Position numbers and translations under genes: made by a program | Notes under the pieces: generated by a model | What the model was told of the DNA's origin: nothing | Database searches by the model: none | The model's input: only the letters and a program-made list of their open reading frames with translations | Part shown: in pieces, positions 1-64,000 of the stretch | Layout of the letters: each line of letters starts with the position of its first letter | Numbering within the stretch: position 1 is the stretch's first letter | Source: Alteracholeplasma palmae J233 | GTDB taxonomy: Bacteria; Bacillota_I; Bacilli_A; Acholeplasmatales; Acholeplasmataceae | Assembly: GCF_000968055.1 (NCBI RefSeq) | Contig: NC_022538.1 | Coordinates: 558,001 to 622,000 of the forward strand | Reading direction: 5' to 3' | DNA length: 64,000 nt

Positions 1-11
1 AGGGAGAACAT

Positions 12-1322
12 ATGAACAAAAAATATTTTGGAACAGACGGCATTAGAGGCGTTGCTTTTTCTAAACTCAATTCTGAATTAGCGTTTAGAGTGGGAATAGC
101 AATTGCTAAGGTCTTTAAACCTGAGACAATAGTAATTGGTCAGGACACAAGAAAATCATCTAATATGCTTGCATATAGCGTTGCTTTAGGGGCATCAACA
201 TTAGGTGTATCAGTAAAATTAGCAGAAGTAGTATCAACACCAATGTTAGCTTACTACTCAAAAGAAAAAAATATGATAGGGGTAATGATTACAGCTTCTC
301 ATAACCCATATCAAGATAACGGTATTAAAATATTTAAATACGGATATAAGATGCTTGATGAGGAAGAACTAGCTGTAGAAAAAATAATTGATGAAGCCAT
401 TTCTATTAGTGATGCTAATTTAGGGTTAGTTACTTTAACAAACGAAGTTACTGAGATTTATGAAGCATATTACGAAACACTTCATTTACCTCAAACCAAT
501 TTAAAAATCGCAATCGATACAGCAAATGGGGCAACTTATAAAATAGCGCCTAGAATGTTCTCTAATTACTCAAATAATTATTATCAAATAGGTAATATTC
601 CAGATGGAGAAAATATTAATTTAAATGTAGGTTCTACGCACTTAGATGCTATTATAGAAAAAGTAAAAGAAACAAAGTCAGACCTAGGTTTTAGTTATGA
701 TGGTGATGGCGATCGTATTTTAGTAGTCGACCAAAATAAAGTATATGATGGTGATATGATTATTTATATTATTGCTAAATATTTAAAAGAAAAGAATTTA
801 TTAAAAAAAGATACAGTCGTTTTAACTAAAATGAGTAATCCAGGTATTATCAAATCATTTAACAAACTAGGCATTAAAGTATCACTAACAGATGTCGGTG
901 ATAAGTACGTATCAAATGAAATTATGACAAATGGATACTCAATTGGTGGAGAAAATTCAGGACACATTATCTTAAATGATTTATTGCCATCAGGAGATGG
1001 TGTACTTGTTTCCTTATTTATTACAAAGATTTTAACAGAAAGTAAAATGACTTTAGCATCATATACAAAAGATCTTGAAATTTACCCTCAAAAGTTAATC
1101 AATATTAAAAATGTAGACACAAATATACTTTCACATAAAGATATTATAAATGCTTTAGAAGAAGCCAAAAAAGAACTAGGAGAAGATTCACTACTTTTAG
1201 TAAGAAAAAGTGGTACAGAGCCATTAGTTAGAGTAACAGTTAGTCATAAAGATGAATTAGTATTAAACAAAGTTATTACAAAACTAGTAGACTTAATTAC
1301 TAAGTTAGGAGCCTTAAAATGA
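12..1322 (+). CDS. glmM: phosphoglucosamine mutase GlmM
   Basis: Cytosolic enzyme that interconverts glucosamine-6-P and glucosamine-1-P, the step before GlmU. Seen: N-terminal KYFGTDGIRG, the phosphoserine loop TASHNPYQDNG with the catalytic Ser near residue 96, the Mg-binding loop DGDGDR near 231-236, the sugar-binding GENSGH near 312 and a C-terminal phosphate-binding RKSGTEPLVRV. Length 436 aa is close to the family norm (~445). An AGGGAG Shine-Dalgarno sits 6 nt before the ATG. The TGA stop overlaps the glmU ATG by 4 nt, so the two are translationally coupled and form one pathway unit. The promoter lies upstream of the window. Confidence 0.96.
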   Translation: MNKKYFGTDGIRGVAFSKLNSELAFRVGIAIAKVFKPETIVIGQDTRKSSNMLAYSVALGASTLGVSVKLAEVVSTPMLAYYSKEKNMIGVMITASHNPYQDNGIKIFKYGYKMLDEEELAVEKIIDEAISISDANLGLVTLTNEVTEIYEAYYETLHLPQTNLKIAIDTANGATYKIAPRMFSNYSNNYYQIGNIPDGENINLNVGSTHLDAIIEKVKETKSDLGFSYDGDGDRILVVDQNKVYDGDMIIYIIAKYLKEKNLLKKDTVVLTKMSNPGIIKSFNKLGIKVSLTDVGDKYVSNEIMTNGYSIGGENSGHIILNDLLPSGDGVLVSLFITKILTESKMTLASYTKDLEIYPQKLINIKNVDTNILSHKDIINALEEAKKELGEDSLLLVRKSGTEPLVRVTVSHKDELVLNKVITKLVDLITKLGALK

Positions 1323-2698
1323 AAAATTATGCATTAGTGCTTGCTGCTGGAAAAGGAACTAGAATGAAAACAGACATTCCTAAAGTTGCTTTCCCTATTT
1401 TAAAAAAACCTATGATTGAATACATTGTTGAAAATATTGAAAAATCAGTAGTAGATGAAACAGTATTAGTCTTAGGATATAAAAGAGAGTATATTGAAGA
1501 AATCTTAGGAAATAGATCTAGTTATGTTTATCAAGAAGAACAACTTGGAACAGGACATGCTGCTATGCAAGCAACTAACTATTTTAAAGATAAAAAAGGA
1601 AATACATTTATCATGCCTGGCGATGTTCCATTAATTTGGTATAAAGATATTAATAAAATGTTTTTAGCCCATGAAGAAAATGGAAACGACCTAACAGTAG
1701 TTACAGCCATTTATGACAATCCAAAATCATATGGTAGAATTGTTAGAAACGCACAAGGTGCGATTCAAGCAATTGTAGAAGAAAATGATTGTAATGAATA
1801 CCAAAAAACAATTAAAGAAATTAATACAGGAATTTATATTGTTAATAATGAAAAATTCTTTCCTTTACTAGAAAAATTAGAAAAAAACCCTAAAAAAGGT
1901 GAGTACTATATTACTGATATGATTGCCCTAATGAAAAAAGATTATAAAGTCGGAACATACACAGTGAAAAACAATAGTCTAGTTATGGGAGTTAATGATT
2001 TATATTCAGTTTCTATTGCAGAAAAATATTTAAGAGAATACATTAACAAAAGTCACATGTTAAATGGTGTTTCAATTATTAACCCTGAGACAGTCACTAT
2101 TGGACATAATGTAGTCATAGAATCTGGCGTAATCATTAATCCAAACACAACTATTACAGGAAATACAGTTATAAAAACTGGTGCTACAATAGGACCTAAC
2201 AGTGAGTTACATAATGCTTTAGTAGACGAAAACGCAGTAGTAAGACATAGTTTAGTATATGATAGTCATATCGGAGAAGGAACTACTGTTGGACCATATG
2301 CACACTTAAGAGATCATGCAGATATTGGAACATTTAATAGAGTGGGTAACTTTGTTGAAGTTAAAAATACTAAAACAGGACATAAGACTAAGATGAGTCA
2401 TTTGGCTTATGTAGGTGATGCAGAAGTTGGCGACAGAGTTAACTTTGGTTGTGGATCAGTAACAGTTAACTATGATGGTGTCAATAAGCATAAAACAATT
2501 ATAGGATCAGATGTATTTATAGGATGTAATGTGAATTTAGTTGCCCCTATAAAAGTAGAAGACAATGTCTTTATAGCAGCTGGATCAACTGTAACCAAAG
2601 ATATACCTAAAGGTGCTTTAAGTATTGCAAGAAATCAACAAATAAATAAAGAAGATTATTTTAAGAACTTAATTAAACCAAAACCTGAAAAGGAATAA
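1319..2698 (+). CDS. glmU: bifunctional UDP-GlcNAc pyrophosphorylase / GlcN-1-P acetyltransferase GlmU
   Basis: Acetylates glucosamine-1-P and then couples it to UTP, giving UDP-GlcNAc. Seen: N-terminal nucleotidyltransferase domain (about 1-225) with LAAGKGTRMKTDIPK, the QLGTGHA motif and the metal-site MPGDVPL; C-terminal left-handed beta-helix (about 250-440) of hexapeptide repeats with the acetyltransferase-site residues in the RVGNFVEVKN and HLAYVGDAEVG stretches. 459 aa is full length. Coupled to glmM by an ATGA overlap. In a lineage without an obvious wall, UDP-GlcNAc would feed glycolipid or glycoprotein synthesis; that use is inference. A U-tract terminator follows immediately. Confidence 0.96.
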   Translation: MKNYALVLAAGKGTRMKTDIPKVAFPILKKPMIEYIVENIEKSVVDETVLVLGYKREYIEEILGNRSSYVYQEEQLGTGHAAMQATNYFKDKKGNTFIMPGDVPLIWYKDINKMFLAHEENGNDLTVVTAIYDNPKSYGRIVRNAQGAIQAIVEENDCNEYQKTIKEINTGIYIVNNEKFFPLLEKLEKNPKKGEYYITDMIALMKKDYKVGTYTVKNNSLVMGVNDLYSVSIAEKYLREYINKSHMLNGVSIINPETVTIGHNVVIESGVIINPNTTITGNTVIKTGATIGPNSELHNALVDENAVVRHSLVYDSHIGEGTTVGPYAHLRDHADIGTFNRVGNFVEVKNTKTGHKTKMSHLAYVGDAEVGDRVNFGCGSVTVNYDGVNKHKTIIGSDVFIGCNVNLVAPIKVEDNVFIAAGSTVTKDIPKGALSIARNQQINKEDYFKNLIKPKPEKE

Positions 2699-2704
2699 AA
2701 ATCA

Positions 2705-2740
2705 TGCCTTGTAACTTTTATAGTTATGAGGTTTTTTTAT
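2705..2740 (+). terminator. intrinsic terminator after glmU
   Basis: A 10-bp stem (2707-2716 with 2722-2731, two G-U pairs), 5-nt loop and a run of seven T from 2732. Its 3' arm, AGTTATGAGG plus T-run, recurs almost exactly in the terminator at 4617-4655. Confidence 0.88.
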
Positions 2741-2756
2741 TTTAAAATAATACACA

Positions 2757-2785
2757 TTGTATTTTTATTCAATATATGATAGAAT
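2757..2785 (+). promoter_or_regulatory. sigma-A promoter of the AAA ATPase gene
   Basis: TTGTAT at 2757-2762, 17-nt spacer, TAGAAT at 2780-2785 with an upstream TG at 2777-2778 (extended -10). It places the AAA module under its own promoter, independent of glmU. Confidence 0.65.
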
Positions 2786-2815
2786 AGATATACCTAAGAA
2801 AGAGATGGTGATATT

Positions 2816-4096
2816 ATGAGAACATATATTACTAAATTATATTTAAATGGTGTAAAAAATATTTCAAAACCAATTGAAATGAATTTTTATAAGAAAACAA
2901 TTGGTAAAAAAATAGATTTAAATGAAACAAATATTAAGGCAATTTATGGTGCAAACGGTGCAGGAAAATCTGCAATTATCCAAGCACTTTTAATGTATGA
3001 AAGATTGAATAACAGCTCGTATTTATATAATGATCGAAATGTTTTAAAACTAAAAGAGTTAGTCAATAAAATTACAAATCAAATTGATATCAAAGTAGAA
3101 TTTTTAGTGTATGATCAAGATGATTTTTCGATTAAAGGTCAATATGAACATGAACTTGTTTTAGAGAGAATGGGAAATGAGTTTATTATTTCAAAAGAAT
3201 ATTATGCACAAATTATGTCAAATGGTAAACGAAGAGTATATTTTGACATCTATAATGGCAAAATTTTAGAATTATATGATGATTCAATTAAAGATATGAT
3301 TCAATATCAATGCGAAAAAAGAACTGTTAGAAGCATTTTATTTGATAACTCAACTAGATTAAATGATGAGGCATTTCGAAATAAAGTATTACCACTTTAC
3401 CCTATTTATTCGCTTGCAAGAAATATAAATATTAAAACTGAAGAAACAGATCAACATAATTACTATATTTATACTCATACGATTCAAAAAAATGATGATC
3501 AAGCAACAGGAACTAAAAATATTCAGAGAGATAGTCGTTATTCATATGTACTTGATAAAGTCTATAGAAAAGATTTTGTAAAGCATATTAAAAACATGGA
3601 AAGATTTTTAAAAATATTCAAGACAGATTTATTAAAAATAGATTTAGATGAAAAAGTGAACAAAGATGAACTTATAATGACACCATATTTTATTTATAAA
3701 ACTTATAAAGTCCATATAGAATTTGAGAGTGCTGGAATAAAGAAATTAATTGAACTTTATGACTTGTTTGTTAACAAAGAAAATGGCGATATTGTAATTA
3801 TTGATGAGTTAGATGCTAATATTAATGATGTATATCTAATAAAGCTATTGGAATATTTTAAGTCAAGTTCAAAAGGACAACTCATTTTTACAACACATAA
3901 CGCCTCACCTATGCAAGTTCTAGCTTCAAGTAAATATGCACTTGATTTTATAACTGAATCAGGAGAAATTACAGAGTGGAAAAAGAATGGCAACGCAACA
4001 GCCTTAAATACTTATCATAATGGTATGATTAAGGGATTACCATTTAATGTTGATAGTTTTGATTTTATAGGCGTATTTGAGGAAGATGATGAATGA
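2816..4096 (+). CDS. AAA15/OLD-like ATPase (abortive-infection type)
   Basis: 426-aa stand-alone SMC/ABC-like ATPase of the family often paired with a small TOPRIM/RloB-like protein in anti-phage modules. Seen: Walker A GANGAGKS near residues 46-53, a degenerate ABC-type signature in FESAGIKKLIELYDLF near 302-317, Walker B IVIIDELDAN near 325 and the switch histidine in FTTHNASP near 363. No membrane segment. An RBS-like AGAGATGGTGAT precedes the ATG. The stop overlaps the next reading frame by 4 nt (ATGA), the arrangement of two-gene defence cassettes. The downstream partner is interrupted, so the ATPase may now be an orphan. The general family is clear; the defence role is inference. Confidence 0.8.
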   Translation: MRTYITKLYLNGVKNISKPIEMNFYKKTIGKKIDLNETNIKAIYGANGAGKSAIIQALLMYERLNNSSYLYNDRNVLKLKELVNKITNQIDIKVEFLVYDQDDFSIKGQYEHELVLERMGNEFIISKEYYAQIMSNGKRRVYFDIYNGKILELYDDSIKDMIQYQCEKRTVRSILFDNSTRLNDEAFRNKVLPLYPIYSLARNINIKTEETDQHNYYIYTHTIQKNDDQATGTKNIQRDSRYSYVLDKVYRKDFVKHIKNMERFLKIFKTDLLKIDLDEKVNKDELIMTPYFIYKTYKVHIEFESAGIKKLIELYDLFVNKENGDIVIIDELDANINDVYLIKLLEYFKSSSKGQLIFTTHNASPMQVLASSKYALDFITESGEITEWKKNGNATALNTYHNGMIKGLPFNVDSFDFIGVFEEDDE

Positions 4097-4599
4097 AGAT
4101 AAGACAGATTATTTTTTGTATTGAAACCTCAGATGAGAATAAATCAGATGGCATTTAATTAAAAGAAATTATTAATTTCTACTATAAGGAATATATAAGA
4201 AAAAATAGTGTCAAAATCGATTATATTGGGCTTGAAAGTAAAAATTCATATAAAAATAAAGAAAGAGAAATAAAGGTTAAACTAAAACTTGCACCTGATG
4301 CAACTAAGATTATTTATGTATTTGATAAAGATAAAAATTCAGCATATGCTAAAGATGTAGAATTTATTAATAAAGTAGAAACTTATTGTAAGGAAAATAG
4401 TAGAGAAATTATTTGGTTTGTTCAAAATATAGAAACTGTTTGTCTTGGTAAAAATTCTAGAAATAAAGCAAAAGATGCAGTTGAATTTAGGAATAAGTCA
4501 TTAATTAAAAAGATAGATAAAAAAATACTAAGTAACCCTAATCCTCAAAGTAAAGTTGGAAGTAACATTTTATGTATCTTAAATGAGATATTAAAATAA
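4093..4599 (+). pseudogene. TOPRIM/RloB-like partner of the AAA ATPase, interrupted by an in-frame TAA
   Basis: One continuous frame of 168 codons starts with the ATG that overlaps the ATPase stop and is broken only by TAA at 4156-4158, 21 codons in; the rest (4159-4596) is open but has no ATG, so it would not be translated well by itself. Seen: IIFCIE at the N-terminus followed soon by SDGI, then a hydrophobic strand ending in an acidic pair, IIYVFDKDKN (near residue 85), and a WFVQNIETVCLG strand. An early E and a later D-x-D after beta strands fit a TOPRIM-like fold such as RloB/AbiLii or OLD partners. Family assignment is tentative; the interruption is directly visible. A sequencing error cannot be excluded. 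Confidence 0.65.
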
Positions 4600-4616
4600 A
4601 AATTTAGTAATAATAG

Positions 4617-4655
4617 TGCCTCATAACAATAAAAGTTATGAGGTGTTTTTTTATT
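4617..4655 (+). terminator. intrinsic terminator after the AAA/TOPRIM-like module
   Basis: Perfect 9-bp stem CCTCATAAC (4619-4627) with GTTATGAGG (4635-4643), 7-nt loop, followed by TG and seven T. Near copy of the 3' arm of the glmU terminator at 2705-2740. Confidence 0.9.
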
Positions 4656-4774
4656 TATCTTAATATAATTCTAACTTTATTCATATGAAGAACAACGATA
4701 TTTACTTACTTTCTAATGCAAGAGGATATTTATTAAAAATATACTAAAAAAATCAAAAAAATTGATAAATTTTA

Positions 4775-4803
4775 TTGACAAATCACAAAAATAAATATAC
4801 AAT
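4775..4803 (+). promoter_or_regulatory. strong sigma-A promoter of glnA
   Basis: Consensus TTGACA at 4775-4780, exactly 17 nt spacer, TACAAT at 4798-4803; the predicted start is about 25 nt before the glnA GTG. The rest of 4656-4774 is AT-rich and shows no RNA structure or operator I can support. Confidence 0.82.
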
Positions 4804-4835
4804 TTTCCCATAAAAAAAACTAAAAGGAGAAAACC

Positions 4836-6173
4836 GTGAAAAAATACACAAAAGAAACTATCTTAGAATCTATTAAAAAAAATGATGTGAGATTCATAAG
4901 ACTACAGTTTAGTGATATGTTAGGCGTTGTTAAAAACGTAGAAGTACCAGTATCAAAAATTGATAAGGTATTAGACAACCAGGTTATGTTTGATGGATCT
5001 AGTATAGAAGGATTTGTCCGCATCCAGGAAGCTGATATGTTTTTATATCCAGACCTAAACACATGGTTAATCATGTCTTGGGAAGATATTAAAGAGGGAA
5101 GCGTTGCTCGTTTGATCTGTAATGTATACAAACCAAATAAGGAACCATTTGAAGGGGATCCAAGACACATCCTAAAAACACAACTAGATAAAATGAAGAA
5201 GTTAGGGTTTGGAGCTTTCAATACTGGTGTTGAACCAGAATTCTTCTTATTTAAGTTAGACCAAAATAAGAAACCAACATTAGAATTAACAGATGATGGA
5301 GGATACTTTGACCTATCACCAATAGATGCATCTGAAAACGTAAGAAGAGATATAGTCTTGGAATTACAAAAGTTAGGATTTATAGTTGAAGCTGCACACC
5401 ATGAAGTAGCTTATGGACAACATGAAATTAATTTCCAATTTGATAATGCGTTAGAGGCATGTGATAACATTCAAACATTTAAAATGGTTGTTAAAAATAT
5501 TGCAAGACGTCATAACTATCATGCAACATTTATGCCAAAACCAATTAAAGGTATTAATGGTAGTGGTATGCATACCAATTGTTCTCTAGCTGATTTAGAA
5601 GGAAAAAATGTTTTCTATGATGCAAAATCAGAAGATGGTTTAAGTAAAACAGCTTATGAATTTATCGCAGGTGTACTAAAATATGCGAATGAATATTGCT
5701 TAGTAACAAACCCAATCGTTAATTCATATAAGAGACTAGTTCCTGGATATGAAGCACCTTGTTATGTATCATGGAGTAAAGCTAATCGCTCTACAATGAT
5801 TAGAATTCCAGCATCAAGAGGCAATGGTACTAGAGTTGAAGTACGTTCAGTAGACCCAGCAGCTAATCCATACTTAGCTTTAGGCATTATCCTAGCTGCA
5901 GGCTTAGAAGGTATTAAAAAAGAATTAGTCACTAAACCAGTTGAAATTAACTTGTTTGCTTTAAATGATAAAGAAAGAAAAGAGTTAAATATTCATAATC
6001 TTCCAGAAAATTTAAGCGAAGCAGTGGTTGCTTTTGAAAATAGTAGTTTTGCTAAAAATGTATTAGGAGAACATCTATTTACTAAATTAATAGAAGCTAA
6101 AAAAGAAGAATGGAATAACTATAGAACAAGTGTTTCAGAATGGGAAATTCAAGAATACTTAAGCATTATATAA
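4836..6173 (+). CDS. glnA: glutamine synthetase, type I (GSI-alpha)
   Basis: ATP-dependent amidation of glutamate with ammonium, forming cytosolic dodecamers. Seen: N-terminal beta-grasp with [10 protein letters not shown] (Asp/Ser latch) near 50, GVEPEFFLF metal-ligand strand near 130, [13 protein letters not shown] near 187-200, [11 protein letters not shown]/Glu site near 245 and RIPA near 322. At 445 aa it matches the Bacillus-type GSI-alpha, which lacks the adenylylation insert of the longer enteric form. The start is GTG at 4836, chosen because AAAGGAG lies 8 nt upstream; no ATG fits. It is monocistronic, with its own promoter and a following terminator. No GlnR/TnrA site was recognised. 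Confidence 0.97.
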
Positions 6174-6180
6174 AATTATA

Positions 6181-6245
6181 AAAATCTGTTTTTAAATAAT
6201 ATTATTGGTTTATACCTTTAAGATTATCTAAAACAGATTTTTTTA
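6181..6245 (+). terminator. probable intrinsic terminator after glnA
   Basis: Complementary arms AAATCTGTTTT (6182-6192) and AAAACAGATTT (6230-6240) followed by T-run; the loop is long (~37 nt) and could itself pair. Confidence 0.6.
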
Positions 6246-6339
6246 TAACTAAAATTAATTTAAAAATAAAGTTTAAAATAAAAAAGTAAAAACAAATTTT
6301 ATAGATACTATTAAGATGAGACAAGAAAGGAAGATTTAA

Positions 6340-7050
6340 ATGAAACAAAAAATTGTGTTCATCACAGTAGTATTTTTATTATTAGGAGTTATGGGGCATA
6401 ATCTTGCTAAAGATCCAAAAGATTATCTTACAAGAGAATTGTCAGTGAATGATGAAAACCAAAATATCTCACTAACTGAAACTCAATTAGAGTATGTATT
6501 TGATTTAGGTGAAAAGTACTTGCTAGAAAATAGCACTTCAACTGAGGAAGAAGTAGATACATATATGAAAAACATCATATATACTCTAAGTAATGAAAAT
6601 AACTCATTAGATTTTGTTGGAAGTTATTATGGAGGACTAACGAAAGAAGAATTCTATTTATCTGTTAGACATCCATTTAAAGCACTTAAAGTAAAAAAGT
6701 GTGTTAACAAAGCCTATGCTAAAACAACAGAATTTTATGTTGATGATGCTACATATAAGAAAAATGGAGATGCATTCAGACACGTATACTGGAATGCTTT
6801 AATGACTAAAGAAATTGGTGCTGAATATGCTGAGAAGTTTGCTACTGCACACGAATCAGAAAGTGAAGATGCACTTGATACATTAATGGATATGAAAAAT
6901 AATAAAATTGGTAGAAGTTTAGTAAAGAAATATAGTAAAATAAGTGATGATGAGATAGCGAACAAGGCAAGAACTGAAGTTAGAAATGGAAATTGCTATC
7001 AAATAGTAAATGAGGAGTTAATATCAACAAATGCAGAAGGTGAAAGGTAA
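6340..7050 (+). CDS. secreted DUF6973-like protein
   Basis: 236 aa with a short N-terminal hydrophobic segment (about 4-20) that looks like a signal peptide or anchor. The C-terminal half carries a conserved pattern DAFRHVYWNAL, then FATAHESE, then LMDMKNNKIGR, which I recognise from the DUF6973 family of small secreted proteins of unknown function; the conserved His/Glu/Asp/Asn set hints at a metal-binding hydrolase-like site, but that is inference. GAAAGGA lies 12 nt before the ATG. The 3' end overlaps the next gene by 20 nt, and a membrane phosphoesterase and an HtrA-like protease follow, so this is probably the first gene of a small extracytoplasmic operon. Confidence 0.7.
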   Translation: MKQKIVFITVVFLLLGVMGHNLAKDPKDYLTRELSVNDENQNISLTETQLEYVFDLGEKYLLENSTSTEEEVDTYMKNIIYTLSNENNSLDFVGSYYGGLTKEEFYLSVRHPFKALKVKKCVNKAYAKTTEFYVDDATYKKNGDAFRHVYWNALMTKEIGAEYAEKFATAHESESEDALDTLMDMKNNKIGRSLVKKYSKISDDEIANKARTEVRNGNCYQIVNEELISTNAEGER

Positions 7051-7871
7051 AAAACTAAAAATATTTTTATTAACCATATTGATACTTTTAGCTTTTTTTA
7101 TAATTATGTGTCTTATTTTTATTGATAATACGACATTAGATTTTGAAAAATATGAAATTGGAAAGAAAACAGAAAATAGCCAACAAGTAAAAATAGTCCA
7201 TTTATCTGATTTACATTTTCCAAAAATAAAAATAGATATTGATCAACTAATTTCTAAAATTGAAAAAGAAGCACCCGATATTATTGCAATTACAGGAGAC
7301 TTAATTGATCAATCGGCGGTACTCTCAACCTCAGGTGTTTTTTCCGTTTATAGATAAGATATCTAAGTTCTCTAATGTTTATTACGTTAATGGAAATCAT
7401 GAAGAAGGACACAGCAGTCGAAAAGAACTATATCGATATATAGAAAACCATAACATAAAGTATTTAAGTAATAAGACTGATAATATCACAATTAAAAATA
7501 AAGATATCACACTTATGGGACTAGATGATGGTAGAAGATTTGAAACTTATTATTTTAAAGATAATGAAAGCATTAAAAATAATTATCGAATACTTCTATC
7601 ACATCGACCAGAAAAATGGAATAATTATATTTCTCCAGAACATGAATATAATCCTGATTTAATTTTATCTGGACATGCACATGGAGGACAATTTAGATTT
7701 TTTAACCAAGGGTTAGTTGCTCCTGACCAGGGCTTATTACCAACATACGATGCTGGATTATACAGTTTTAATGAAATACACATGATTGTATCAAGAGGTA
7801 TTGGAAATAGTATCTTATCATATAGATTTAATAATAAGCCACACGTCCCAATTATTACAGTAAATATTTAA
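7031..7871 (+). pseudogene. YkuE-like metallophosphoesterase, frameshifted at a T6 tract
   Basis: Membrane-anchored calcineurin-like phosphoesterase split over two frames. The first part (7031-7357) has a hydrophobic anchor (about residues 9-30), the metal motif HLSDLHFPK and TGDLID; it then runs into TAA at 7355-7357. The second part is open in the +1 frame and continues with VFFPFIDK, YYVNGNHE, LLSHRPE and SGHAHGGQ, all standard motifs of the family and in the right order. Removing one T from the run at 7338-7343 joins them without losing a conserved residue. Together about 280 aa, the family length. Either a real inactivating slip, a phase-variable tract, or a sequencing error. Read as one gene 5' of the protease gene, which starts at the very next base. 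Confidence 0.85.
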
Positions 7872-8537
7872 ATGATAAAAAGAACAATATATATAAGCAT
7901 AATATTGTTATCAATGATGGTTATTATAAAAGCGGATATGAATCCTAATCAGATTTATAAACAAGCATTAAATTACACAGTAGAATTAAAATGTTCAAAA
8001 AGTAATTCAGATACAGTTTATGCAACCGCAGTCCTTATTGATTTAAAAGGATACTACGTGACAAATGCTCATGTAGTAACTCAAAGTATTAATGGAAATA
8101 ATTATGATTTTGAAATATTTGAGATACGATATTATTATGAAAAAGAATACCAAAGAGTAACTTTAGAAAAATATGATACTAAGACTGACCTAGCAATTTT
8201 AAAAGGTCTGCCTCAAAAAAAGTCATTTAAAGTAAACTTAGAATACCAAACAGCGGATAGAGTATATGCAATCGGTAATCTCAATGAAACAGGAATAGCT
8301 ATTACAAGTGGAATAATTAGCAATAAAGAAGTAATTATAAAATCTAAAAATACTATCTTTAAAGTAATTCAAACAGACCTAACTATTTCATATGGTAATA
8401 GCGGTGGGGCATTAGTCAATTCAAAAGGACAACTCATTGGAATTATTTCATTTCGCAATAAAGATAATAAAGGTAACGTGATCTATGGATTAGCATACTG
8501 TATACCTATCAATGATGTTATGATATATTTAGAATGA
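7872..8537 (+). CDS. HtrA/DegP-like trypsin-family serine protease without PDZ domain
   Basis: Extracytoplasmic chymotrypsin-fold protease, 221 aa. Seen: N-terminal hydrophobic signal/anchor (about 4-20); catalytic triad in order, His in YYVTNAHVV, Asp in TKTDLAIL, Ser in SYGNSGGALVNSKG. The protein ends soon after the protease domain, so the C-terminal PDZ domain of classical HtrA is missing. It starts one base after the stop of the phosphoesterase frame, indicating the same transcript and probable translational coupling. Likely role is surface protein quality control or processing (family knowledge plus inference). Confidence 0.85.
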   Translation: MIKRTIYISIILLSMMVIIKADMNPNQIYKQALNYTVELKCSKSNSDTVYATAVLIDLKGYYVTNAHVVTQSINGNNYDFEIFEIRYYYEKEYQRVTLEKYDTKTDLAILKGLPQKKSFKVNLEYQTADRVYAIGNLNETGIAITSGIISNKEVIIKSKNTIFKVIQTDLTISYGNSGGALVNSKGQLIGIISFRNKDNKGNVIYGLAYCIPINDVMIYLE

Positions 8538-8542
8538 AATTA

Positions 8543-8596
8543 TAAAAAAATACTATTCTTAAAACTAAAATTTAAGTTTGGTATTTTTTTCTTTTT
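8543..8596 (+). terminator. probable intrinsic terminator after the protease gene
   Basis: AAAAATAC near 8545-8552 can pair with GTATTTTT at 8580-8588, with a second weaker helix inside, followed by a T-rich run to 8597. Confidence 0.55.
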
Positions 8597-8635
8597 TAAA
8601 TGACTGAAAGTATTATAAAACAGTACTAATGATGG

Positions 8636-8641
8636 TATAAT
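8636..8641 (+). promoter_or_regulatory. -10 element of the SNF2 gene
   Basis: Consensus TATAAT 28 nt before the start codon; only a poor -35 (TTATAA at 8613-8618, 17-nt spacer). Confidence 0.5.
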
Positions 8642-8668
8642 AACCTATGGTGCTTGAGGTGAAAGAAA

Positions 8669-11600
8669 ATGAATATAATAGAAATTAAAAATAGTATAGA
8701 TAAAAATACTTATATGAAAGGAAATCTTTATTATCTTGAAAATAGAATTAAAGATATAACCTATAATAAGTTTACTAGTGAGTTTTCTGCCTCAATAATA
8801 GGAACATATGACTATAAAACTAAAATAGTTATTAAAAAAGGTAATGTTCAGTCTTTTAACTGTGATTGTCCTGTTGATGGACTTTGTAAACATGTGGCAG
8901 CTTTTTTAATACAAATTAAAAATGACCATAAGTTATTAATCAACGCTCTTTCTAATGGCATTGAAAAAATAGAAGAGCTAAATAAGTTAAATTACATAAA
9001 AGAAAAACAAAATTTTGATGAAATAGATATTGATCATTACTTCAACCTATTACTTAGCTTTTATCAACAATATAAAGGTAGGGAAGAAATCAACCAATTA
9101 GAACCGTATTTTAAGTTGCCTACCTTTAATCCAATTCTTCCAAGTGATGAAGTTTTTATTATTTACCAAAATTTCCAAAAAATAAGCGAATACATTAAAA
9201 AAGAAGATCTAGAAACATATGTTAGAGTGTATATTAAGTCCGTTTTTTCAGTATACGAATATAATGTTGCCTTAAAACAACTCATTGCTAAAAATGAAAA
9301 TAACGCACTAACAAATATGTATATTAGAGCATTAATTAAAGAAAAACCAAGTTTATTCTTAAACTTAGATATTGAAAATAAAGCTGAATATTTACTTGAA
9401 ACTGCGTTGCTATATGAAGATGATTTTTTACCTTTTGAAACTGCTTATACTAAAATAAAACCAGATATAGAAAAAACCATTCAATCTAATGAAAGATATC
9501 AGTCATTTCAATTGATAGAAGAGTTGGGTAAGGCGTTTAACTATGAAAAGTTAGCTCAACTGGAAACTATTATTGGTAATGATAGAGTGTTAAAAGTGAT
9601 CAATAAATTAAACTTTAAAATCACAAATATAAAAGATGCTTTAAATTTAAAACAATTAAGTGGATATCAAATTGACTACACGCAGTATGAAGACCAAATG
9701 GATCAATTTATTAAATATAAAGAAGAAATTATTAAAATAGATTTGGATAATTTCATCAACTATATTTATAAGCATCTAGATAATAAATACTTTTATAAGA
9801 CAAAAATTAATTATGATGCTCTTTTTGAAATCATACAAGCATTTAATTTAATAGATAAAAAGTTAGAAAAAGAAAACTACATAGAATTAGTTTCTAGAAA
9901 TATGATTACCCCTGTTAACACTATTGTTATAAATGAAGGTGGACTTCCTAAAAAAATGGTCGTAGGATATAGAAAAACGCCAATGATGCCAGGAAAACAA
10001 GACTACAAGATTATTATAGAAGTTCTAGAAGATTCTTTTTCTGAAAAACTTACGCTTGTAAAAAAAATCAATTCAAAATGGGAAATTTTAGTTGAAGGTA
10101 TTGTAGAAAACAGAGTACTAAAGCTAGCAACCAAAAATAAAGTGCTAGAAAACGAAGCACTCGAAATTTTTAATCAAGAACCTCAAAAAGAAGTTGATGA
10201 TGCATTTTTAGAATTGACAGAAACAATTGAAAAAAAGAGAACAAACAACATCAAAAAACAACTCTTAAATCAAAATAAAAAACTAATTGAAAGATTATCA
10301 GAAAGTATTGTTGAAGAAACTAAAGTGCTGATGGATGAAAAAATATCAATAAAACCAGTGTTATTGCTTAGTGGATATTTTTCAAATCATCAACTTGTTT
10401 CACAGTTAACAACCCTTTCTTTAAGAATCAAAGGAAAAAGGGAGTATGTTGTTAAACATATTCCAACATTTATTGATAACATTAATAACGACAGACAAGA
10501 TAGTTATGGAAAAGGACTTTCTTTTTACCACTATATAGAACAATTTGATCATGAATCTCAAGAAATTATTTCTATACTAGAAACGTATAAAGATGTATAT
10601 CCATATAAATCTTATACAGCTATTGAAGTAAGTCAAAAAAACTTAGAAAAACTCATTGATGTAACTTCTGAAATGGCAATTGAAGATCTAGAAAAAAACT
10701 ACTTAGAAAACGATGCTCAAAGCTATTATAAAGAAAAAGACTACGAAGTTAAAATCAATTTATCTAAGGATAAATTTAATTTGAATTTATCAGATAGTTT
10801 AAGTCAAAATCACTTTATCATTAGATTAGAAAAAATAGATTTATACATTGATCAAAAAAATAGAACATTTGCTAAAATCATCTATCAAAATAATAAACAA
10901 AGAGAACTCACTCATTTTATATTAGATAATCCAGATTTTAATGTTTCATATGTTTTAGACGAACTTTCCTCTAAAGTAATCCCATTAATTAGAAAAGAAG
11001 TTGAGTTATCTAATGATTTAATTGAATATACTAAGAAGTTTAGTGTAGAAATTAAAAGTTATTTTGATTATGATAAAGAAACAGATGAAATAACTGTTTT
11101 ACATAAATATTACCAAGGTGAAATAGAAATAGAAAAGATTATGGATTATCCAATATATCAAAATACACTAAATAACTATTTTAAGGTTTTAGAACAATTT
11201 GGATTCCAAGATTCAAGAATTACTAACCCTAAAAATATTGTTCAATTTTTAACAGCGGACCTAACTCCGATTAAGGAACATGCTACTGTTTATATAGAAA
11301 AAACTTTGGCAAAAATGACTGTCAAAAAAACTAATAGAATTAGCATACAAGTTTCTACCCATCAAGGAATGCTAAAAACTCATATAGAACAAACAGATTT
11401 AGATGAAAAGTTACTTAAAAAAGTATTAAAAGCATATCAAGAAGGTAAATCCTATATATTATTAGAAGATCAAGTAATCTTAACAGATACTGAAGAAATT
11501 GTTGCATTATCAGAATTCATTGAACATAACAATTTAGATATTTCAAGATTATTTGATGATAATTATACTCATCCTATGTACCATCTATTTAAATTTAGTG

Positions 11601-13078
11601 AAAACTCACAATATTTAAACGTTGAAGTAGAAAATGAACTTAAAGAAATTATTTATAAAATAAAAAACTTTGATAACAAAGAAATAACAAACCCACCCCA
11701 TGTCTACAGCATGCTTAAAAACTATCAAATATCAGGTTTTAAATGGCTTCAAACATTATATGAACTGAATTTGGGAGGTATTCTAGCAGATGATATGGGG
11801 CTGGGTAAAACCTTACAAATTATTAGTTTATTTGAATCTATTGAAACTAAAGGATTATTATTAGTAGTTTGTCCAAAAAGCTTAGTATATAACTGGAAAA
11901 ATGAACTAGAAAAATTTAAGGCAAGCTTCGATCATTTAGTTTATAGTGGTTCAAAAGAATATAGAGATGAAGTACTACTGAAAATGAAAGAAGTAACAGA
12001 AAAAACGTTAGTTATCACATCATACGATACCCTCAGAAACGACGTTGAAAACTTTGAATCGATTACATTTGATACAGTGATTCTAGATGAAGCTCAACAT
12101 ATTAAAAACCTGACAGCATTGAAAACAAAAGCAGTTAAAGACATTAAGGCTTTACATAAATTTGTATTAACTGGAACCCCGTTAGAAAATGCTATTTCTG
12201 ATTTATGGAGTATTTTTGATTTTTTAATGCCAGGTTATCTATACAGTTATAATAAATTTAAAAAAATAGAACAAAAAGCTACGGCTGATGATAAAAAAGC
12301 ATTAGATTTTATTGTAGATAAAACAAGACCATTTATTTTAAGAAGAACAAAGAAAAATGTATTAAAAGAGCTTCCGGATAAAGAAGAAAAAGTTATTTAT
12401 GGAGAATTTGAAAAAGAAGAACAACAAATCTATGATGCTTATCTACTTAAAGTCAAACAATCATTTGAAGAAGAAAAGTCTAATAAAATAGATTTTTTAG
12501 CGGATTTAATTAAATTAAGACAATTATGCTTATCACCAGAACTAGTATATGAGACCTTTAATAAGAATAGCAGTAAGATAGATTTAACAGTTGAAATTAT
12601 AGAGAATGCTATTTCATCAGGACATAAAGTCTTAGTTTTTTCATCATTTGTAAAAGCATTAGAACTAGTTAAAAAAAGATTTAAACCAGAAGACTTCTTT
12701 ATGTTAACTGGTCAAACAGAAGGCAGACAAAGAGTTGAGATGGCAAATCAGTTTAACCAAGCAGAAAGCCAACAAAAAGTGTTCTTTATCTCACTTAAAG
12801 CTGGAGGAACAGGACTTAACCTAACAGGCGCTGATATTGTAATACATCTTGATCCATGGTGGAATTTAGCAGCTGAAAACCAGGCAACTGATAGAGCCCA
12901 TAGAATTGGACAAGAAAATAAAGTAACAGTTTATAAGATTATTATGAAATCAAGTATCGAAGAAAAAGTTTTAGAACTTCAAGAAAAGAAAAAAGAATTA
13001 TTCGAAAGAATCATTGATGGAAGTGAAGAACAAATTGCTAAGTTAAGCGATGAAGATTACAAATTCTTATTAGAATAA
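8669..13078 (+). CDS. SWIM zinc-finger SNF2-family helicase
   Basis: DNA-dependent ATPase of the Swi2/Snf2 superfamily, probably remodelling protein-DNA or polymerase complexes like bacterial RapA/YwqA homologues. Seen: N-terminal SWIM motif CDCPVDGLCKHVAAF near 70-85; a long central region rich in Lys/Glu helices; helicase lobe 1 with DDMGLGKT (Walker A, near 1040), LDEAQHIK (motif II, near 1142) and TGTPLENA; lobe 2 with SLKAGGTGLNLT and DRAHRIGQ (motif VI, near 1408). 1469 aa is longer than the typical ~900-1100 aa; the extra length lies between SWIM and helicase lobes. GAGGTGAAAG precedes the ATG. Monocistronic, with a bidirectional terminator behind it. Confidence 0.92.
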   Translation: MNIIEIKNSIDKNTYMKGNLYYLENRIKDITYNKFTSEFSASIIGTYDYKTKIVIKKGNVQSFNCDCPVDGLCKHVAAFLIQIKNDHKLLINALSNGIEKIEELNKLNYIKEKQNFDEIDIDHYFNLLLSFYQQYKGREEINQLEPYFKLPTFNPILPSDEVFIIYQNFQKISEYIKKEDLETYVRVYIKSVFSVYEYNVALKQLIAKNENNALTNMYIRALIKEKPSLFLNLDIENKAEYLLETALLYEDDFLPFETAYTKIKPDIEKTIQSNERYQSFQLIEELGKAFNYEKLAQLETIIGNDRVLKVINKLNFKITNIKDALNLKQLSGYQIDYTQYEDQMDQFIKYKEEIIKIDLDNFINYIYKHLDNKYFYKTKINYDALFEIIQAFNLIDKKLEKENYIELVSRNMITPVNTIVINEGGLPKKMVVGYRKTPMMPGKQDYKIIIEVLEDSFSEKLTLVKKINSKWEILVEGIVENRVLKLATKNKVLENEALEIFNQEPQKEVDDAFLELTETIEKKRTNNIKKQLLNQNKKLIERLSESIVEETKVLMDEKISIKPVLLLSGYFSNHQLVSQLTTLSLRIKGKREYVVKHIPTFIDNINNDRQDSYGKGLSFYHYIEQFDHESQEIISILETYKDVYPYKSYTAIEVSQKNLEKLIDVTSEMAIEDLEKNYLENDAQSYYKEKDYEVKINLSKDKFNLNLSDSLSQNHFIIRLEKIDLYIDQKNRTFAKIIYQNNKQRELTHFILDNPDFNVSYVLDELSSKVIPLIRKEVELSNDLIEYTKKFSVEIKSYFDYDKETDEITVLHKYYQGEIEIEKIMDYPIYQNTLNNYFKVLEQFGFQDSRITNPKNIVQFLTADLTPIKEHATVYIEKTLAKMTVKKTNRISIQVSTHQGMLKTHIEQTDLDEKLLKKVLKAYQEGKSYILLEDQVILTDTEEIVALSEFIEHNNLDISRLFDDNYTHPMYHLFKFSENSQYLNVEVENELKEIIYKIKNFDNKEITNPPHVYSMLKNYQISGFKWLQTLYELNLGGILADDMGLGKTLQIISLFESIETKGLLLVVCPKSLVYNWKNELEKFKASFDHLVYSGSKEYRDEVLLKMKEVTEKTLVITSYDTLRNDVENFESITFDTVILDEAQHIKNLTALKTKAVKDIKALHKFVLTGTPLENAISDLWSIFDFLMPGYLYSYNKFKKIEQKATADDKKALDFIVDKTRPFILRRTKKNVLKELPDKEEKVIYGEFEKEEQQIYDAYLLKVKQSFEEEKSNKIDFLADLIKLRQLCLSPELVYETFNKNSSKIDLTVEIIENAISSGHKVLVFSSFVKALELVKKRFKPEDFFMLTGQTEGRQRVEMANQFNQAESQQKVFFISLKAGGTGLNLTGADIVIHLDPWWNLAAENQATDRAHRIGQENKVTVYKIIMKSSIEEKVLELQEKKKELFERIIDGSEEQIAKLSDEDYKFLLE

Positions 13079-13081
13079 AAT

Positions 13082-13113
13082 AAAAAAGTTCAAGGATTTC
13101 TTGGACTTTTTTT
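13082..13113. terminator. bidirectional terminator between the convergent SNF2 and HAD genes
   Basis: AAAAAAGTTCAAG (13082-13094) pairs with CTTGGACTTTTTT (13100-13112), loop GATTT; A-run on one side and T-run on the other make it usable from both strands. Confidence 0.85.
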
Positions 13114-13909
13114 ATATAAGAAATAAACTTTTCAAAAAATGATACACACCATCTTCGTTATTAGTATAAAGTGTAGTGATTGTGCTTTCTTTTTTAATAG
13201 CATCTGAAGCATTTTTCATACTAACAGATAAACCGGATTCATGAAACATACTCACATCGTTTTCACCATCTCCAATAGAGATGATTGCTTCTTTAGGAAG
13301 GTTAAGATAGTCTTGTAACACTTTAATAGCATTTCCTTTGTTAACGTTTTTAGGAACAATTTCTAGAAAGTCTATCTTGGAATTAAACACATCATATAAA
13401 GAACTCTGAGATAGATTTAATTTGGCTTCTTTTATTTTATCAAGCAAATCATAAAATAATATTTTATGTATCTTCAAGTGTGAAAGAGCTAAGTAAGAAG
13501 TAATATAGATTGGCTTTACGTTTGAAATCTTTTGATACTCCTTAGTAAATTCGTTTTCTCTAATAATATACAATTTATCATAAGACCAAATCATTGGAGT
13601 TATATTATGAGTAGCGGCATACCCCATAATCTCTAGATAAGCTTCTAGGCTTAAATAATTTTCAGAAATAACTTTACCATCAGTACTATCAATAATCATC
13701 CCACCATTATAGGTGATCATAGGTCCTGTTAAATTTAGCTTAGAAAGTAGACTTTTTAGCCCTATAAAAGGCCTTCCAGTTGATAGAACAATTTGAATAT
13801 TATTTGAATTTAATTGGTTTAAAATATTGATAGTATCTGGTGAAATAACCTTGTTATCATCTACTAAAGTACCATCAATATCTAGGGCAATCAATTTATA
13901 TTTTTGCAT
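13112..13909 (-). CDS. Cof-type HAD-superfamily phosphatase
   Basis: Cytosolic sugar-phosphate or FMN/PLP-type phosphatase of the Cof/YidA group, 265 aa. Seen: motif I DIDGTLVDD near 10-18, motif II STGRPF near 45, a C2-type cap, and motif III GDGENDVSMF near 213. An open frame extends 77 codons further upstream, but that stretch is translated intergenic DNA; the start at 13909 is chosen because AAGAGGTG lies 6-13 nt before it on the minus strand and the usual motif I position follows. Substrate cannot be told from sequence. Divergent from the NADH oxidase gene. Confidence 0.9.
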   Translation of the reverse strand: MQKYKLIALDIDGTLVDDNKVISPDTINILNQLNSNNIQIVLSTGRPFIGLKSLLSKLNLTGPMITYNGGMIIDSTDGKVISENYLSLEAYLEIMGYAATHNITPMIWSYDKLYIIRENEFTKEYQKISNVKPIYITSYLALSHLKIHKILFYDLLDKIKEAKLNLSQSSLYDVFNSKIDFLEIVPKNVNKGNAIKVLQDYLNLPKEAIISIGDGENDVSMFHESGLSVSMKNASDAIKKESTITTLYTNNEDGVYHFLKSLFLI

Positions 13910-13928
13910 ATTAGCACCTCTTTTATTT

Positions 13929-13934
13929 ATTATA
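13929..13934 (-). promoter_or_regulatory. -10 element of the HAD phosphatase gene
   Basis: TATAAT on the minus strand, 20 nt upstream of the start codon; no good -35, and the -35 region falls inside the inverted repeat at 13947-13978. Confidence 0.55.
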
Positions 13935-13946
13935 ACATGTTTAAAA

Positions 13947-13978
13947 TTTAGCCTTCCATTAAAATAGAAAAGGCTAAA
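13947..13978. repeat. 9-bp inverted repeat in the HAD/nox divergent promoter region
   Basis: TTTAGCCTT (13947-13955) and AAGGCTAAA (13970-13978) are perfectly complementary with a 14-nt spacer. No T-run on either side, so it looks more like an operator or mRNA hairpin than a terminator; it covers the -35 region of the minus-strand gene. Confidence 0.5.
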
Positions 13979-14052
13979 CGTAATATTCACATTTTTATAC
14001 ACTAAGAAATCGTTTTCATAAGCAAAGCACCCGACAATTCTTCCTATATATG

Positions 14053-14093
14053 TATAATAGGATATGTCAAACTCGATAATGATAATAATTAAA
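14053..14093 (+). promoter_or_regulatory. nox: nox promoter with a possible Fur/PerR-like box
   Basis: TATAAT at 14053-14058 with CCGACA at 14031-14036 (16-nt spacer). Downstream, 14075-14093 begins GATAATGATAAT and matches 16 of 19 positions of the classical Fur-box consensus. In such AT-rich DNA the match could be chance; no Fur-family gene is in the window. Confidence 0.4.
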
Positions 14094-14110
14094 TACAAGG
14101 AGAACACAAA

Positions 14111-15448
14111 ATGAAAGTTATTGTTGTTGGCTGTACACATGCTGGAACAGCTGCTATTAAAAACATGAAGAAGGTAAACCCAAATATAGATGTGACAGTT
14201 TACGAAAAAAATGATAACATATCTTTTCTATCATGCGGAATCGCTCTTTACGTAGGTGGAGTAGTGAAAGATAAAAACGGATTATTTTATTCAAGTCCAC
14301 AAGAGTTACAAACTCTAGGTGTTAAAACAAATATGTTACATGAAGTTTTATCAATAGATTATGATAAAAAAGTGATTAATGTTAAAAACTTACAAACAAA
14401 TGAAGAATTCACAGATACATTTGATAAGTTAGTTATGGCAACAGGTTCATGGCCAATTGTTCCAAATATAGAAGGCATTAGATCAGAAAACGTATTACTA
14501 TCTAAAAACTTTAATCACGCAAATGAAATTATAGAATATGCATCACACGTTAACAAAATAACAGTAGTTGGCGCTGGTTATATTGGGGTTGAACTTGCAG
14601 AAGCATTTGAATTAAAAGGAAAAGAAGTTGTTTTAATTGATGCAGAAACAAGAATTATGCCTAAATATTTAGATGAAGAATTTACTAATCTTGCTGAAAA
14701 AGCATTTACAGACCATGGTATTAAATTAGCATTAGGTGAAAAAGTATCAGGATTCACTGTAGAAGATAATCATGTTACAAAAATTCATACAGATAAGAAT
14801 TCATATGAAACAGAAATGGTTATTATGTGTATTGGATTTAGACCAAATACTAAACTTTATTTAAATCAACTAGAAACAACTCTAAACGGTGCTTTAATCG
14901 TTAATGAATATATGCAAACATCTAACCCAGATGTATATGCATGTGGGGACTGTGTCAATGTTCACTACAATCCAACTGGAGAAAGCAAATATATTCCTCT
15001 TGCAACAAATGCTGTAAGAATGGGAACAATTGCAGGTCTAAACATTGAAAAACACCAAGTTAAATATATTGGAACACAAGGAACTTCAGGTATTAAAATC
15101 TATGATTGGAGCATTTCTTCAACAGGGTTAACAGAAGGTGTAGCAAAAGACTTAGGTAAAGATTATGCTACTGTAACAGTTAAAGATCATAACAGACCTG
15201 AATTTATGCCAAGTTATGATGATGCGATGTTAAAAATTGTATTTGATAAGAAAACAAGACAAATCTTAGGTGGACAAATTGTTTCTAAATGTGATTTAAC
15301 AGAAAAAATGAATACGTTAAGCGTATGTATTCAAAATAAAATGACAGTAGAACAACTTGCTTTTGTTGACTTTTTCTTCCAACCTCACTTTAATAAACCA
15401 TGGAGTTTATTAAACTTAGCAGGACTTGCTGCATTAGATATTAAATAA
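14111..15448 (+). CDS. nox: NADH oxidase (water-forming type) / CoA-disulfide reductase family flavoprotein
   Basis: FAD-dependent oxidoreductase, 445 aa, that most likely reduces O2 to water with NADH, regenerating NAD+ in a fermentative cell. Seen: N-terminal dinucleotide motif VVGCTHAGTAA, single redox cysteine Cys42 in FLSCGIAL, second Rossmann motif VVGAGYIGVELAE near 153, FAD contact YACGDCV near 278, and the C-terminal dimerisation domain. The single active-site Cys is typical of Nox and CoA-disulfide reductases; the two cannot be separated safely by eye, but Nox is usual in this lineage. AAGGAGAA lies before the ATG. Monocistronic, with a terminator. Confidence 0.9.
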   Translation: MKVIVVGCTHAGTAAIKNMKKVNPNIDVTVYEKNDNISFLSCGIALYVGGVVKDKNGLFYSSPQELQTLGVKTNMLHEVLSIDYDKKVINVKNLQTNEEFTDTFDKLVMATGSWPIVPNIEGIRSENVLLSKNFNHANEIIEYASHVNKITVVGAGYIGVELAEAFELKGKEVVLIDAETRIMPKYLDEEFTNLAEKAFTDHGIKLALGEKVSGFTVEDNHVTKIHTDKNSYETEMVIMCIGFRPNTKLYLNQLETTLNGALIVNEYMQTSNPDVYACGDCVNVHYNPTGESKYIPLATNAVRMGTIAGLNIEKHQVKYIGTQGTSGIKIYDWSISSTGLTEGVAKDLGKDYATVTVKDHNRPEFMPSYDDAMLKIVFDKKTRQILGGQIVSKCDLTEKMNTLSVCIQNKMTVEQLAFVDFFFQPHFNKPWSLLNLAGLAALDIK

Positions 15449-15451
15449 ATA

Positions 15452-15496
15452 TAAAGGCTTTTATTGGAATAATATTTCAGTAAAGCCTTTTTTATT
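15452..15496 (+). terminator. intrinsic terminator after nox
   Basis: AAAGGCTTT (15453-15461) pairs with AAAGCCTTT (15482-15490), followed by further T. Confidence 0.8.
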
Positions 15497-15580
15497 TATA
15501 ATGGTAATTGATTGCTAAATTTAAAAAATAGTTTAAAATAGAAACATAGTGTAATAAATTACTATCATAAGGAGCAGGCA

Positions 15581-17929
15581 ATGAATGAAAAACAAAAGAA
15601 ACGATATTTGATTATAAGTTTAAGTGTTTTAACATTTTTAGCTATTATCATTGTATTTTACTTTTTCTACACGAAACAAGTTGCTCATAATAAATCAGAA
15701 GAATTAGCTTTAAAAAATCAAAGTCAAATGACGGAATTAATTAAAAAAAATTTTGATTCTATGGAAACCCAATTTAAAAATAACAAACTACCAGAAGATT
15801 CAGTGATTAGTTTAACTGATGATAAAATAAACTCCAATGCTCTGAACTTTGAAAAATATGCAATCTATCCTTTAAATGAAATACTAAAAAGTGATGATAC
15901 AACTTACTACCTTTTTATAAAAGATCAAGAGAAACTAGCCTATGTAAGTCTAGACATCTATATAAAGCCTTTGTTAAAGGATGAACATCACGAGTATATC
16001 TTTTTAAATGATAAAGGCCTTATTTTCTATAGCTCTGTTGATAGTTATCATGGAAACATTAGTAATTACTTAAATAATAATGATTTTAACTGGTATGATA
16101 AAGAAACATCAAAAACTGCTATTAAACAAATTAATATGAAAGAAAAACAGTTTCTTTTCTCGTATGAGAACATTTTAGAAGATTTTAGAGTAGCTCAACT
16201 TGTTGATAAAGCATATTATGATGTCTATTTTTTCCAATTTACATATCAATTGATAGTGATTGTTGTTATTTTTCTTATATTACTAGCTGGAATTTACTAT
16301 ATGATTCATAAAAATAAATATTACCAAAACAAAATTCATCTAGAAAATTTAAAAAAAGAATTAAACGCTGATACTACATGTATGTTAGTTTTAGATAAAA
16401 ATGCGGATATAATAGAAGTTTCAAAACAATATAAAAAAGAATTTGAAAAATACAAAAATTTACTTGAAATAAAAGAAATAGATATTAGTTCACTTGATGA
16501 ACTTAAACAAAACTATTTTTTTACAGCTAATATTAATGGAGAAACCTACCGATTTACTGTTTTCTGTCATATGCAAAACCAGTATTTAATTATAGGAGAA
16601 TCTATTGAAAAAATTGCTAAGACAACACAACACTATAAAGAATTAGTCTATTTAGATCCTCATACCAAAGCGCCTAATTTACTTGCTTTAAAAGAATATA
16701 GCTTAAATACCAATCTTTCTCAAATTAAAGCACTTGCTATTTTAGATGTTAAAAACTTTAGAAAAATTAAACAATTATATGGTAATGCACTAGCCTATGT
16801 TCTAGTTGAAAATATTTTAAATAAAATAAAAGAAAATTTTGAAGGCTATAATACCCAAGTATTTCATACCAAAGCAGATTCGTTTGTGATTTCATTTGAA
16901 TCATCAGTCTTAACAAACACAAAAATTGAACATGAAATCAAGTCTATCATTAGTTATTACCATAAGCCTCAAAAGATAGCTGGATATTACCTAAAAATAG
17001 ATTTAAAAGCAGCAATCATGTTCAATGATAACAATATTTATTTAATGGATAAAGAAAAAATCTTTGAACTTCTCAATCTTACTTTAACCAAGGCTAAGAA
17101 ATCTAATATCTATGATTACTTTATTTATGATGAAGCCCTTAGCCATAATCTTACACAAGAAGAAATGATGCGAAAAGATTTAGAAAAGGCTGTCCAAAAT
17201 GATGAATTTATTATTTATTTACAGCCACAATATGAACTAAAGAAAAACAAAGTTACTGCCTATGAGGCACTATTAAGATGGAATCATGAAAAATATTTAT
17301 CAGTTTCTCCATCAAAATATATCCAAATAGCAGAAGAAAACACCTTGATTCATGAAGTGGGTCAACTAGTGATTGATAAAACTTTTCAATTACTTTCAAA
17401 CAATAAAGAAATAAGTATATCACTTAATGTATCACCTAAGCAACTTTTAGAACCTGGCTTTATTTCTGAATTAAAAGATAAAGCAGAAAACTATAAAATA
17501 GACCCTAAACAAGTTTCTATTGAAATCACTGAAACCATTTTAGTTGAATCATTTGAACTTGTCATAGAAAAACTTAAACTAATTAAAGAACTTGGATTTC
17601 AAATTCATTTAGATGATTTTGGGACAGGCTATAGTTCTTTAAAATATGTTAAAGACTTACCAATTGATGCATTAAAGATTGATAAACAATTTATTAAAGA
17701 AATTGAAAATGACGAAAAAGCTCGTATGATAGTTGAAACAATTATTAATCTTGGACACCATCTAAACTTAAAAATTATTGCAGAAGGTGTTGAGACTGTC
17801 AAGCAAGCAGCAATTCTGAATTACCTGAAGTGTGATTACTTACAAGGATATCTAATCGATAAGCCTAAATCTGCTGAAATAGTTATTGATACCAAATACC
17901 CTAAATTAGATTTAACGGAGATGAAATAA
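15581..17929 (+). CDS. membrane GGDEF(degenerate)-EAL c-di-GMP phosphodiesterase
   Basis: 782 aa. Seen: TM helix about 9-31, an extracytoplasmic sensor about 32-212, TM helix about 216-238, a PAS-like linker, a GGDEF domain whose signature has become HTKADSFVIS (so no cyclase activity expected), then a complete EAL domain (about 525-775): YEALLRW near 560, NVSPKQL, EITETIL, LDDFGTGYSS near 677, ALKIDKQF and IIAEGVET. All metal ligands and the catalytic Lys/Glu are present, so it should hydrolyse c-di-GMP to pGpG under control of an outside signal. Its stop shares one base with the next gene's ATG. Position just before a c-di-GMP riboswitch argues for local control of that module. Confidence 0.9.
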   Translation: MNEKQKKRYLIISLSVLTFLAIIIVFYFFYTKQVAHNKSEELALKNQSQMTELIKKNFDSMETQFKNNKLPEDSVISLTDDKINSNALNFEKYAIYPLNEILKSDDTTYYLFIKDQEKLAYVSLDIYIKPLLKDEHHEYIFLNDKGLIFYSSVDSYHGNISNYLNNNDFNWYDKETSKTAIKQINMKEKQFLFSYENILEDFRVAQLVDKAYYDVYFFQFTYQLIVIVVIFLILLAGIYYMIHKNKYYQNKIHLENLKKELNADTTCMLVLDKNADIIEVSKQYKKEFEKYKNLLEIKEIDISSLDELKQNYFFTANINGETYRFTVFCHMQNQYLIIGESIEKIAKTTQHYKELVYLDPHTKAPNLLALKEYSLNTNLSQIKALAILDVKNFRKIKQLYGNALAYVLVENILNKIKENFEGYNTQVFHTKADSFVISFESSVLTNTKIEHEIKSIISYYHKPQKIAGYYLKIDLKAAIMFNDNNIYLMDKEKIFELLNLTLTKAKKSNIYDYFIYDEALSHNLTQEEMMRKDLEKAVQNDEFIIYLQPQYELKKNKVTAYEALLRWNHEKYLSVSPSKYIQIAEENTLIHEVGQLVIDKTFQLLSNNKEISISLNVSPKQLLEPGFISELKDKAENYKIDPKQVSIEITETILVESFELVIEKLKLIKELGFQIHLDDFGTGYSSLKYVKDLPIDALKIDKQFIKEIENDEKARMIVETIINLGHHLNLKIIAEGVETVKQAAILNYLKCDYLQGYLIDKPKSAEIVIDTKYPKLDLTEMK

Positions 17930-19302
17930 TGAATGATACGATTGTTATAGGATCTGTTATTACAATTACAATTTGTATGCTTGTCCTAATATACATATTT
18001 ATAAAAAAAATCAAAAAAGAAAAACTCAGTGCCGTTGAAGAAAAACAAATGATTTCTGAGGATTCTTTAGCATATCCGCTATTCTTAAAGTATGTAGACC
18101 AAAAAATTAAAACAGAAAAGAAAAATAGTTTCTTTACGTTGATATGGGTAAATATAGATAATTTTATTGAAATTACTGATAATTATAATGAAAAAGATAG
18201 TGATATCTTAATCAATGAAATTCATTATCATCTATCAAATGTTATCCCAAAAGGAACTAAAATAGGATATGGACCAAGAAAAGAAGCTATCTTGATTTAC
18301 CTTCCTGCAATTTATCCAGAAGAACAAATGATAACACTTGCTAAAACAATTAAAAAGGCATCTGAAGTAAAAGTAAGAATATTTGAAGATATTACTATTC
18401 AAAAGACATCAACTGTTTCATACGCAACATATCCATTACAAGGAACAGATGCTAAAACACTTATTAACGGATTAAAGATGGCTATTTATATTTCCGAACA
18501 TACAGGCGGAAACATCATTAAACCATACAGTGCGGATATGAATAAAAATCAGGAATATATTGATTTTTATTATGAATTAAAACAAGCAATACAAAAAAGA
18601 GAATTTAATTTCTTATATCAACCCATTGTTTACTTAAAAGATCATAAAATAAAGGGATTTGAAGCTTTATTAAGATGGAATCATAAAGAAAAAGGACTTC
18701 TAACTCCAGATAAATTTTTAAATATCTTAGAAAATTCAGGTGATATTAACTGGATTGGCCTATGGGGTTTAGAAACTGTTGTTAAAACGATAGAAGAAAT
18801 AAAAAAATACTCAAAAGAAGCATTTACTTTTCATATTAATATCAGTTTAAGACAATTATTAAACTCAGAGGTTGTTTCTGAATTTCAAAAAATCATCACT
18901 AAATATCGTGCATCATCTGAAAAAATCGTCTTAGAACTATTAGAATTTAGTACTGCAGTCTTACAAGATGAAATGATAAAAACCATTTTAAAACTTAAAA
19001 ATATAGGATTTAAATTATCAGTTGATATTAGTGACATTGACTTTCAAATCTTAACTAAAATAGAGCAATACCAAATTGATATTGTTAAATTAGATCATAA
19101 GTTCCAAAAAATAGACAACCAATTGATGAAACAAAAGTTCTTAGAAACATTAAGCCAAATGAAAAATATTACAGTTGTAGTAGAAGCCATTGAAAATAAA
19201 GAACAAGAACAAGCAGCAATAAAAAATAACTTTATCTATGGACAAGGTTATTACTATGATAAACCATTAGAAAAAATAGATTTAATTGAAAGAATCAAGT
19301 AA
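17929..19302 (+). CDS. membrane-anchored degenerate GGDEF-EAL protein
   Basis: 457 aa, one TM helix (about 5-25). The GGDEF-like domain (about 45-195) has GPRKEA in place of the signature. The EAL-like domain (about 215-455) keeps FEALLRW, NISLRQL and IVKLDHKF but replaces the DDFGTG loop by DISDID and the AEGVE motif by VEAIE, losing the second metal-binding Asp. Hence it is more likely a c-di-GMP receptor or a partner of the preceding phosphodiesterase than an active enzyme; that is inference from missing residues. Overlaps the preceding gene by one base, so co-translated with it. The riboswitch promoter begins 17 nt after its stop. Confidence 0.82.
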   Translation: MNDTIVIGSVITITICMLVLIYIFIKKIKKEKLSAVEEKQMISEDSLAYPLFLKYVDQKIKTEKKNSFFTLIWVNIDNFIEITDNYNEKDSDILINEIHYHLSNVIPKGTKIGYGPRKEAILIYLPAIYPEEQMITLAKTIKKASEVKVRIFEDITIQKTSTVSYATYPLQGTDAKTLINGLKMAIYISEHTGGNIIKPYSADMNKNQEYIDFYYELKQAIQKREFNFLYQPIVYLKDHKIKGFEALLRWNHKEKGLLTPDKFLNILENSGDINWIGLWGLETVVKTIEEIKKYSKEAFTFHINISLRQLLNSEVVSEFQKIITKYRASSEKIVLELLEFSTAVLQDEMIKTILKLKNIGFKLSVDISDIDFQILTKIEQYQIDIVKLDHKFQKIDNQLMKQKFLETLSQMKNITVVVEAIENKEQEQAAIKNNFIYGQGYYYDKPLEKIDLIERIK

Positions 19303-19318
19303 CTTATTATCAAATGAT

Positions 19319-19347
19319 TTGACTTTTGATAAAAATAATAATAAAAT
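19319..19347 (+). promoter_or_regulatory. promoter of the first c-di-GMP riboswitch operon
   Basis: TTGACT at 19319-19324, 17-nt spacer, TAAAAT at 19342-19347. Predicted start near 19354 puts the transcript 5' end exactly at the aptamer's P1 strand. Confidence 0.75.
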
Positions 19348-19353
19348 ATAGCT

Positions 19354-19460
19354 ACAATGTAACAAAGGCAAAACTACTGAAAGGTAGTGACGCAAAACTA
19401 AAGGGCCTTTTAAATGGTAGCCAGTTGTCATTTTTCTTGACAGCTGGTTTTTTTGTTTTT
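19354..19460 (+). ncRNA. c-di-GMP-I (GEMM) riboswitch with intrinsic terminator
   Basis: Diagnostic elements in order: GGCAAAAC (19367 onward), a P2 hairpin closed by a GAAA loop, the invariant GACGCAAA (19389-19396), then AAAGGGCCTTTTAAATGGTAGCC of P3 split across 19400-19422. The 3' end overlaps a terminator: CCAGTTGTCA pairs with TGACAGCTGG (one G-U) and is followed by seven T. The 5' segment AATG-T-AAC can pair with GTT-GT-CATT, which is also the 5' arm of the terminator; ligand-stabilised P1 would then prevent termination, an ON switch. Aptamer identity is seen directly; ON logic is inference. Confidence 0.9.
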
Positions 19461-19476
19461 TAAAGGAGGTGGTCAT

Positions 19477-20175
19477 TTGAAATTATCAAGTATTTTCAAA
19501 ACAGGCGTTAAGACAACTAAAGCAAAAGTGATTGCAATATTAGTTCCAGCCTTTATTATTACAGCAACTATTGCATTTCTAACGTTTTATGGACAAAATA
19601 CAGGCAATTTTTCAATTAACATCGATGAGTCTGCACAAATGAAAAATATTTCTATTGCAACAAGTCCGCTTTCAAAAGATAATCAAAAAATTGTGAGAGT
19701 TTCATCTAATCCAATAACCCCAATTAGCTCTGAGAGTTTAGTTTCAACTAAATTACCAGAAATCAAAAATAATGAATCTGGTATGTATCATTCAAGAAAT
19801 TTTATTGCACAAACCTTTTATATTAAAAATGAAAGTGAAACATTGTCAGTTACATTAAGCTATCACTTAATTATTACAGAAGTAGCAAAACAAAAGATAA
19901 CAAGTGATTTTAAGCTTCACCCGATTATTAGAGTGATGATCATAGATGGAGAAACAGAAAACATCTTTGAACCTAATGATAGCAATGATGAAATGGCTAA
20001 TAAAAAGTTTAACGAAGGTTCTCTTATCATTAACGAAAAATCGGCAGTTTTAAATGCAAAACAAGAAAGAAAATACATATTTATCATGTGGTATGACTTA
20101 AAGGCTATCACCCCGGAAACAAAAGAACCTCCTGCATTAAAGTTTCAGTTAAACTTTAAGACTGAGGAGGAATAA
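19477..20175 (+). CDS. single-pass anchored protein, possible TasA-like accessory
   Basis: 232 aa. The start is TTG at 19477, chosen because a perfect AAAGGAGGT lies 6 nt upstream; no ATG is available nearby. A long cationic N-terminus leads into one TM helix (about 18-37) and an extracytoplasmic domain of about 190 residues with beta-sandwich-like alternating strands. Unlike its neighbours it has no F-A-W-F signal-peptide end and the hydrophobic segment is far from the N-terminus, so it probably stays anchored. No confident family. First gene behind the riboswitch, two bases before the next start; it could be the base or initiator of the fibre, like TapA for TasA (inference). Confidence 0.65.
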   Translation: MKLSSIFKTGVKTTKAKVIAILVPAFIITATIAFLTFYGQNTGNFSINIDESAQMKNISIATSPLSKDNQKIVRVSSNPITPISSESLVSTKLPEIKNNESGMYHSRNFIAQTFYIKNESETLSVTLSYHLIITEVAKQKITSDFKLHPIIRVMIIDGETENIFEPNDSNDEMANKKFNEGSLIINEKSAVLNAKQERKYIFIMWYDLKAITPETKEPPALKFQLNFKTEEE

Positions 20176-20176
20176 A

Positions 20177-21088
20177 ATGAGAAAGATATACTTTTCCTTC
20201 ATCGCAGTTTTAGCAGTCTGTCTTACTTTAACAGTTAGCGCATTTGCTTGGCTTAATATAAGTAATATTACATTAGTTGAAGGTATCTATTTAAAAGCAG
20301 GTTCTGGTGACTTATTAGAATTATCCCTTGATGGAATAACTTATAATAAAACCTTAGATCAAAATAGGATAAAAAACAGCCTTAAAAATCTTAAAATAAA
20401 ACCTATTTCAACAAACGACGGAAAAACATTTTATACTAATCCATATCAAAAAAACGATGCACAAGCAAGAAAAAATATAGACTATATGAGCTTTGAAATC
20501 TGGTTTAGAATTACCCCAGAAGAAAACATTTCAGATGAATCAGTCTATAAAGATATTTATTTAGTGAATCATCAACAAGTTACTTATGAACAAAAAGAAA
20601 ATGCTAAAGGCACTTTTATTACCTCAAAAGGTAAACAGTTTAAAAGTGATATAGACTTTAAACTTTCAGAAGAAACAGAGATTAAAAAAACGAAAGTGAA
20701 TACCTATTACGCAAAAGATGCAATGAGAATAGGTGTAGTAAGTAATGATGAAACAAAATTTATACTTGATCCAAGTGGCGTAGAAAAAAATAATTACGCA
20801 TATGGTGCTTTAGATTATTATAATAAAAAGATGCAAACCCATCTTATACCTCCAGTAAATCATATAGAAACGATAACTGAATTATCGGTATTATCTAAAA
20901 ATAAGGCAAATACAATTGAAGACAATAAGTCCCATATAACAACTCTAGAAAAAAAAGACAATAGTTATATTGGCAGAGCTACAATTAATATTTGGCTTGA
21001 GGGTTGGGATCCATATGCATTGGATGCGATTATCAAAGATAATGTTTATATACAATTAGAATTTATAGCAGTAATAAAAGAAAATTAA
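20177..21088 (+). CDS. SipW-type signal peptide, TasA/camelysin-like surface protein (minor subunit?)
   Basis: 303 aa. Seen: signal peptide with two Lys/Arg residues, hydrophobic core and the SAFAW end typical of substrates of SipW-type peptidases; a mature domain that ends with ATINIWLEGWDPYALDA followed by IQLEF, the same ending as the next gene's product. Both also share a KAGSGDLLELSLDG / QAAQGGFLLSSDG start after the signal. Hence paralogous subunits of one structure, with this one longer and less regular. GAGGAGGAATAAA precedes the ATG. TasA-like fibre role is inferred from the signal peptide class and adjacent SipW genes. Confidence 0.75.
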   Translation: MRKIYFSFIAVLAVCLTLTVSAFAWLNISNITLVEGIYLKAGSGDLLELSLDGITYNKTLDQNRIKNSLKNLKIKPISTNDGKTFYTNPYQKNDAQARKNIDYMSFEIWFRITPEENISDESVYKDIYLVNHQQVTYEQKENAKGTFITSKGKQFKSDIDFKLSEETEIKKTKVNTYYAKDAMRIGVVSNDETKFILDPSGVEKNNYAYGALDYYNKKMQTHLIPPVNHIETITELSVLSKNKANTIEDNKSHITTLEKKDNSYIGRATINIWLEGWDPYALDAIIKDNVYIQLEFIAVIKEN

Positions 21089-21107
21089 AAATAAGGAGAC
21101 TTTAAAA

Positions 21108-21974
21108 ATGAAAAATTTAACAACTAAAATAGTTACATCAGTATTAGCATTAGTTTTAACAGTAGCAGCACTTGGAACAGGTGTATTTGCTTGGTTCACA
21201 ATTAACAATCAAGCTAAAGCAACAGGATTTGAAGGTCAAGTACAAGCAGCACAAGGTGGTTTCTTACTAAGTTCAGACGGCACTAATTATACAACTTCAC
21301 TTGATTTAAATGAAATTTTAAAAGATAAACTATCAAAACTTAAATTTAAAGATTTAACTACTAAAGATGGTATTAGCTTTGTTGATTCTAATAATAAGGA
21401 AGCATTAGAAACAAGTTATATTACATTTGATCTAAATTTTATTGCAATTAATTTTACAGAAGTATTTGTAACAACAGACATTACTGGAGATACAACTTCA
21501 TGGAAATCAGAATATGCTGTAGATGGTGTTAATGTTGGCGATACTTTAGTAAGTAGTGCAGCAAACGCTTTAAGAGTTGCTTATGTTACAGAGGATAAAA
21601 CAGTAAAATATGTAGAAGCATCACAAGATTATAATGGAACAGGTTCTATTGCTGGAACAGCTAAGAAAAATACACAAGGTATTTTAACAAAAGAAACAAA
21701 TTTTGCTTACCAATATTTAGTAAAATCAGGTTCTACAAAAGCATTTGATGCAACTAAGGAAACAGTACTAGTTGCAGATGAAGCTAAGAGATTAGGTAAT
21801 ACAGACGCAAAAGTCTTAACATTAACAAAAACTGAAGCTCCAGCAGATTATGCTGAATATACAAACGCAGGTAAATTAACTGTAAACATCTGGATTGAAG
21901 GATGGGATGCAGAAGCATTTAATGCTATTTTAAATGGTAAAGTCAAAGTAGACTTTAACTTCCAAGCTAAATAA
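21108..21974 (+). CDS. SipW-type signal peptide, TasA-like surface protein (probable major subunit)
   Basis: 288 aa. Signal peptide with hydrophobic core and GVFAWF end (residues 24-30), Ala/Thr/Gly/Asn-rich mature part of about 258 residues, conserved C-terminal NIWIEGWDAEAF and a final beta strand VKVDFNF. Codons are more uniform than in neighbours and it is the only gene of the operon followed at once by a strong hairpin without U-run (21994-22017), a layout that often protects an abundant mRNA segment; hence the guess that it is the major subunit. AAGGAGAC lies upstream. Family: TasA/camelysin-like, by signal peptide and context rather than by clear domain match. Confidence 0.75.
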   Translation: MKNLTTKIVTSVLALVLTVAALGTGVFAWFTINNQAKATGFEGQVQAAQGGFLLSSDGTNYTTSLDLNEILKDKLSKLKFKDLTTKDGISFVDSNNKEALETSYITFDLNFIAINFTEVFVTTDITGDTTSWKSEYAVDGVNVGDTLVSSAANALRVAYVTEDKTVKYVEASQDYNGTGSIAGTAKKNTQGILTKETNFAYQYLVKSGSTKAFDATKETVLVADEAKRLGNTDAKVLTLTKTEAPADYAEYTNAGKLTVNIWIEGWDAEAFNAILNGKVKVDFNFQAK

Positions 21975-21993
21975 TCATAAAACTAATTTGTGG

Positions 21994-22017
21994 TAAGAGG
22001 CTTATTAAAGCCTCTTA
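21994..22017 (+). repeat. perfect stem-loop between the major surface protein gene and sipW
   Basis: TAAGAGGCTT (21994-22003) and AAGCCTCTTA (22008-22017), 10 perfect pairs, ATTA loop. The 3' side lacks a U-tract, so it is more likely an mRNA-processing/stabilising hairpin or partial attenuator than a full terminator. Confidence 0.7.
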
Positions 22018-22055
22018 TTACAAAACTATTAAAAAAGTTATATAAGAGGTAGACA

Positions 22056-22766
22056 ATGAAAGAAAATAAAAATATCTTCAAAAAAACTATATCGATGATA
22101 CTCAATATCTTTTTTTATGTAATGATCCTTATCTTATTAATTTTTTCAATAGTGAATTTAACAACTAAAAGTGTTGATCAAATACCATCTTTATTCAATA
22201 AAGGATTTGTTACAGTTTTATCAGACTCAATGAATGGTAAACATACAACATATAAGGTAGACTCATTTAAAAAAGATGCATTAGTATTTGTTAGAATGAT
22301 TGATGAAAAGGAAGCATTAAAAATAGGTGATGTTGTTGTTTTTTATGGACAACTAGACTTAGATAATCCTTCTGTAAAAGCATTTATCATTCACCGTATT
22401 GTGCATATTGAAAATGATTACATCTACACACAAGGCGATAAGGTAAATGAATTAAGACCCTATGACAAAGATTCTTTAAACAATCAAAACTATGAAATTA
22501 ATAAAAGAAGTGATGTTAAAGCGATTGCTACAAGCAAAATAGAAAATATTGGCGGGACAATCAACTATTTAAGAACTCCAAGTGGGTTTGGGTTATGCAT
22601 CTTACTTCCAATTTTAATTTTATTAATCATTCAATTTGCTATATTAGTCATTCGTATTATCAATAAAAATAAAATAGAACTTAAAAATAAGTATGAAACA
22701 GAAAAAGAACTTATGAAACAAGAAATATTAAAAGAATTAGAAAAAAACAAACAAGGAGATCAATAA
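22056..22766 (+). CDS. SipW-like signal peptidase I (S26B) 1
   Basis: 236 aa membrane peptidase that would cleave the F-A-W-type signal peptides of the neighbours. Seen: TM about 14-36, catalytic Ser58 in VLSDSMNG, GDVVVFYG strand near 91-98, His113 in IIHRIV (ER/SipW type use His where bacterial type enzymes use Lys), Asp128 in TQGDKV and Asp137, then a second TM about 177-200 and a charged coiled tail. All catalytic positions of the S26B subgroup are present. Follows the hairpin at 21994; coupled to the AAA gene 2 nt downstream. Confidence 0.88.
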   Translation: MKENKNIFKKTISMILNIFFYVMILILLIFSIVNLTTKSVDQIPSLFNKGFVTVLSDSMNGKHTTYKVDSFKKDALVFVRMIDEKEALKIGDVVVFYGQLDLDNPSVKAFIIHRIVHIENDYIYTQGDKVNELRPYDKDSLNNQNYEINKRSDVKAIATSKIENIGGTINYLRTPSGFGLCILLPILILLIIQFAILVIRIINKNKIELKNKYETEKELMKQEILKELEKNKQGDQ

Positions 22767-22767
22767 T

Positions 22768-24306
22768 ATGCAAGAATTTTCACGTTGGTATATAGAAATT
22801 CTCCAAAAAATTGGTGAAGGCTTTATTGACTTCTTTAAAGGCATTTATCAGTTTTTCGTTAATGTATTCATTAAAACTCCATCAGATGCATTTAAAAGTT
22901 TTGTTGATGCATCTAGTAATTTTACAATAGTAAGTTGGATAACAGCTTTTATTGTTTTAATTATTAATATTATTTTTATAGTTGCTTTTTTCTATCTGCT
23001 TTTTCAGTACTTAAAAAAATATATTAGATTTACAAAAAAAGAAATTGACAAGGATTTATTATTAAATGAAATTAATGAACTTAATAAAACTCTTATTAAT
23101 GTAACTAATGAAAAAAATGCTATTCTAGCTATTAAAACAGATTTAGCGCCTCATAAAGGCATACAAAGTACCCTCATCAGTTATAGTAATGAAGATGAAA
23201 AAAAAGATCATACAGAAGATTCAAGATTTGTTAAACTAATAGAAGTAGATGAAACATATCAATATAAAATTATGCAAACTAACATGCATGAAGATGATAT
23301 GATTAATTTAAATGAGCTCGTTAAACGATTTATTAATTTTTCTGCCTCACAACTGAATTTATACTATACAGAAAAAACTGTATCTATTTTTATAGCAGGC
23401 ATGGCTACTTCTAAAACAATGATTTTAGAAGGTATCTCAGGAACTGGTAAAACATCTTTACCTTACGCATTTGGTAAATTCTTTAATAACGATGCATCAC
23501 TGATATCTGTACAACCTTCATGGAGAGATAGAACAGAGTTACTTGGTTACTTGAATGAATTTACTAAAAAATTTAATGAAACAGATTTCTTAAAATCTAT
23601 CTATGAAGCAAGCTATAGAACAGATATTAACTTTATTATTTTAGATGAAATGAATCTTGCAAGAGTTGAATATTACTTTGCTGATTTTCTATCAGTATTA
23701 GAATTACCAGCAAAAGAAAAATGGCTCATTGATGTGACAGCTGATCAAAACTCAAAAGATCCAATCCATCTTAAAGGAGGCAAACTTTTATTACCACAAA
23801 ATATTTGGTTTGTAGGAACTGCTAATAAAGATGATTCTACCTTTACAATCACAGATAAAGTTTATGATAGAGCTGCCTCAATAGAAATGAATGATAAGGC
23901 TAAATTTATTGATGCTAAGCCTACTGCTAATATCCATATGAGTTATGAATATTTAAATGAACTATTCACTAAAGCCCAAAAAGACTATCCAATTGAGATG
24001 AAGACATTAGAAAATCTTAATTTACTTGATGAATATATTTCAAGTAAGTTTAAAATAACATTTGGTAATCGTATTATGAAACAGATTAAAGAATTTATTC
24101 CTGTTTATGTTGCCTGTGGCAAAGATGAAATAGACGGGCTTGATTATTTAGTCTCAAGAAAAATAATCCGTAAATTTGAAACACTTAATTTAGCTTTTTT
24201 ACAAAAAGATTTAGAAAATTTAATTAAATACCTAGATAAACTATTTGGAAAAGACAACTTTTTAACAACTAAACAAATGATTAAAGAATATATCAGAGAG
24301 AATTAG
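22768..24306 (+). CDS. membrane-anchored McrB-like AAA+ ATPase
   Basis: 512 aa. N-terminal amphipathic region, a TM helix about 52-78, a heptad-like segment about 85-115, then an AAA+ domain like the GTPase/ATPase subunit McrB: Walker A GISGTGKTS near 222, Walker B INFIILDEMNLARVE near 286-300, sensor-like VGTANKDDST near 350 and a C-terminal helical lid. Classical McrB has a cytosolic DNA-binding N-terminus; here it is replaced by a membrane anchor. Lies between two SipW peptidase genes in the riboswitch operon and is followed by a DUF2357/McrC-like gene. Suggests a membrane remodelling or assembly ATPase for the fibre rather than restriction (inference). Confidence 0.85.
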   Translation: MQEFSRWYIEILQKIGEGFIDFFKGIYQFFVNVFIKTPSDAFKSFVDASSNFTIVSWITAFIVLIINIIFIVAFFYLLFQYLKKYIRFTKKEIDKDLLLNEINELNKTLINVTNEKNAILAIKTDLAPHKGIQSTLISYSNEDEKKDHTEDSRFVKLIEVDETYQYKIMQTNMHEDDMINLNELVKRFINFSASQLNLYYTEKTVSIFIAGMATSKTMILEGISGTGKTSLPYAFGKFFNNDASLISVQPSWRDRTELLGYLNEFTKKFNETDFLKSIYEASYRTDINFIILDEMNLARVEYYFADFLSVLELPAKEKWLIDVTADQNSKDPIHLKGGKLLLPQNIWFVGTANKDDSTFTITDKVYDRAASIEMNDKAKFIDAKPTANIHMSYEYLNELFTKAQKDYPIEMKTLENLNLLDEYISSKFKITFGNRIMKQIKEFIPVYVACGKDEIDGLDYLVSRKIIRKFETLNLAFLQKDLENLIKYLDKLFGKDNFLTTKQMIKEYIREN

Positions 24307-24309
24307 AAA

Positions 24310-25881
24310 ATGAAAAGACGATATGATGTAGAACTATTTCATGACATCTTAATAAGTGCTTTAAATAAACTAGAAATAGAAACAGACTTCCCTAGTGTTT
24401 TTTACCAAGCATTTTCAGATGGAATAAATCAGACATCTTTCCACCACTATTCTGAAACTAAGGAATTTGATGAATCGTGGATATCTAAAATAGAACTATA
24501 TTACCCTAGCCTTGAAAAAATTACAAAAACATTAAAATCGAATTTAAAGTATCAAGAAGATATCACAATCATTGAAAAAGCAAAAAAAATTGATAGTAAA
24601 TCAGTAAGACATTTAGCTTCTCATACACAATATATTAAAGAAGTAAAACCCTATGTGATTCCTAAAAAAATACTAGTTAACCATTCAGAAATTGAATATG
24701 GTATTTATGAAAATAGAATGATTATGACTTTAATTGATAAATTACAACTTTTTATTGAAAAAAGACTAGAAATTATCAGTAATTATCAAAGTTTAGAAAA
24801 AGATACATTTAAGCATCATTCTAAAATGAAACTTGATGAACAAGACTATGAGATCTCAATTGAAATCAGTAAAAATGGCTATGAGAAGACAGACGTTAAT
24901 ACTAGCATTTTACAAAGAGCTAAACACTTATATAAACTTATTAATGGTCTTAAAAATAGTGAGTTTATGAGTTTATTAAGGGGACAAAAACAAGTAGTGG
25001 CTCCTATTATGAAAACTCAAATTATCTTAAAAAATCCAGATTATAAAAATGCATATCAATTATGGCTTTTCTTAGATCAATATGAAACATTAGGATATAA
25101 AGTTTTTACTACTAATAAGCAAAAACAAATAGACTCGATTTATCAAAAACATATTCTAAATAATATATTGCAATTATTTTCTACATATTTTTTACATGAT
25201 AATAAAAGTGATATTTCATATTATAATCCTGTTGAAAAAACTTATAAAACACACTTAAAAACAGTAGATTATATTGAAAAACCTAAAGAAATTGCCCCTA
25301 TTAAAATAGATGAAACAGATTCCAATGAGTATTTATTATATCAACTCGCTAAACAATTTGGTAAAATGGTAACAAGCAAAGAAAAAAATACGACAAGATT
25401 TAAAGAATCAGTTAAAAGACTAAATGAAATAACAGATCAAATTATCTTTAAAAATCTTAATTCCAATTTAAATGAAAATGTCATAATAGGTATTAATAAT
25501 CATGATTTAGAAAACAAAAAGTTATCTGAACTTGAAGATAAATATGAAAAGATTCAAATTTATAGAAAACAAAAACAAAAAGACTTAGAATCTATTATTA
25601 ACTTTGAAAAAAAGATTCAAGCAGAATATGAAACTTTACAAAATAGTGCTTTAACTGAAGTTAAAGAACAGTCAAATGAACCATTTATAGAAAATTTTAA
25701 ACAAGAATCGTTATTACTAGATAAAAAAATTGCAAAGTTAAAAGAAAAATATCGTAAAGAATTGCTTAATATCAAGCAAAAACAAAAAGAAAAATTAAGA
25801 AAACAAAAAGAGAAAAACAAGTTAAAACTAAAAAAAGAAACAGATAAACAAAAAGAAAAGTTAAAAAAAATAAAAAAATAG
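24310..25881 (+). CDS. DUF2357/McrC-like protein, partner of the McrB-like ATPase
   Basis: 523 aa, cytosolic by composition. The central part has SVRHLASH near 98 and EYGIYENRMIMTLIDKL near 136-152, a stretch recalling the VYENR-x-x-K helix of DUF2357 proteins that pair with McrB-type ATPases. I cannot find a PD-(D/E)xK nuclease motif like that at the C-terminus of McrC; instead the last ~130 residues are a highly charged Lys/Glu coiled coil ending in a poly-basic tail. Start 3 nt after the ATPase stop, so an obligate pair. Function unknown; probably a stator or regulator of the ATPase (inference). Confidence 0.7.
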   Translation: MKRRYDVELFHDILISALNKLEIETDFPSVFYQAFSDGINQTSFHHYSETKEFDESWISKIELYYPSLEKITKTLKSNLKYQEDITIIEKAKKIDSKSVRHLASHTQYIKEVKPYVIPKKILVNHSEIEYGIYENRMIMTLIDKLQLFIEKRLEIISNYQSLEKDTFKHHSKMKLDEQDYEISIEISKNGYEKTDVNTSILQRAKHLYKLINGLKNSEFMSLLRGQKQVVAPIMKTQIILKNPDYKNAYQLWLFLDQYETLGYKVFTTNKQKQIDSIYQKHILNNILQLFSTYFLHDNKSDISYYNPVEKTYKTHLKTVDYIEKPKEIAPIKIDETDSNEYLLYQLAKQFGKMVTSKEKNTTRFKESVKRLNEITDQIIFKNLNSNLNENVIIGINNHDLENKKLSELEDKYEKIQIYRKQKQKDLESIINFEKKIQAEYETLQNSALTEVKEQSNEPFIENFKQESLLLDKKIAKLKEKYRKELLNIKQKQKEKLRKQKEKNKLKLKKETDKQKEKLKKIKK

Positions 25882-25893
25882 GAGAATAGTCAA

Positions 25894-26502
25894 ATGAAAC
25901 TAGGCTTGAAAAGAATATTAAAACTAATTTCATTGTCTCTACTTATCATTTTAGTGATATTCTTGATATTTAATTTAATCTCTTTAACTAGAAAAAAACC
26001 AATTCCTATTTTTGGTTATCGCTATTCATTAGTTGTCAGTGACTCTATGAAACAAGAAATTCCTAAAGGGTCTTATATTCTTTATAAGGAACAAGAAAAG
26101 TATGAATTAACAGATATCATTGTCTATGAAAGTAAATATGATCATAGACTCATTGTCCATGAAATTATTAATATAACTTCAAATGGATTTGAAACTAAAG
26201 GAACTAATAATCATGTAAGTGATCAGAAAAGAACAGATGCTTATCAAGAAGATTATATTAAAGGAAATCAAATACTAGGAAAAGTTATTGGGCATTCTAA
26301 TCTTTTTGGCCTAGGAAACATTTTACTTAATAAAACAGGAAATATCATTTTATTTGTGATTGCCATTATTTTTATATTATTTATTATTCAAGTACACGAA
26401 TTAATTAAACATCTTAAAAAAAGACAAGAAGAAAAATACAAAAAAGAATTAGAAAAAGAAGTTAAAAAAGAGTTAGAAGAAATCGAAAAACTTGAATTAT
26501 AA
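25894..26502 (+). CDS. SipW-like signal peptidase I (S26B) 2, divergent active site
   Basis: 202 aa. TM about 10-30, Ser51 in VVSDSMKQ, His89 in LIVHEI (followed by Glu rather than the usual Arg), TKGTNN where most relatives have KGD-type sequence, Asp110 retained, second TM about 148-170, charged C-terminal coil. The paralogue 1 gene upstream keeps the canonical residues, so this copy has either a shifted specificity or reduced activity. Last gene of the first riboswitch operon; the second riboswitch promoter begins inside its last codons (-35 at 26492). Confidence 0.82.
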   Translation: MKLGLKRILKLISLSLLIILVIFLIFNLISLTRKKPIPIFGYRYSLVVSDSMKQEIPKGSYILYKEQEKYELTDIIVYESKYDHRLIVHEIINITSNGFETKGTNNHVSDQKRTDAYQEDYIKGNQILGKVIGHSNLFGLGNILLNKTGNIILFVIAIIFILFIIQVHELIKHLKKRQEEKYKKELEKEVKKELEEIEKLEL

Positions 26503-26520
26503 CTAGAAATATAGTATAAT
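26492..26520 (+). promoter_or_regulatory. promoter of the second c-di-GMP riboswitch operon
   Basis: TTGAAT at 26492-26497, 17-nt spacer, consensus TATAAT at 26515-26520. The -35 lies inside the 3' end of the preceding peptidase gene. Confidence 0.8.
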
Positions 26521-26524
26521 ATAC

Positions 26525-26634
26525 CTACATTGGCAAAGTTATCGAAAGATAATGACGCAAAGCTATAGGGCCTTTAATATGGTAGCCAGCTGCCTTGAAC
26601 TTAATTTTTAAGTTTAAGACAGTTGGTTTTTTAC
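26525..26634 (+). ncRNA. second c-di-GMP-I (GEMM) riboswitch with intrinsic terminator
   Basis: Same order of conserved blocks as the first copy: GGCAAAG near 26532, P2 hairpin TTATC-GAAA-GATAA, GACGCAAAG near 26553, TAGGGCCTTTAATATGG, GTAGCC at 26582. The distal part forms a long terminator: CCAGCTG with CAGTTGG, a 2x2 internal loop and TTGAACTTA with TAAGTTTAA, then six T. Aptamer 3' strand and terminator 5' arm overlap at GCCAGC. Two aptamers with different P2 and expression-platform sequences show they diverged rather than arose by a recent copy. Confidence 0.9.
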
Positions 26635-26653
26635 TTTATAAGGAGGCAAAGAT

Positions 26654-27274
26654 ATGAAAAAAACATTTATCTTATTAACAAGTTTACTATTCTTAGTACT
26701 AAGTATGTCAGTATCAGTTTTTGCTTGGTTTACTAAGGTAGAGTCAAACGGTTCAACTAGTATTTCAGGAAGTGTTGAAAATGGCGTTAGAATTGATGTT
26801 ACGCAAGAATTTGAAGGTATTTTTGATAATGTTACTTATAAACATTTAGTTTATGTAAATGAAAAAGAACTAGAAGAAAATAGTAATTTTATTTCAGGAT
26901 TAGCAACTGAAGTGCACATTAAAGTTAAAAATCAGTCTCATTTAGAGACAACAGTTTTTCTAGATTTAGTTGTAAAAAAAGAAGAACCAAATGCAAGACC
27001 ATCAGGTCCACAAGAAGGATTAGTTTATTTAGTACACAGTGAAAACACATCATATATATTAGATAATCTTTCAAATAAAAATAAAGATTTAAAAATGGTT
27101 GAAAAAATTAATGAATATAATTATGCAGGAATTAAATTAAAGCCTGAAGAAGAAAAAGAAATTACAATAGCTGTTTGGGGTAACCATACACAACTTCAAG
27201 AAGAATATAAAACAATCTATCATTCCCTTGTTTACCGTACCATTCTTAAAGTTACAGGAGGTATTGCCAAATGA
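26654..27274 (+). CDS. SipW-type signal peptide, small TasA-like surface protein
   Basis: 206 aa. Signal peptide with Leu/Ser core ending SVFAWF (residues about 20-26), then a beta-rich domain with KVKNQSHLETTVFLDL (ligand of the fold seen in TasA/camelysin-like proteins) and a C-terminal EEKEITIAVWGNH followed by a final strand. GGAGGCAAAG lies before the ATG. First gene behind the second riboswitch; its stop overlaps the next start by 4 nt. The mature domain resembles a compact fibre subunit or the anchor for the large repeat protein that follows (inference). Confidence 0.72.
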   Translation: MKKTFILLTSLLFLVLSMSVSVFAWFTKVESNGSTSISGSVENGVRIDVTQEFEGIFDNVTYKHLVYVNEKELEENSNFISGLATEVHIKVKNQSHLETTVFLDLVVKKEEPNARPSGPQEGLVYLVHSENTSYILDNLSNKNKDLKMVEKINEYNYAGIKLKPEEEKEITIAVWGNHTQLQEEYKTIYHSLVYRTILKVTGGIAK

Positions 27275-29508
27275 GAAAATTAACTTTTTTAATGATTGCT
27301 GGACTACTTTTATTATTAACATCTATTGGTGTTTTTGCGTGGTTTGTAATTAAACCGCTAGAATATAGTATTATGTTACAAAGTGAAAATTTAATGGAAA
27401 CTAAAATGACAGTTACTATTAAAGATGAAATGGTTGTTTATAATAATGAAAAAAATTATGATGAAAATCACTATGCAGTCATTATTAATTCTAAAGAAGA
27501 ACTTGAAAGTTTGAAAGTTGACTTTACTGTCAGTGCATTTACTAACCTTTATGTGAAAGTTAAGGTTGTAACTGAATGGTTTATTAATGATAAAGTCATT
27601 CACTCAAACTCAAATATTAATTATGATATAGCAAACCCAATCTATGAAACTAAAACTAATGAGACTGAAACTCCATTAAAGATCAATGAAATAGAAAACA
27701 TTGACCAGTATGGGAACCATTATTATAAAGATATGGTGAATAAAAATACTTCAATGGCTTTTCCTTTTATCACAAAAGCCACACTAGATAATGAAAATGC
27801 ATTTAATAATGGGGCAAAACTAAGATTTAGTTTAATTGTTTCAGGGATACAAGCAAATAGAAAAGAAGCTTGGGGGACTGTTAATGCTAAAGAGCTTAGC
27901 TTTAGCGAAGATCAAATAATAGATGTAAAAGTAAAGTTTAAAGGTATTTCTACACCATATGATGCGGTTGTTATTAATTTTTGTAATAAGGCAGATTTAA
28001 AAAACACGCAATACATATGGACTGATAAAATTAAAAATAAAAGAATTGAACTTACAAATGGAACATATCACCTACATTTAGAAATCCCTAACTTTTTAGA
28101 TTTTACTTATCAAATTGAAAATAATATATTATCTTTAACAATCAGTTATACAAAAAATGTTACAGAAGAAAACTGGGCTCAAGAACATATTGTTTATAGC
28201 CCTAGTATAGTCAATCTTTGGGATAGCGAAACTCAATATAAGTCAAAAGATATTGTTTACTACGAAGATGATAAAGGTAAAATAACATACTGGAAGGCAC
28301 TAACTGATAGCAGAGGTGCTAACCCAACTACGACTAGCTGGGCTTGGGCTAGTATGGAAAGAAAATGGCAATCTAATATAGTATATGATGTTGGAACTAT
28401 TGTCTATTATAAAGATGCTTTCTGGCAAAGTGAGCAAAAAAATGCATCGGAGCCTGGAAAATCACATCAATGGACTAGATTAGATAAAACTTGGAGTATT
28501 TATAATCAAGAAAATAGATACTACAAAAAAGGTGATTACATTATAAAGGGAAAAGAACTTTACGTTCTAACAGCTGATAATTATGGTGGCAACCCTGAAG
28601 ATGAATGGTCAAACTGGTTTCATGTGACAACCCAATGGAAACAGGCAAGATACGCTAAATACGATATTGTTGAGCATAATGGAAATTTATGGATATCAAT
28701 TAAAGATGATAACAGAGTTAATATTGATGAGCAAAGTGGAAATGGTTGGAGAAAACTAGATAATAACTTTGAGTTTGTACAGTTTAATACATACAAAGAA
28801 TTTGACATTGTGAAATATGAAAATCAATATTACATAGCAAGTAATAATGTATGGGGAGAACCTAGTATTTTAGATTATAAAGGGTTTATTTACCTGAACT
28901 TGAATCAAGCAAATGTATACGATATAAATACTAACTATCAAAAATTCCAAGTAGTATCTTATGAGGTAAATCAAACTAAAAAATATTTTGTATCACTTGA
29001 AGACTCTAATCAAACTGAACCAACTCAATCATACAAATGGAAAGAAATAACATCAGAGTATAGTCCTTATACACAATATAAAGAGTTTGATTTTGTTAAC
29101 TATAATAATCTTACATATGTTTGGGTTTATGATACCCCATCTAGCAAAAATGATATACCTGGTGTTTCTTATGGTTGGAAGGTTGCTACTCAAACATGGA
29201 ACCCAATTAATAACTATAGAAATAACTTAGAACAAACGATTTTCAGTTATATTTATGAAGATAATAAATGGTGGGTTTGGACTGGAAAAGATAATACAAG
29301 AAGTACATTAAGACCAGGAATCATTGGTAGTAACTGGCAAGAATTAACCGAATATTGGAGAATATATAACGAATATAAAAAAGGTGATAAAGTTATTTTT
29401 GATGGCTCTTTCTGGGAAGCATTAGAAGATCCAGGTAAAGTTGGCCCAGGAAATGACTTTACTATTTGGAAAGAATATAAGATAGAATGGAACCCAAATA
29501 GACCTTAA
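27271..29508 (+). CDS. SipW-type signal peptide, large surface adhesin with CBM5/12-like repeats
   Basis: 745 aa. Signal peptide ending GVFAWF (about 18-23), a TasA-like N-terminal domain to about 225, a linker domain, then from about residue 316 to 740 roughly nine units of ~46 residues with the pattern W-x(5)-Y-x(2)-G/K-D-x-V-x-Y-x(2)-x-W/Y-x-A-x(n)-P-x(n)-W. This is the layout of chitin-binding CBM5/12 modules: aromatic residues in fixed places suggest polysaccharide binding. No LPxTG or TM at the C-terminus, so attachment must be through the N-terminal domain or fibre. ATGA overlap with the preceding gene. Ends at a strong terminator. A c-di-GMP-controlled adhesin for glycan surfaces is the best reading (inference). 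Confidence 0.78.
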   Translation: MRKLTFLMIAGLLLLLTSIGVFAWFVIKPLEYSIMLQSENLMETKMTVTIKDEMVVYNNEKNYDENHYAVIINSKEELESLKVDFTVSAFTNLYVKVKVVTEWFINDKVIHSNSNINYDIANPIYETKTNETETPLKINEIENIDQYGNHYYKDMVNKNTSMAFPFITKATLDNENAFNNGAKLRFSLIVSGIQANRKEAWGTVNAKELSFSEDQIIDVKVKFKGISTPYDAVVINFCNKADLKNTQYIWTDKIKNKRIELTNGTYHLHLEIPNFLDFTYQIENNILSLTISYTKNVTEENWAQEHIVYSPSIVNLWDSETQYKSKDIVYYEDDKGKITYWKALTDSRGANPTTTSWAWASMERKWQSNIVYDVGTIVYYKDAFWQSEQKNASEPGKSHQWTRLDKTWSIYNQENRYYKKGDYIIKGKELYVLTADNYGGNPEDEWSNWFHVTTQWKQARYAKYDIVEHNGNLWISIKDDNRVNIDEQSGNGWRKLDNNFEFVQFNTYKEFDIVKYENQYYIASNNVWGEPSILDYKGFIYLNLNQANVYDINTNYQKFQVVSYEVNQTKKYFVSLEDSNQTEPTQSYKWKEITSEYSPYTQYKEFDFVNYNNLTYVWVYDTPSSKNDIPGVSYGWKVATQTWNPINNYRNNLEQTIFSYIYEDNKWWVWTGKDNTRSTLRPGIIGSNWQELTEYWRIYNEYKKGDKVIFDGSFWEALEDPGKVGPGNDFTIWKEYKIEWNPNRP
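28216..29490 (+). repeat. about nine CBM5/12-like repeat units inside the adhesin gene
   Basis: Units begin near 28216, 28363, 28492, 28633, 28768, 28912, 29053, 29197 and 29353. They are diverged at DNA level; conservation is in Trp/Tyr and Gly-Asp positions of the protein, so this is old duplication under selection. Confidence 0.65.
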
Positions 29509-29521
29509 AATAAGTTTAAAT

Positions 29522-29570
29522 AAAACTTTCCTTTAGATGCTAAAAATCTAAATAAGGAGAGTTTTTTTAT
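29522..29570 (+). terminator. intrinsic terminator closing the second riboswitch operon
   Basis: AAACTTTCCTT pairs with AAGGAGAGTTT (one G-U), and an inner TTTAGAT pairs with ATCTAAA; seven T follow. Confidence 0.85.
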
Positions 29571-29679
29571 AAATTTGTAAAAAACAAAAAAATATCTAAA
29601 TAAAATAAAATAATAGCTGACACAGATAGCTAAATTACTATTGACTCATAATGTTAATGAAATAAAATGCATACTTATA

Positions 29680-29688
29680 TGTTATAAT
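29680..29688 (+). promoter_or_regulatory. extended -10 promoter of the PAS-GGDEF gene
   Basis: TGTTATAAT (TG at 29680-29681, TATAAT at 29683-29688), about 45 nt before the start codon; the -35 is poor. The gene is therefore not under either riboswitch. Confidence 0.7.
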
Positions 29689-29733
29689 TATATATACATT
29701 AGAAGATGAAAAGATATAACAATGGGTGAATGA

Positions 29734-31257
29734 ATGAAAAAAATTTTTCAAATTTCTGAAGAGTTAATAAAAAAGAATTACATTTTTTTAAGTGAAAATC
29801 AGATGCCACAAATAGTTGTTGATAAGAAGAAAAAAAAGATAGTTTGGATCAATACACAAGCTTTGTTTCTTTTTAAAGAAAGCCAAAATATTGATGAAAA
29901 CAATCTCAATGTATCAGACATCAGTGAACACTTGGCTCAATCAATTGATAACAATGATTCAGTCAGTATTTTTGAATACCAAAAAGAGAAGTATGTAGGG
30001 ACTTTCATCTATACTAAAGATGAAAACTATCCTTATATGCTCATACTTATAGAAAAAAATGATTCAAAAATAGATTTAGACTTTTTGAAACAAAGATATG
30101 AAACAACAAGTGAAATGCTAATTATGTTAGATAAGAACTTTAATCCGATTGACTATTCAAAAGCTTTTTTAGACCTTTTTGAAAAAGAAGTTTGGGATGA
30201 TTTTTATATATTTTTAGATGGAAATTTAGAAGTTAAAAAAGTAAAAGAATGTGGTGTTAAGCACAACCAAACTGAAAGAGTTTTAAAGAAAACTAAAAAA
30301 GGCAATTTAGTCATTTTAAACAAAAGAGTGTCTATGCTAAAAGTTGATAATAACCTGATAGGATATTTATTAGACTATGAATATCAAAGCGAAGATATCT
30401 TCGGATATCAAGATGGATCAACTTTTAGAGAAATTATAAATAACATTGTTGATGGTGTCTTAATATCTTCTAAAGATCATATTACACTTTGGGTCAATGA
30501 TTCTATTACCAGAATGAGTGGCTATACAGCAAATGAACTTATAGGAACCAAAGTTGGGAAAATGAAGTCTAACCTACACGACAGTCAGTTTTACAAAAGA
30601 ATGTGGGAAAAACTTGATTCAGGAAATTCTTGGGAAGGTACGATTTGGAATAAACGTAAAACAGGAGAAACTTTTCCTCTATGGCTTCAAATCATGCCTG
30701 TTAGGAATAATAAGAATCAAATTTCACACTATGTAGCTATTTATAAAGACTTATCAGAGTTTGATTCACCTAATAAGAGTTTATTATTAGCCTTAGAAAA
30801 AGATCCTTTAACAAGCATTTCTAATAGAACTAACTTTATAAGAGCCGTTACTAACCTTTTAGAAACTAAGAAACAAAAAGGGACTATTTTATTTATTGAT
30901 ATGGATAACTTTAAAGAAATTAATGATAACTACGGTCATTTAATTGGTGATAAAGTCTTATTAGAGCTTTCAGCCAGATTGACCCAAGTATATTCTAATA
31001 ACTTAGTTGCTAGATATGGTGGCGATGAGTTTATTGTCTATCTAGAAAATGTCTATGAAAAAGATGATGTATTAGATAATCTATTAAAATTACATCGAAT
31101 TACAAAAGAAATAGTTATGATAGATACCATAGAGTTTCAAATTGATTTAAGTGCAGGCTATGCCACACACGATGAACAAGAGACAGATATCCTTAGATTA
31201 ATCAAAGAAGCGGATGCGTCTATGTATGAAATTAAACGTGAGAAAAAGAATTTATAA
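29734..31257 (+). CDS. PAS-GGDEF diguanylate cyclase
   Basis: 507 aa, no TM segment. Seen: an N-terminal PAS-like region (about 15-110), a second (about 115-220), a clear PAS/PAC at about 232-345 with WEGTIWNKRKTGE, then a GGDEF domain: DPLTSISNRTNF at its start, FIDMDNFKEIND near 388, GHLIGDKVL and the intact RYGGDEFIVY near 428. The RxxD inhibitory site normally five residues before GGDEF is absent (YSNNLVA), so product inhibition at that site is not expected. It makes c-di-GMP from two GTP. It is the only complete GGDEF in the window and would supply the ligand for the two riboswitches upstream. GGGTGA precedes the ATG. Confidence 0.92.
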   Translation: MKKIFQISEELIKKNYIFLSENQMPQIVVDKKKKKIVWINTQALFLFKESQNIDENNLNVSDISEHLAQSIDNNDSVSIFEYQKEKYVGTFIYTKDENYPYMLILIEKNDSKIDLDFLKQRYETTSEMLIMLDKNFNPIDYSKAFLDLFEKEVWDDFYIFLDGNLEVKKVKECGVKHNQTERVLKKTKKGNLVILNKRVSMLKVDNNLIGYLLDYEYQSEDIFGYQDGSTFREIINNIVDGVLISSKDHITLWVNDSITRMSGYTANELIGTKVGKMKSNLHDSQFYKRMWEKLDSGNSWEGTIWNKRKTGETFPLWLQIMPVRNNKNQISHYVAIYKDLSEFDSPNKSLLLALEKDPLTSISNRTNFIRAVTNLLETKKQKGTILFIDMDNFKEINDNYGHLIGDKVLLELSARLTQVYSNNLVARYGGDEFIVYLENVYEKDDVLDNLLKLHRITKEIVMIDTIEFQIDLSAGYATHDEQETDILRLIKEADASMYEIKREKKNL

Positions 31258-31287
31258 AAAAAGGGACCTTAATAGTCCCTTTCGTTT
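31257..31287. terminator. bidirectional terminator between the GGDEF gene and metQ
   Basis: AAAGGGACC / AGTCCCTTT with TTAAT loop near 31259-31282; A-run and T-run on either side serve both convergent genes. Confidence 0.8.
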
Positions 31288-31289
31288 TA

Positions 31290-32111
31290 TTAAAATGCTG
31301 GAGTGCTTGCCCAAGCGTAATTATCAATTAAGAATTGTCTTACTTTATCTGATTTTAAATGTTTTTCTAGTAATTGAATTTTATTACTATTTCTGTTGTC
31401 TTCACGAGCAACTAATGAAATACCAAATTCTTTTGAAGTATCATCAAGTTCTTCTCCAAATAAGATTTCTTTTTCTAAATCAAGTTTTGAAGCTTTAATA
31501 TAAGTTGGATACATAATTGCTAGACTATTTCTTTGATCTTCATTATATAAAGTAGGAGCAGTCACAATTGAATGAATTGTAAAAGTTAATCCTTTATGAT
31601 TAATTGTAGAAGAAGCTTTAACTTGATCTAAAGTTACTTCTAGAGGATTTAAACCTTCTAAGTTAAGTAATCCTGCTTGTGACAATAGATAGATTGATCT
31701 AGTAATATTTGCACTATCACTTGGGATGATAATATCAGTGCCATTTGGAACTTCAGCGATAGTTTTATAATTCTTTGAATATAAAGAGAAGTTAGAATAA
31801 TAAATAGGCATTACTTTAACTAACTTAGCATTATTAGCTTTATTGAAGTCTTCCATAAAGAATTTATGTTGGATCATATTAGCATCTAAATCTTTATCTT
31901 GTAAAAGTTTATTTTGGGCTGCATATCCCATTTTTTTAACTTCAACTTTGATGCCATCTTTTTTTAAATCATCTTTGATGAGTTCGATTAAATCACCCAT
32001 AGGGTAAAAATCTACACCAATTGTCAAGGTGTTTTCTTTTGAATCCTTATTACATGCTACTAATAGAACAGCGAATACTGCTGTAAAAATAACTGATAAA
32101 ACTTTTTTCAT
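31290..32111 (-). CDS. metQ: methionine ABC transporter substrate-binding lipoprotein
   Basis: 273 aa lipoprotein of the NlpA/MetQ family. Seen: signal peptide with lipobox LLVAC (Cys20), TIGVDFYPMGDLIE, QHKFFMEDFN and the conserved Asn/Ser ligand region IIPSDSANITRS of the methionine pocket. On the minus strand behind metI, 20 nt apart; AGAGGAAAAC precedes the ATG. It captures methionine outside the membrane for MetNI. Last gene of the operon; bidirectional terminator follows. Confidence 0.92.
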   Translation of the reverse strand: MKKVLSVIFTAVFAVLLVACNKDSKENTLTIGVDFYPMGDLIELIKDDLKKDGIKVEVKKMGYAAQNKLLQDKDLDANMIQHKFFMEDFNKANNAKLVKVMPIYYSNFSLYSKNYKTIAEVPNGTDIIIPSDSANITRSIYLLSQAGLLNLEGLNPLEVTLDQVKASSTINHKGLTFTIHSIVTAPTLYNEDQRNSLAIMYPTYIKASKLDLEKEILFGEELDDTSKEFGISLVAREDNRNSNKIQLLEKHLKSDKVRQFLIDNYAWASTPAF

Positions 32112-32131
32112 AATTGTTTTCCTCTTTTCAT

Positions 32132-32797
32132 TTATCTTTTATCAATTTTTCGTGCAATTAAGTTACCAACTGCTTGTGTTACTTGTACTAATATGATCAT
32201 GACAATAATAATTATCCACATTAAGTCATATTTAAAATTAGCAAAACCTTCTCTAATAGCCAGATCACCTAATCCACCACCACCAATAGTTCCCATAACA
32301 GTTGAATATGAGAGTAAACTTACTAAAGTAGAAGTGAAATTTAAAACAATGTTTGAGCGAGATTCTTTAAACAAGAAATCTTTAAAGTATGAAATTTTTG
32401 AAGCACCTAACATATAAGAGGTTTCGTAAGTTTCATTTTTAACATCAAGAAAAGACTGCTCAGCTAGTCTAGCAAAAGTTGCTAAACCAATTAAAGTTAA
32501 AGGCACTTTAGAAGCATTTGCCCCAAATCCGGTACCTACGATAAAGCGATTAAAAGGGATGAGTATAATAATAAAGAGTATAAAAGGGACAGATCTAATG
32601 GTATTAACAAAAGAAGAGAAGATAAAGTAAATGATTTTATTTTCATAAATTCCTTTGGGTCTAGTTGAGAATAAGATGATTGCGACAAGTAAACCTAAAA
32701 CGAAAGAAAAGATTGCAGAAAAGAATATCATATCTGCTGTTTCTCCTAGGGATTCTAGAAGGATACTGCCATATTTTTCTATTAGATTATTCAGCAT
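32132..32797 (-). CDS. metI: methionine ABC transporter permease
   Basis: 221 aa, five predicted TM helices, with the EAA coupling loop in ETSYMLGASKISYFKDFLF and VMGTIGGGGLGDLAIREGF typical of MetI. Its start overlaps the end of metN by 11 nt, so the operon order on the minus strand is metN-metI-metQ. It forms the membrane channel with MetN. Confidence 0.92.
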   Translation of the reverse strand: MLNNLIEKYGSILLESLGETADMIFFSAIFSFVLGLLVAIILFSTRPKGIYENKIIYFIFSSFVNTIRSVPFILFIIILIPFNRFIVGTGFGANASKVPLTLIGLATFARLAEQSFLDVKNETYETSYMLGASKISYFKDFLFKESRSNIVLNFTSTLVSLLSYSTVMGTIGGGGLGDLAIREGFANFKYDLMWIIIIVMIILVQVTQAVGNLIARKIDKR

Positions 32798-33509
32798 GAT
32801 TAAATGCCTCTAAGTATGAAATGGGTTTAAACTCACTTATTTTATTTGTGATAATATTTTCTATACGACCATTTTCTAGAATAGCTATCTTATTACACAT
32901 AGATTTAATCACTGATATATCATGTGAAACTAGGATGATAGTTGTATGGAATTCTTCGTTGATTTTTTTTAGAAGAGAAAGAATTTCAAACGTAGTTTTT
33001 TCATCTAAGGCAGAAGTTGGTTCATCACAAAAAATAATTTGTGGCTGAGTAATAATTGCACGAGCAATCGCAACTCTTTGTTTCTGGCCTCCAGATAATG
33101 TTCTTATAAACTCGTTAGAAAAATTTTCTAAACCAACAAAACCTAATACCTCTTTAGCCTTTTGTAGTCTTTCTAATTTCGAAACTTTTCTTAATTTTAA
33201 TGGTAAGGCAACATTTTCCAAAACAGTTAAGTTAGAAAGTAAATTGAAATGTTGAAAAATCATTGATGTTTCACGTACAATAGCATACTTAGTTGTAGGA
33301 GTAAGTTGTTTATCTTGAATGACAATACTGCCACTATCTGGTGACATAAACCCTGTTAAAATTCTAAGAAGGGTTGATTTACCAGAACCTGTTGGACCTA
33401 CGAGTCCAAAGATATCTTTTTTTTCAATCATAAGATTAATATCATCTAAAACTAAAACTTTTTCTTTGTTAGTTATAAAATATTTTGTTATACCGTTTAG
33501 TTCGATCAT
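32787..33509 (-). CDS. metN: methionine ABC transporter ATP-binding protein
   Basis: 240 aa. Walker A GPTGSGKST near 37, Q-loop FQHFNLL near 86, signature TLSGGQKQR near 141, Walker B IIFCDEPTSALD near 160, switch His in VSHD. Shorter than MetN of Bacillus or E. coli (~340 aa): the C-terminal NIL/ACT-like domain that senses methionine is absent, so trans-inhibition by intracellular methionine is not expected. AAGAGGTG precedes the ATG. First gene of the minus-strand operon. Confidence 0.93.
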   Translation of the reverse strand: MIELNGITKYFITNKEKVLVLDDINLMIEKKDIFGLVGPTGSGKSTLLRILTGFMSPDSGSIVIQDKQLTPTTKYAIVRETSMIFQHFNLLSNLTVLENVALPLKLRKVSKLERLQKAKEVLGFVGLENFSNEFIRTLSGGQKQRVAIARAIITQPQIIFCDEPTSALDEKTTFEILSLLKKINEEFHTTIILVSHDISVIKSMCNKIAILENGRIENIITNKISEFKPISYLEAFNHAE

Positions 33510-33533
33510 TGTTACACCTCTTTTAACACGTAT

Positions 33534-33562
33534 ATTATATGTAAAAAGTATGATAAACCCAA
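33534..33562 (-). promoter_or_regulatory. promoter of metNIQ
   Basis: On the minus strand TATAAT (33534-33539) with TTGGGT (33557-33562) 17 nt upstream. The gap to the divergent gene is only ~160 nt; I see no S-box or T-box RNA in it. Confidence 0.6.
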
Positions 33563-33668
33563 TGTAAACACATTTTTTTATAACAATAAACGATTAAAAC
33601 GATTTTTAAATAGAAAAAACGGCACATCAATGATAAAATAGTTTATATCAAACGAAAAAGGTGATTTT

Positions 33669-34925
33669 ATGATTGCTAAAATAACATTTGAAAATTTGTT
33701 ATCTATTAAAAATAAACAAACCATAGATTATTTATCTTCTAAAGAAAAAAAGCATTTGAACCATATAGAAAACTATCATACTACTAGATTACTTAAAAAT
33801 AAAATTATCATTGGTAAGAATGATACAGGTAAAACTAATTTTATTAAAATAATGTTTTATTTAAAAAAAATATATGAAGATGGTCTTAATGTACTACCAA
33901 AAGATTTCTATTATGGACAACAAAAAAAAGAATTAAGTTTAATTGAAATAGAGTTTTTTATTCATCAAAGACAATATCAATACGGCATTTCTTTTAACAT
34001 AGACTCAAAAGAAATTGGTGAAGAATATTTATATGAGTTTAAACAAGAAAGAAAAAATAAAAAATTTCACTTTAATAGAAAAGAAGTTAACTCAGATGTC
34101 TTTTCTAAAGACTTAAATGCAGATGCTAAAGATAGATTACAAGCTTATTTATACGATCTTAAATATGATAGAAAGAATCTTTTAATCAATAAAATGAAAG
34201 ATAAGTACATTGAAGATTATAAAGAATTATACTTTTTTAATGATGTAATAGAATTTTTTGAAAACATTACAGTCTATTTGAAACAAGATCCTTACTTATT
34301 TGGGCATTTTTCATACCATCAGCAACATAAGATTATCTTGCAGTTAAAAGAACTTGATATCCCGATTCAACAGATGAAGTATGAAGAAACACAACTAGAT
34401 ACAATCAGGGTACAACTCGGGCGCCATCAATATGATAAATGGCTAGAATATGTTACAACCCTTAAATACAAGCATGAAAAAAAAGATGAATTTGTTTTTT
34501 TAATGTATGATAACTTATATAGAATTATTTTTGTTGATCAAGATAATTTTAAAGTGTATTTAACTAAAATAAATAAAGAAAATAAGCAATATGATTTTAA
34601 TGAATTATCATCTGGATATCGTCAAATTTTGATGTATCTGATGTTTTTTACATCAAGTAGTAGAATCTATTTATTTATAGATGACTTTGGTTTAAACGGG
34701 CATCCTACATTAATTAAGAAGCTGCTAGAAAAAAATCTTTCTAAGATTACCCAATTAACAATTACAACCCACAATCTTTTATTACTAGATAACGAATTAC
34801 TAAGAAAAGATGAACTCATGTTGATTACAAAAACAGAATTAGAAAGTAAATATGAGTCATTTGAAACTTTTAATATTAGAAGTGATAAGAATTTATTTAA
34901 GTGGTATTTAGAAGAAAAAATTTAA
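33669..34925 (+). CDS. stand-alone AAA15-family ATPase
   Basis: 418 aa. Walker A GKNDTGKTN near 49-57, ABC-like signature LSSGYRQILMY near 316, Walker B IYLFIDDFGLNG near 333 and the switch TTHNLLLLDN near 361. A charged helical middle (about 110-260) replaces the coiled-coil arm of SMC proteins. Belongs to the same broad group as the ATPase at 2816 but is not a close copy, and has no small partner; the next gene is rnhA, 11 nt later. Role unknown; members of this group occur in phage-defence and DNA-repair settings. Confidence 0.75.
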   Translation: MIAKITFENLLSIKNKQTIDYLSSKEKKHLNHIENYHTTRLLKNKIIIGKNDTGKTNFIKIMFYLKKIYEDGLNVLPKDFYYGQQKKELSLIEIEFFIHQRQYQYGISFNIDSKEIGEEYLYEFKQERKNKKFHFNRKEVNSDVFSKDLNADAKDRLQAYLYDLKYDRKNLLINKMKDKYIEDYKELYFFNDVIEFFENITVYLKQDPYLFGHFSYHQQHKIILQLKELDIPIQQMKYEETQLDTIRVQLGRHQYDKWLEYVTTLKYKHEKKDEFVFLMYDNLYRIIFVDQDNFKVYLTKINKENKQYDFNELSSGYRQILMYLMFFTSSSRIYLFIDDFGLNGHPTLIKKLLEKNLSKITQLTITTHNLLLLDNELLRKDELMLITKTELESKYESFETFNIRSDKNLFKWYLEEKI

Positions 34926-34936
34926 GGAATGATACA

Positions 34937-35341
34937 ATGGAAGAAATTATAATATATACAGATGGTGCCTGCTCTAATAATCAAGATACAAAAAAGTCTG
35001 TTGGTGGATGGGCTTACTTACTCATATATAAAGGTAGTAAAAAAACAAATAGTGGTAAAGCATATCAAACAACTAATAATAGAATGGAAATAAAGGCGAT
35101 TATAGAAGCTTTAAAGGCAATTAAAAAACCAACTATTAAAACTAAAGTTCACTCTGACAGTTCATATGTTATTAATACAGTAACACTAGGGTGGAAAAAA
35201 AATAAGAACCATGATTTATGGGAAGAACTAGAAGAACAAATCAACAGATTCTCAAATATAGAATTTATAAAAGTTAAAGGACATGATACCAATGAGTATA
35301 ATAATTTAGTAGATCAATTAGCAGTTGAAATGACAAAATAA
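34937..35341 (+). CDS. rnhA: ribonuclease HI
   Basis: 134 aa, the usual compact RNase HI length. Cleaves RNA in RNA-DNA hybrids. Seen: the four acidic catalytic positions, Asp in YTDGACSNN, Glu in NRMEIKAI, Asp in VHSDSSYVIN and Asp in NLVDQLA, and VKGHDTNEYN with the conserved His. The frame stays open 12 codons further upstream, inside the ATPase gene; the start at 34937 is chosen because AAGGA sits 8 nt before it and the catalytic strand follows at once. Probably co-transcribed with the ATPase. Confidence 0.92.
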   Translation: MEEIIIYTDGACSNNQDTKKSVGGWAYLLIYKGSKKTNSGKAYQTTNNRMEIKAIIEALKAIKKPTIKTKVHSDSSYVINTVTLGWKKNKNHDLWEELEEQINRFSNIEFIKVKGHDTNEYNNLVDQLAVEMTK

Positions 35342-35385
35342 AAAGGTGGACTTTGTATAAATTAATACAAAGATCACCTTATTTA
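35341..35385. terminator. bidirectional terminator between rnhA and pepT
   Basis: AAGGTG-GA-CTTTGTAT pairs with ATACAAAG-AT-CACCTT (16-nt arms, one 2x2 internal loop); A/T runs on both sides. Confidence 0.88.
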
Positions 35386-36600
35386 TTATTTAACAGATAA
35401 TTTTGCTAGTTCAACTAACACTTTAAAAGCTTTTTCCATTTGATTAATAGAAGCGAATTCTAATCTACCGTGGAAATGATAAGCACCAGTCCCTAAGTTA
35501 GGACAAATTAACCCATCATAAGTTAATCTTGAACCATCTGTTCCACCTCTAATAGGCTCAACGATAGGAACTAAGCCAGTAGAAATAATTGCCTTTTTAG
35601 CAAGATCTACCACATACATATGATCTTTTAAAATATCATACATATTATAATAACTATCTTTAATTTCTACATCAATGACTTTTGAACCATATTTTTCATT
35701 TAAGTATTTTGCGATAGTTAGAAAATCATTTTTTTGCTTAGCAAATAATTCTTTATCATGATTTCTAATAATATAGCGGCTGACAGCTTTTTCTACTTCA
35801 CCATCTAAACTGCTTAAGTGATTAAACCCTTCATAGTTTTCAGTATAAGCAGGGTTTAAAAATACAGGTAACATTTGATGGAATTCCATCGCTAAATGTA
35901 ATGCATTAATTAACTTGTTTTTAGCAGATCCTGGGTGAATACTATTACCAGTAAAAGTTACTTTAGCGCTTGCGGCATTAAAGTTTTCATATTCAATTCC
36001 ACCTACTTCACTACCATCAGCAGTATAAGCAAAATCAGCTTTAAACCAGTCATGATTAAAGTGATCAGCACCTCTACCAATTTCTTCATCAGGAGTGAAA
36101 CAAATATAAATATCACCATGTTCGATATCTTTATTTTCAACTAAGAAATGAGCCATTTCCATAATTTCTGCAACCCCAGATTTATCATCAGCGCCTAATA
36201 AAGTATTACCATCTGTAACAATAATATCTTCACCAATTACTTTTAATAAACTTGGATAGCGTTCAGGATCCATATTATAAGTTTCATTAAGGGTGATTAG
36301 AGAACCATCATAATTTTTGATAATACGAGGAGATACATTTTCACCAGGTGCATCAGGAGATGTATCTACATGAGAGATAAACCCAATAGAATAAGTATCT
36401 TTTGTTGTATTTTTAGGTAGTTTACTATAAACATAACCAAGGTCATCTATAAATGCCTCTAAGCCCATTTCTTGTAGCTCAGCTACTAAAATATTACTTA
36501 AATTCTTTTGTTTTGAAGTTGAGGGAACAGTTTCTGAAAATGGATCTGACTGTGTATCAACTTTAACATATTTTATAAAACGATCAATTAATCTAGACAT
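35386..36600 (-). CDS. pepT: tripeptide aminopeptidase PepT
   Basis: 404 aa cytosolic M20B zinc peptidase that removes N-terminal residues from tripeptides. Seen: metal ligand His-x-Asp in SHVDTSPDAPG near 78, LGADDKSGVAEI near 138 (bridging Asp), CFTPDEEIGRGADHF near 170 (catalytic Glu), TADGSEVGG and the late HFHGRLEFAS with the last His ligand. Five more codons are open upstream; the start at 36600 is preferred because GGAGG lies 8 nt before it on the minus strand. The standalone promoter is at 36623-36651. Confidence 0.94.
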   Translation of the reverse strand: MSRLIDRFIKYVKVDTQSDPFSETVPSTSKQKNLSNILVAELQEMGLEAFIDDLGYVYSKLPKNTTKDTYSIGFISHVDTSPDAPGENVSPRIIKNYDGSLITLNETYNMDPERYPSLLKVIGEDIIVTDGNTLLGADDKSGVAEIMEMAHFLVENKDIEHGDIYICFTPDEEIGRGADHFNHDWFKADFAYTADGSEVGGIEYENFNAASAKVTFTGNSIHPGSAKNKLINALHLAMEFHQMLPVFLNPAYTENYEGFNHLSSLDGEVEKAVSRYIIRNHDKELFAKQKNDFLTIAKYLNEKYGSKVIDVEIKDSYYNMYDILKDHMYVVDLAKKAIISTGLVPIVEPIRGGTDGSRLTYDGLICPNLGTGAYHFHGRLEFASINQMEKAFKVLVELAKLSVK

Positions 36601-36622
36601 TAAAAATTCCTCCATTTTTAAT

Positions 36623-36651
36623 ATTATAACGCAAAAGTTTAAATAGTGAAA
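36623..36651 (-). promoter_or_regulatory. promoter of pepT
   Basis: On the minus strand TATAAT (36623-36628) with TTTCAC (36646-36651) at 17 nt. It lies just beside the divergent promoter at 36666-36674. Confidence 0.55.
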
Positions 36652-36665
36652 GAATATCGTAAAGA

Positions 36666-36674
36666 TGATATAAT
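36666..36674 (+). promoter_or_regulatory. extended -10 promoter of the aldehyde dehydrogenase gene
   Basis: TGATATAAT, 25 nt before the ATG; -35 poor. Confidence 0.6.
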
Positions 36675-36699
36675 TTAAATAGATAGGAAGTGTTTACAA

Positions 36700-38007
36700 A
36701 TGAGTGAATATCATATACGAATCACACAAATAAAAAAACTTAGAAAAATTATTTTAGAAAAAGAATTAGATATTAAAGAAGCCTTATATAAAGATTTAGG
36801 AAAATCATATGAAGAAAGTTACATGACTGAAATAGGACCTGTCTTAAGTGAAATATCAATTACCTTAAGAAAACTTAAAAAATGGATGAAGCCTAAAAAA
36901 GTTAGAACATCTTTATTAACCTTTCCTTCAAAGGCTTATGAAATTCCAGAAAAATACGGAAAGGTTTTAATTATTGGCCCTTGGAATTACCCATTTCAAT
37001 TGATCTTTTCACCACTTGTTGGCGCAATTTCTGCAGGGAATGATGTTGTTGTTAAACCTTCTGAATATTCAGTTTACACTCAAAATATAATTGTTGAAAT
37101 CATAAAAGAAGTATTTGAAACAAATAAAGTAGATGTCAAAACAGGAGACTATAAAGTATCTGAAGAACTACTTAATCAACGCTTTGATTATATCTTTTTT
37201 ACGGGAAGCGAAAAAGTAGGAAAAATTGTGATGCAAAAAGCCGCGAACTATTTAACACCGGTTACCTTAGAACTTGGTGGTAAAAGCCCTGCAATCATAG
37301 ATAATGTTAAAAATATGGAATTAGCTGCTAGAAGAATTGCCTTTGGAAAATTAATCAATGCAGGTCAAACATGTATTGCCCCAGACTATCTTTTAATTAA
37401 AGAAGAAGATAAGGCACAATTTATTCACTATTATAAAATAGCTGTAGAACAATTTTATGGTAAGGAACCTTTAAAAGCGATTCATTACCCTAAAATTATT
37501 AATACACAACACCATAATAGATTAACGCAGTTGATGGAAGGAGAAACTATTTTATTTGGAGGAAACTCTAATGAAAGTAAAATTAGCCCAACTATCCTTG
37601 AGATAACAGAAGATAGTCCTATTATGAAAGAAGAGATATTTGGGCCCATCTTACCAATTATGACATATAATAATTTAAATGAGGCTATCAGTTATATTAA
37701 TAAAAATGAAAAACCACTGGCTTTATATATGTTTTCAGATATTAAAAAGAATATTGATGAAGTGGTTAACAACACCAGTTTTGGGGGCGCAACCATTAAT
37801 GATACATTAATGCACTTTACAAATGAAAACCTAGGCTTTGGTGGTGTGGGCTATAGTGGCATGGGAAAATATCACGGTAAACATAGCTTTGATACTTTCA
37901 GCCATTATAAACCAGTTTTAGTAAGAAAAAATTGGTTAGATATTAAATTAAGATATTTACCAATTAAAAGAAAAGCAGAAAAAACAATCAAAACAATCTT
38001 AAAATAA
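36700..38007 (+). CDS. aldehyde dehydrogenase, class 3 / fatty aldehyde type
   Basis: 435 aa NAD(P)-dependent aldehyde dehydrogenase. Seen: VLIIGPWNYPFQL near 90 (cofactor/active-site Asn), VVKPSEYS near 119, FTGSEKVGK near 169 (Rossmann variant), catalytic Glu in TLELGGKSP near 191 and catalytic Cys in GQTCIAPDY near 225, EEIFGPILP near 315. Shorter N- and C-termini than class 1/2 enzymes, like bacterial AldX/YwdH and fatty aldehyde dehydrogenases. A basic, moderately hydrophobic C-terminus could touch the membrane. Substrate is probably a medium/long-chain or lipid-derived aldehyde (inference). Confidence 0.9.
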   Translation: MSEYHIRITQIKKLRKIILEKELDIKEALYKDLGKSYEESYMTEIGPVLSEISITLRKLKKWMKPKKVRTSLLTFPSKAYEIPEKYGKVLIIGPWNYPFQLIFSPLVGAISAGNDVVVKPSEYSVYTQNIIVEIIKEVFETNKVDVKTGDYKVSEELLNQRFDYIFFTGSEKVGKIVMQKAANYLTPVTLELGGKSPAIIDNVKNMELAARRIAFGKLINAGQTCIAPDYLLIKEEDKAQFIHYYKIAVEQFYGKEPLKAIHYPKIINTQHHNRLTQLMEGETILFGGNSNESKISPTILEITEDSPIMKEEIFGPILPIMTYNNLNEAISYINKNEKPLALYMFSDIKKNIDEVVNNTSFGGATINDTLMHFTNENLGFGGVGYSGMGKYHGKHSFDTFSHYKPVLVRKNWLDIKLRYLPIKRKAEKTIKTILK

Positions 38008-38014
38008 AGATAAA

Positions 38015-38046
38015 GTGAGATGAAGTCAAATTCATCTCGTTTTTTA
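38015..38046 (+). terminator. intrinsic terminator after the aldehyde dehydrogenase gene
   Basis: GAGATGA (38017-38023) with TCATCTC (38032-38038), 8-nt loop, then G and six T. Confidence 0.75.
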
Positions 38047-38082
38047 TAACAAATGATACTATCAAAAAGTATATAAATAAGA

Positions 38083-38088
38083 TATAAT
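38083..38088 (+). promoter_or_regulatory. -10 element of the ABC exporter operon
   Basis: Consensus TATAAT 28 nt before the start; -35 candidate TATCAA at 38060-38065 (17-nt spacer) is poor. Confidence 0.45.
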
Positions 38089-38115
38089 AAATAGATATAG
38101 AAGTGAGGTATAGAC

Positions 38116-39876
38116 ATGATATTTGGGAAACATTTTGGTAAATACTATATTAAATTTGGAATTTATTTTTTACTTGGAATTGGTGTACTAATTACATTAG
38201 ATTGGCTTCAATTAGAGATTCCATTAAAATTAAGCAGTATTATTGATAATTTTGATGGACAAATTGATAAAGCATTTATCTATCAAACAGCCGCTGAAAT
38301 TATGATTTTAGTTTCAATTATTGCTGTAGGGCGCTTTTTATGGAGATATTTATTATTTGGAACATCTAGAAAAATAGAGTTTGATCTAAGAGAAAAGATG
38401 TTTAATCATGCGACTAAATTGTCACAAGATTACTACAGCCAAGAAAAAATTGGCGGACTGATGACTTATTTCACAAATGATTTAGAAGCTGTAAGACAAG
38501 TTTATGGCATGGGACTTTTAAGTTTAGTAGATGGTTTATGTTTAACATCCTTTGTTATTTATAGAATGGCAGTAATGAATTTAGTAATGACGTTACTATC
38601 AGCCATCCCTTTATTATTAGTATCTGTTTATATGATTTTAGTAAGAAAGAGAATTGAACTTAAGTTTAAAATTAGACAAGAAGCATTTGAAAAACTAAGT
38701 GATGTTACACAAGAAAGTTTTACAGGTATTAGTGTTATAAAAGCTTATGTGAAAGAAACTAAAGAAGCTTTATTATTTAAAAACTTAAGTAATGACTTAA
38801 AAAATAAAAATTTATCTTATATTAAATTAATGACTAAAATCAATGTAGCAATCAGTTTTACCTTATCATTAGTCATTATTACTATTTTAACAATCGGATC
38901 ATTTTTATTGATTCAATCTAAAATGACACCAGGGGAATTAACAGCCTATACAACATTCTTTTTTACATTGATGTGGCCAATTATGGCACTCTCACAATTC
39001 ATGTCCATTAATAGCCAAGGTCAAGCCTCAGCTAAACGTGTTAAAGCATTTTTAAATAAAGAAATTACCGTTTGTGATGCAGATGATATTTTTAATGAAG
39101 AGTTAGACCTAACTGGAGAAATAACAGTTAAAAATTTAACGTTTACTTATCCAGATGGAGATAGCCCAGTTTTAAAGAATGTGAGTTTTAAGATTCATAA
39201 AGGACAAATGGTCGGTGTACTTGGAAGAACTGGTTCTGGTAAGTCTAGTTTAGTAGATTTATTTTTAAGAGTGCATAACGCACCTAAAGAAAGTATTTAC
39301 TTTGATCAATACGATATGATGAACTTACCAATAAAAGGCGTTAGAAATTTAGTGGGTTATGTTCCTCAAGATAACTTTTTATTTTCAGATACCATTTTAA
39401 ATAATATTGAATTTTCATCTAGTAACCCAAGTATAGATAACGCAGTTAAGGCAGCTAAGTTATCAGATGTTTATGATAACATTATGGAATTTAGTGAACA
39501 ATTTGAAACAGTATTAGGAGAACGCGGTGTTACAGTATCAGGTGGACAAAAACAACGAATTTCAATTGCTCGTGCAATTGCTAAAGATCCTCAAATATTA
39601 ATATTAGATGATTCTGTTTCAGCAGTGGATACTAAAACAGAAGAAGCTATTATTAGTAATCTTCACCAAATTAGAAAAAATAAAACAACTATTTTTATTG
39701 CACATAGAATATCAACAGTTAAAAACATGGATCAAATTATTGTCTTAGATAAAGGCGAAATCAGTGCTATTGGAACACATAAAGAATTACTTAAAACATC
39801 CGCTTTATATCAAGATATGGTTCATAGACAAGAATTAGAACAAATGGTACAGGAGGGCATGGATAATGAAAAGTAA
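38116..39876 (+). CDS. heterodimeric ABC exporter subunit A (degenerate catalytic site)
   Basis: 586 aa: six-TM exporter domain (about 15-300) followed by a nucleotide-binding domain. Seen: Walker A GRTGSGKSS near 372, Q-loop VPQDNFLF near 415, canonical signature VSGGQKQR near 474, Walker B ILILDDSVSAVD in which the catalytic Glu is Asp, switch IAHRIS. Loss of that Glu is the mark of the non-hydrolysing site in heterodimeric exporters such as BmrCD (YheIH) and TM287/288. The next gene starts 11 nt inside this one, so the two are translated together. Exports drugs, lipids or peptides; the substrate cannot be told. Confidence 0.9.
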   Translation: MIFGKHFGKYYIKFGIYFLLGIGVLITLDWLQLEIPLKLSSIIDNFDGQIDKAFIYQTAAEIMILVSIIAVGRFLWRYLLFGTSRKIEFDLREKMFNHATKLSQDYYSQEKIGGLMTYFTNDLEAVRQVYGMGLLSLVDGLCLTSFVIYRMAVMNLVMTLLSAIPLLLVSVYMILVRKRIELKFKIRQEAFEKLSDVTQESFTGISVIKAYVKETKEALLFKNLSNDLKNKNLSYIKLMTKINVAISFTLSLVIITILTIGSFLLIQSKMTPGELTAYTTFFFTLMWPIMALSQFMSINSQGQASAKRVKAFLNKEITVCDADDIFNEELDLTGEITVKNLTFTYPDGDSPVLKNVSFKIHKGQMVGVLGRTGSGKSSLVDLFLRVHNAPKESIYFDQYDMMNLPIKGVRNLVGYVPQDNFLFSDTILNNIEFSSSNPSIDNAVKAAKLSDVYDNIMEFSEQFETVLGERGVTVSGGQKQRISIARAIAKDPQILILDDSVSAVDTKTEEAIISNLHQIRKNKTTIFIAHRISTVKNMDQIIVLDKGEISAIGTHKELLKTSALYQDMVHRQELEQMVQEGMDNEK

Positions 39877-41662
39877 TTTAGATGAAGATTTTAAAAAAAC
39901 AAACACTAATGATAAAAAGTTACTTCAAAAAACCTTAAGATACATTAAACCCTACAAAAAACAATTTATTAGTGCCTTTATCTTTATGGCAATGACCGTT
40001 TTACTAGATTTATTATTTCCTTTCTTATCAGGCCTAGCAATAGATGTTATGTCTAATCAAACGATAACAACCAATCAAAAATACTTAATTTTAGTGATTG
40101 CCACAGTTATCTTAGTAATTGTAGTTCTGATTACTCAAGTTGTTGCTTACTACCAACAAGTAATTTTACAAAAAATAGGATTCGATATTACAGATACAAT
40201 TAGACAAGAAGTTTTTATTCATATTGAAAAACTTGCGATAGGTCAAATTAATGAAATACCTATTGGAAAACTTGTAACAAGAGCGACAAATGACCCTAAT
40301 GCAATTAGTGATATGTATACGAATGTCATTATCAATCTGATTAGAAATATTGTTTATTTAGTTGTTATCTTAATCACACTTTATGTCATTAATTGGCTTA
40401 TGGCTTTAGTTGTGACAGCTTTACTCCCTTTCATTCTTATCTCTGCAATATTATTTAAAAACTTTTCTAGAAAAGCCTACAGAAATGTTAGAACTAATGT
40501 TACTAATGTTAACGCTTTTTTATCAGAAAACTTATCTGGGATGAAAGTTACTCAAATCTTTAACCAAGAAAATAAAAAAATTAATGAATTTAGAAAAAGA
40601 AATAAAGAACTAACAAAAAGTTATATGACAGAAATTTATATATTTGGGATATTTAGACCCTTTATATATTTCCTTGCGATGTCAGGAACTGTCTTAACAA
40701 TCATTGTTGGACAAAATGCTATTGAAAATGGCTTAATTACAGTAGGATCATTTGTTACATTTTATTTATTAGTAGGTCAATTTTTTGAACCTATCCAACA
40801 AATGTCAGAACAATTTAATGCCTTACAAAGTGGATTTGCAAGTAGTGAAAAAGTATTTGATGTTCTAGAAACAGAACCTGATATTACAGATGAAATCGAT
40901 GCAATTAACCTAGAATCATTTAAAGGACATATTGAATTTAAAAATGTATGGTTCTATTATGAAAATGAAAATTGGATTTTAAAAGATGTCTCATTTGAAG
41001 TTAAACCCTCAGAAACAGTTGCCTTTGTAGGTTCAACAGGATCAGGAAAATCTACTATACTAGGATTAATTGTCAGAAACTATGATATTCAAAAAGGGCA
41101 AATTCTAATTGATGGCATAGATATTAAACATATTACTAGAAGTTCATTAAGAAGACAAATTGGACAAATGTTACAAGATGTGTTCTTATTTAGTGGAAGT
41201 ATTTATGAAAACATCAATCTAAAAGATGAAAATATTACTTTAGAAGATGCTAAAAAAGCAAGTGAATATGTTGGAGCAGATACATTTATTAATGAACTTG
41301 AAGGACAATACGACTATAAAGTATTAGAAAGAGGAAATAATTTTTCTTCTGGACAAAGACAACTTATTTCATTTGCACGAGCAGTAGCTTATAAACCAAG
41401 TTTAATGATTCTAGATGAAGCAACCGCTAATATTGATAGTGAAACAGAAAATCTCATCCAAGAGTCATTAAAGAAAATGATGAATATTTCAACTATGTTA
41501 ATTGTTGCCCACAGATTATCAACAATTCAACACAGTGATAAAATCATTGTGATGCAAAAAGGTGAAATTAAAGAAATGGGTAACCATCAACAATTATTAA
41601 AGAAAAAAGGTATTTATCACGGGCTATATCAATTACAATTTGATAAGAGTCAAGAAAAGTAA
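39866..41662 (+). CDS. heterodimeric ABC exporter subunit B
   Basis: 598 aa: soluble N-terminal lead (about 1-30), six-TM domain (about 33-320), nucleotide-binding domain with Walker A GSTGSGKST near 391, signature FSSGQRQLISFARA (first Ser-Gly changed to Ser-Ser) near 495, Walker B LMILDEATANID with intact catalytic Glu, switch VAHRLS. Complementary to subunit A: the degenerate site is built from A's Asp and B's altered signature, the good site from B's Glu and A's canonical signature. AGGAGGGC lies before the start, inside gene A. TldD follows after 20 nt. Confidence 0.9.
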   Translation: MKSNLDEDFKKTNTNDKKLLQKTLRYIKPYKKQFISAFIFMAMTVLLDLLFPFLSGLAIDVMSNQTITTNQKYLILVIATVILVIVVLITQVVAYYQQVILQKIGFDITDTIRQEVFIHIEKLAIGQINEIPIGKLVTRATNDPNAISDMYTNVIINLIRNIVYLVVILITLYVINWLMALVVTALLPFILISAILFKNFSRKAYRNVRTNVTNVNAFLSENLSGMKVTQIFNQENKKINEFRKRNKELTKSYMTEIYIFGIFRPFIYFLAMSGTVLTIIVGQNAIENGLITVGSFVTFYLLVGQFFEPIQQMSEQFNALQSGFASSEKVFDVLETEPDITDEIDAINLESFKGHIEFKNVWFYYENENWILKDVSFEVKPSETVAFVGSTGSGKSTILGLIVRNYDIQKGQILIDGIDIKHITRSSLRRQIGQMLQDVFLFSGSIYENINLKDENITLEDAKKASEYVGADTFINELEGQYDYKVLERGNNFSSGQRQLISFARAVAYKPSLMILDEATANIDSETENLIQESLKKMMNISTMLIVAHRLSTIQHSDKIIVMQKGEIKEMGNHQQLLKKKGIYHGLYQLQFDKSQEK

Positions 41663-41682
41663 AAATTGAAAGGAAGAACAAT

Positions 41683-43068
41683 ATGTTAACTAAAATTGAG
41701 TTACAGGAAATACTGAATCAAGCCTTAACAACAGGTGCTGATTTTGCAGAAATTTTTATAGAAGATAGTAAAAATCAAAGTATCGCTGTTATAGGGAAAG
41801 AAATCACAGGAGCATCCAGTTCAGATATTCATGGTGTTGGAGTAAGAATCATATTAGGCATCGATGAAGTTTATGGATTTACTAATAAGGTTACATATCA
41901 GTCAGTTTTAGATTTAGCTAATAATCTTAAAGCTTCATTTAATGGAAAAACAAGAAAGGCAATACCTCTTGGAGAGAAAAAACCTTTTAAATATACTATT
42001 AAAAAACCAATGAGATCTATTCCTAAAGAAACTAAAGCTTTAAAACTTGTTTCTCTTTCAAAAATTATGCAAGATGCTTCGGAAAAAATTACACAAACAG
42101 TTGTTAGATTGATAGAAAAAGAACAAAAAGTACTAATTGCCAATACAAACGGGATATACCAAGATGATATAAGAACATATACCAGATGTACCATGATGGC
42201 AGTTGCAAAAGATCAAGATAAGATGCAAGAAGCATTTGAAGGTCCAGGGCGTCATATGGGTTATGAACTATTTGATGTGATAGACTTTGATACAATTGCA
42301 AAAGAAACTGCTTTAAAAGCAGTGGCACTACTAGATGCTAAAGACATGGTTCCACAAGTTTTACCAGTAGTAATCCATAATGGATTTGGAGGCGTTATTT
42401 TCCATGAGGCATGTGGCCATCCACTTGAGGCAACTGCTATTGCTAAAGGGTTATCTCCATTTGTTGGTAAAATTGGTGAAAAAGTAGCAAGTTCAATTGT
42501 TACTGCATATGATGATGGAACGATTGAAGATGCCTGGGGAAGCCTTAACTTTGATGATGAAGGAAAAGCAACTCAAAAAAATCTTCTTATAGAAAATGGT
42601 ATTCTAAAAGGATATTTAGTTGATTATAGAAATGGTAAAAAAATGAATGCTGAATCAACTGGATCAGCAAGAAGACAATCTTATAAATACAGCCCAACAT
42701 CACGTATGAACTCTACTTATATCGCACCAGGAAAAGATACTTTAGAAGAAATTATTAAAGATACTAAATATGGTTTATTTGCTAAATCATTAGGTGGCGG
42801 TACCGTACAACCTGCAACAGGAGAATTTAACTTTGTTGTAACAGAAGGTTATATGATTGAAGATGGTAAGTTAACAACACCTGTTAAAGGCGCAATGCTA
42901 ATTGGTCAAGGTGGAGAAATTCTTCATAAGATTGATAAAGTTGCTAATAATTTAGAATTAGGTCAAGGTATGTGTGGTTCTATATCAGGAAGTATTCCAG
43001 TTGATGTAGGACAACCTACAATCAGAGTAAGCGAAATGACTGTTGGTGGATCTGGAGGTAAAAACTAA
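41683..43068 (+). CDS. tldD: metalloprotease TldD
   Basis: 461 aa zinc protease subunit that forms a heterodimer with TldE/PmbA and trims small unfolded peptides. Seen: the HExxxH zinc motif in IFHEACGHPLEA near 238-249, SLGGGTVQPATGEFNF near 368 and a late GMCGSISGSIPVDVGQP containing the third ligand region. Length matches the family. AAGGAAGAAC precedes the ATG. Its stop shares one base with the tldE start. Confidence 0.93.
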   Translation: MLTKIELQEILNQALTTGADFAEIFIEDSKNQSIAVIGKEITGASSSDIHGVGVRIILGIDEVYGFTNKVTYQSVLDLANNLKASFNGKTRKAIPLGEKKPFKYTIKKPMRSIPKETKALKLVSLSKIMQDASEKITQTVVRLIEKEQKVLIANTNGIYQDDIRTYTRCTMMAVAKDQDKMQEAFEGPGRHMGYELFDVIDFDTIAKETALKAVALLDAKDMVPQVLPVVIHNGFGGVIFHEACGHPLEATAIAKGLSPFVGKIGEKVASSIVTAYDDGTIEDAWGSLNFDDEGKATQKNLLIENGILKGYLVDYRNGKKMNAESTGSARRQSYKYSPTSRMNSTYIAPGKDTLEEIIKDTKYGLFAKSLGGGTVQPATGEFNFVVTEGYMIEDGKLTTPVKGAMLIGQGGEILHKIDKVANNLELGQGMCGSISGSIPVDVGQPTIRVSEMTVGGSGGKN

Positions 43069-44375
43069 TGTATCAAGAATGGATAAAAAAAGGATTAGAA
43101 AAAGGAATTACAGATTTAGAAATTCATGCAGTAGAATCAAAAAGTCTTAAATTATCTTTATATGAAGGTAAAATTGATCAACACGTAAAAAGTGATATTT
43201 TAGCTGCCAGTATCAAAGGCATTTATAATGATAAAATGTCAACAGTTAGTTTTGAGAACTTAAATAATGATAATATTGACTATATGTTAGAAGAATTAAT
43301 TTCTAATGCTAAAGTTGTTACAGTCGATGAACCTGCCATTATTTATGAAGGATCAAAAAAATATCCAGTAATAAAAGAAAATACATTTGATTTTGATACT
43401 ATTTCAATTAATGAAAAAATTCAATTGTTAAAAACGTTAGAAAGTAAAATCAAAGAAAATAAATATGTTAAACAAGTACAAAATACAGTTTATGTAGAAT
43501 CAGCAGTGAAAAAAGTCATCATCAATTCAAAAGGACTTAATTTAACTTCTAAAAATAGTGTTGCCTATAGTTATGCAGTTGGAGTATTTGAAAAAGATAA
43601 TGATATTCAAACAGCATATAAAATGACTTTAGCAAAAACTTTTTCAGATTTTGATGCAGAAAAACAAGCTTTTGAAACTATTCAAAGAGGTGTTAAAAAA
43701 GTAGGTGGAGTACCTTTAGAAACTGGTTCATATCCTGTTGTTTTTTCTACTGAAACGTTTGCTGAAATGATAGAGTCATTTAGTGGTATCTTTAACGGTG
43801 AGGCTGCCTATAGAAATTTAACAGCTTTAAAAGATAAAGAAAAACAAAAAATTGCCTCTGAAAAAATAACATTGATCGACGACCCTCTAACTGAAAATGC
43901 ATACTTCCAATATACCTTTGATGATGAAGGGGTTGCTTGTAAGACTAAAAATATTATTAAAGATGGTGTATTTGAAGGCTTCATTCATAACTTAAAAACG
44001 GCTAAAATTTTTAATGTAGAACCAACTGGTAATGGATTTTCAGGTGGGACATCATTAAGTAACTGTTATTTAGTTCCAGGTATGAGAAGTTTTGATGAAA
44101 TGATATCTAGTATTGATAATGGTTTATACGTTACAGATTTAGTAGGAAGTCATGCAGGTATTCAAGAAATTAGTGGAGAATTTAGTTTACAAGCAAGTGG
44201 CTTTAGAATTGAAAATGGTCAAGTAACAACTCCAGTTAAAATGATTGTTATTTCAGGTAATTTCTTTAAAATGATTAATGAAGTAGAAGAAATTGCTAAT
44301 GATTTAGAATTTCAATTATCTGGATTTGGAAGCCCATCTGTTTACATTAAACAATTAATGGTTGGTGGAAAGTAG
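43068..44375 (+). CDS. tldE: TldE/PmbA subunit
   Basis: 435 aa. Same fold as TldD but no HExxxH, as usual for TldE: it completes the chamber. Seen: PVVFSTETFAEMIESFSGIF at the position of the zinc helix, SNCYLVPG near 329, and QEISGEFSLQASGF near 366. One-base overlap with tldD. Together they may mature a peptide antibiotic or clear degraded peptides; no peptide precursor gene was found nearby. Confidence 0.92.
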   Translation: MYQEWIKKGLEKGITDLEIHAVESKSLKLSLYEGKIDQHVKSDILAASIKGIYNDKMSTVSFENLNNDNIDYMLEELISNAKVVTVDEPAIIYEGSKKYPVIKENTFDFDTISINEKIQLLKTLESKIKENKYVKQVQNTVYVESAVKKVIINSKGLNLTSKNSVAYSYAVGVFEKDNDIQTAYKMTLAKTFSDFDAEKQAFETIQRGVKKVGGVPLETGSYPVVFSTETFAEMIESFSGIFNGEAAYRNLTALKDKEKQKIASEKITLIDDPLTENAYFQYTFDDEGVACKTKNIIKDGVFEGFIHNLKTAKIFNVEPTGNGFSGGTSLSNCYLVPGMRSFDEMISSIDNGLYVTDLVGSHAGIQEISGEFSLQASGFRIENGQVTTPVKMIVISGNFFKMINEVEEIANDLEFQLSGFGSPSVYIKQLMVGGK

Positions 44376-44381
44376 TATTTT

Positions 44382-44390
44382 TGGTAAAAT
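44382..44390 (+). promoter_or_regulatory. extended -10 promoter of the DegV gene
   Basis: TGGTAAAAT, 36 nt before the start codon, just after the tldE stop. Confidence 0.5.
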
Positions 44391-44426
44391 AGATGTAAAG
44401 AAGTTTCAACTAATAAGGAGAAAAGT

Positions 44427-45296
44427 ATGTCAAAGTTTAGAATAATAACAGATTCAACTACTGATCTACCACATGATTTAGCAGAAGAATTACAATTAGA
44501 GGTATTACCTTTAAAATTTTATTTAAATAATAAAGAATATAAAAATTACTTAGATAATAGAGAATTAGACCCAAAAGTATTTTATAAAGAAGTTTTAAAT
44601 GGGGCTCAACCAACAACATCACAAGTAAACGCAGATGAGTTTAAAGATAAAATGGAACCCTTCTTAAAAAATGGTGAAGATCTTTTAGTTTTAGCTTTCT
44701 CAAGTGCACTATCTGGTACATACAATAGTGCTAGAATTGCTTGTGATGAATTAAAAGAACTTTATCCTGAAAGAAAAATTATGTTGATTGATACAAAGTC
44801 AGCATCACTAGGTGAAGGTTTAATTGTTACTCTAGCAGCACGAAAAAGACTTGAAGGAAAAACAATTGAAGAAACATATGACTATGTCTTAGAAACTCTT
44901 CCTAATATATGTCACTGGTTTACCGTAGATGATATTAAGCATTTAAGACGCGGAGGAAGAATTTCAGCTGTAAGTTCATTTGTGGCCCAAACATTAAACA
45001 TCAAACCAGTATTATATACCGATAACGAAGGAAGATTAATTCCAAGAACTAAATCTATCGGTAGAAAAAAAGCGCTTAAAACACTAGTTGAAAAAATGGA
45101 AGAAAGAGCACTTAAAGGACCTCAAACAGTCTATATTGGTCATGGGGATTCTATAGAAGATGTTAATTACTTAGTAGACTTAATCAAAGAAAAATTTGAG
45201 ATTAAAGAATTAGTTATTAATACAATAGGACCTGTTGTAGGTTCACATACTGGACAAGGCGTTATTGCATTATTCTTCTTAGGAGAATATCGTTAA
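44427..45296 (+). CDS. DegV family (fatty-acid-binding, FakB-like) protein
   Basis: 289 aa. Seen: IITDSTTDLP at the N-terminus (Thr/Ser/Asp fatty-acid carboxylate site), FSSALSGTYNSAR near 92-104, IDTKSASLGEG and the C-terminal IGPVVGSHTGQGVI with the conserved His-Thr-Gly. FakB proteins present fatty acids to the kinase FakA for phospholipid synthesis; no fakA is in the window. AAGGAG precedes the ATG. Shares one base with the next gene. Confidence 0.9.
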   Translation: MSKFRIITDSTTDLPHDLAEELQLEVLPLKFYLNNKEYKNYLDNRELDPKVFYKEVLNGAQPTTSQVNADEFKDKMEPFLKNGEDLLVLAFSSALSGTYNSARIACDELKELYPERKIMLIDTKSASLGEGLIVTLAARKRLEGKTIEETYDYVLETLPNICHWFTVDDIKHLRRGGRISAVSSFVAQTLNIKPVLYTDNEGRLIPRTKSIGRKKALKTLVEKMEERALKGPQTVYIGHGDSIEDVNYLVDLIKEKFEIKELVINTIGPVVGSHTGQGVIALFFLGEYR

Positions 45297-46024
45297 TGAA
45301 AGAACGAGATTATAAAATTGCTTTATTAATAGATGCTGATAATATTTCAGCAAGCTATCTTGATATTATTATGAATGAAGCAAACAAACATGGGAAAATA
45401 ACTTATACAAGAATTTATGGAGACTGGTCAGAAGAAAGATTAAAAGCATGGAAAGAACATGCTAATAAATATAGTTTAACCTATGTTCAACAATATGCTA
45501 ATCTTTCTAATAAAGGTAATGTGTCAGATTTTACTTTAGTAATAGATGCTATGGATATTTTATATAGCAATAAAGCAGATGCTTTTTGTATTGTATCTTC
45601 TGATTCAGACTTTACGAAACTTGTCATTAGATTAAAAGAAGACAACATGTATGTAATTGGAATGGGAGAATCTAAAACCCCTGAGGTTTTAGTTAACTCA
45701 TTTGAAAGATTTTATTATCTTGACAAGATTTCTGGTGAACAACAAAAAACTAACAAAAATAACAATGGACATTCTCAAATAACAGACAAAGAAACAATCA
45801 TTAATTCTTTAAAAGAAATTATTAAAGAAAATGAAGAAGAAAATGGTTGGGCTTATTGGAGCTTAGTAGCAGATCAACTACGAAAAAAATACCCAGGGTT
45901 TGATCCTATTAACTATGGAGAAAGAATGAAGGCTCTAACTTTCTTTAAAAGAATAGAGTTATTTGAAGTAAGTAACAAAGAAAAAGTTGCATATATTAGA
46001 ATTAGACCTAAAAATAAAAAATAA
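45296..46024 (+). CDS. NYN-domain (PIN-like RNase) protein with C-terminal OST-HTH/LOTUS domain
   Basis: 242 aa, LabA/YacP-like. Seen: catalytic Asp cluster LLIDADNIS near 9-17, DFTLVIDAMD near 78-87 and CIVSSDSDFTKL near 97-108, i.e. the metal site of NYN nucleases; after a linker the C-terminal ~75 residues (about 165-240) form a winged-helix OST-HTH-like domain that probably binds RNA. Translationally linked to degV by a one-base overlap. Predicted role in RNA turnover (family knowledge). Confidence 0.88.
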   Translation: MKERDYKIALLIDADNISASYLDIIMNEANKHGKITYTRIYGDWSEERLKAWKEHANKYSLTYVQQYANLSNKGNVSDFTLVIDAMDILYSNKADAFCIVSSDSDFTKLVIRLKEDNMYVIGMGESKTPEVLVNSFERFYYLDKISGEQQKTNKNNNGHSQITDKETIINSLKEIIKENEEENGWAYWSLVADQLRKKYPGFDPINYGERMKALTFFKRIELFEVSNKEKVAYIRIRPKNKK

Positions 46025-46037
46025 TTTTTTAGTACTA

Positions 46038-46046
46038 TGGTATAAT
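46038..46046 (+). promoter_or_regulatory. extended -10 promoter of the Wzz-like gene
   Basis: TGGTATAAT, 34 nt before the ATG. Confidence 0.65.
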
Positions 46047-46080
46047 ATAGGCAATTATTAATGAAGATTGGGGTAAAAAC

Positions 46081-47289
46081 ATGGAAAATAACGAAACACA
46101 AGAAATAAGTCTATTAGAAATATGGAATAGACTATGGAAAAATAAATATTTAATTATTATCTTAACATTAGCAATCACTATTATTGGCGTTGGAACACTG
46201 TATTTTTTAAATAAAGATACCGGAGTAGCAACTTCATCACTAGAATTCAAATTTTTAAATATTGAACAAGCACAGTATCCTGATAAAACACCATTTAATT
46301 TTAGAGATATCATCAGTAAAGAAAGTTTAGAGAAAGCTAAATATTCAGATGATGAATTTAAAGATTTAGATGTAGATGCATTATCAAAAGATGAACGTAC
46401 TAGTATCGCTAGAAATGAAGTTCTAAACAAACAAAATGAAGTTATACAAGTTCTTTATGAAATTAAATTACCTGTTAAGTATTTTAAAAATAACAAAGAA
46501 TTAGTAAAAGATTATATTATTGCTTTAAGCAACCAAGTTATTAAAAGAGCATCAGATGCTAATAATAGTTTAAAAGTAGTTAACAACTTAGACTCACAAA
46601 TTATTGAAAATGCAGATTATCTCGATATGATTGATTTGATTAAAAGTCAATATAGTGTTCTAACTAATAATTACGCAAGTTTCGAGGCAAAATTTGGAGA
46701 TGTTGTGATGAATGGTTCAAACATAGCGGAATTACAAGCAGAATTAATAAATTGGTATACAATAACAGTTAAAATTGATGATTTAAAAACAAGATTAATT
46801 GATGGAAGATATAGCAAGGATCCAGAATATAAAAAAACTGAATTGAAAAGAGTTAATTTTGAAATTGCACAACTCCAAGCTGAAAGAAAACTATTATCTG
46901 AAATGGTTAAAGAGTCTGGTTTGACAGAATCAGAAGCAATAGGAAGAGAAATAGTAGAACTTAAAAATGCTATTGTTTATTTAGAAATGTTAAAAGAATA
47001 TTATAACGATGAAGATAAACCAGCTGTAGCAGGTCAAACGGACTTTGATAGAGAAATTACATCTTATATTGAACAATTAGAAAAATACACACTTGAGTAT
47101 GATCAATTCAACAAATCTGTTCTTGATATTAATACAAGTGTTTATTATACAATGGGTACTAAGATACTTACAGTTAAGAAACAATACAATATGGTATTAA
47201 TGTCAATTGTTGTTCTTTTCCTAGGTGGTGCAGTGAGTGTTGGGGCTGCTTTAGTTAAAGAAGCTGTATTAAATAAAAAAGAAAACTAA
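46081..47289 (+). CDS. Wzz-like (polysaccharide co-polymerase) membrane protein
   Basis: 402 aa. Seen: short cytoplasmic N-terminus with EISLLEIWNRLWKNKYLI, typical of Wzz/chain-length regulators, TM1 about 24-44, a long extracytoplasmic helical region (about 90-345) with heptads, TM2 about 362-385 with a short tail. No tyrosine kinase domain. Usual partners (flippase, polymerase, glycosyltransferases) are absent here; the neighbours are a DegV/NYN pair and the giant beta-helix protein. Might determine chain length of a glycan made elsewhere or have been recruited to the surface protein's export (inference). Confidence 0.75.
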   Translation: MENNETQEISLLEIWNRLWKNKYLIIILTLAITIIGVGTLYFLNKDTGVATSSLEFKFLNIEQAQYPDKTPFNFRDIISKESLEKAKYSDDEFKDLDVDALSKDERTSIARNEVLNKQNEVIQVLYEIKLPVKYFKNNKELVKDYIIALSNQVIKRASDANNSLKVVNNLDSQIIENADYLDMIDLIKSQYSVLTNNYASFEAKFGDVVMNGSNIAELQAELINWYTITVKIDDLKTRLIDGRYSKDPEYKKTELKRVNFEIAQLQAERKLLSEMVKESGLTESEAIGREIVELKNAIVYLEMLKEYYNDEDKPAVAGQTDFDREITSYIEQLEKYTLEYDQFNKSVLDINTSVYYTMGTKILTVKKQYNMVLMSIVVLFLGGAVSVGAALVKEAVLNKKEN

Positions 47290-47305
47290 AAATAAATTTT
47301 AAAAA

Positions 47306-47336
47306 GGGTTCTAGTTTAAAAACTAGAACTTTTTTA
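47306..47336 (+). terminator. intrinsic terminator after the Wzz-like gene
   Basis: GTTCTAGTTT (47308-47317) and AAACTAGAAC (47320-47329), perfect 10-bp stem, then six T. Confidence 0.92.
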
Positions 47337-47484
47337 ATTTTTATAGAGGAAAAATATAATCTTTATAGGTTAAGAGTAACTTTTATATAAGGTTGTTAAT
47401 ATATAATGTAAATTTCTTTTTTTTTACAAACCGGACACATGTCTTGTAATGTGAAAAAATTGCGTAAATATTGCATGAAAACGT

Positions 47485-47513
47485 TTGACTTTATAAAAAA
47501 TATTCACTATAAT
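47485..47513 (+). promoter_or_regulatory. strong promoter of the giant surface protein gene
   Basis: TTGACT at 47485-47490, 17-nt spacer, consensus TATAAT at 47508-47513. The leader of ~90 nt (47520-47608) holds two small quasi-palindromes, TAAGACACCTTTCTTA near 47549 and ATAAGACAATATCTTAT near 47567, then AGGAGGAG. The remaining part of the 318-nt gap (47338-47484) shows nothing recognisable. Confidence 0.8.
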
Positions 47514-47608
47514 CATCTTAAAGATAGAACAAGACGAATAAAGGTTTAAGACACCTTTCTTACACCATAAGACAATATCTTATAAATATCTAAATTTTAG
47601 GAGGAGTA

Positions 47609-50600
47609 ATGAAAGGGTTAATCAAAATATCGTCTTTTTTTGTTGGTGTTTTGGCGATAGCTGGTATCGTTTTTTGGATCATCAGTTCACAAAATAAAAC
47701 AAAAGAATATACTGTACGATTCGAGTCAGAAAAAGTTTTAGTTGAAAGTAAAAAAGTTAAAAAAGGTGAAAAACTAGAGGAGCCAACAAAACCTAATAGA
47801 ACAGGTTATGATTTTGATGGCTGGTGGAAAGAACCTACATATATAAGTGAGTGGAAATTTACTATTGATACTGTAGAAAGTGATATAACGCTCTATGCGA
47901 AATGGGAACCAACGGTTAACGAAACTGTAACAATTACTTTCAATACCGACGGTGCTCCTGAAATAGCACCATTAATTATTGACAAAGGGACTAAAGCAGA
48001 ATTGCCAACCCCTAAAAAAGAAGGATACACATTTACAGGTTGGCATATTGGAAATGTTAGATTTGATTCTACTAAACCAGTTGATAATAACATTACATTA
48101 ACTGCAAAATGGGAAGTAATCACTCCAGAAACTAAATCATATAAAGTAGTATTTAACTATGATAATAATACTCCTAACTTAGAAGTAGAAATTTTAGAAA
48201 ATGGAATCATCACAAAACCAGCAAATCCAACAAAAGAAGGATATGTTTTTTCAGCTTGGTATGTAGATAATACAGAATACAATTTTAATAGCCCAGTAAC
48301 AAAGGATATTACAGTTACTGCAAGATGGATTAAAGAACATACGGTAACTTTCACTGTTGATGGAACAACTTACAATACTGTTAAAGTAACTGATAATAAT
48401 AAAGTTCTAGTGCCAACCAATAATCCAGTTAAAGAAGGATTTATATTCAAAGAATGGCACAACAGTAATGGAGAACTATTTAATTTTGAAAGTACTATAA
48501 CAGAAGATACTGAAATAGTTGCGTATTTTGAAGAAAAAGAAGCTAATGCTAATTACTATACTGTTACATTTAATTCAAATAGTGGGCAATCTGTTGCTAG
48601 TCAAGAATTAAAAGAAGATCAATTAGTTAAAGAACCAGGTAAACTTACAAAAGAAGGGTATAATTTCTTAGGATGGTTCCTAGGAGAAACTAAATACAGT
48701 TTTGATACTCCTATTAAAAGCAATTTAGAATTAGTAGCAAAATGGGAAATACATACATTTAAAGTGGCTATTGATTATGATTATGATGGGTTAACTGAAA
48801 ATAAAACAGTAGACTGGAATACAAAAATTCAATTAGACAATCCTACTAGAGAAAGTCATGATTTTGTTGAATGGCAATTAGATGGACAAACTTTTGATAA
48901 AGAAACATTAATAACAAAAGATATTGCTCTAAAAGCTATATGGAAAATAAAGACATATGAAGTAACCATAAACCCAAATAACGGTAGTGATGTTACTACA
49001 CAAACAATTAATTGGGGAGAAAGACCACAATTATTGGGAAAAGAAGATTTAAGTAAAGAAGGATATGTTTTTTATGCATGGTATGCTGGAAGTATAAGAG
49101 ATAATGAAAATTTATTAGTTAAACAAAATCTTGAATTCAAACTAAAGTGGGCAAAAGCTGCAGCAACAGCTGAAGGATTAAAAGATGCATTAACTAAAAT
49201 TGAAGCTGATGTTCCAATTTTAATTACTGCACCAATTACACTTACAGAACCATTACAACTTCCTGCAGGTGCACTTTTAGATGGTGGAGGACAAACAATT
49301 TCGTTTGCTCCAATACAAGAACCAGTAAGATTCAGATCTAATGCAATGCTATTAAATGCAGTAAGAATGAATACTAAAACCGGATTAGTCATTGAAAATA
49401 GTGATAGTCAATTAGTTCATACTAAAATTGCAGGAGCAACCGGTTTTGGTATTACAGTTAAAAATGCTGAAAATGTTTTAATTGAAGATGTTGAAATCTT
49501 AGATTCTGAACAAGGAGCTATTTTAATTACGGGTTCAACAGTTACAATTAAAGATGTAACGATGACTAATAATTTTAAAAATATTATTGTAGAAGAAGGA
49601 AATAAGAACCCAAGAGTAACGACTCAAGGATCTTTAATAACTAATAACACTCAAGCATTGATTATTATTGAACAAGAAGTTGAAAATATAGAAAATTGGT
49701 TTGATACTAACCTAGTAGCTATAAGAATGGAAAATGAGACTAGAGTTCAACTAGTAGAAGAGCTTAATGAAACCTTAGGACAAGCATATACATTTAGAAA
49801 TGGTATCAACACTATTGTAAAAGATTATAAAACATTGATTGATAATGTAACTATAGATAACATTACGTTATTAGATGACATTAATTTAACAGAACAAATC
49901 ATCATTAGAAGAGCACTAACTTTAGATGGTAATAACAAAACAGTGACACTAGATAATAGAAGTGGCTGGGATGCACAATATCTAATACAAGTTTATAATG
50001 CTACAGATGTAGTTATTAAAAACATCAGATTACAAGGTGGAGATGCTGGATTATTAGTTAATGCCTCTGAAGTAAAAGTTGAAAACATTACTTTAGATAA
50101 CCATGAATTTGGTGGCATTGAAGTATCTAAAGGAGAAAAACCAACTCATACCCCTGCTTTAGAAGTGAATGGATTAACACATACAAATATTAATGAAACC
50201 TTACCAATTATTTGGATAGATAATTTATCTACAATTGGTGACTATTCAGTAATAGTTGATGGATTAAAAGAATACAAACATCCTAAAAAAGATCAACAAT
50301 GGTATGTATTGGAAAGTTACGATACAGAAGCACCAGAGTTAGAAACAAATACTATAGTAAACCAAGATGGTAAAATAATCATCACAATTAAAGCTAATGA
50401 TGAAAATCTACATTCATTAGAAATAGATCACAATTTTGAAGGAATCTTACCAGAATTCACAGTATACGCAAGTGAATCAAATCCTTATGGAACAGATGCC
50501 CTTAGAAATGAATTTGAAAAACAAGGTGTAGAAGTAGTATTTGAATCAGGTAAATGGACAATCATAATTGATGGAAGTTCATATGAAAAACTAATAAAAA

Positions 50601-53600
50601 ATGCGAATTCAGAATTTATTGTACATTTTGTAATAGCTGATAAGAATGGAAATAAATTTGGATCAATGAGCCCAACTACAAATGAAAATACAATAAAAGT
50701 TTCATTATCTGAAGTTGGGGTAGAAACTGAAGAAGAATTAAGATTAGCAATAACAAATCCAAATATTACTGCAATTAATTTAGTAAATGATATTGAATTA
50801 AAAACGAGCTTAGTAGTAACAAGACCAGTAGTAATTAATGGTAATGGAAATGTCCTAAGCTTACCAACAAACACTGAATGGGTTAAAGGAAGCTATGTAA
50901 TTCAAGCATTTAAAACGACAGGTGTAGTTATTAAAAATATTACATTAGCTGGGGGAAATGCAGGATTACTAGTAAATGGATCAGAAGTAACCGTAGAAAA
51001 TGTTAAAGTTACTAATAATAGTTTTGGTGGAATAGAAGTATCTAAAGGTAAAAATGTAGAATCGACACCAATCTTAACTGTAAATGGATTAACATATGTA
51101 ACAACTAATAACTTACCAGTAATCTGGGTAGATCAAGTATCAACAATAGATGAATATGAAGTAAATGTTGAAGAACTTTCATCATACAAACCAGTAGGAA
51201 AAGATCAAGTATGGTATGTAGAAGCATCAAGAGTACCAATGACTGTTAAAGAAAATATTGAAGCAGCACTTGATTATAAATATGAAGGATATCAATATAC
51301 AGGAACATTTAAGTTAAATGGAACTGAAATACTAGCAACTTATGCTGGAATAGTAGAATCTAAATCAGTTATGAATGATTTAGCAAGATACTTAGGAGCA
51401 TTATATAGAGTTGATGGAAGCATAGTAAAAGAAATTACATTTAATGGTATTAAATATACATGGAATAATGAAGGAAAATTAAGTGGAAGTAACTGGATGA
51501 ACGGTGAAACAACTTTAGTATCAGCAGTTACAACCCAATTCTTAGTAAATCCAACTCAACTAAGTTATGATTTTATTTTAAGTGATGGAGAAAATACAGA
51601 AACGTTAACATTAACAATTGATGAAGCAACGAGAGTTAGTGTTGAAGTCAAAGATGAACTAGGGTTAAGAATAGCTTTAGGAAACTTTAGAGTAGCAGAA
51701 ATAATCTTAACAAAAGGATTTGAATTATCACAAAGCCTAGTAGTAACAAGACCAGTAGTAATTAATGGTAATGGAAATGTCCTAAGCTTACCAACAAACA
51801 CTGAATGGGTTAAAGGAAGCTATGTAATTCAAGCATTTAAAACGACAGGTGTAGTTATTAAAAATATTACATTAGCTGGAGGAAATGCAGGGTTACTAGT
51901 TAACGGATCAGAAGTAACAGTAGAAAATGTTGAAGTTACAAATAACAGTTTTGGTGGAATTGAAGTATCTAAAGGTAAAAATGTAACATCAACACCAAAA
52001 TTAACAGTTAATGGATTAACATATGAAACAACTAATAACTTACCAGTAATCTGGGTAGATAAAGTATCATCAATAGGTGCATATGAAGTAATAACAAACC
52101 TTGAATCATACGAACCAAACGGAAAAGACCAAGTGTGGTTTGTATCAGAAGGTAAAGGCGCATTAAACTTAGAAGATACAATCGAAGCAGCATATGGATA
52201 TAAATATGAAAAATATACATATAACGGAAAACTAAATAAAGAAACACTTGAAGTAACATATACATTAAACATGGATGAAAAATATTATGTATTAATGATG
52301 AATGACTTTGCAAGATACATGGGAGCATTATATAGAGTTGAAAGAAGTTCAGTAAAAGGAATAATCTATGATGGAGTAACATATACATGGAACGAATCAA
52401 GAGGATTAAAAGGAAGTAACTGGATGAATGGAGATAAGACATTAGTAGAAGTCTTAGTAGCTAAATATAAAGAAAACCCAACAAAAGAAATAACAGTAAG
52501 TCTAATAGGAAAAGAAACAAAAGAAATAACATTTAAACTAGATATAGTAGCAAACGTAAGTGATGAAACAGGTTTAAGATTAGCAGTAAAAAATCCAGGA
52601 GTAAGAGAAATAATCTTAACAAAAGGATTTGAATTAAAAGCAAGCCTAGTATTAGAAAGACCAATAGTAATTAACGGTAATGGAAATACATTAAGTCGCC
52701 CAATAAGAACTGATTGGGTAGAAAGAAACTATGTAATTCAAGCATATAACACAACGGGTGTAGTCATTAAAAATATTACATTAGCTGGAGGAAATGCAGG
52801 ATTACTAGTAAACGGATCAGAAGTAACCGTAGAAAATGTTAAAGTTACTAATAATAGTTTTGGTGGAATTGAAGTATCTAAGGGAGAAAATGTAACATCA
52901 ACACCAAAATTAACAGTTAATGGATTAACATATGTAACAACTAATAACTTACCAGTAATCTGGGTAGATAAATTAGCTAAAGGTGAATACGAAGTAAGAG
53001 TTGATGGATTGAAAGAATATAATCATCCAACAAAAAATCAAGTATGGTATGTAGTAGAAAATTACGATACAGAAGCACCAGAGTTAGAAACAAAAACTAT
53101 GGTAAATGAAAATGGAACAATCGTAATAACAATTAAAGCTAATGATGAAAATCTACATTCACTAGAAATAGATCACAATTTTGAAAAATTAGGACTACCA
53201 GAATTCACAGTATACGCAAGTGAATCAAATCCTTATGGAACAGATGCCCTTAGAAATCAATTTGAAAGTTATGGAGTAACGGTAATATTCAAAGATGGAC
53301 AATGGACAATCACTCTAGATGGTGCAGCATATAAGACACTAATAACAAAAGAGCCAAAAGAATTTGTTGTATATTTCGTTATAGCTGATAAGAATGGAAA
53401 TAAATTTGGATCAATGAGCCCAACTACAAATGAAAATACAATAAGAGTTTCATTATCTGAAGTTGGAGTAGAAAACGAAGAAGAATTAAGATTAGCAATA
53501 ACAAATACAAAAGTAAAAGTAATTAATATTTTAAATGATATTAAATTAGAAACAAGTTTAGTCTTAGAAAGACCAGTAGTAATTAATGGTAATGAAAATA

Positions 53601-56395
53601 CATTGAGTTTACCAATAAACACTAAATGGGTAGAAAGAAACTATGTAATTCAAGCATATAACACAACAGGTGTAGTCATTAAAAATATTACATTAGCTGG
53701 AGGAAATGCAGGATTACTAGTAAATGGATCAGAAGTAACCGTAGAAAATGTTGAAGTTACAAATAACAGTTTTGGCGGAATTGAAGTATCTAAAGGTAAA
53801 AATGTAACATCAACACCAAAATTAACAGTTAATGGATTAACATATGTAACAACTAATAACTTACCAGTAATCTGGGTAGATAAAGTATCATCAATAGATG
53901 AATATGAAGTAAACGCTGAAGAACTTTCATCATATAAACCAGTAGGAAAAGATCAAGTATGGTATGTAGAAGCATCAAGAGTACCAATGACTGTTGAAGA
54001 AAACATCCAAAAAGCATTTGAATATAAATATGCAGATTACACATATAAACTGACTACAGCATTAGTAGGAGATGCATATGTAATAAACTCTAGCAGACTG
54101 GTAGAATCTAAATTTTTGATGAATGATTTAGCAAGATACTTAGGAGCACTATATAGAGTTGATGGAAGTGTAGTAAGAGAAATTACATTTAATGGTATTA
54201 AATATACATGGAATAATGAAGGGGAATTAAGTGGAAGTAACTGGATGAACGGTGAAACAACTTTAGTATCAGCAGTTACAACCCAATTCTTAGTAAATCC
54301 AAATCAATTAAGTTATGCATTTAATTTAAGTGATGGTGAGAACACAAAAGAACTTGTATTTATGATTTCTAAAGAAATACAATTGAGTGCAGACGTATCA
54401 AGTGAATCAGAACTAAGGATTGCAGTAGCAAACCCAGCTGTTAAAGCAATCAATTTAACAAATGGATTTAATCTTACTGAAACATCGACAACAGTAAAAT
54501 CAGGACTAGTAATTTCAAGACCATTAACATTAAATGGAAATGGTCACACATTAACAATGGATAATAAAACTGAGTGGCAAGGAAACTACATTATCCAAGT
54601 TATAAAAACTGAAGGTGTTATCTTAAATAACATTAAATTTGATGGCGGAGATGCAGCAATTCTAGTGAATGGAGCAGTTGTTGAAGTTAAAGATATTGTT
54701 TTAGGAAACCATGAATTTGGTGGAATAGAAGTGTCAACTGGTAAAACATCTGGTTTATTAACTCCAAGACTAACAGTTAACGGATTAATAACTTCAAAAT
54801 TAGCACCAACATTATCAGCAGTTTGGACAGAAGGAACACACTCAGAGTGGGTAACTTACTTAGGTTCAGAACAAACAATATTTATTAAACCAAATGGAGA
54901 AAAACAAACTTGGTTTGGACCAAAAGCATATATGTTTGAAACAGTAAATGTAACAACACAAGAAGAATTGAGATCAGCTTTAGAAAAACCAGAAGTTAAA
55001 GTGATTAATTTAGTAAATAATATTGAGTTATCAGAAGGTTTCTATCAAAAGACTAAAGCAGGTTTATTAATAAATAGAGCAGTGACAATCAATGGTAACG
55101 GAAAAGAATTATCAATGATAAGTGATGATGGATGGCAAGCAAACTACATACTACACATTTATAATGCAAGTGGAGTGATATTAGAAAATATTAAGTTTAA
55201 CGGTGGAGATGCAGCAATTCTATTAAATGGATCAGAAACTGAACTTAAAAATATTACTTTAGGAAGTTATGAATTTGGTGGTATTGAAGTTAAAAATTTA
55301 GCTAATAAAGTATCAGAATTATCAATGAATCAAGTTTCATATGGATCAAAAGAATTACCAGTAGTATGGTTTGATGGTATAACTACTGAAATAGTGTTTG
55401 AAGGATTAACTAAGATTCAATTAGTTGCGGCAAATGGTAAAGATCAAGTATGGTTTGTATCTAATGATTTTGTTCAAACTACAGCTTATGTAAGAAATGA
55501 AGTAGAGCTAAGATCATCAGTATTAAATAAAAATATAAAAACAATCATTTTAGTAAAAGATATAGAGTTAACAAACGCAATAGAAATTAATCAAAGAAAT
55601 GATTTAGTTTTAAATGGCTCAGGGAAAACTCTTATCCTACCTGAAATAACAGAGTTTAAGAGTTTTTATCTAATAAAGTTATACTTATCAGAAGTTGAAA
55701 TCAAAAATATTAAATTATTTGGTGGAGATGCAGGTATCTTAGTTAATGGATCTAAAGCGACTGTTGAAAATATTGAATTTTTAAATCATAGATTAGCAGG
55801 GATAGATTTATCTAAAGGTAAAGGCGTAACCATTAACCCAAGTTTACAAATTAAAGGTGCATTGAAACATAATCTTACTATTCAACCAGTTATATTGGTA
55901 GATGATGCTTCAATAAATTACCATCTTGAAGCTGACCTAGAAGCATATGGATTAAAACAAAATATATTAGGTTTAAAGATATTCTATGTTTCTGAAACAA
56001 TTTCAGAAGAAATTATTAACTATTTGATAGTAGCACAAGCTTATAAATACGATGATTATGAATATCTAGGGAAATTTAAAACAGGATATAATAAAGCAAT
56101 CTTAGAGATCAAAGAAGAACTAGTAAGGGATGCATATAAGGATTTAGCAAGATTATTAGGAGCTTTATATAGAGTTTCAAAAGAAAAAATAACTAAAATA
56201 GTATTTAATAATTTAGAGTATACTTGGAATGAAAAACTCGATAGAAAAGGTAGCAATTTTGAGTTAAATGGAGTAAGTTTGGTTAGCGTATTGTCTAATT
56301 ACATTTTAAATGATGAAGGACAAAAAGCTCAAATAACTATTCATACTATGGATGCAAGCCTAGATATTAATATCCAAATGAGTGTTGTAAAATAG
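47609..56395 (+). CDS. giant surface protein: seven InlB-type B repeats plus parallel beta-helix modules
   Basis: 2928 aa. N-terminal TM/signal anchor about 5-26, no LPxTG or C-terminal anchor. Residues about 33-515: seven Listeria-Bacteroides (InlB B / Flg_new) repeats, each with a GY-x-F-x-x-W core and an L-x-A-K-W end. Residues about 516-2930: about nine right-handed beta-helix modules with the cores INGNGNTL, VVIKNITLAGGNAGLLVNGSE and NNSFGGIEVSKG, separated by two copies of an Ig-like domain (starting APELET, about 904 and 1820) and four of a domain with MNDLARYLGALYRV (about 1211, 1510, 2126, 2800). The beta-helices resemble pectate-lyase-like glycan-binding or autotransporter-type rods. 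Probably an adhesin or glycan-degrading shaft; no catalytic residues identified. Confidence 0.85.
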   Translation: MKGLIKISSFFVGVLAIAGIVFWIISSQNKTKEYTVRFESEKVLVESKKVKKGEKLEEPTKPNRTGYDFDGWWKEPTYISEWKFTIDTVESDITLYAKWEPTVNETVTITFNTDGAPEIAPLIIDKGTKAELPTPKKEGYTFTGWHIGNVRFDSTKPVDNNITLTAKWEVITPETKSYKVVFNYDNNTPNLEVEILENGIITKPANPTKEGYVFSAWYVDNTEYNFNSPVTKDITVTARWIKEHTVTFTVDGTTYNTVKVTDNNKVLVPTNNPVKEGFIFKEWHNSNGELFNFESTITEDTEIVAYFEEKEANANYYTVTFNSNSGQSVASQELKEDQLVKEPGKLTKEGYNFLGWFLGETKYSFDTPIKSNLELVAKWEIHTFKVAIDYDYDGLTENKTVDWNTKIQLDNPTRESHDFVEWQLDGQTFDKETLITKDIALKAIWKIKTYEVTINPNNGSDVTTQTINWGERPQLLGKEDLSKEGYVFYAWYAGSIRDNENLLVKQNLEFKLKWAKAAATAEGLKDALTKIEADVPILITAPITLTEPLQLPAGALLDGGGQTISFAPIQEPVRFRSNAMLLNAVRMNTKTGLVIENSDSQLVHTKIAGATGFGITVKNAENVLIEDVEILDSEQGAILITGSTVTIKDVTMTNNFKNIIVEEGNKNPRVTTQGSLITNNTQALIIIEQEVENIENWFDTNLVAIRMENETRVQLVEELNETLGQAYTFRNGINTIVKDYKTLIDNVTIDNITLLDDINLTEQIIIRRALTLDGNNKTVTLDNRSGWDAQYLIQVYNATDVVIKNIRLQGGDAGLLVNASEVKVENITLDNHEFGGIEVSKGEKPTHTPALEVNGLTHTNINETLPIIWIDNLSTIGDYSVIVDGLKEYKHPKKDQQWYVLESYDTEAPELETNTIVNQDGKIIITIKANDENLHSLEIDHNFEGILPEFTVYASESNPYGTDALRNEFEKQGVEVVFESGKWTIIIDGSSYEKLIKNANSEFIVHFVIADKNGNKFGSMSPTTNENTIKVSLSEVGVETEEELRLAITNPNITAINLVNDIELKTSLVVTRPVVINGNGNVLSLPTNTEWVKGSYVIQAFKTTGVVIKNITLAGGNAGLLVNGSEVTVENVKVTNNSFGGIEVSKGKNVESTPILTVNGLTYVTTNNLPVIWVDQVSTIDEYEVNVEELSSYKPVGKDQVWYVEASRVPMTVKENIEAALDYKYEGYQYTGTFKLNGTEILATYAGIVESKSVMNDLARYLGALYRVDGSIVKEITFNGIKYTWNNEGKLSGSNWMNGETTLVSAVTTQFLVNPTQLSYDFILSDGENTETLTLTIDEATRVSVEVKDELGLRIALGNFRVAEIILTKGFELSQSLVVTRPVVINGNGNVLSLPTNTEWVKGSYVIQAFKTTGVVIKNITLAGGNAGLLVNGSEVTVENVEVTNNSFGGIEVSKGKNVTSTPKLTVNGLTYETTNNLPVIWVDKVSSIGAYEVITNLESYEPNGKDQVWFVSEGKGALNLEDTIEAAYGYKYEKYTYNGKLNKETLEVTYTLNMDEKYYVLMMNDFARYMGALYRVERSSVKGIIYDGVTYTWNESRGLKGSNWMNGDKTLVEVLVAKYKENPTKEITVSLIGKETKEITFKLDIVANVSDETGLRLAVKNPGVREIILTKGFELKASLVLERPIVINGNGNTLSRPIRTDWVERNYVIQAYNTTGVVIKNITLAGGNAGLLVNGSEVTVENVKVTNNSFGGIEVSKGENVTSTPKLTVNGLTYVTTNNLPVIWVDKLAKGEYEVRVDGLKEYNHPTKNQVWYVVENYDTEAPELETKTMVNENGTIVITIKANDENLHSLEIDHNFEKLGLPEFTVYASESNPYGTDALRNQFESYGVTVIFKDGQWTITLDGAAYKTLITKEPKEFVVYFVIADKNGNKFGSMSPTTNENTIRVSLSEVGVENEEELRLAITNTKVKVINILNDIKLETSLVLERPVVINGNENTLSLPINTKWVERNYVIQAYNTTGVVIKNITLAGGNAGLLVNGSEVTVENVEVTNNSFGGIEVSKGKNVTSTPKLTVNGLTYVTTNNLPVIWVDKVSSIDEYEVNAEELSSYKPVGKDQVWYVEASRVPMTVEENIQKAFEYKYADYTYKLTTALVGDAYVINSSRLVESKFLMNDLARYLGALYRVDGSVVREITFNGIKYTWNNEGELSGSNWMNGETTLVSAVTTQFLVNPNQLSYAFNLSDGENTKELVFMISKEIQLSADVSSESELRIAVANPAVKAINLTNGFNLTETSTTVKSGLVISRPLTLNGNGHTLTMDNKTEWQGNYIIQVIKTEGVILNNIKFDGGDAAILVNGAVVEVKDIVLGNHEFGGIEVSTGKTSGLLTPRLTVNGLITSKLAPTLSAVWTEGTHSEWVTYLGSEQTIFIKPNGEKQTWFGPKAYMFETVNVTTQEELRSALEKPEVKVINLVNNIELSEGFYQKTKAGLLINRAVTINGNGKELSMISDDGWQANYILHIYNASGVILENIKFNGGDAAILLNGSETELKNITLGSYEFGGIEVKNLANKVSELSMNQVSYGSKELPVVWFDGITTEIVFEGLTKIQLVAANGKDQVWFVSNDFVQTTAYVRNEVELRSSVLNKNIKTIILVKDIELTNAIEINQRNDLVLNGSGKTLILPEITEFKSFYLIKLYLSEVEIKNIKLFGGDAGILVNGSKATVENIEFLNHRLAGIDLSKGKGVTINPSLQIKGALKHNLTIQPVILVDDASINYHLEADLEAYGLKQNILGLKIFYVSETISEEIINYLIVAQAYKYDDYEYLGKFKTGYNKAILEIKEELVRDAYKDLARLLGALYRVSKEKITKIVFNNLEYTWNEKLDRKGSNFELNGVSLVSVLSNYILNDEGQKAQITIHTMDASLDINIQMSVVK
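47705..49155 (+). repeat. seven InlB-type B repeats (coding)
   Basis: Tandem units of ~65-70 codons beginning near 47705, 47930, 48140, 48340, 48557, 48755 and 48950; conserved Gly-Tyr/Phe-x-Phe-x-x-Trp core and terminal Trp. DNA is diverged, only the protein pattern repeats. Confidence 0.8.
50315..54400 (+). repeat. higher-order tandem duplication inside the giant gene
   Basis: The beta-helix core recurs at 50921, 51848, 52757 and 53669 (steps 927, 909, 912 nt; 2748 nt in all), all in frame. 50811-50952 is identical to 51738-51879 over 142 nt. The Ig-like and MNDLARYLGALYRV domains also recur 2748 nt apart (50471 and 53219; 51371 and 54119) and stay nearly identical at DNA level, so amplification or gene conversion is recent. 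Confidence 0.85.
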
Positions 56396-56443
56396 TATTA
56401 TTTAAAATCATGTAATAATCAAAAGAATATTCAATTTGATAAT

Positions 56444-56602
56444 TTAAACTTTAAGAAATTTGAAGTAAAAAGGAAAGGCTTGATCCCGATATTCAATCGG
56501 GGTTAGGCCTTTTAATTTACTTTGATAACATTTCTCATTATAAAAATCTATGTATCTTTTGATTTCATTTATTTCTATAGTCATTGAAAATAAAGAGATA
56601 TT
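56444..56602 (-). mobile_element. C-terminal remnant of an IS3-family transposase
   Basis: On the minus strand one frame ending with TAA at 56444-56446 encodes EINEIKRYIDFYNEK, then QSKLKGLTPIEYRDQAF. This is the hallmark end of IS150/IS3-group transposases (Y-I-x-Y/F-Y-N-x-x-R/C-x-Q-x-K-L-K-G-L-S/T-P-x-x-Y-R). Upstream the frame is closed by a stop near 56603 and neither the DDE residues nor terminal repeats are found, so only ~50 codons survive. It marks a former insertion between the giant gene and the metal transporter. Confidence 0.8.
56474..56516 (+). terminator. hairpin likely terminating the giant gene, formed by IS remnant sequence
   Basis: AAAGGCTTGATCCCGAT pairs with ATCGGGGTTAGGCCTTT (several G-U), 5-nt loop, followed by TTTT-A. 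It lies ~80 nt after the giant gene stop, inside the IS3 remnant; probably co-opted (inference). Nothing else recognisable lies in 56396-56443. Confidence 0.6.
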
Positions 56603-56691
56603 TTAAGGTTAACCTTATAATTTTAATTAAAGTTGTTGACAACACACACTTTTTAATGCTATACTAAAAACATAATTAAGGTAAGCCTTAA
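56603..56691 (+). promoter_or_regulatory. promoter and two DtxR-type operators of the metal transporter operon
   Basis: TTGACA at 56636-56641, 18-nt spacer, TATACT at 56660-56665. Operator 1, TTAAGG-TTAA-CCTTAT at 56603-56618, lies upstream; operator 2, TTAAGG-TAAG-CCTTAA at 56676-56691, covers the region just after the predicted start. Both share the 6-4-6 palindromic form of DtxR/MntR/TroR sites, and a DtxR-family gene (60633) sits downstream of the operon, so metal-dependent repression is likely. Confidence 0.8.
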
Positions 56692-56706
56692 AAAGGAGAG
56701 AAACAG

Positions 56707-57630
56707 ATGAAGAAAATAATAACACTCATAATTACACTAGTTTCTACTTTGATTTTATTTGGTTGTCAAGGTAGATCAGGTTATACATATGTAGAAGGAA
56801 AAGTAAATATAGTAGCAACCACTACAATGTTAGGGGATTTAGCTAGACAAATAGGACAAGATAAAGTATCAGTAGTTAACTTAATGCCAGTAGGAGTAGA
56901 CCCTCACCTTTACCAAGCTAAAGCTAGTGATACTAATGCTTTAAGAAAGTCAGATTTTATTCTATATAATGGATTACATTTAGAAGGTAAAATGGTAGAT
57001 ATCTTAGATGGATTTAAAGGAAAGAAAACATATGTTAATGTAGGTGAAGAACTTGAAAAAGCAAATGCTCCCTTATTAGAATGGGATGGTGGAGATGATA
57101 AAGATCCACATGTTTGGTTTGATGTTGAAAATTGGATAGTTGCTGCTAAGGCATTAGGTAGAGAACTTGCTTTACATGATAAAACAAATGAAGCATTCTA
57201 CAAAGAAAGCACAGAGGCTTACATACTTAAATTAAGTGAACTGCATACTTGGATTAAACAAAGAGTTTCTGAGTTAAAAGAAGAACAAAGAGTGCTTGCT
57301 ACTGCACATGATGCCTTTGCATACTTTGCTAGAGCATATGGATTTGAAGTAGAGTCTATTCAAGGAATTTCAACAGACTCAGAAGCCTCAACTGCAGATA
57401 TAACAAGATTAGTAGATACTGTTATAAACAAAAATATTAAAGCAGTTTTTATTGAAAGTTCAGTCCCAAGAAAAACAATTGATTCAGTTATTAGTGCAGC
57501 TAAAAGTAGAGGTCACCAACTAGTAATTGGCGGAGAATTATACTCAGATTCACTTGGCGATGGCGCTGATTCAGAATATATTCAGGCTGTAAAAACGAAT
57601 GTTAATATTATCGTAGATGCACTTAAATAG
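56707..57630 (+). CDS. metal ABC transporter substrate-binding lipoprotein (TroA/MntA/ZnuA type)
   Basis: 307 aa. Seen: lipobox LFGC (Cys20), VATTTMLGDLARQIG, the His ligand in GVDPHLYQAK, KDPHVWFDVENW (second His), TAHDAFAYFARAYG (third His) and an Asp near IGGELYSDSLGDGADS. Four-ligand sets of this cluster A-I group bind Mn, Zn or Fe; no His-rich ZnuA loop is present, which slightly favours Mn/Fe. GGAGAG precedes the ATG; first gene of the operon. Confidence 0.92.
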   Translation: MKKIITLIITLVSTLILFGCQGRSGYTYVEGKVNIVATTTMLGDLARQIGQDKVSVVNLMPVGVDPHLYQAKASDTNALRKSDFILYNGLHLEGKMVDILDGFKGKKTYVNVGEELEKANAPLLEWDGGDDKDPHVWFDVENWIVAAKALGRELALHDKTNEAFYKESTEAYILKLSELHTWIKQRVSELKEEQRVLATAHDAFAYFARAYGFEVESIQGISTDSEASTADITRLVDTVINKNIKAVFIESSVPRKTIDSVISAAKSRGHQLVIGGELYSDSLGDGADSEYIQAVKTNVNIIVDALK

Positions 57631-57645
57631 AAAGAAGTGGTTAAA

Positions 57646-58392
57646 TTGGTTAAAGAATATATTAAAGTAGAAGATGTTACAGTATCATATGATTTAAGAC
57701 CTGTATTATGGGATATAGACCTTAAGATTCCACAAGGAGTCTTAATGGCTATAGTAGGACCAAATGGGGCGGGTAAATCAACATTAATAAAGACAATGCT
57801 AAAGCTATTAAAGCCTGTTTCAGGGACAATTACCTTTGATGGTAAACCGTATAAAGAGGTTCAAAAACAGATTGCTTATGTTCCTCAAAGAGGATCTGTA
57901 GACTGGGATTTTCCAACCAATGTATTAGATGTTGTTCTTATGGGGCGATATGGACATGCAGGATGGTTTAAAAAAATAAGTAAAGAGGATAAAAATAAAG
58001 CTTTATTAGCACTAGAAAAAGTAGGAATGGAAAATTATAAAGATAGACAAATATCAGAATTATCTGGGGGACAACAACAAAGAGTCTTTCTAGCAAGAGC
58101 TTTAGTTCAAGATGCGGATATTTACTTTATGGATGAACCATTCCAAGGGGTAGATATAAAAACAGAACGTGCAATTGTTGCTTTACTAAAAGAATTAAAA
58201 AAAGAAAATAAAACAGTTATCGTTGTGCATCATGACCTAGAGACAGTAAAAGAGTACTTTGACTGGGTAACAATGATTAATATGAAAGTCATTGCCTCAG
58301 GAAAAGTAGCAGAAGTATTTACTGATGAAAACATTAAAAACACCTATCAAAATAATCAACTAACAGATATCAAGGAAAAACATCATGTTTGA
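57646..58392 (+). CDS. metal ABC transporter ATP-binding protein
   Basis: 248 aa. Walker A GPNGAGKST near 41, Q-loop VPQRG near 84, signature LSGGQQQR near 140, Walker B IYFMDEPFQGVD near 160, switch HHD near 200. The start TTG at 57646 is preferred over GTG at 57637 because AGAAG-TGG falls at proper distance from it; three residues are at stake. The 3' end overlaps the next gene by 8 nt. Confidence 0.92.
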   Translation: MVKEYIKVEDVTVSYDLRPVLWDIDLKIPQGVLMAIVGPNGAGKSTLIKTMLKLLKPVSGTITFDGKPYKEVQKQIAYVPQRGSVDWDFPTNVLDVVLMGRYGHAGWFKKISKEDKNKALLALEKVGMENYKDRQISELSGGQQQRVFLARALVQDADIYFMDEPFQGVDIKTERAIVALLKELKKENKTVIVVHHDLETVKEYFDWVTMINMKVIASGKVAEVFTDENIKNTYQNNQLTDIKEKHHV

Positions 58393-59425
58393 TTTTATTA
58401 CTAACTATACTGTTAGAACCGTTTTAATTGGCGCTGTTTTACTTGGTATTGTTAGTGGTGTTTTAGGTGTTTTTACACTTCTAAGAAAACAGGCTTTAAT
58501 TGGAGATGCCATTTCTCATGCTACACTACCTGGTGTCGTACTAGCATTTATATTTACTAAACAAACCTCGCTAGAAATACTTTTATTAGGTGCAGCTTTC
58601 GCCTCAGTTATTTCTATGGGCCTCATTGCTCTTATTAAAAAATATAGTAAGGTGAAATACGATGCATCTTTGGCATTAATCTTATCTTCATTCTTTGGTT
58701 TTGGACAATTATTATTATCAATTATAAGAGATACGGCAGGTCAAGATCAAGCTAAATTAAGTAAATTTATTTTTGGACAAGCAGCAACAATGTCCACCCA
58801 AGATATTTATATACTTATGGGAGTGTTGATTATTGTATTAGTTGTTATTGTTGTTTTTTGGAGACACTTGAAACTTTATATATTTAATCAAGAATATTAC
58901 CAAAGTTTAGGTTTTAAAGGATATCTCATTAATATCTTAATTTCAATGATGACTATCTTAGTAATTGTTTCAGGTATTCAAACAGTAGGAGTTATTTTAA
59001 TGAGCTCATTATTGATTGCCCCTGGGGTTGCCGCTTCACAATGGAGTGATAAACTTAAAATACAAGTATTATTAGCAGGACTTTTTGGAGCGATTGCTTC
59101 CTTTATTGGAGTTTTAGTTAGTACAAATATGGCAACTGGGCCATCTATTGTAGTCGTTGCCAGTATAATTGTTATATTGTCTTTATTAATTGCCCCTAAA
59201 AAAGGTATTTTATGGAAAGAATATAAGATGCATCAACATAAAAAGCAAATTAATCAATATAAAGAATTGATTCATATTTATGAAGAAAAAGAAATAAATG
59301 AAGATAAAAAGAATGGGTTAACCCTTTTTATAGAAGAAGGATACCTAGATTATCATGAAGGGAAGTATAGCTTAACTCCTAAGGGTAAACAAAAAGTATT
59401 AGCTTTACTAACAGGTGAACTATAA
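58385..59425 (+). CDS. metal ABC transporter permease 1 with C-terminal winged-helix-like domain
   Basis: 346 aa. About eight TM helices (1-270) with GDAISHATLPGVVLAF near 38-53, as in ZnuB/MntB/TroC; then a soluble tail of ~70 residues ending DYHEGKYSLTPKGKQK, which has the look of the wing and last helix of a DtxR-type winged-helix domain. Such fusions occur in some TroC/MntC-like permeases. Probably cytoplasmic; may sense metal or regulate the ATPase (inference). One-base overlap with the next gene. Confidence 0.88.
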   Translation: MFDFITNYTVRTVLIGAVLLGIVSGVLGVFTLLRKQALIGDAISHATLPGVVLAFIFTKQTSLEILLLGAAFASVISMGLIALIKKYSKVKYDASLALILSSFFGFGQLLLSIIRDTAGQDQAKLSKFIFGQAATMSTQDIYILMGVLIIVLVVIVVFWRHLKLYIFNQEYYQSLGFKGYLINILISMMTILVIVSGIQTVGVILMSSLLIAPGVAASQWSDKLKIQVLLAGLFGAIASFIGVLVSTNMATGPSIVVVASIIVILSLLIAPKKGILWKEYKMHQHKKQINQYKELIHIYEEKEINEDKKNGLTLFIEEGYLDYHEGKYSLTPKGKQKVLALLTGEL

Positions 59426-60534
59426 TGGAAATATCTGTATTATTTATCGCAATATTAACTTCAATTTCATGTTCTATTCTAGGGGTATTTCTAGTCTTAA
59501 GAAAAATGTCTATGATGATTGATGCCATTTCTCATACTGTTTTATTAGGAATAGTCATTGCCTTTATGTTTGTAGCAGATCTCTCATCACCGCTCTTAGT
59601 GGTAGGTGCTACTTTGATGGGTTTGGTTACTGTCTTTTTAACAGAGTTTCTAGTTAAAACTAAAAGAACAACAGAAGATGCAGCAACCGGCGTTATTTTC
59701 CCACTCTTATTTAGTTTAGCGATTATCATTATTTCAAAAAGCTATGGTGGTGTACATTTGGATGTGGATGCTGTTTTATTAGGAAAACTAGAATTGGCAT
59801 CATTTGATCAATTAGTAGTCAATGGTGTTGAAATAGGACCTAAGTTACTTTACTTAATGGGTGGTATGCTAGTTATTAATTTAGTTGTTACAAAACTATT
59901 CTTCAAAGAATTTAAAATAGTGAGTTTTGATTCAGCACTTGCAGCTACATTAGGGTTTGCCCCATGGATTATTAACTATTTATTGATGACACTTGTCTCT
60001 TTAACTGCTGTATCTGCATTTAATGCAGTCGGAACAGTATTAGTGATTGCACTTATGATAGGGCCAGCTATTACAGCTCTTTTAGTAACCAAAAATCTTT
60101 CTAAAACTATCTTACTTTCTGTTGGAATAGGTATATTTGATAGTGTTATTGGATACGTTTTAGCAATTTATTATGATGTAAGTATTGCAGGGATGATTTC
60201 AACAGTGATTCTTGTTGTCTTTTTACTAGTCTTAGTTTTTGAACCTAAAAAAGGAATTCTTACAACAGTTATTAGAAGAAAAATTCAAAAAAATGAATTT
60301 GCTGTAACAACCCTACTAATGCACATTAGAAACCATACATTAAGCCAAGAAGCATCGGTAGAAACAAATGTTCATGAAATATATAAAGAGTTAAATTGGA
60401 ATAAAGAATATTATAATAAATGCTTAAACAGAGCCTTTAATAAGCAATATATCACTAAAGAAAGTGATTTATTAAGGTTGACTGAAATAGGTGATGCATA
60501 TTTGAAACTTAAAAGTAAGGATTTTGTTAGATGA
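59425..60534 (+). CDS. metal ABC transporter permease 2 with C-terminal winged-helix-like domain
   Basis: 369 aa. Same architecture: about eight TM helices with IDAISHTVLLGIVIAF near 33-48, then a ~90-residue soluble tail (about 280-369) with a helix-turn-helix-like stretch and DLLRLTEIGDAYL, the wing pattern. The paralogous permeases presumably form a heterodimer (as TroCD). Gene followed by terminator at 60538-60561, before the regulator gene. Confidence 0.88.
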   Translation: MEISVLFIAILTSISCSILGVFLVLRKMSMMIDAISHTVLLGIVIAFMFVADLSSPLLVVGATLMGLVTVFLTEFLVKTKRTTEDAATGVIFPLLFSLAIIIISKSYGGVHLDVDAVLLGKLELASFDQLVVNGVEIGPKLLYLMGGMLVINLVVTKLFFKEFKIVSFDSALAATLGFAPWIINYLLMTLVSLTAVSAFNAVGTVLVIALMIGPAITALLVTKNLSKTILLSVGIGIFDSVIGYVLAIYYDVSIAGMISTVILVVFLLVLVFEPKKGILTTVIRRKIQKNEFAVTTLLMHIRNHTLSQEASVETNVHEIYKELNWNKEYYNKCLNRAFNKQYITKESDLLRLTEIGDAYLKLKSKDFVR

Positions 60535-60537
60535 AGC

Positions 60538-60561
60538 AACGCGTTTATATACGCGTTTTTT
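60538..60561 (+). terminator. intrinsic terminator after the metal transporter operon
   Basis: AACGCGT (60538-60544) with ACGCGTT (60551-60557), 6-nt loop, then T-run. Confidence 0.88.
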
Positions 60562-60601
60562 CTTTTTAAGCATAAAACATCATAAATATTAAAATTTAAT
60601 A

Positions 60602-60610
60602 TGTTATAAT
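60602..60610 (+). promoter_or_regulatory. extended -10 promoter of the DtxR-family gene
   Basis: TGTTATAAT, 23 nt before the ATG. Immediately upstream 60587-60602 is an AT-only palindrome (TATTAAA-A-TTTAATA) that could be an operator, but AT bias makes it weak evidence. Confidence 0.65.
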
Positions 60611-60632
60611 AATTTATAAAGAAGGTGAAGTC

Positions 60633-61289
60633 ATGTATAGAGCTGAAGAAGATTATTTAAAACTAATCTATGAACTATCAGTTGAACAAAACAAACCACT
60701 CATTAAAAATAATGAGATAGCAGAGGCTTTTGGATATACGGATCAAAGCGTTAATGAAATGGTTAAGAAATTAGTTAATAAAAAACTGGTTAAATTTGAA
60801 CCATATAAAGGTGTTTCATTAACAGAAAAAGGAAACGAAGAAGCTATCCGTATGATACGTGCACACAGAATATGGGAAGTTTTTTTAACTAAAGAACTTA
60901 AAATATCATGGCAAGATGTTCATGAAGATGCAGAAAAATTAGAACATGCATCTAGTGAAGCATTAATAGAAAAATTATACAAATATCTAGGTAATCCAGA
61001 GTACTGTCAACATGGCAATCCTATTCCTGATATTAATGGAAATATTAAAGAAATAGCAACCCTAACTTTAGCAGAAACAAATGAAGGTGACACTTTTATG
61101 ATTAAAAGAGTTTTAGATCATAAAGAACTATTAAAGTATTTAGATGAAAGAGGTATCCATTTAGAAATGGAACTCAAGGTTGTTAAAAAAGATAGTTTCA
61201 ATGGATATTTAAAAGTTGAAGTAGATGGGAAAGTTTTACCAATTACAGAAAGAGTTTCTCATATGCTTTTTGGCATTAAACACCAGTAG
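60633..61289 (+). CDS. DtxR/MntR-family metal-dependent repressor
   Basis: 218 aa. Winged helix (about 1-65: EEDYLKLIYEL, QSVNEMVKKL recognition helix), metal-binding/dimerisation domain (about 66-140) with AHRIWEVFL, EHASSEAL and EYCQHGNPIP (Cys/His ligands), and a C-terminal SH3/FeoA-like domain. Full three-domain DtxR/IdeR/TroR form, longer than the two-domain MntR (~142 aa). It most likely binds the two TTAAGG-N4-CCTTAA operators at 56603 and 56676 with bound metal. Separate promoter; terminator overlaps its stop codon. Confidence 0.92.
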   Translation: MYRAEEDYLKLIYELSVEQNKPLIKNNEIAEAFGYTDQSVNEMVKKLVNKKLVKFEPYKGVSLTEKGNEEAIRMIRAHRIWEVFLTKELKISWQDVHEDAEKLEHASSEALIEKLYKYLGNPEYCQHGNPIPDINGNIKEIATLTLAETNEGDTFMIKRVLDHKELLKYLDERGIHLEMELKVVKKDSFNGYLKVEVDGKVLPITERVSHMLFGIKHQ

Positions 61290-61297
61290 GTGTTTTT
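61278..61297 (+). terminator. intrinsic terminator overlapping the DtxR gene stop
   Basis: AAACACC (61278-61284), AGTA loop, GGTGTTT (61289-61295), further T. The stop codon lies inside the hairpin. Confidence 0.7.
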
Positions 61298-61337
61298 TAT
61301 TGTTTAAGGAATAAAAAAGGTAACTTAATCTAAAGTA

Positions 61338-61346
61338 TGTTAAAAT
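61338..61346 (+). promoter_or_regulatory. extended -10 promoter of gnd-zwf
   Basis: TGTTAAAAT, 38 nt before the start codon. Confidence 0.5.
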
Positions 61347-61384
61347 ATATATGAAATTAAAAAAGTGTAGAAAGAGGATTTAAA

Positions 61385-62287
61385 ATGAAAATACATTTAA
61401 TTGGTTTAGGCAAAATGGGAAGTAATTTAGCATTGAACCTAAAAGATCATGGACATGAAGTGATTGGATATGATCCATCTGAACAAGTTAGAAAAACAAT
61501 ATCAGAAACAGGAATCGTAGTTAAAAATTCTATTGATGAATTATTAAAAAATACAAATAAAGATAGAACAATTGTCTGGTTACTTGTGCCTAATCAATAT
61601 GTAGATGATGTGATTAATCAAGTAAAACCTTACTTAAAACCAAATGATATTATCGTTGATGGTGGAAACTCTAACTTTAATTTAAGTCTTAAACGCTATG
61701 AATCACTTTTACTAGAACAAATTGACTTTGTAGATGTAGGAACCTCAGGTGGGACCTTTGGTGCTAGAAATGGTGCATGCTTAATGATCGGTGGCACAAA
61801 AGAAAATTTTGAATATTTAGAAAAAGTATATAAAGATATATCAGTTCCTAATGGCTATGGTTATATGGGAAGTCCTGCTTCAGGACACTTCACTAAGATG
61901 GTTCATAACGGTATTGAGTATGGCATGATGCAAGCTATAGGTGAAGGTTTTGATTTATTAGAAAATTCTAATTTTAAAAACTTAGACTATAAAAAAATTG
62001 CTCAAGTATGGAATAATGGTTCTATCATTGAATCAGCACTTATTGGATATATAGAAAGTGCTTTTGATAAAGATAGTCACCTAGATGAAATTGAAGGAAG
62101 AATTGATGATTCTGGTGAAGGTATGTGGATGATAGAAGAAGCATTAAAAGCTAAAGTCTCCTTACCAGTCATTACCCAATCCCTATTTTCTCGATATAAA
62201 TCTAAAGATGAAGACAAATTTGGTGAAAAAGTGGTTGCGGCTATGAGAAAGGAATTCGGCGGACACGCTGTTTACAAAAAGAAATGA
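61385..62287 (+). CDS. gnd: 6-phosphogluconate dehydrogenase, decarboxylating, short (NAD-type) form
   Basis: 300 aa, the short form (YqeC/GntZ/GndA-like) rather than the ~470-aa classical one. Oxidises 6-phosphogluconate to ribulose-5-P. Seen: Rossmann GLGKMGSNLALNL near 7, VDGGNSNF near 97, substrate motif DVGTSGGTFGARNG near 118, GHFTKMVHNGIEYGM near 167 (catalytic Lys, His/Asn), and SALIGYIESAF. Cofactor preference NAD is known for this subfamily. The last four bases overlap the zwf start, so the two oxidative pentose-phosphate steps are coupled; no separate 6-phosphogluconolactonase gene is here. Confidence 0.9.
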   Translation: MKIHLIGLGKMGSNLALNLKDHGHEVIGYDPSEQVRKTISETGIVVKNSIDELLKNTNKDRTIVWLLVPNQYVDDVINQVKPYLKPNDIIVDGGNSNFNLSLKRYESLLLEQIDFVDVGTSGGTFGARNGACLMIGGTKENFEYLEKVYKDISVPNGYGYMGSPASGHFTKMVHNGIEYGMMQAIGEGFDLLENSNFKNLDYKKIAQVWNNGSIIESALIGYIESAFDKDSHLDEIEGRIDDSGEGMWMIEEALKAKVSLPVITQSLFSRYKSKDEDKFGEKVVAAMRKEFGGHAVYKKK

Positions 62288-63639
62288 AAACTAAGAAGTT
62301 AATCATTACAATTTTTGGTTCAACAGGAGATTTAACAGCTAGAAAACTTCTACCTGCAATTACAAATTTAACAAAAAATAAAGAAATATCAAAAGATGTT
62401 TTAATACTTGCCTTAGGAAGAAGAGAGTATACAAAAAAAGATTATCTAGACTATATGCAAACTTTAACAAGTAGTAAACTAGACAGAGATTTCTTAGAAG
62501 ATCACTTAGAATATTTTAAGATGCAAATCACTGAATTAAATGATTATCACAGTTTAAAAAATAAGATTAATGAATATAGTGATAGAAACACTCAAAATTT
62601 ATTTTATTTAGCAATCGGACCAGAATTATTAGAAAATGTTTCTAAAAATATTTTTGAAAGTAAACTAGTTGAAAAACTTAGCGATCGTATTATTTTTGAA
62701 AAGCCTTTTGGACACAACTATGATAGTGCTAAAGAAATCAATCAAATGCTATGGCAATATTTTAAAGAGCAACAAATTTATAGAATAGATCATTATCTTG
62801 GAAAAGAAATGGTAAGAAATATTGTTAACTTAAGATTCGGCAATAAAATTTTTGAGCATATTTGGAATAAAGACAACATTGCAAGTATTACAGTTCTTGC
62901 CAAAGAAGAAGAAGGCATCTTAAATAGAGCGGGTTACTATGATACTGCAGGAGCCCTTAAAGATATGGTTCAAAGCCATTTATTACAAGTACTTTCTTTA
63001 ATTGTGATGGATACACCATTAGAAAATACAAGTGAAGCAATTAAAGATAAAAAACTAGAAGTATTAAATCATTTAGAATTCGATTCTAAACTCTCTTTTT
63101 TAGGACAATATGAAGGATACTTACAAGAAAAAAATATACCAGCAACATCTCAAACTGATACATTTGTATTTTTAAAAGCTGAACTTCACAGTAAATTATT
63201 TGAAAATGTTCCTTTATATCTTTTAACAGGAAAAAAGCTAGATGAAAAAAAATCACAAATTATTATTGAATTTAGATCAGTTTCTAATCAACTTAATTTA
63301 GAAAAAGAAACAAATAAACTCTATATTGATATTTCACCAAATGAAGGGGTTAGATTCAACTTAAATCATAAAGTATTTGGACTAAATGATGAGAGTGCTA
63401 CTTCTGATATGAAATATAGTATTAAAGATAATTTAAAAGATGAACTACCAGAAGCATATGAAAAAATGATTTTAGATGCCATAAACGGAAATAATCAATT
63501 ATATGTTCGCTGGGATGAAATTGAACAGTCTTGGCGCTTAATTGATCAACTGGTGAATCAAGAACTAGACTTTATTCGTTATAAGACATTTGATGAGCTT
63601 AAAGAAAGAATTAAAAAAACAGAAAAAATTGATTTATAA
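62284..63639 (+). CDS. zwf: glucose-6-phosphate 1-dehydrogenase
   Basis: 451 aa, slightly short for the family (~480-500). Seen: N-terminal FGSTGDLTARKLLPAI near 11 (cofactor binding), EKPFGHNYDSA near 138, catalytic RIDHYLGKEMVRNI near 167-180, RAGYYDTAGALKDMVQSH near 218. Makes 6-phosphogluconolactone and NAD(P)H. Start ATG overlaps gnd by 4 nt (ATGA). A terminator follows. Confidence 0.95.
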   Translation: MKTKKLIITIFGSTGDLTARKLLPAITNLTKNKEISKDVLILALGRREYTKKDYLDYMQTLTSSKLDRDFLEDHLEYFKMQITELNDYHSLKNKINEYSDRNTQNLFYLAIGPELLENVSKNIFESKLVEKLSDRIIFEKPFGHNYDSAKEINQMLWQYFKEQQIYRIDHYLGKEMVRNIVNLRFGNKIFEHIWNKDNIASITVLAKEEEGILNRAGYYDTAGALKDMVQSHLLQVLSLIVMDTPLENTSEAIKDKKLEVLNHLEFDSKLSFLGQYEGYLQEKNIPATSQTDTFVFLKAELHSKLFENVPLYLLTGKKLDEKKSQIIIEFRSVSNQLNLEKETNKLYIDISPNEGVRFNLNHKVFGLNDESATSDMKYSIKDNLKDELPEAYEKMILDAINGNNQLYVRWDEIEQSWRLIDQLVNQELDFIRYKTFDELKERIKKTEKIDL

Positions 63640-63654
63640 TTAATTTAAAGTATA

Positions 63655-63714
63655 GTACTTAATCAAGTATTTTAGTTTTTAAAACTAAGAAAAAGGATTA
63701 GGTACTTTTTATTT
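63655..63714 (+). terminator. probable intrinsic terminator after zwf
   Basis: AGTACTTAATC near 63656-63664 pairs with GATTAGGTACT near 63697-63706 (one G-U), enclosing a second hairpin TTTTAGTTTTTAAAACTAAG; T-run at 63706-63710. Confidence 0.7.
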
Positions 63715-63780
63715 ATCCATAAAAATTCACATATTTTAATTATATGGTCAAAACTTCTCTAACTAAATAGGGCTAAAACG

Positions 63781-63789
63781 TGCTATAAT
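63781..63789 (+). promoter_or_regulatory. extended -10 promoter of the carboxypeptidase gene
   Basis: TGCTATAAT, 31 nt before the start codon. Confidence 0.6.
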
Positions 63790-63819
63790 AATAAAGAATA
63801 TATTTTATTAGGAGGCACA

Positions 63820-64000
63820 ATGGAAAATTATATAAAAATTTATAATGATACTAAAAATAAGATAAGAGCTTATAAATATGCACTATGGTTGATTTCATGG
63901 GATCAAGAAACAGAAAGCCCTAAAAAAGCAATTGATTATATGAGCGAACAAGTATCAATATTATCAGAAGAACTTTATAATGTTGAATCAAGCATAGACT
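63820..64000 (+). CDS. M32 (Taq-type) metallocarboxypeptidase, N-terminal part, cut by the window end
   Basis: 60 codons are visible. ATG at 63820 with GGAGG 4 nt before it. The N-terminal helix with ALWLISWDQETESP then SEQVSILSEELY is the signature start of M32 carboxypeptidases (thermostable carboxypeptidase 1 family), whose zinc motif HExxH lies beyond the window. Removes C-terminal residues from peptides in the cytosol. Completes a set of peptidases with PepT and TldDE in this stretch. Confidence 0.75.
   Translation, partial: MENYIKIYNDTKNKIRAYKYALWLISWDQETESPKKAIDYMSEQVSILSEELYNVESSID

What the first reader, a model, noticed from the sequence alone, without database searches (positions are those of the whole stretch)
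19319..29570. Self-contained c-di-GMP surface module in an Acholeplasma-like genome
Two GEMM riboswitches, each with its own promoter and terminator, lead a seven-gene and a two-gene operon of SipW-type substrates, SipW-like peptidases and a McrB/McrC-like pair; active PDE (15581), degenerate EAL (17929) and active GGDEF (29734) genes flank them. Seen: all genes and RNA motifs. Inference: c-di-GMP level, made and removed locally, switches assembly of a surface fibre and a glycan-binding adhesin. I know of no described c-di-GMP-controlled fibre system in wall-less bacteria.
Basis: partly seen in the sequence, partly recalled or inferred. Interest (0 to 1): 0.92.

Follow-up and report, generated by a model that had tools for sequence, protein, structure and literature searches.

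The report
c-di-GMP-switched surface-protein assembly module
A wall-less bacterium carries two RNA switches that are predicted to turn on, when the signal molecule c-di-GMP is high, a set of genes for exporting and assembling surface proteins; the same gene set, with an odd motor-protein pair at its centre, recurs in many other Firmicutes and I found no published description of it.

Summary
Both c-di-GMP-I aptamers score 61-62 bits (cut-off 35) and are the only two in this 1.55-Mb genome. In both, the terminator's 5' arm is the aptamer's 3' strand, so c-di-GMP is predicted to switch the operons ON; this overlap holds at 49 of 76 sites tested (0.45 expected by shuffling).

The layout [PDE]-[broken GGDEF-EAL]-switch-A-B-C-SipW-McrB-McrC-SipW-(usually a second switch)-D-E recurs across Acholeplasmatales (RF01051 in 91 of 160 genomes). 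Its core, often with the switch, also occurs in Izemoplasmatales and walled Clostridia, so it is not a wall-less speciality.

The McrB-like ATPase is membrane-anchored (79 of 79). No nuclease domain was found in its McrC-like partner, which is fused to a SipW peptidase in two Ruminococcus loci. I read the pair as part of the SipW export/assembly machine, not a restriction system.

Corrections: the module is not self-contained (two other GGDEF-motif genes lie elsewhere; the flanking cyclase is rarely conserved in place). A fibre is not shown: no TasA-family hit, no significant fold match. The adhesin's CBM5/12-like repeats are supported.

The parts
15581..17929 (+). membrane-anchored degenerate-GGDEF + intact EAL protein: predicted c-di-GMP phosphodiesterase
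   Evidence: PF00563 E 4.2e-68; all catalytic EAL residues present incl. DDFG; conserved upstream of the module in most relatives with enough flank
17929..19302 (+). GGDEF-EAL protein with broken GGDEF and, in the EAL domain, loss of the second Asp of DDFG only: predicted c-di-GMP receptor or crippled PDE
   Evidence: PF00563 E 3.2e-43; second Asp replaced in all 15 orthologues aligned, the other catalytic/binding residues kept
19319..19347 (+). promoter-like TTGACT-17-TAAAAT of operon 1
   Evidence: 10/12; not above chance on its own; placed just upstream of the aptamer
19357..19432 (+). c-di-GMP-I riboswitch aptamer 1
   Evidence: RF01051 61.3 bits
19419..19457 (+). intrinsic terminator whose 5' arm is the aptamer's 3' strand (ON switch)
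19477..20175 (+). gene A: small membrane-anchored protein, TFYGQxxGxF motif after the TM in most relatives; first in operon 1
20177..21088 (+). gene B: SipW-type substrate-like (SAFAWL signal)
21108..21974 (+). gene C: SipW-type substrate-like (GVFAWF signal), candidate major surface subunit
   Evidence: fold model pLDDT 69.5, no significant structural match
22056..22766 (+). SipW-type signal peptidase 1 (Ser/His)
   Evidence: NF046067 E 4.5e-11 (below cut-off); Ser and His invariant in 20/20
22768..24306 (+). membrane-anchored McrB-like AAA+ ATPase
   Evidence: profile matches McrB in PDB, E 4e-4 over the AAA region only; N-terminal TM; 69% mean column identity in order
24310..25881 (+). McrC-like / DUF2357-related partner; no nuclease domain detected, coiled-coil C terminus
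   Evidence: DUF2357 in 8 of 14 orthologues, E to 5e-13; model helical C terminus
25894..26502 (+). SipW-type signal peptidase 2
   Evidence: TIGR02228 65.6 bits, cut-off 51.85
26492..26520 (+). promoter-like TTGAAT-17-TATAAT of operon 2
   Evidence: 10/12
26522..26597 (+). c-di-GMP-I riboswitch aptamer 2
   Evidence: RF01051 61.7 bits
26585..26633 (+). terminator 2, 5' arm overlaps the aptamer 3' strand (ON switch)
26654..27274 (+). gene D: SipW-type substrate-like (SVFAWF)
27271..29508 (+). gene E: large surface protein (GVFAWF signal) with CBM5/12-like repeats, candidate glycan-binding adhesin
   Evidence: PF02839 E 1.5e-5 just under cut-off; 2.2e-7, 1.5e-17 and 5e-12 in orthologues
29734..31257 (+). 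PAS-GGDEF diguanylate cyclase, GGDEF intact; not part of the conserved module
   Evidence: PF00990 E 4e-36; motif YGGDEF

Best explanation
This is a c-di-GMP-induced surface-protein export and assembly module. Shown by sequence: two c-di-GMP-I aptamers, each sharing its 3' strand with a terminator. Predicted from that: without c-di-GMP the terminator forms and both operons are off; bound c-di-GMP holds the strand in the aptamer and transcription runs on. Operon 1 then makes small anchored or secreted proteins (A, and B and C with SipW-type 'FAW' signals), two SipW-type peptidases that cut them, and a membrane-anchored McrB-like AAA+ protein with a McrC-like partner without a detected nuclease. 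The pair is inferred to power or gate export, processing or assembly of the substrates, not DNA cleavage. Operon 2 adds D and the carbohydrate-binding-repeat protein E, presumably displayed on or anchored to that surface structure. The neighbouring EAL phosphodiesterase resets c-di-GMP. The neighbouring GGDEF-EAL protein, which lacks one predicted metal ligand but keeps the binding residues, is inferred to be a protein-level c-di-GMP receptor for the machine. c-di-GMP itself comes from several cyclases across the genome. Whether the product is a fibre or a coat is open.
For: Aptamers at 61-62 bits. Terminator/aptamer overlap at 49/76 sites against 0.45 expected, maximum 3. Of 77 order-level riboswitch sites, the first gene is A-type in 37, FAW/xA[WYF]-type in at least 23 and a large PDE-like gene in 5. 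Same gene order, with one or more switches, in most fetched relatives from three families, including a genome of exactly A. laidlawii PG-8A's size. In 80 named McrB loci: SipW within 1.5 kb upstream in 53/60, McrC-like adjacent in 63/71, a SipW within 5 kb downstream in 57/71, a FAW substrate upstream in 32/36, N-terminal TM in 79/79. RF01051 in the neighbourhood of the module in 13 of 16 loci I chose, five of them titled Clostridia. McrC-SipW fusion ORFs in two Ruminococcus loci. The EAL domain of the broken protein lacks only the second Asp of DDFG in 15/15. No PilZ in the genome. Riboswitch and McrB presence co-occur in 78 genomes, with 13/11 discordant and 58 with neither (not corrected for kinship).
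Against: No binding, expression or microscopy data. The window substrates hit neither the TasA/camelysin family nor the SipW-cognate signal model, and the fold of C has no significant PDB match. About a third of riboswitch sites show no overlapping terminator, so control may differ there. The McrC-like model is poor (pTM 0.38). A paralogous McrB/McrC-like pair next to giant surface proteins lacks SipW, so the pair does not need SipW everywhere. In some Clostridial loci the second EAL protein keeps DDFG, so loss of catalysis is not universal.
Confidence: 0.68

Rival explanations
1. Same switch and export, but the products are a non-fibrous coat or a set of membrane-anchored adhesins rather than a TasA-like fibre.
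For: No TasA/camelysin or filament hit for C by sequence or fold; E carries carbohydrate-binding repeats; a surface coat would suit cells without a wall.
Against: Several small FAW-signal substrates plus a dedicated SipW resemble known SipW fibre operons such as sipW-bsaA of C. perfringens (PMC7395162).
Confidence: 0.35
2. The McrB/McrC-like pair is a defence (restriction-type) system that merely sits in the operon.
For: The AAA region matches PADLOC candidate PDC-M26A (E 5e-39) and E. coli McrB weakly.
Against: 85 of 94 related McrB-like genes are SipW-linked; the N terminus is a membrane anchor (79/79); no nuclease domain in Pfam scans of McrC-like members; two McrC-SipW fusions.
Confidence: 0.06
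3. The aptamers switch the operons OFF, or respond to another cyclic dinucleotide.
For: Known c-di-GMP-I switches work in both directions and some GEMM-I variants prefer cGAMP (my knowledge).
Against: The terminator's own 5' arm is the aptamer 3' strand, which makes ligand binding anti-terminating; the genome carries GGDEF-motif cyclase genes; the GGC of the binding core matches the c-di-GMP consensus.
Confidence: 0.06
4. Self-contained local c-di-GMP circuit: only the flanking PDE and cyclase set the level the switches see.
For: PDE and broken EAL protein are linked to the module across the order; a switch precedes the PDE in several relatives (L041, L042, L049, L050), which would give local feedback.
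Against: Two other GGDEF-motif genes elsewhere in this genome; the cyclase at 29734 is not conserved in place in most relatives.
Confidence: 0.08

Closest known systems
c-di-GMP-I (GEMM-I) riboswitches upstream of surface-protein genes in Firmicutes
   Same: Same Rfam family, terminator-type expression platform, surface-protein targets (the known examples are from my own knowledge)
   Different: Here the predicted sense is ON, two switches control one export cassette and its partner operon, and the layout repeats across an order of wall-less bacteria
SipW-TasA (Bacillus) and SipW-BsaA (Clostridium perfringens, PMC7395162) matrix-fibre operons
   Same: SipW-type peptidase beside its signal-peptide-bearing substrates
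   Different: Two SipW genes around an AAA+/McrC-like pair, FAW signals, no detectable TasA/camelysin homology, riboswitch control
McrBC type IV restriction system
   Same: AAA domain of the McrB type next to a McrC/DUF2357-related partner
   Different: Membrane anchor at the N terminus, no nuclease domain detected, SipW linkage and fusion
PADLOC candidate defence family PDC-M26A
   Same: Related AAA domain
   Different: Context is surface-protein export, not a defence island
GGDEF-EAL c-di-GMP receptors that no longer catalyse (LapD/FimX type)
   Same: Membrane-anchored, both motifs damaged, binding residues kept
   Different: Only the second Asp of DDFG is lost in the EAL domain; the partner would be an export machine, not a periplasmic protease

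Membership tests
c-di-GMP-I riboswitch (RF01051) | covariance-model score above gathering cut-off, full-length aptamer | tested here: met
   61.3 and 61.7 bits against 35, model 1-87 of 87
c-di-GMP-I riboswitch (RF01051) | expression platform mutually exclusive with the aptamer | tested here: met
   terminator 5' arm is the aptamer 3' strand in both; 49/76 against 0.45 by shuffles
c-di-GMP-I riboswitch (RF01051) | binds c-di-GMP | not testable with these tools
   needs in-line probing
SipW/ER-type signal peptidase | catalytic Ser and His in place of the bacterial Ser/Lys pair | tested here: met
   Ser and His invariant in 20/20
SipW/ER-type signal peptidase | curated model cut-off | tested here: inconclusive
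   sipW2 passes TIGR02228 (65.6 against 51.85); sipW1 31.8, below; neither reaches the Bacillus SipW equivalog cut-off of 190
TasA/camelysin SipW substrates | PF12389 or TIGR04088 match | tested here: not met
   no match for window substrates; TIGR04088 only below cut-off in Clostridial homologues; PF12389 in 2 of 14 orthologues at E 0.14
TasA/camelysin SipW substrates | fold similarity to TasA or other filament subunits | tested here: not met
   AlphaFold model pLDDT 69.5, no Foldseek match below E 0.08
McrBC restriction system | McrB-type AAA domain | tested here: met
   profile hits E. coli McrB, E 4e-4
McrBC restriction system | DNA-binding N terminus of McrB | tested here: not met
   hydrophobic membrane segment there in 79/79; McrB match limited to the AAA region
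McrBC restriction system | PD-(D/E)XK nuclease domain in McrC | tested here: not met
   Pfam finds DUF2357, low-complexity or coiled-coil matches, or a fused signal peptidase, but no nuclease
EAL phosphodiesterase | E, N, E, DD, K, E, Q catalytic set | tested here: met
   complete in 15581-17929; second Asp of DDFG missing in 17929-19302 and in the 14 orthologues aligned with it
diguanylate cyclase | GGDEF motif | tested here: met
   ARYGGDEF in 29734-31257

The most novel reading that the evidence does not exclude
The McrB/McrC-like pair is the energised core of an undescribed class of SipW-dependent surface-protein assembly machine, shared by wall-less Acholeplasmatales, Izemoplasmatales and walled Clostridia, and gated by c-di-GMP twice: at transcription by ON riboswitches and at the protein level by an EAL receptor.
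Probability: 0.42. Interest if true: 0.87.

Novelty: new variant of a known kind. Interest (0 to 1): 0.73.

Why it matters
A. laidlawii was noted in 2008 to carry 14 GGDEF/EAL proteins (PMC2408644), and I found no paper giving them a use in a wall-less cell; this gives a concrete, testable output for c-di-GMP there. More broadly, an AAA+/McrC-like pair beside and sometimes fused to SipW peptidases would link a fold known from DNA restriction to protein export, in many uncharacterised gut and rumen Firmicutes. All key steps can be tested with ordinary reporters and gene deletions.

Tried and rejected
TasA/camelysin membership of the substrates: Pfam, NCBIfam, PDB-sequence and Foldseek all negative. 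Structure search of the McrC-like protein: model too poor (pTM 0.38), top hits are coiled-coil noise. Promoter scan: positions fit but hits are at chance frequency. McrB tree: giant-protein-linked copies did not resolve as one clade once the distant L054 pair was included; not pursued. Papers on Acholeplasma with c-di-GMP or diguanylate, SipW with McrB or DUF2357, and SipW/TasA with a c-di-GMP riboswitch gave nothing describing this module; the Lazarev 2011 genome paper is not held, and the Kube 2014 genome paper was seen only as a citation.
Full report
What is there. They are the only two in the complete 1,554,229-base genome. Genes and order are as described. The genome lacks Mur ligases and penicillin-binding transpeptidases, each found in 10 of 14 control genomes, so the wall-less reading holds. 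The size matches what I remember for Acholeplasma palmae J233.

How the switches work. In both leaders the terminator's 5' arm is the aptamer's 3' strand (GCCAGTTGTCA...TGACAGCTGGT followed by T's in the first), so aptamer and terminator exclude each other and ligand binding should let transcription through: an ON switch. I tested this on 76 distinct sites from this genome and relatives. In 49 a hairpin of -8 kcal/mol or better, followed by a T run, starts inside or at the aptamer's 3' end; dinucleotide shuffles of the downstream sequence give 0.45 on average and 3 at most. Of the 77 distinct sites in hand, the first gene downstream is the A-type membrane protein in 37, an xA[WYF]-type surface protein in at least 23, and a large gene (450-1000 aa, here taken as PDE-like) in 5. 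Direct binding is untested.

Conservation. 91 of 160 order genomes carry RF01051. Among the 20 fetched neighbourhoods, the order PDE, broken GGDEF-EAL, switch(es), A, B, C, SipW, McrB-like, McrC-like, SipW, and in most a second switch with D and E, recurs in three families. One genome has exactly the published size of A. laidlawii PG-8A (1,496,992 bases; PMC2408644), the species in which 14 GGDEF/EAL proteins had been noted. In several relatives (L041, L042, L049, L050) another switch precedes the PDE itself, which would give negative feedback. Presence of RF01051 and of the McrB-like gene co-varies (78 both, 13 and 11 discordant, 58 neither; also with genus g11, the reduced genomes I take for phytoplasmas, left out), without correction for kinship.

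Beyond the order. The McrB-like alignment found 544 relatives among the pattern matches in GTDB contigs; the best 80 loci were kept. In those, SipW lies within 1.5 kb upstream in 53/60, a McrC-like gene is adjacent in 63/71, another SipW follows within 5 kb in 57/71, and at least one FAW-signal protein lies upstream in 32/36. The records include Izemoplasmatales, rumen Bacilli, Christensenellaceae, Clostridia and Ruminococcus. Rfam finds c-di-GMP-I near the module in 13 of 16 loci I picked, five of them titled Clostridia or Clostridiales (L110, L116, L125, L130, L134). The pairing of c-di-GMP with this module is therefore not peculiar to wall-less cells; a class-level search agrees on breadth (133 of 395 genomes).

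The McrB/McrC-like pair. The McrB-like protein matches E. coli McrB only over the AAA region (E 4e-4). All 79 long members have a hydrophobic N-terminal membrane segment. The McrC-like protein shows DUF2357 in 8 of 14 orthologues and in three of seven distant members; no nuclease domain was detected, and its C terminus is coiled coil. In two Ruminococcus loci (L143, L147) the McrC-like ORF ends in a SipW domain (E 4e-34 and 2e-36), which is strong evidence for working together. Paralogous pairs stand behind giant surface proteins (2000-2500 aa, in this genome with cadherin-like domains) and another broken GGDEF-EAL protein, without SipW. I infer an ATP- or GTP-driven role in moving, processing or assembling surface proteins. 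PADLOC's PDC-M26A is the nearest catalogued relative found.

c-di-GMP proteins. The PDE keeps all catalytic residues. In the EAL domain of the broken protein exactly one position, the second Asp of DDFG, is replaced in all 15 orthologues, while E, N, E, first Asp (14 of 15), K, E and Q stay. That pattern suggests selection for binding without turnover. No PilZ protein exists in the genome, so riboswitches and EAL proteins are the recognisable receptors. The cyclase at 29734 has an intact GGDEF, but two other GGDEF-motif genes (one GGDEF, one AGDEF) lie elsewhere, so 'self-contained' fails.

What is not shown. C, the candidate major subunit, hits no TasA/camelysin or SipW-cognate model and has no significant structural match. 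The FAW signature is seen in four ORFs of the window, all in this module. 'Fibre' thus remains an inference from analogy with SipW operons such as sipW-bsaA (PMC7395162). E's CBM5/12-like repeats are supported by orthologues.

Novelty. Switch, peptidases and EAL proteins are known kinds; the arrangement, its ON logic before both operons, its breadth and the McrB/McrC-SipW coupling were not found in the open library, which lacks many subscription papers.

Noticed in passing
L053:361-12592 (own genome 748,360-760,591); also L055, L056, L057: Giant surface protein (2528 aa, nine cadherin-like stretches here) followed by a degenerate GGDEF-EAL gene and a second membrane-anchored McrB/McrC-like pair, without riboswitch or SipW; also in the genome of A. 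laidlawii size and two others.
   Followed up: partly
L054:1820-15489 (own genome about 901,800-915,500): A third, divergent cluster: two McrB-like genes around a McrC-like gene, with a 1629-aa protein before and a transglutaminase-core protein after.
   Followed up: partly
L143:7353-10307 and L147:2827-5748: McrC-like proteins fused to a SipW-type signal peptidase in Ruminococcus MAGs.
   Followed up: yes
L041, L042, L049, L050 (upstream of the large EAL gene): In relatives of another family of the order a c-di-GMP-I switch also precedes the phosphodiesterase gene, suggesting negative feedback.
   Followed up: partly
window 47609-56395: 2928-aa protein with Listeria-Bacteroides repeats, right-handed beta helices and eight pectate-lyase-like adhesive domains: a second large putative adhesin in the window, without a riboswitch.
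   Followed up: partly
L006, L029, L030, L036, L038, L039 (upstream of gene A): Tandem double and triple c-di-GMP-I switches, most with their own overlapping terminator, before operon 1 in some genera.
   Followed up: no
L084: A contig titled Candidatus Omnitrophota holds the module almost as in Acholeplasmatales; probably a mis-binned contig.
   Followed up: no
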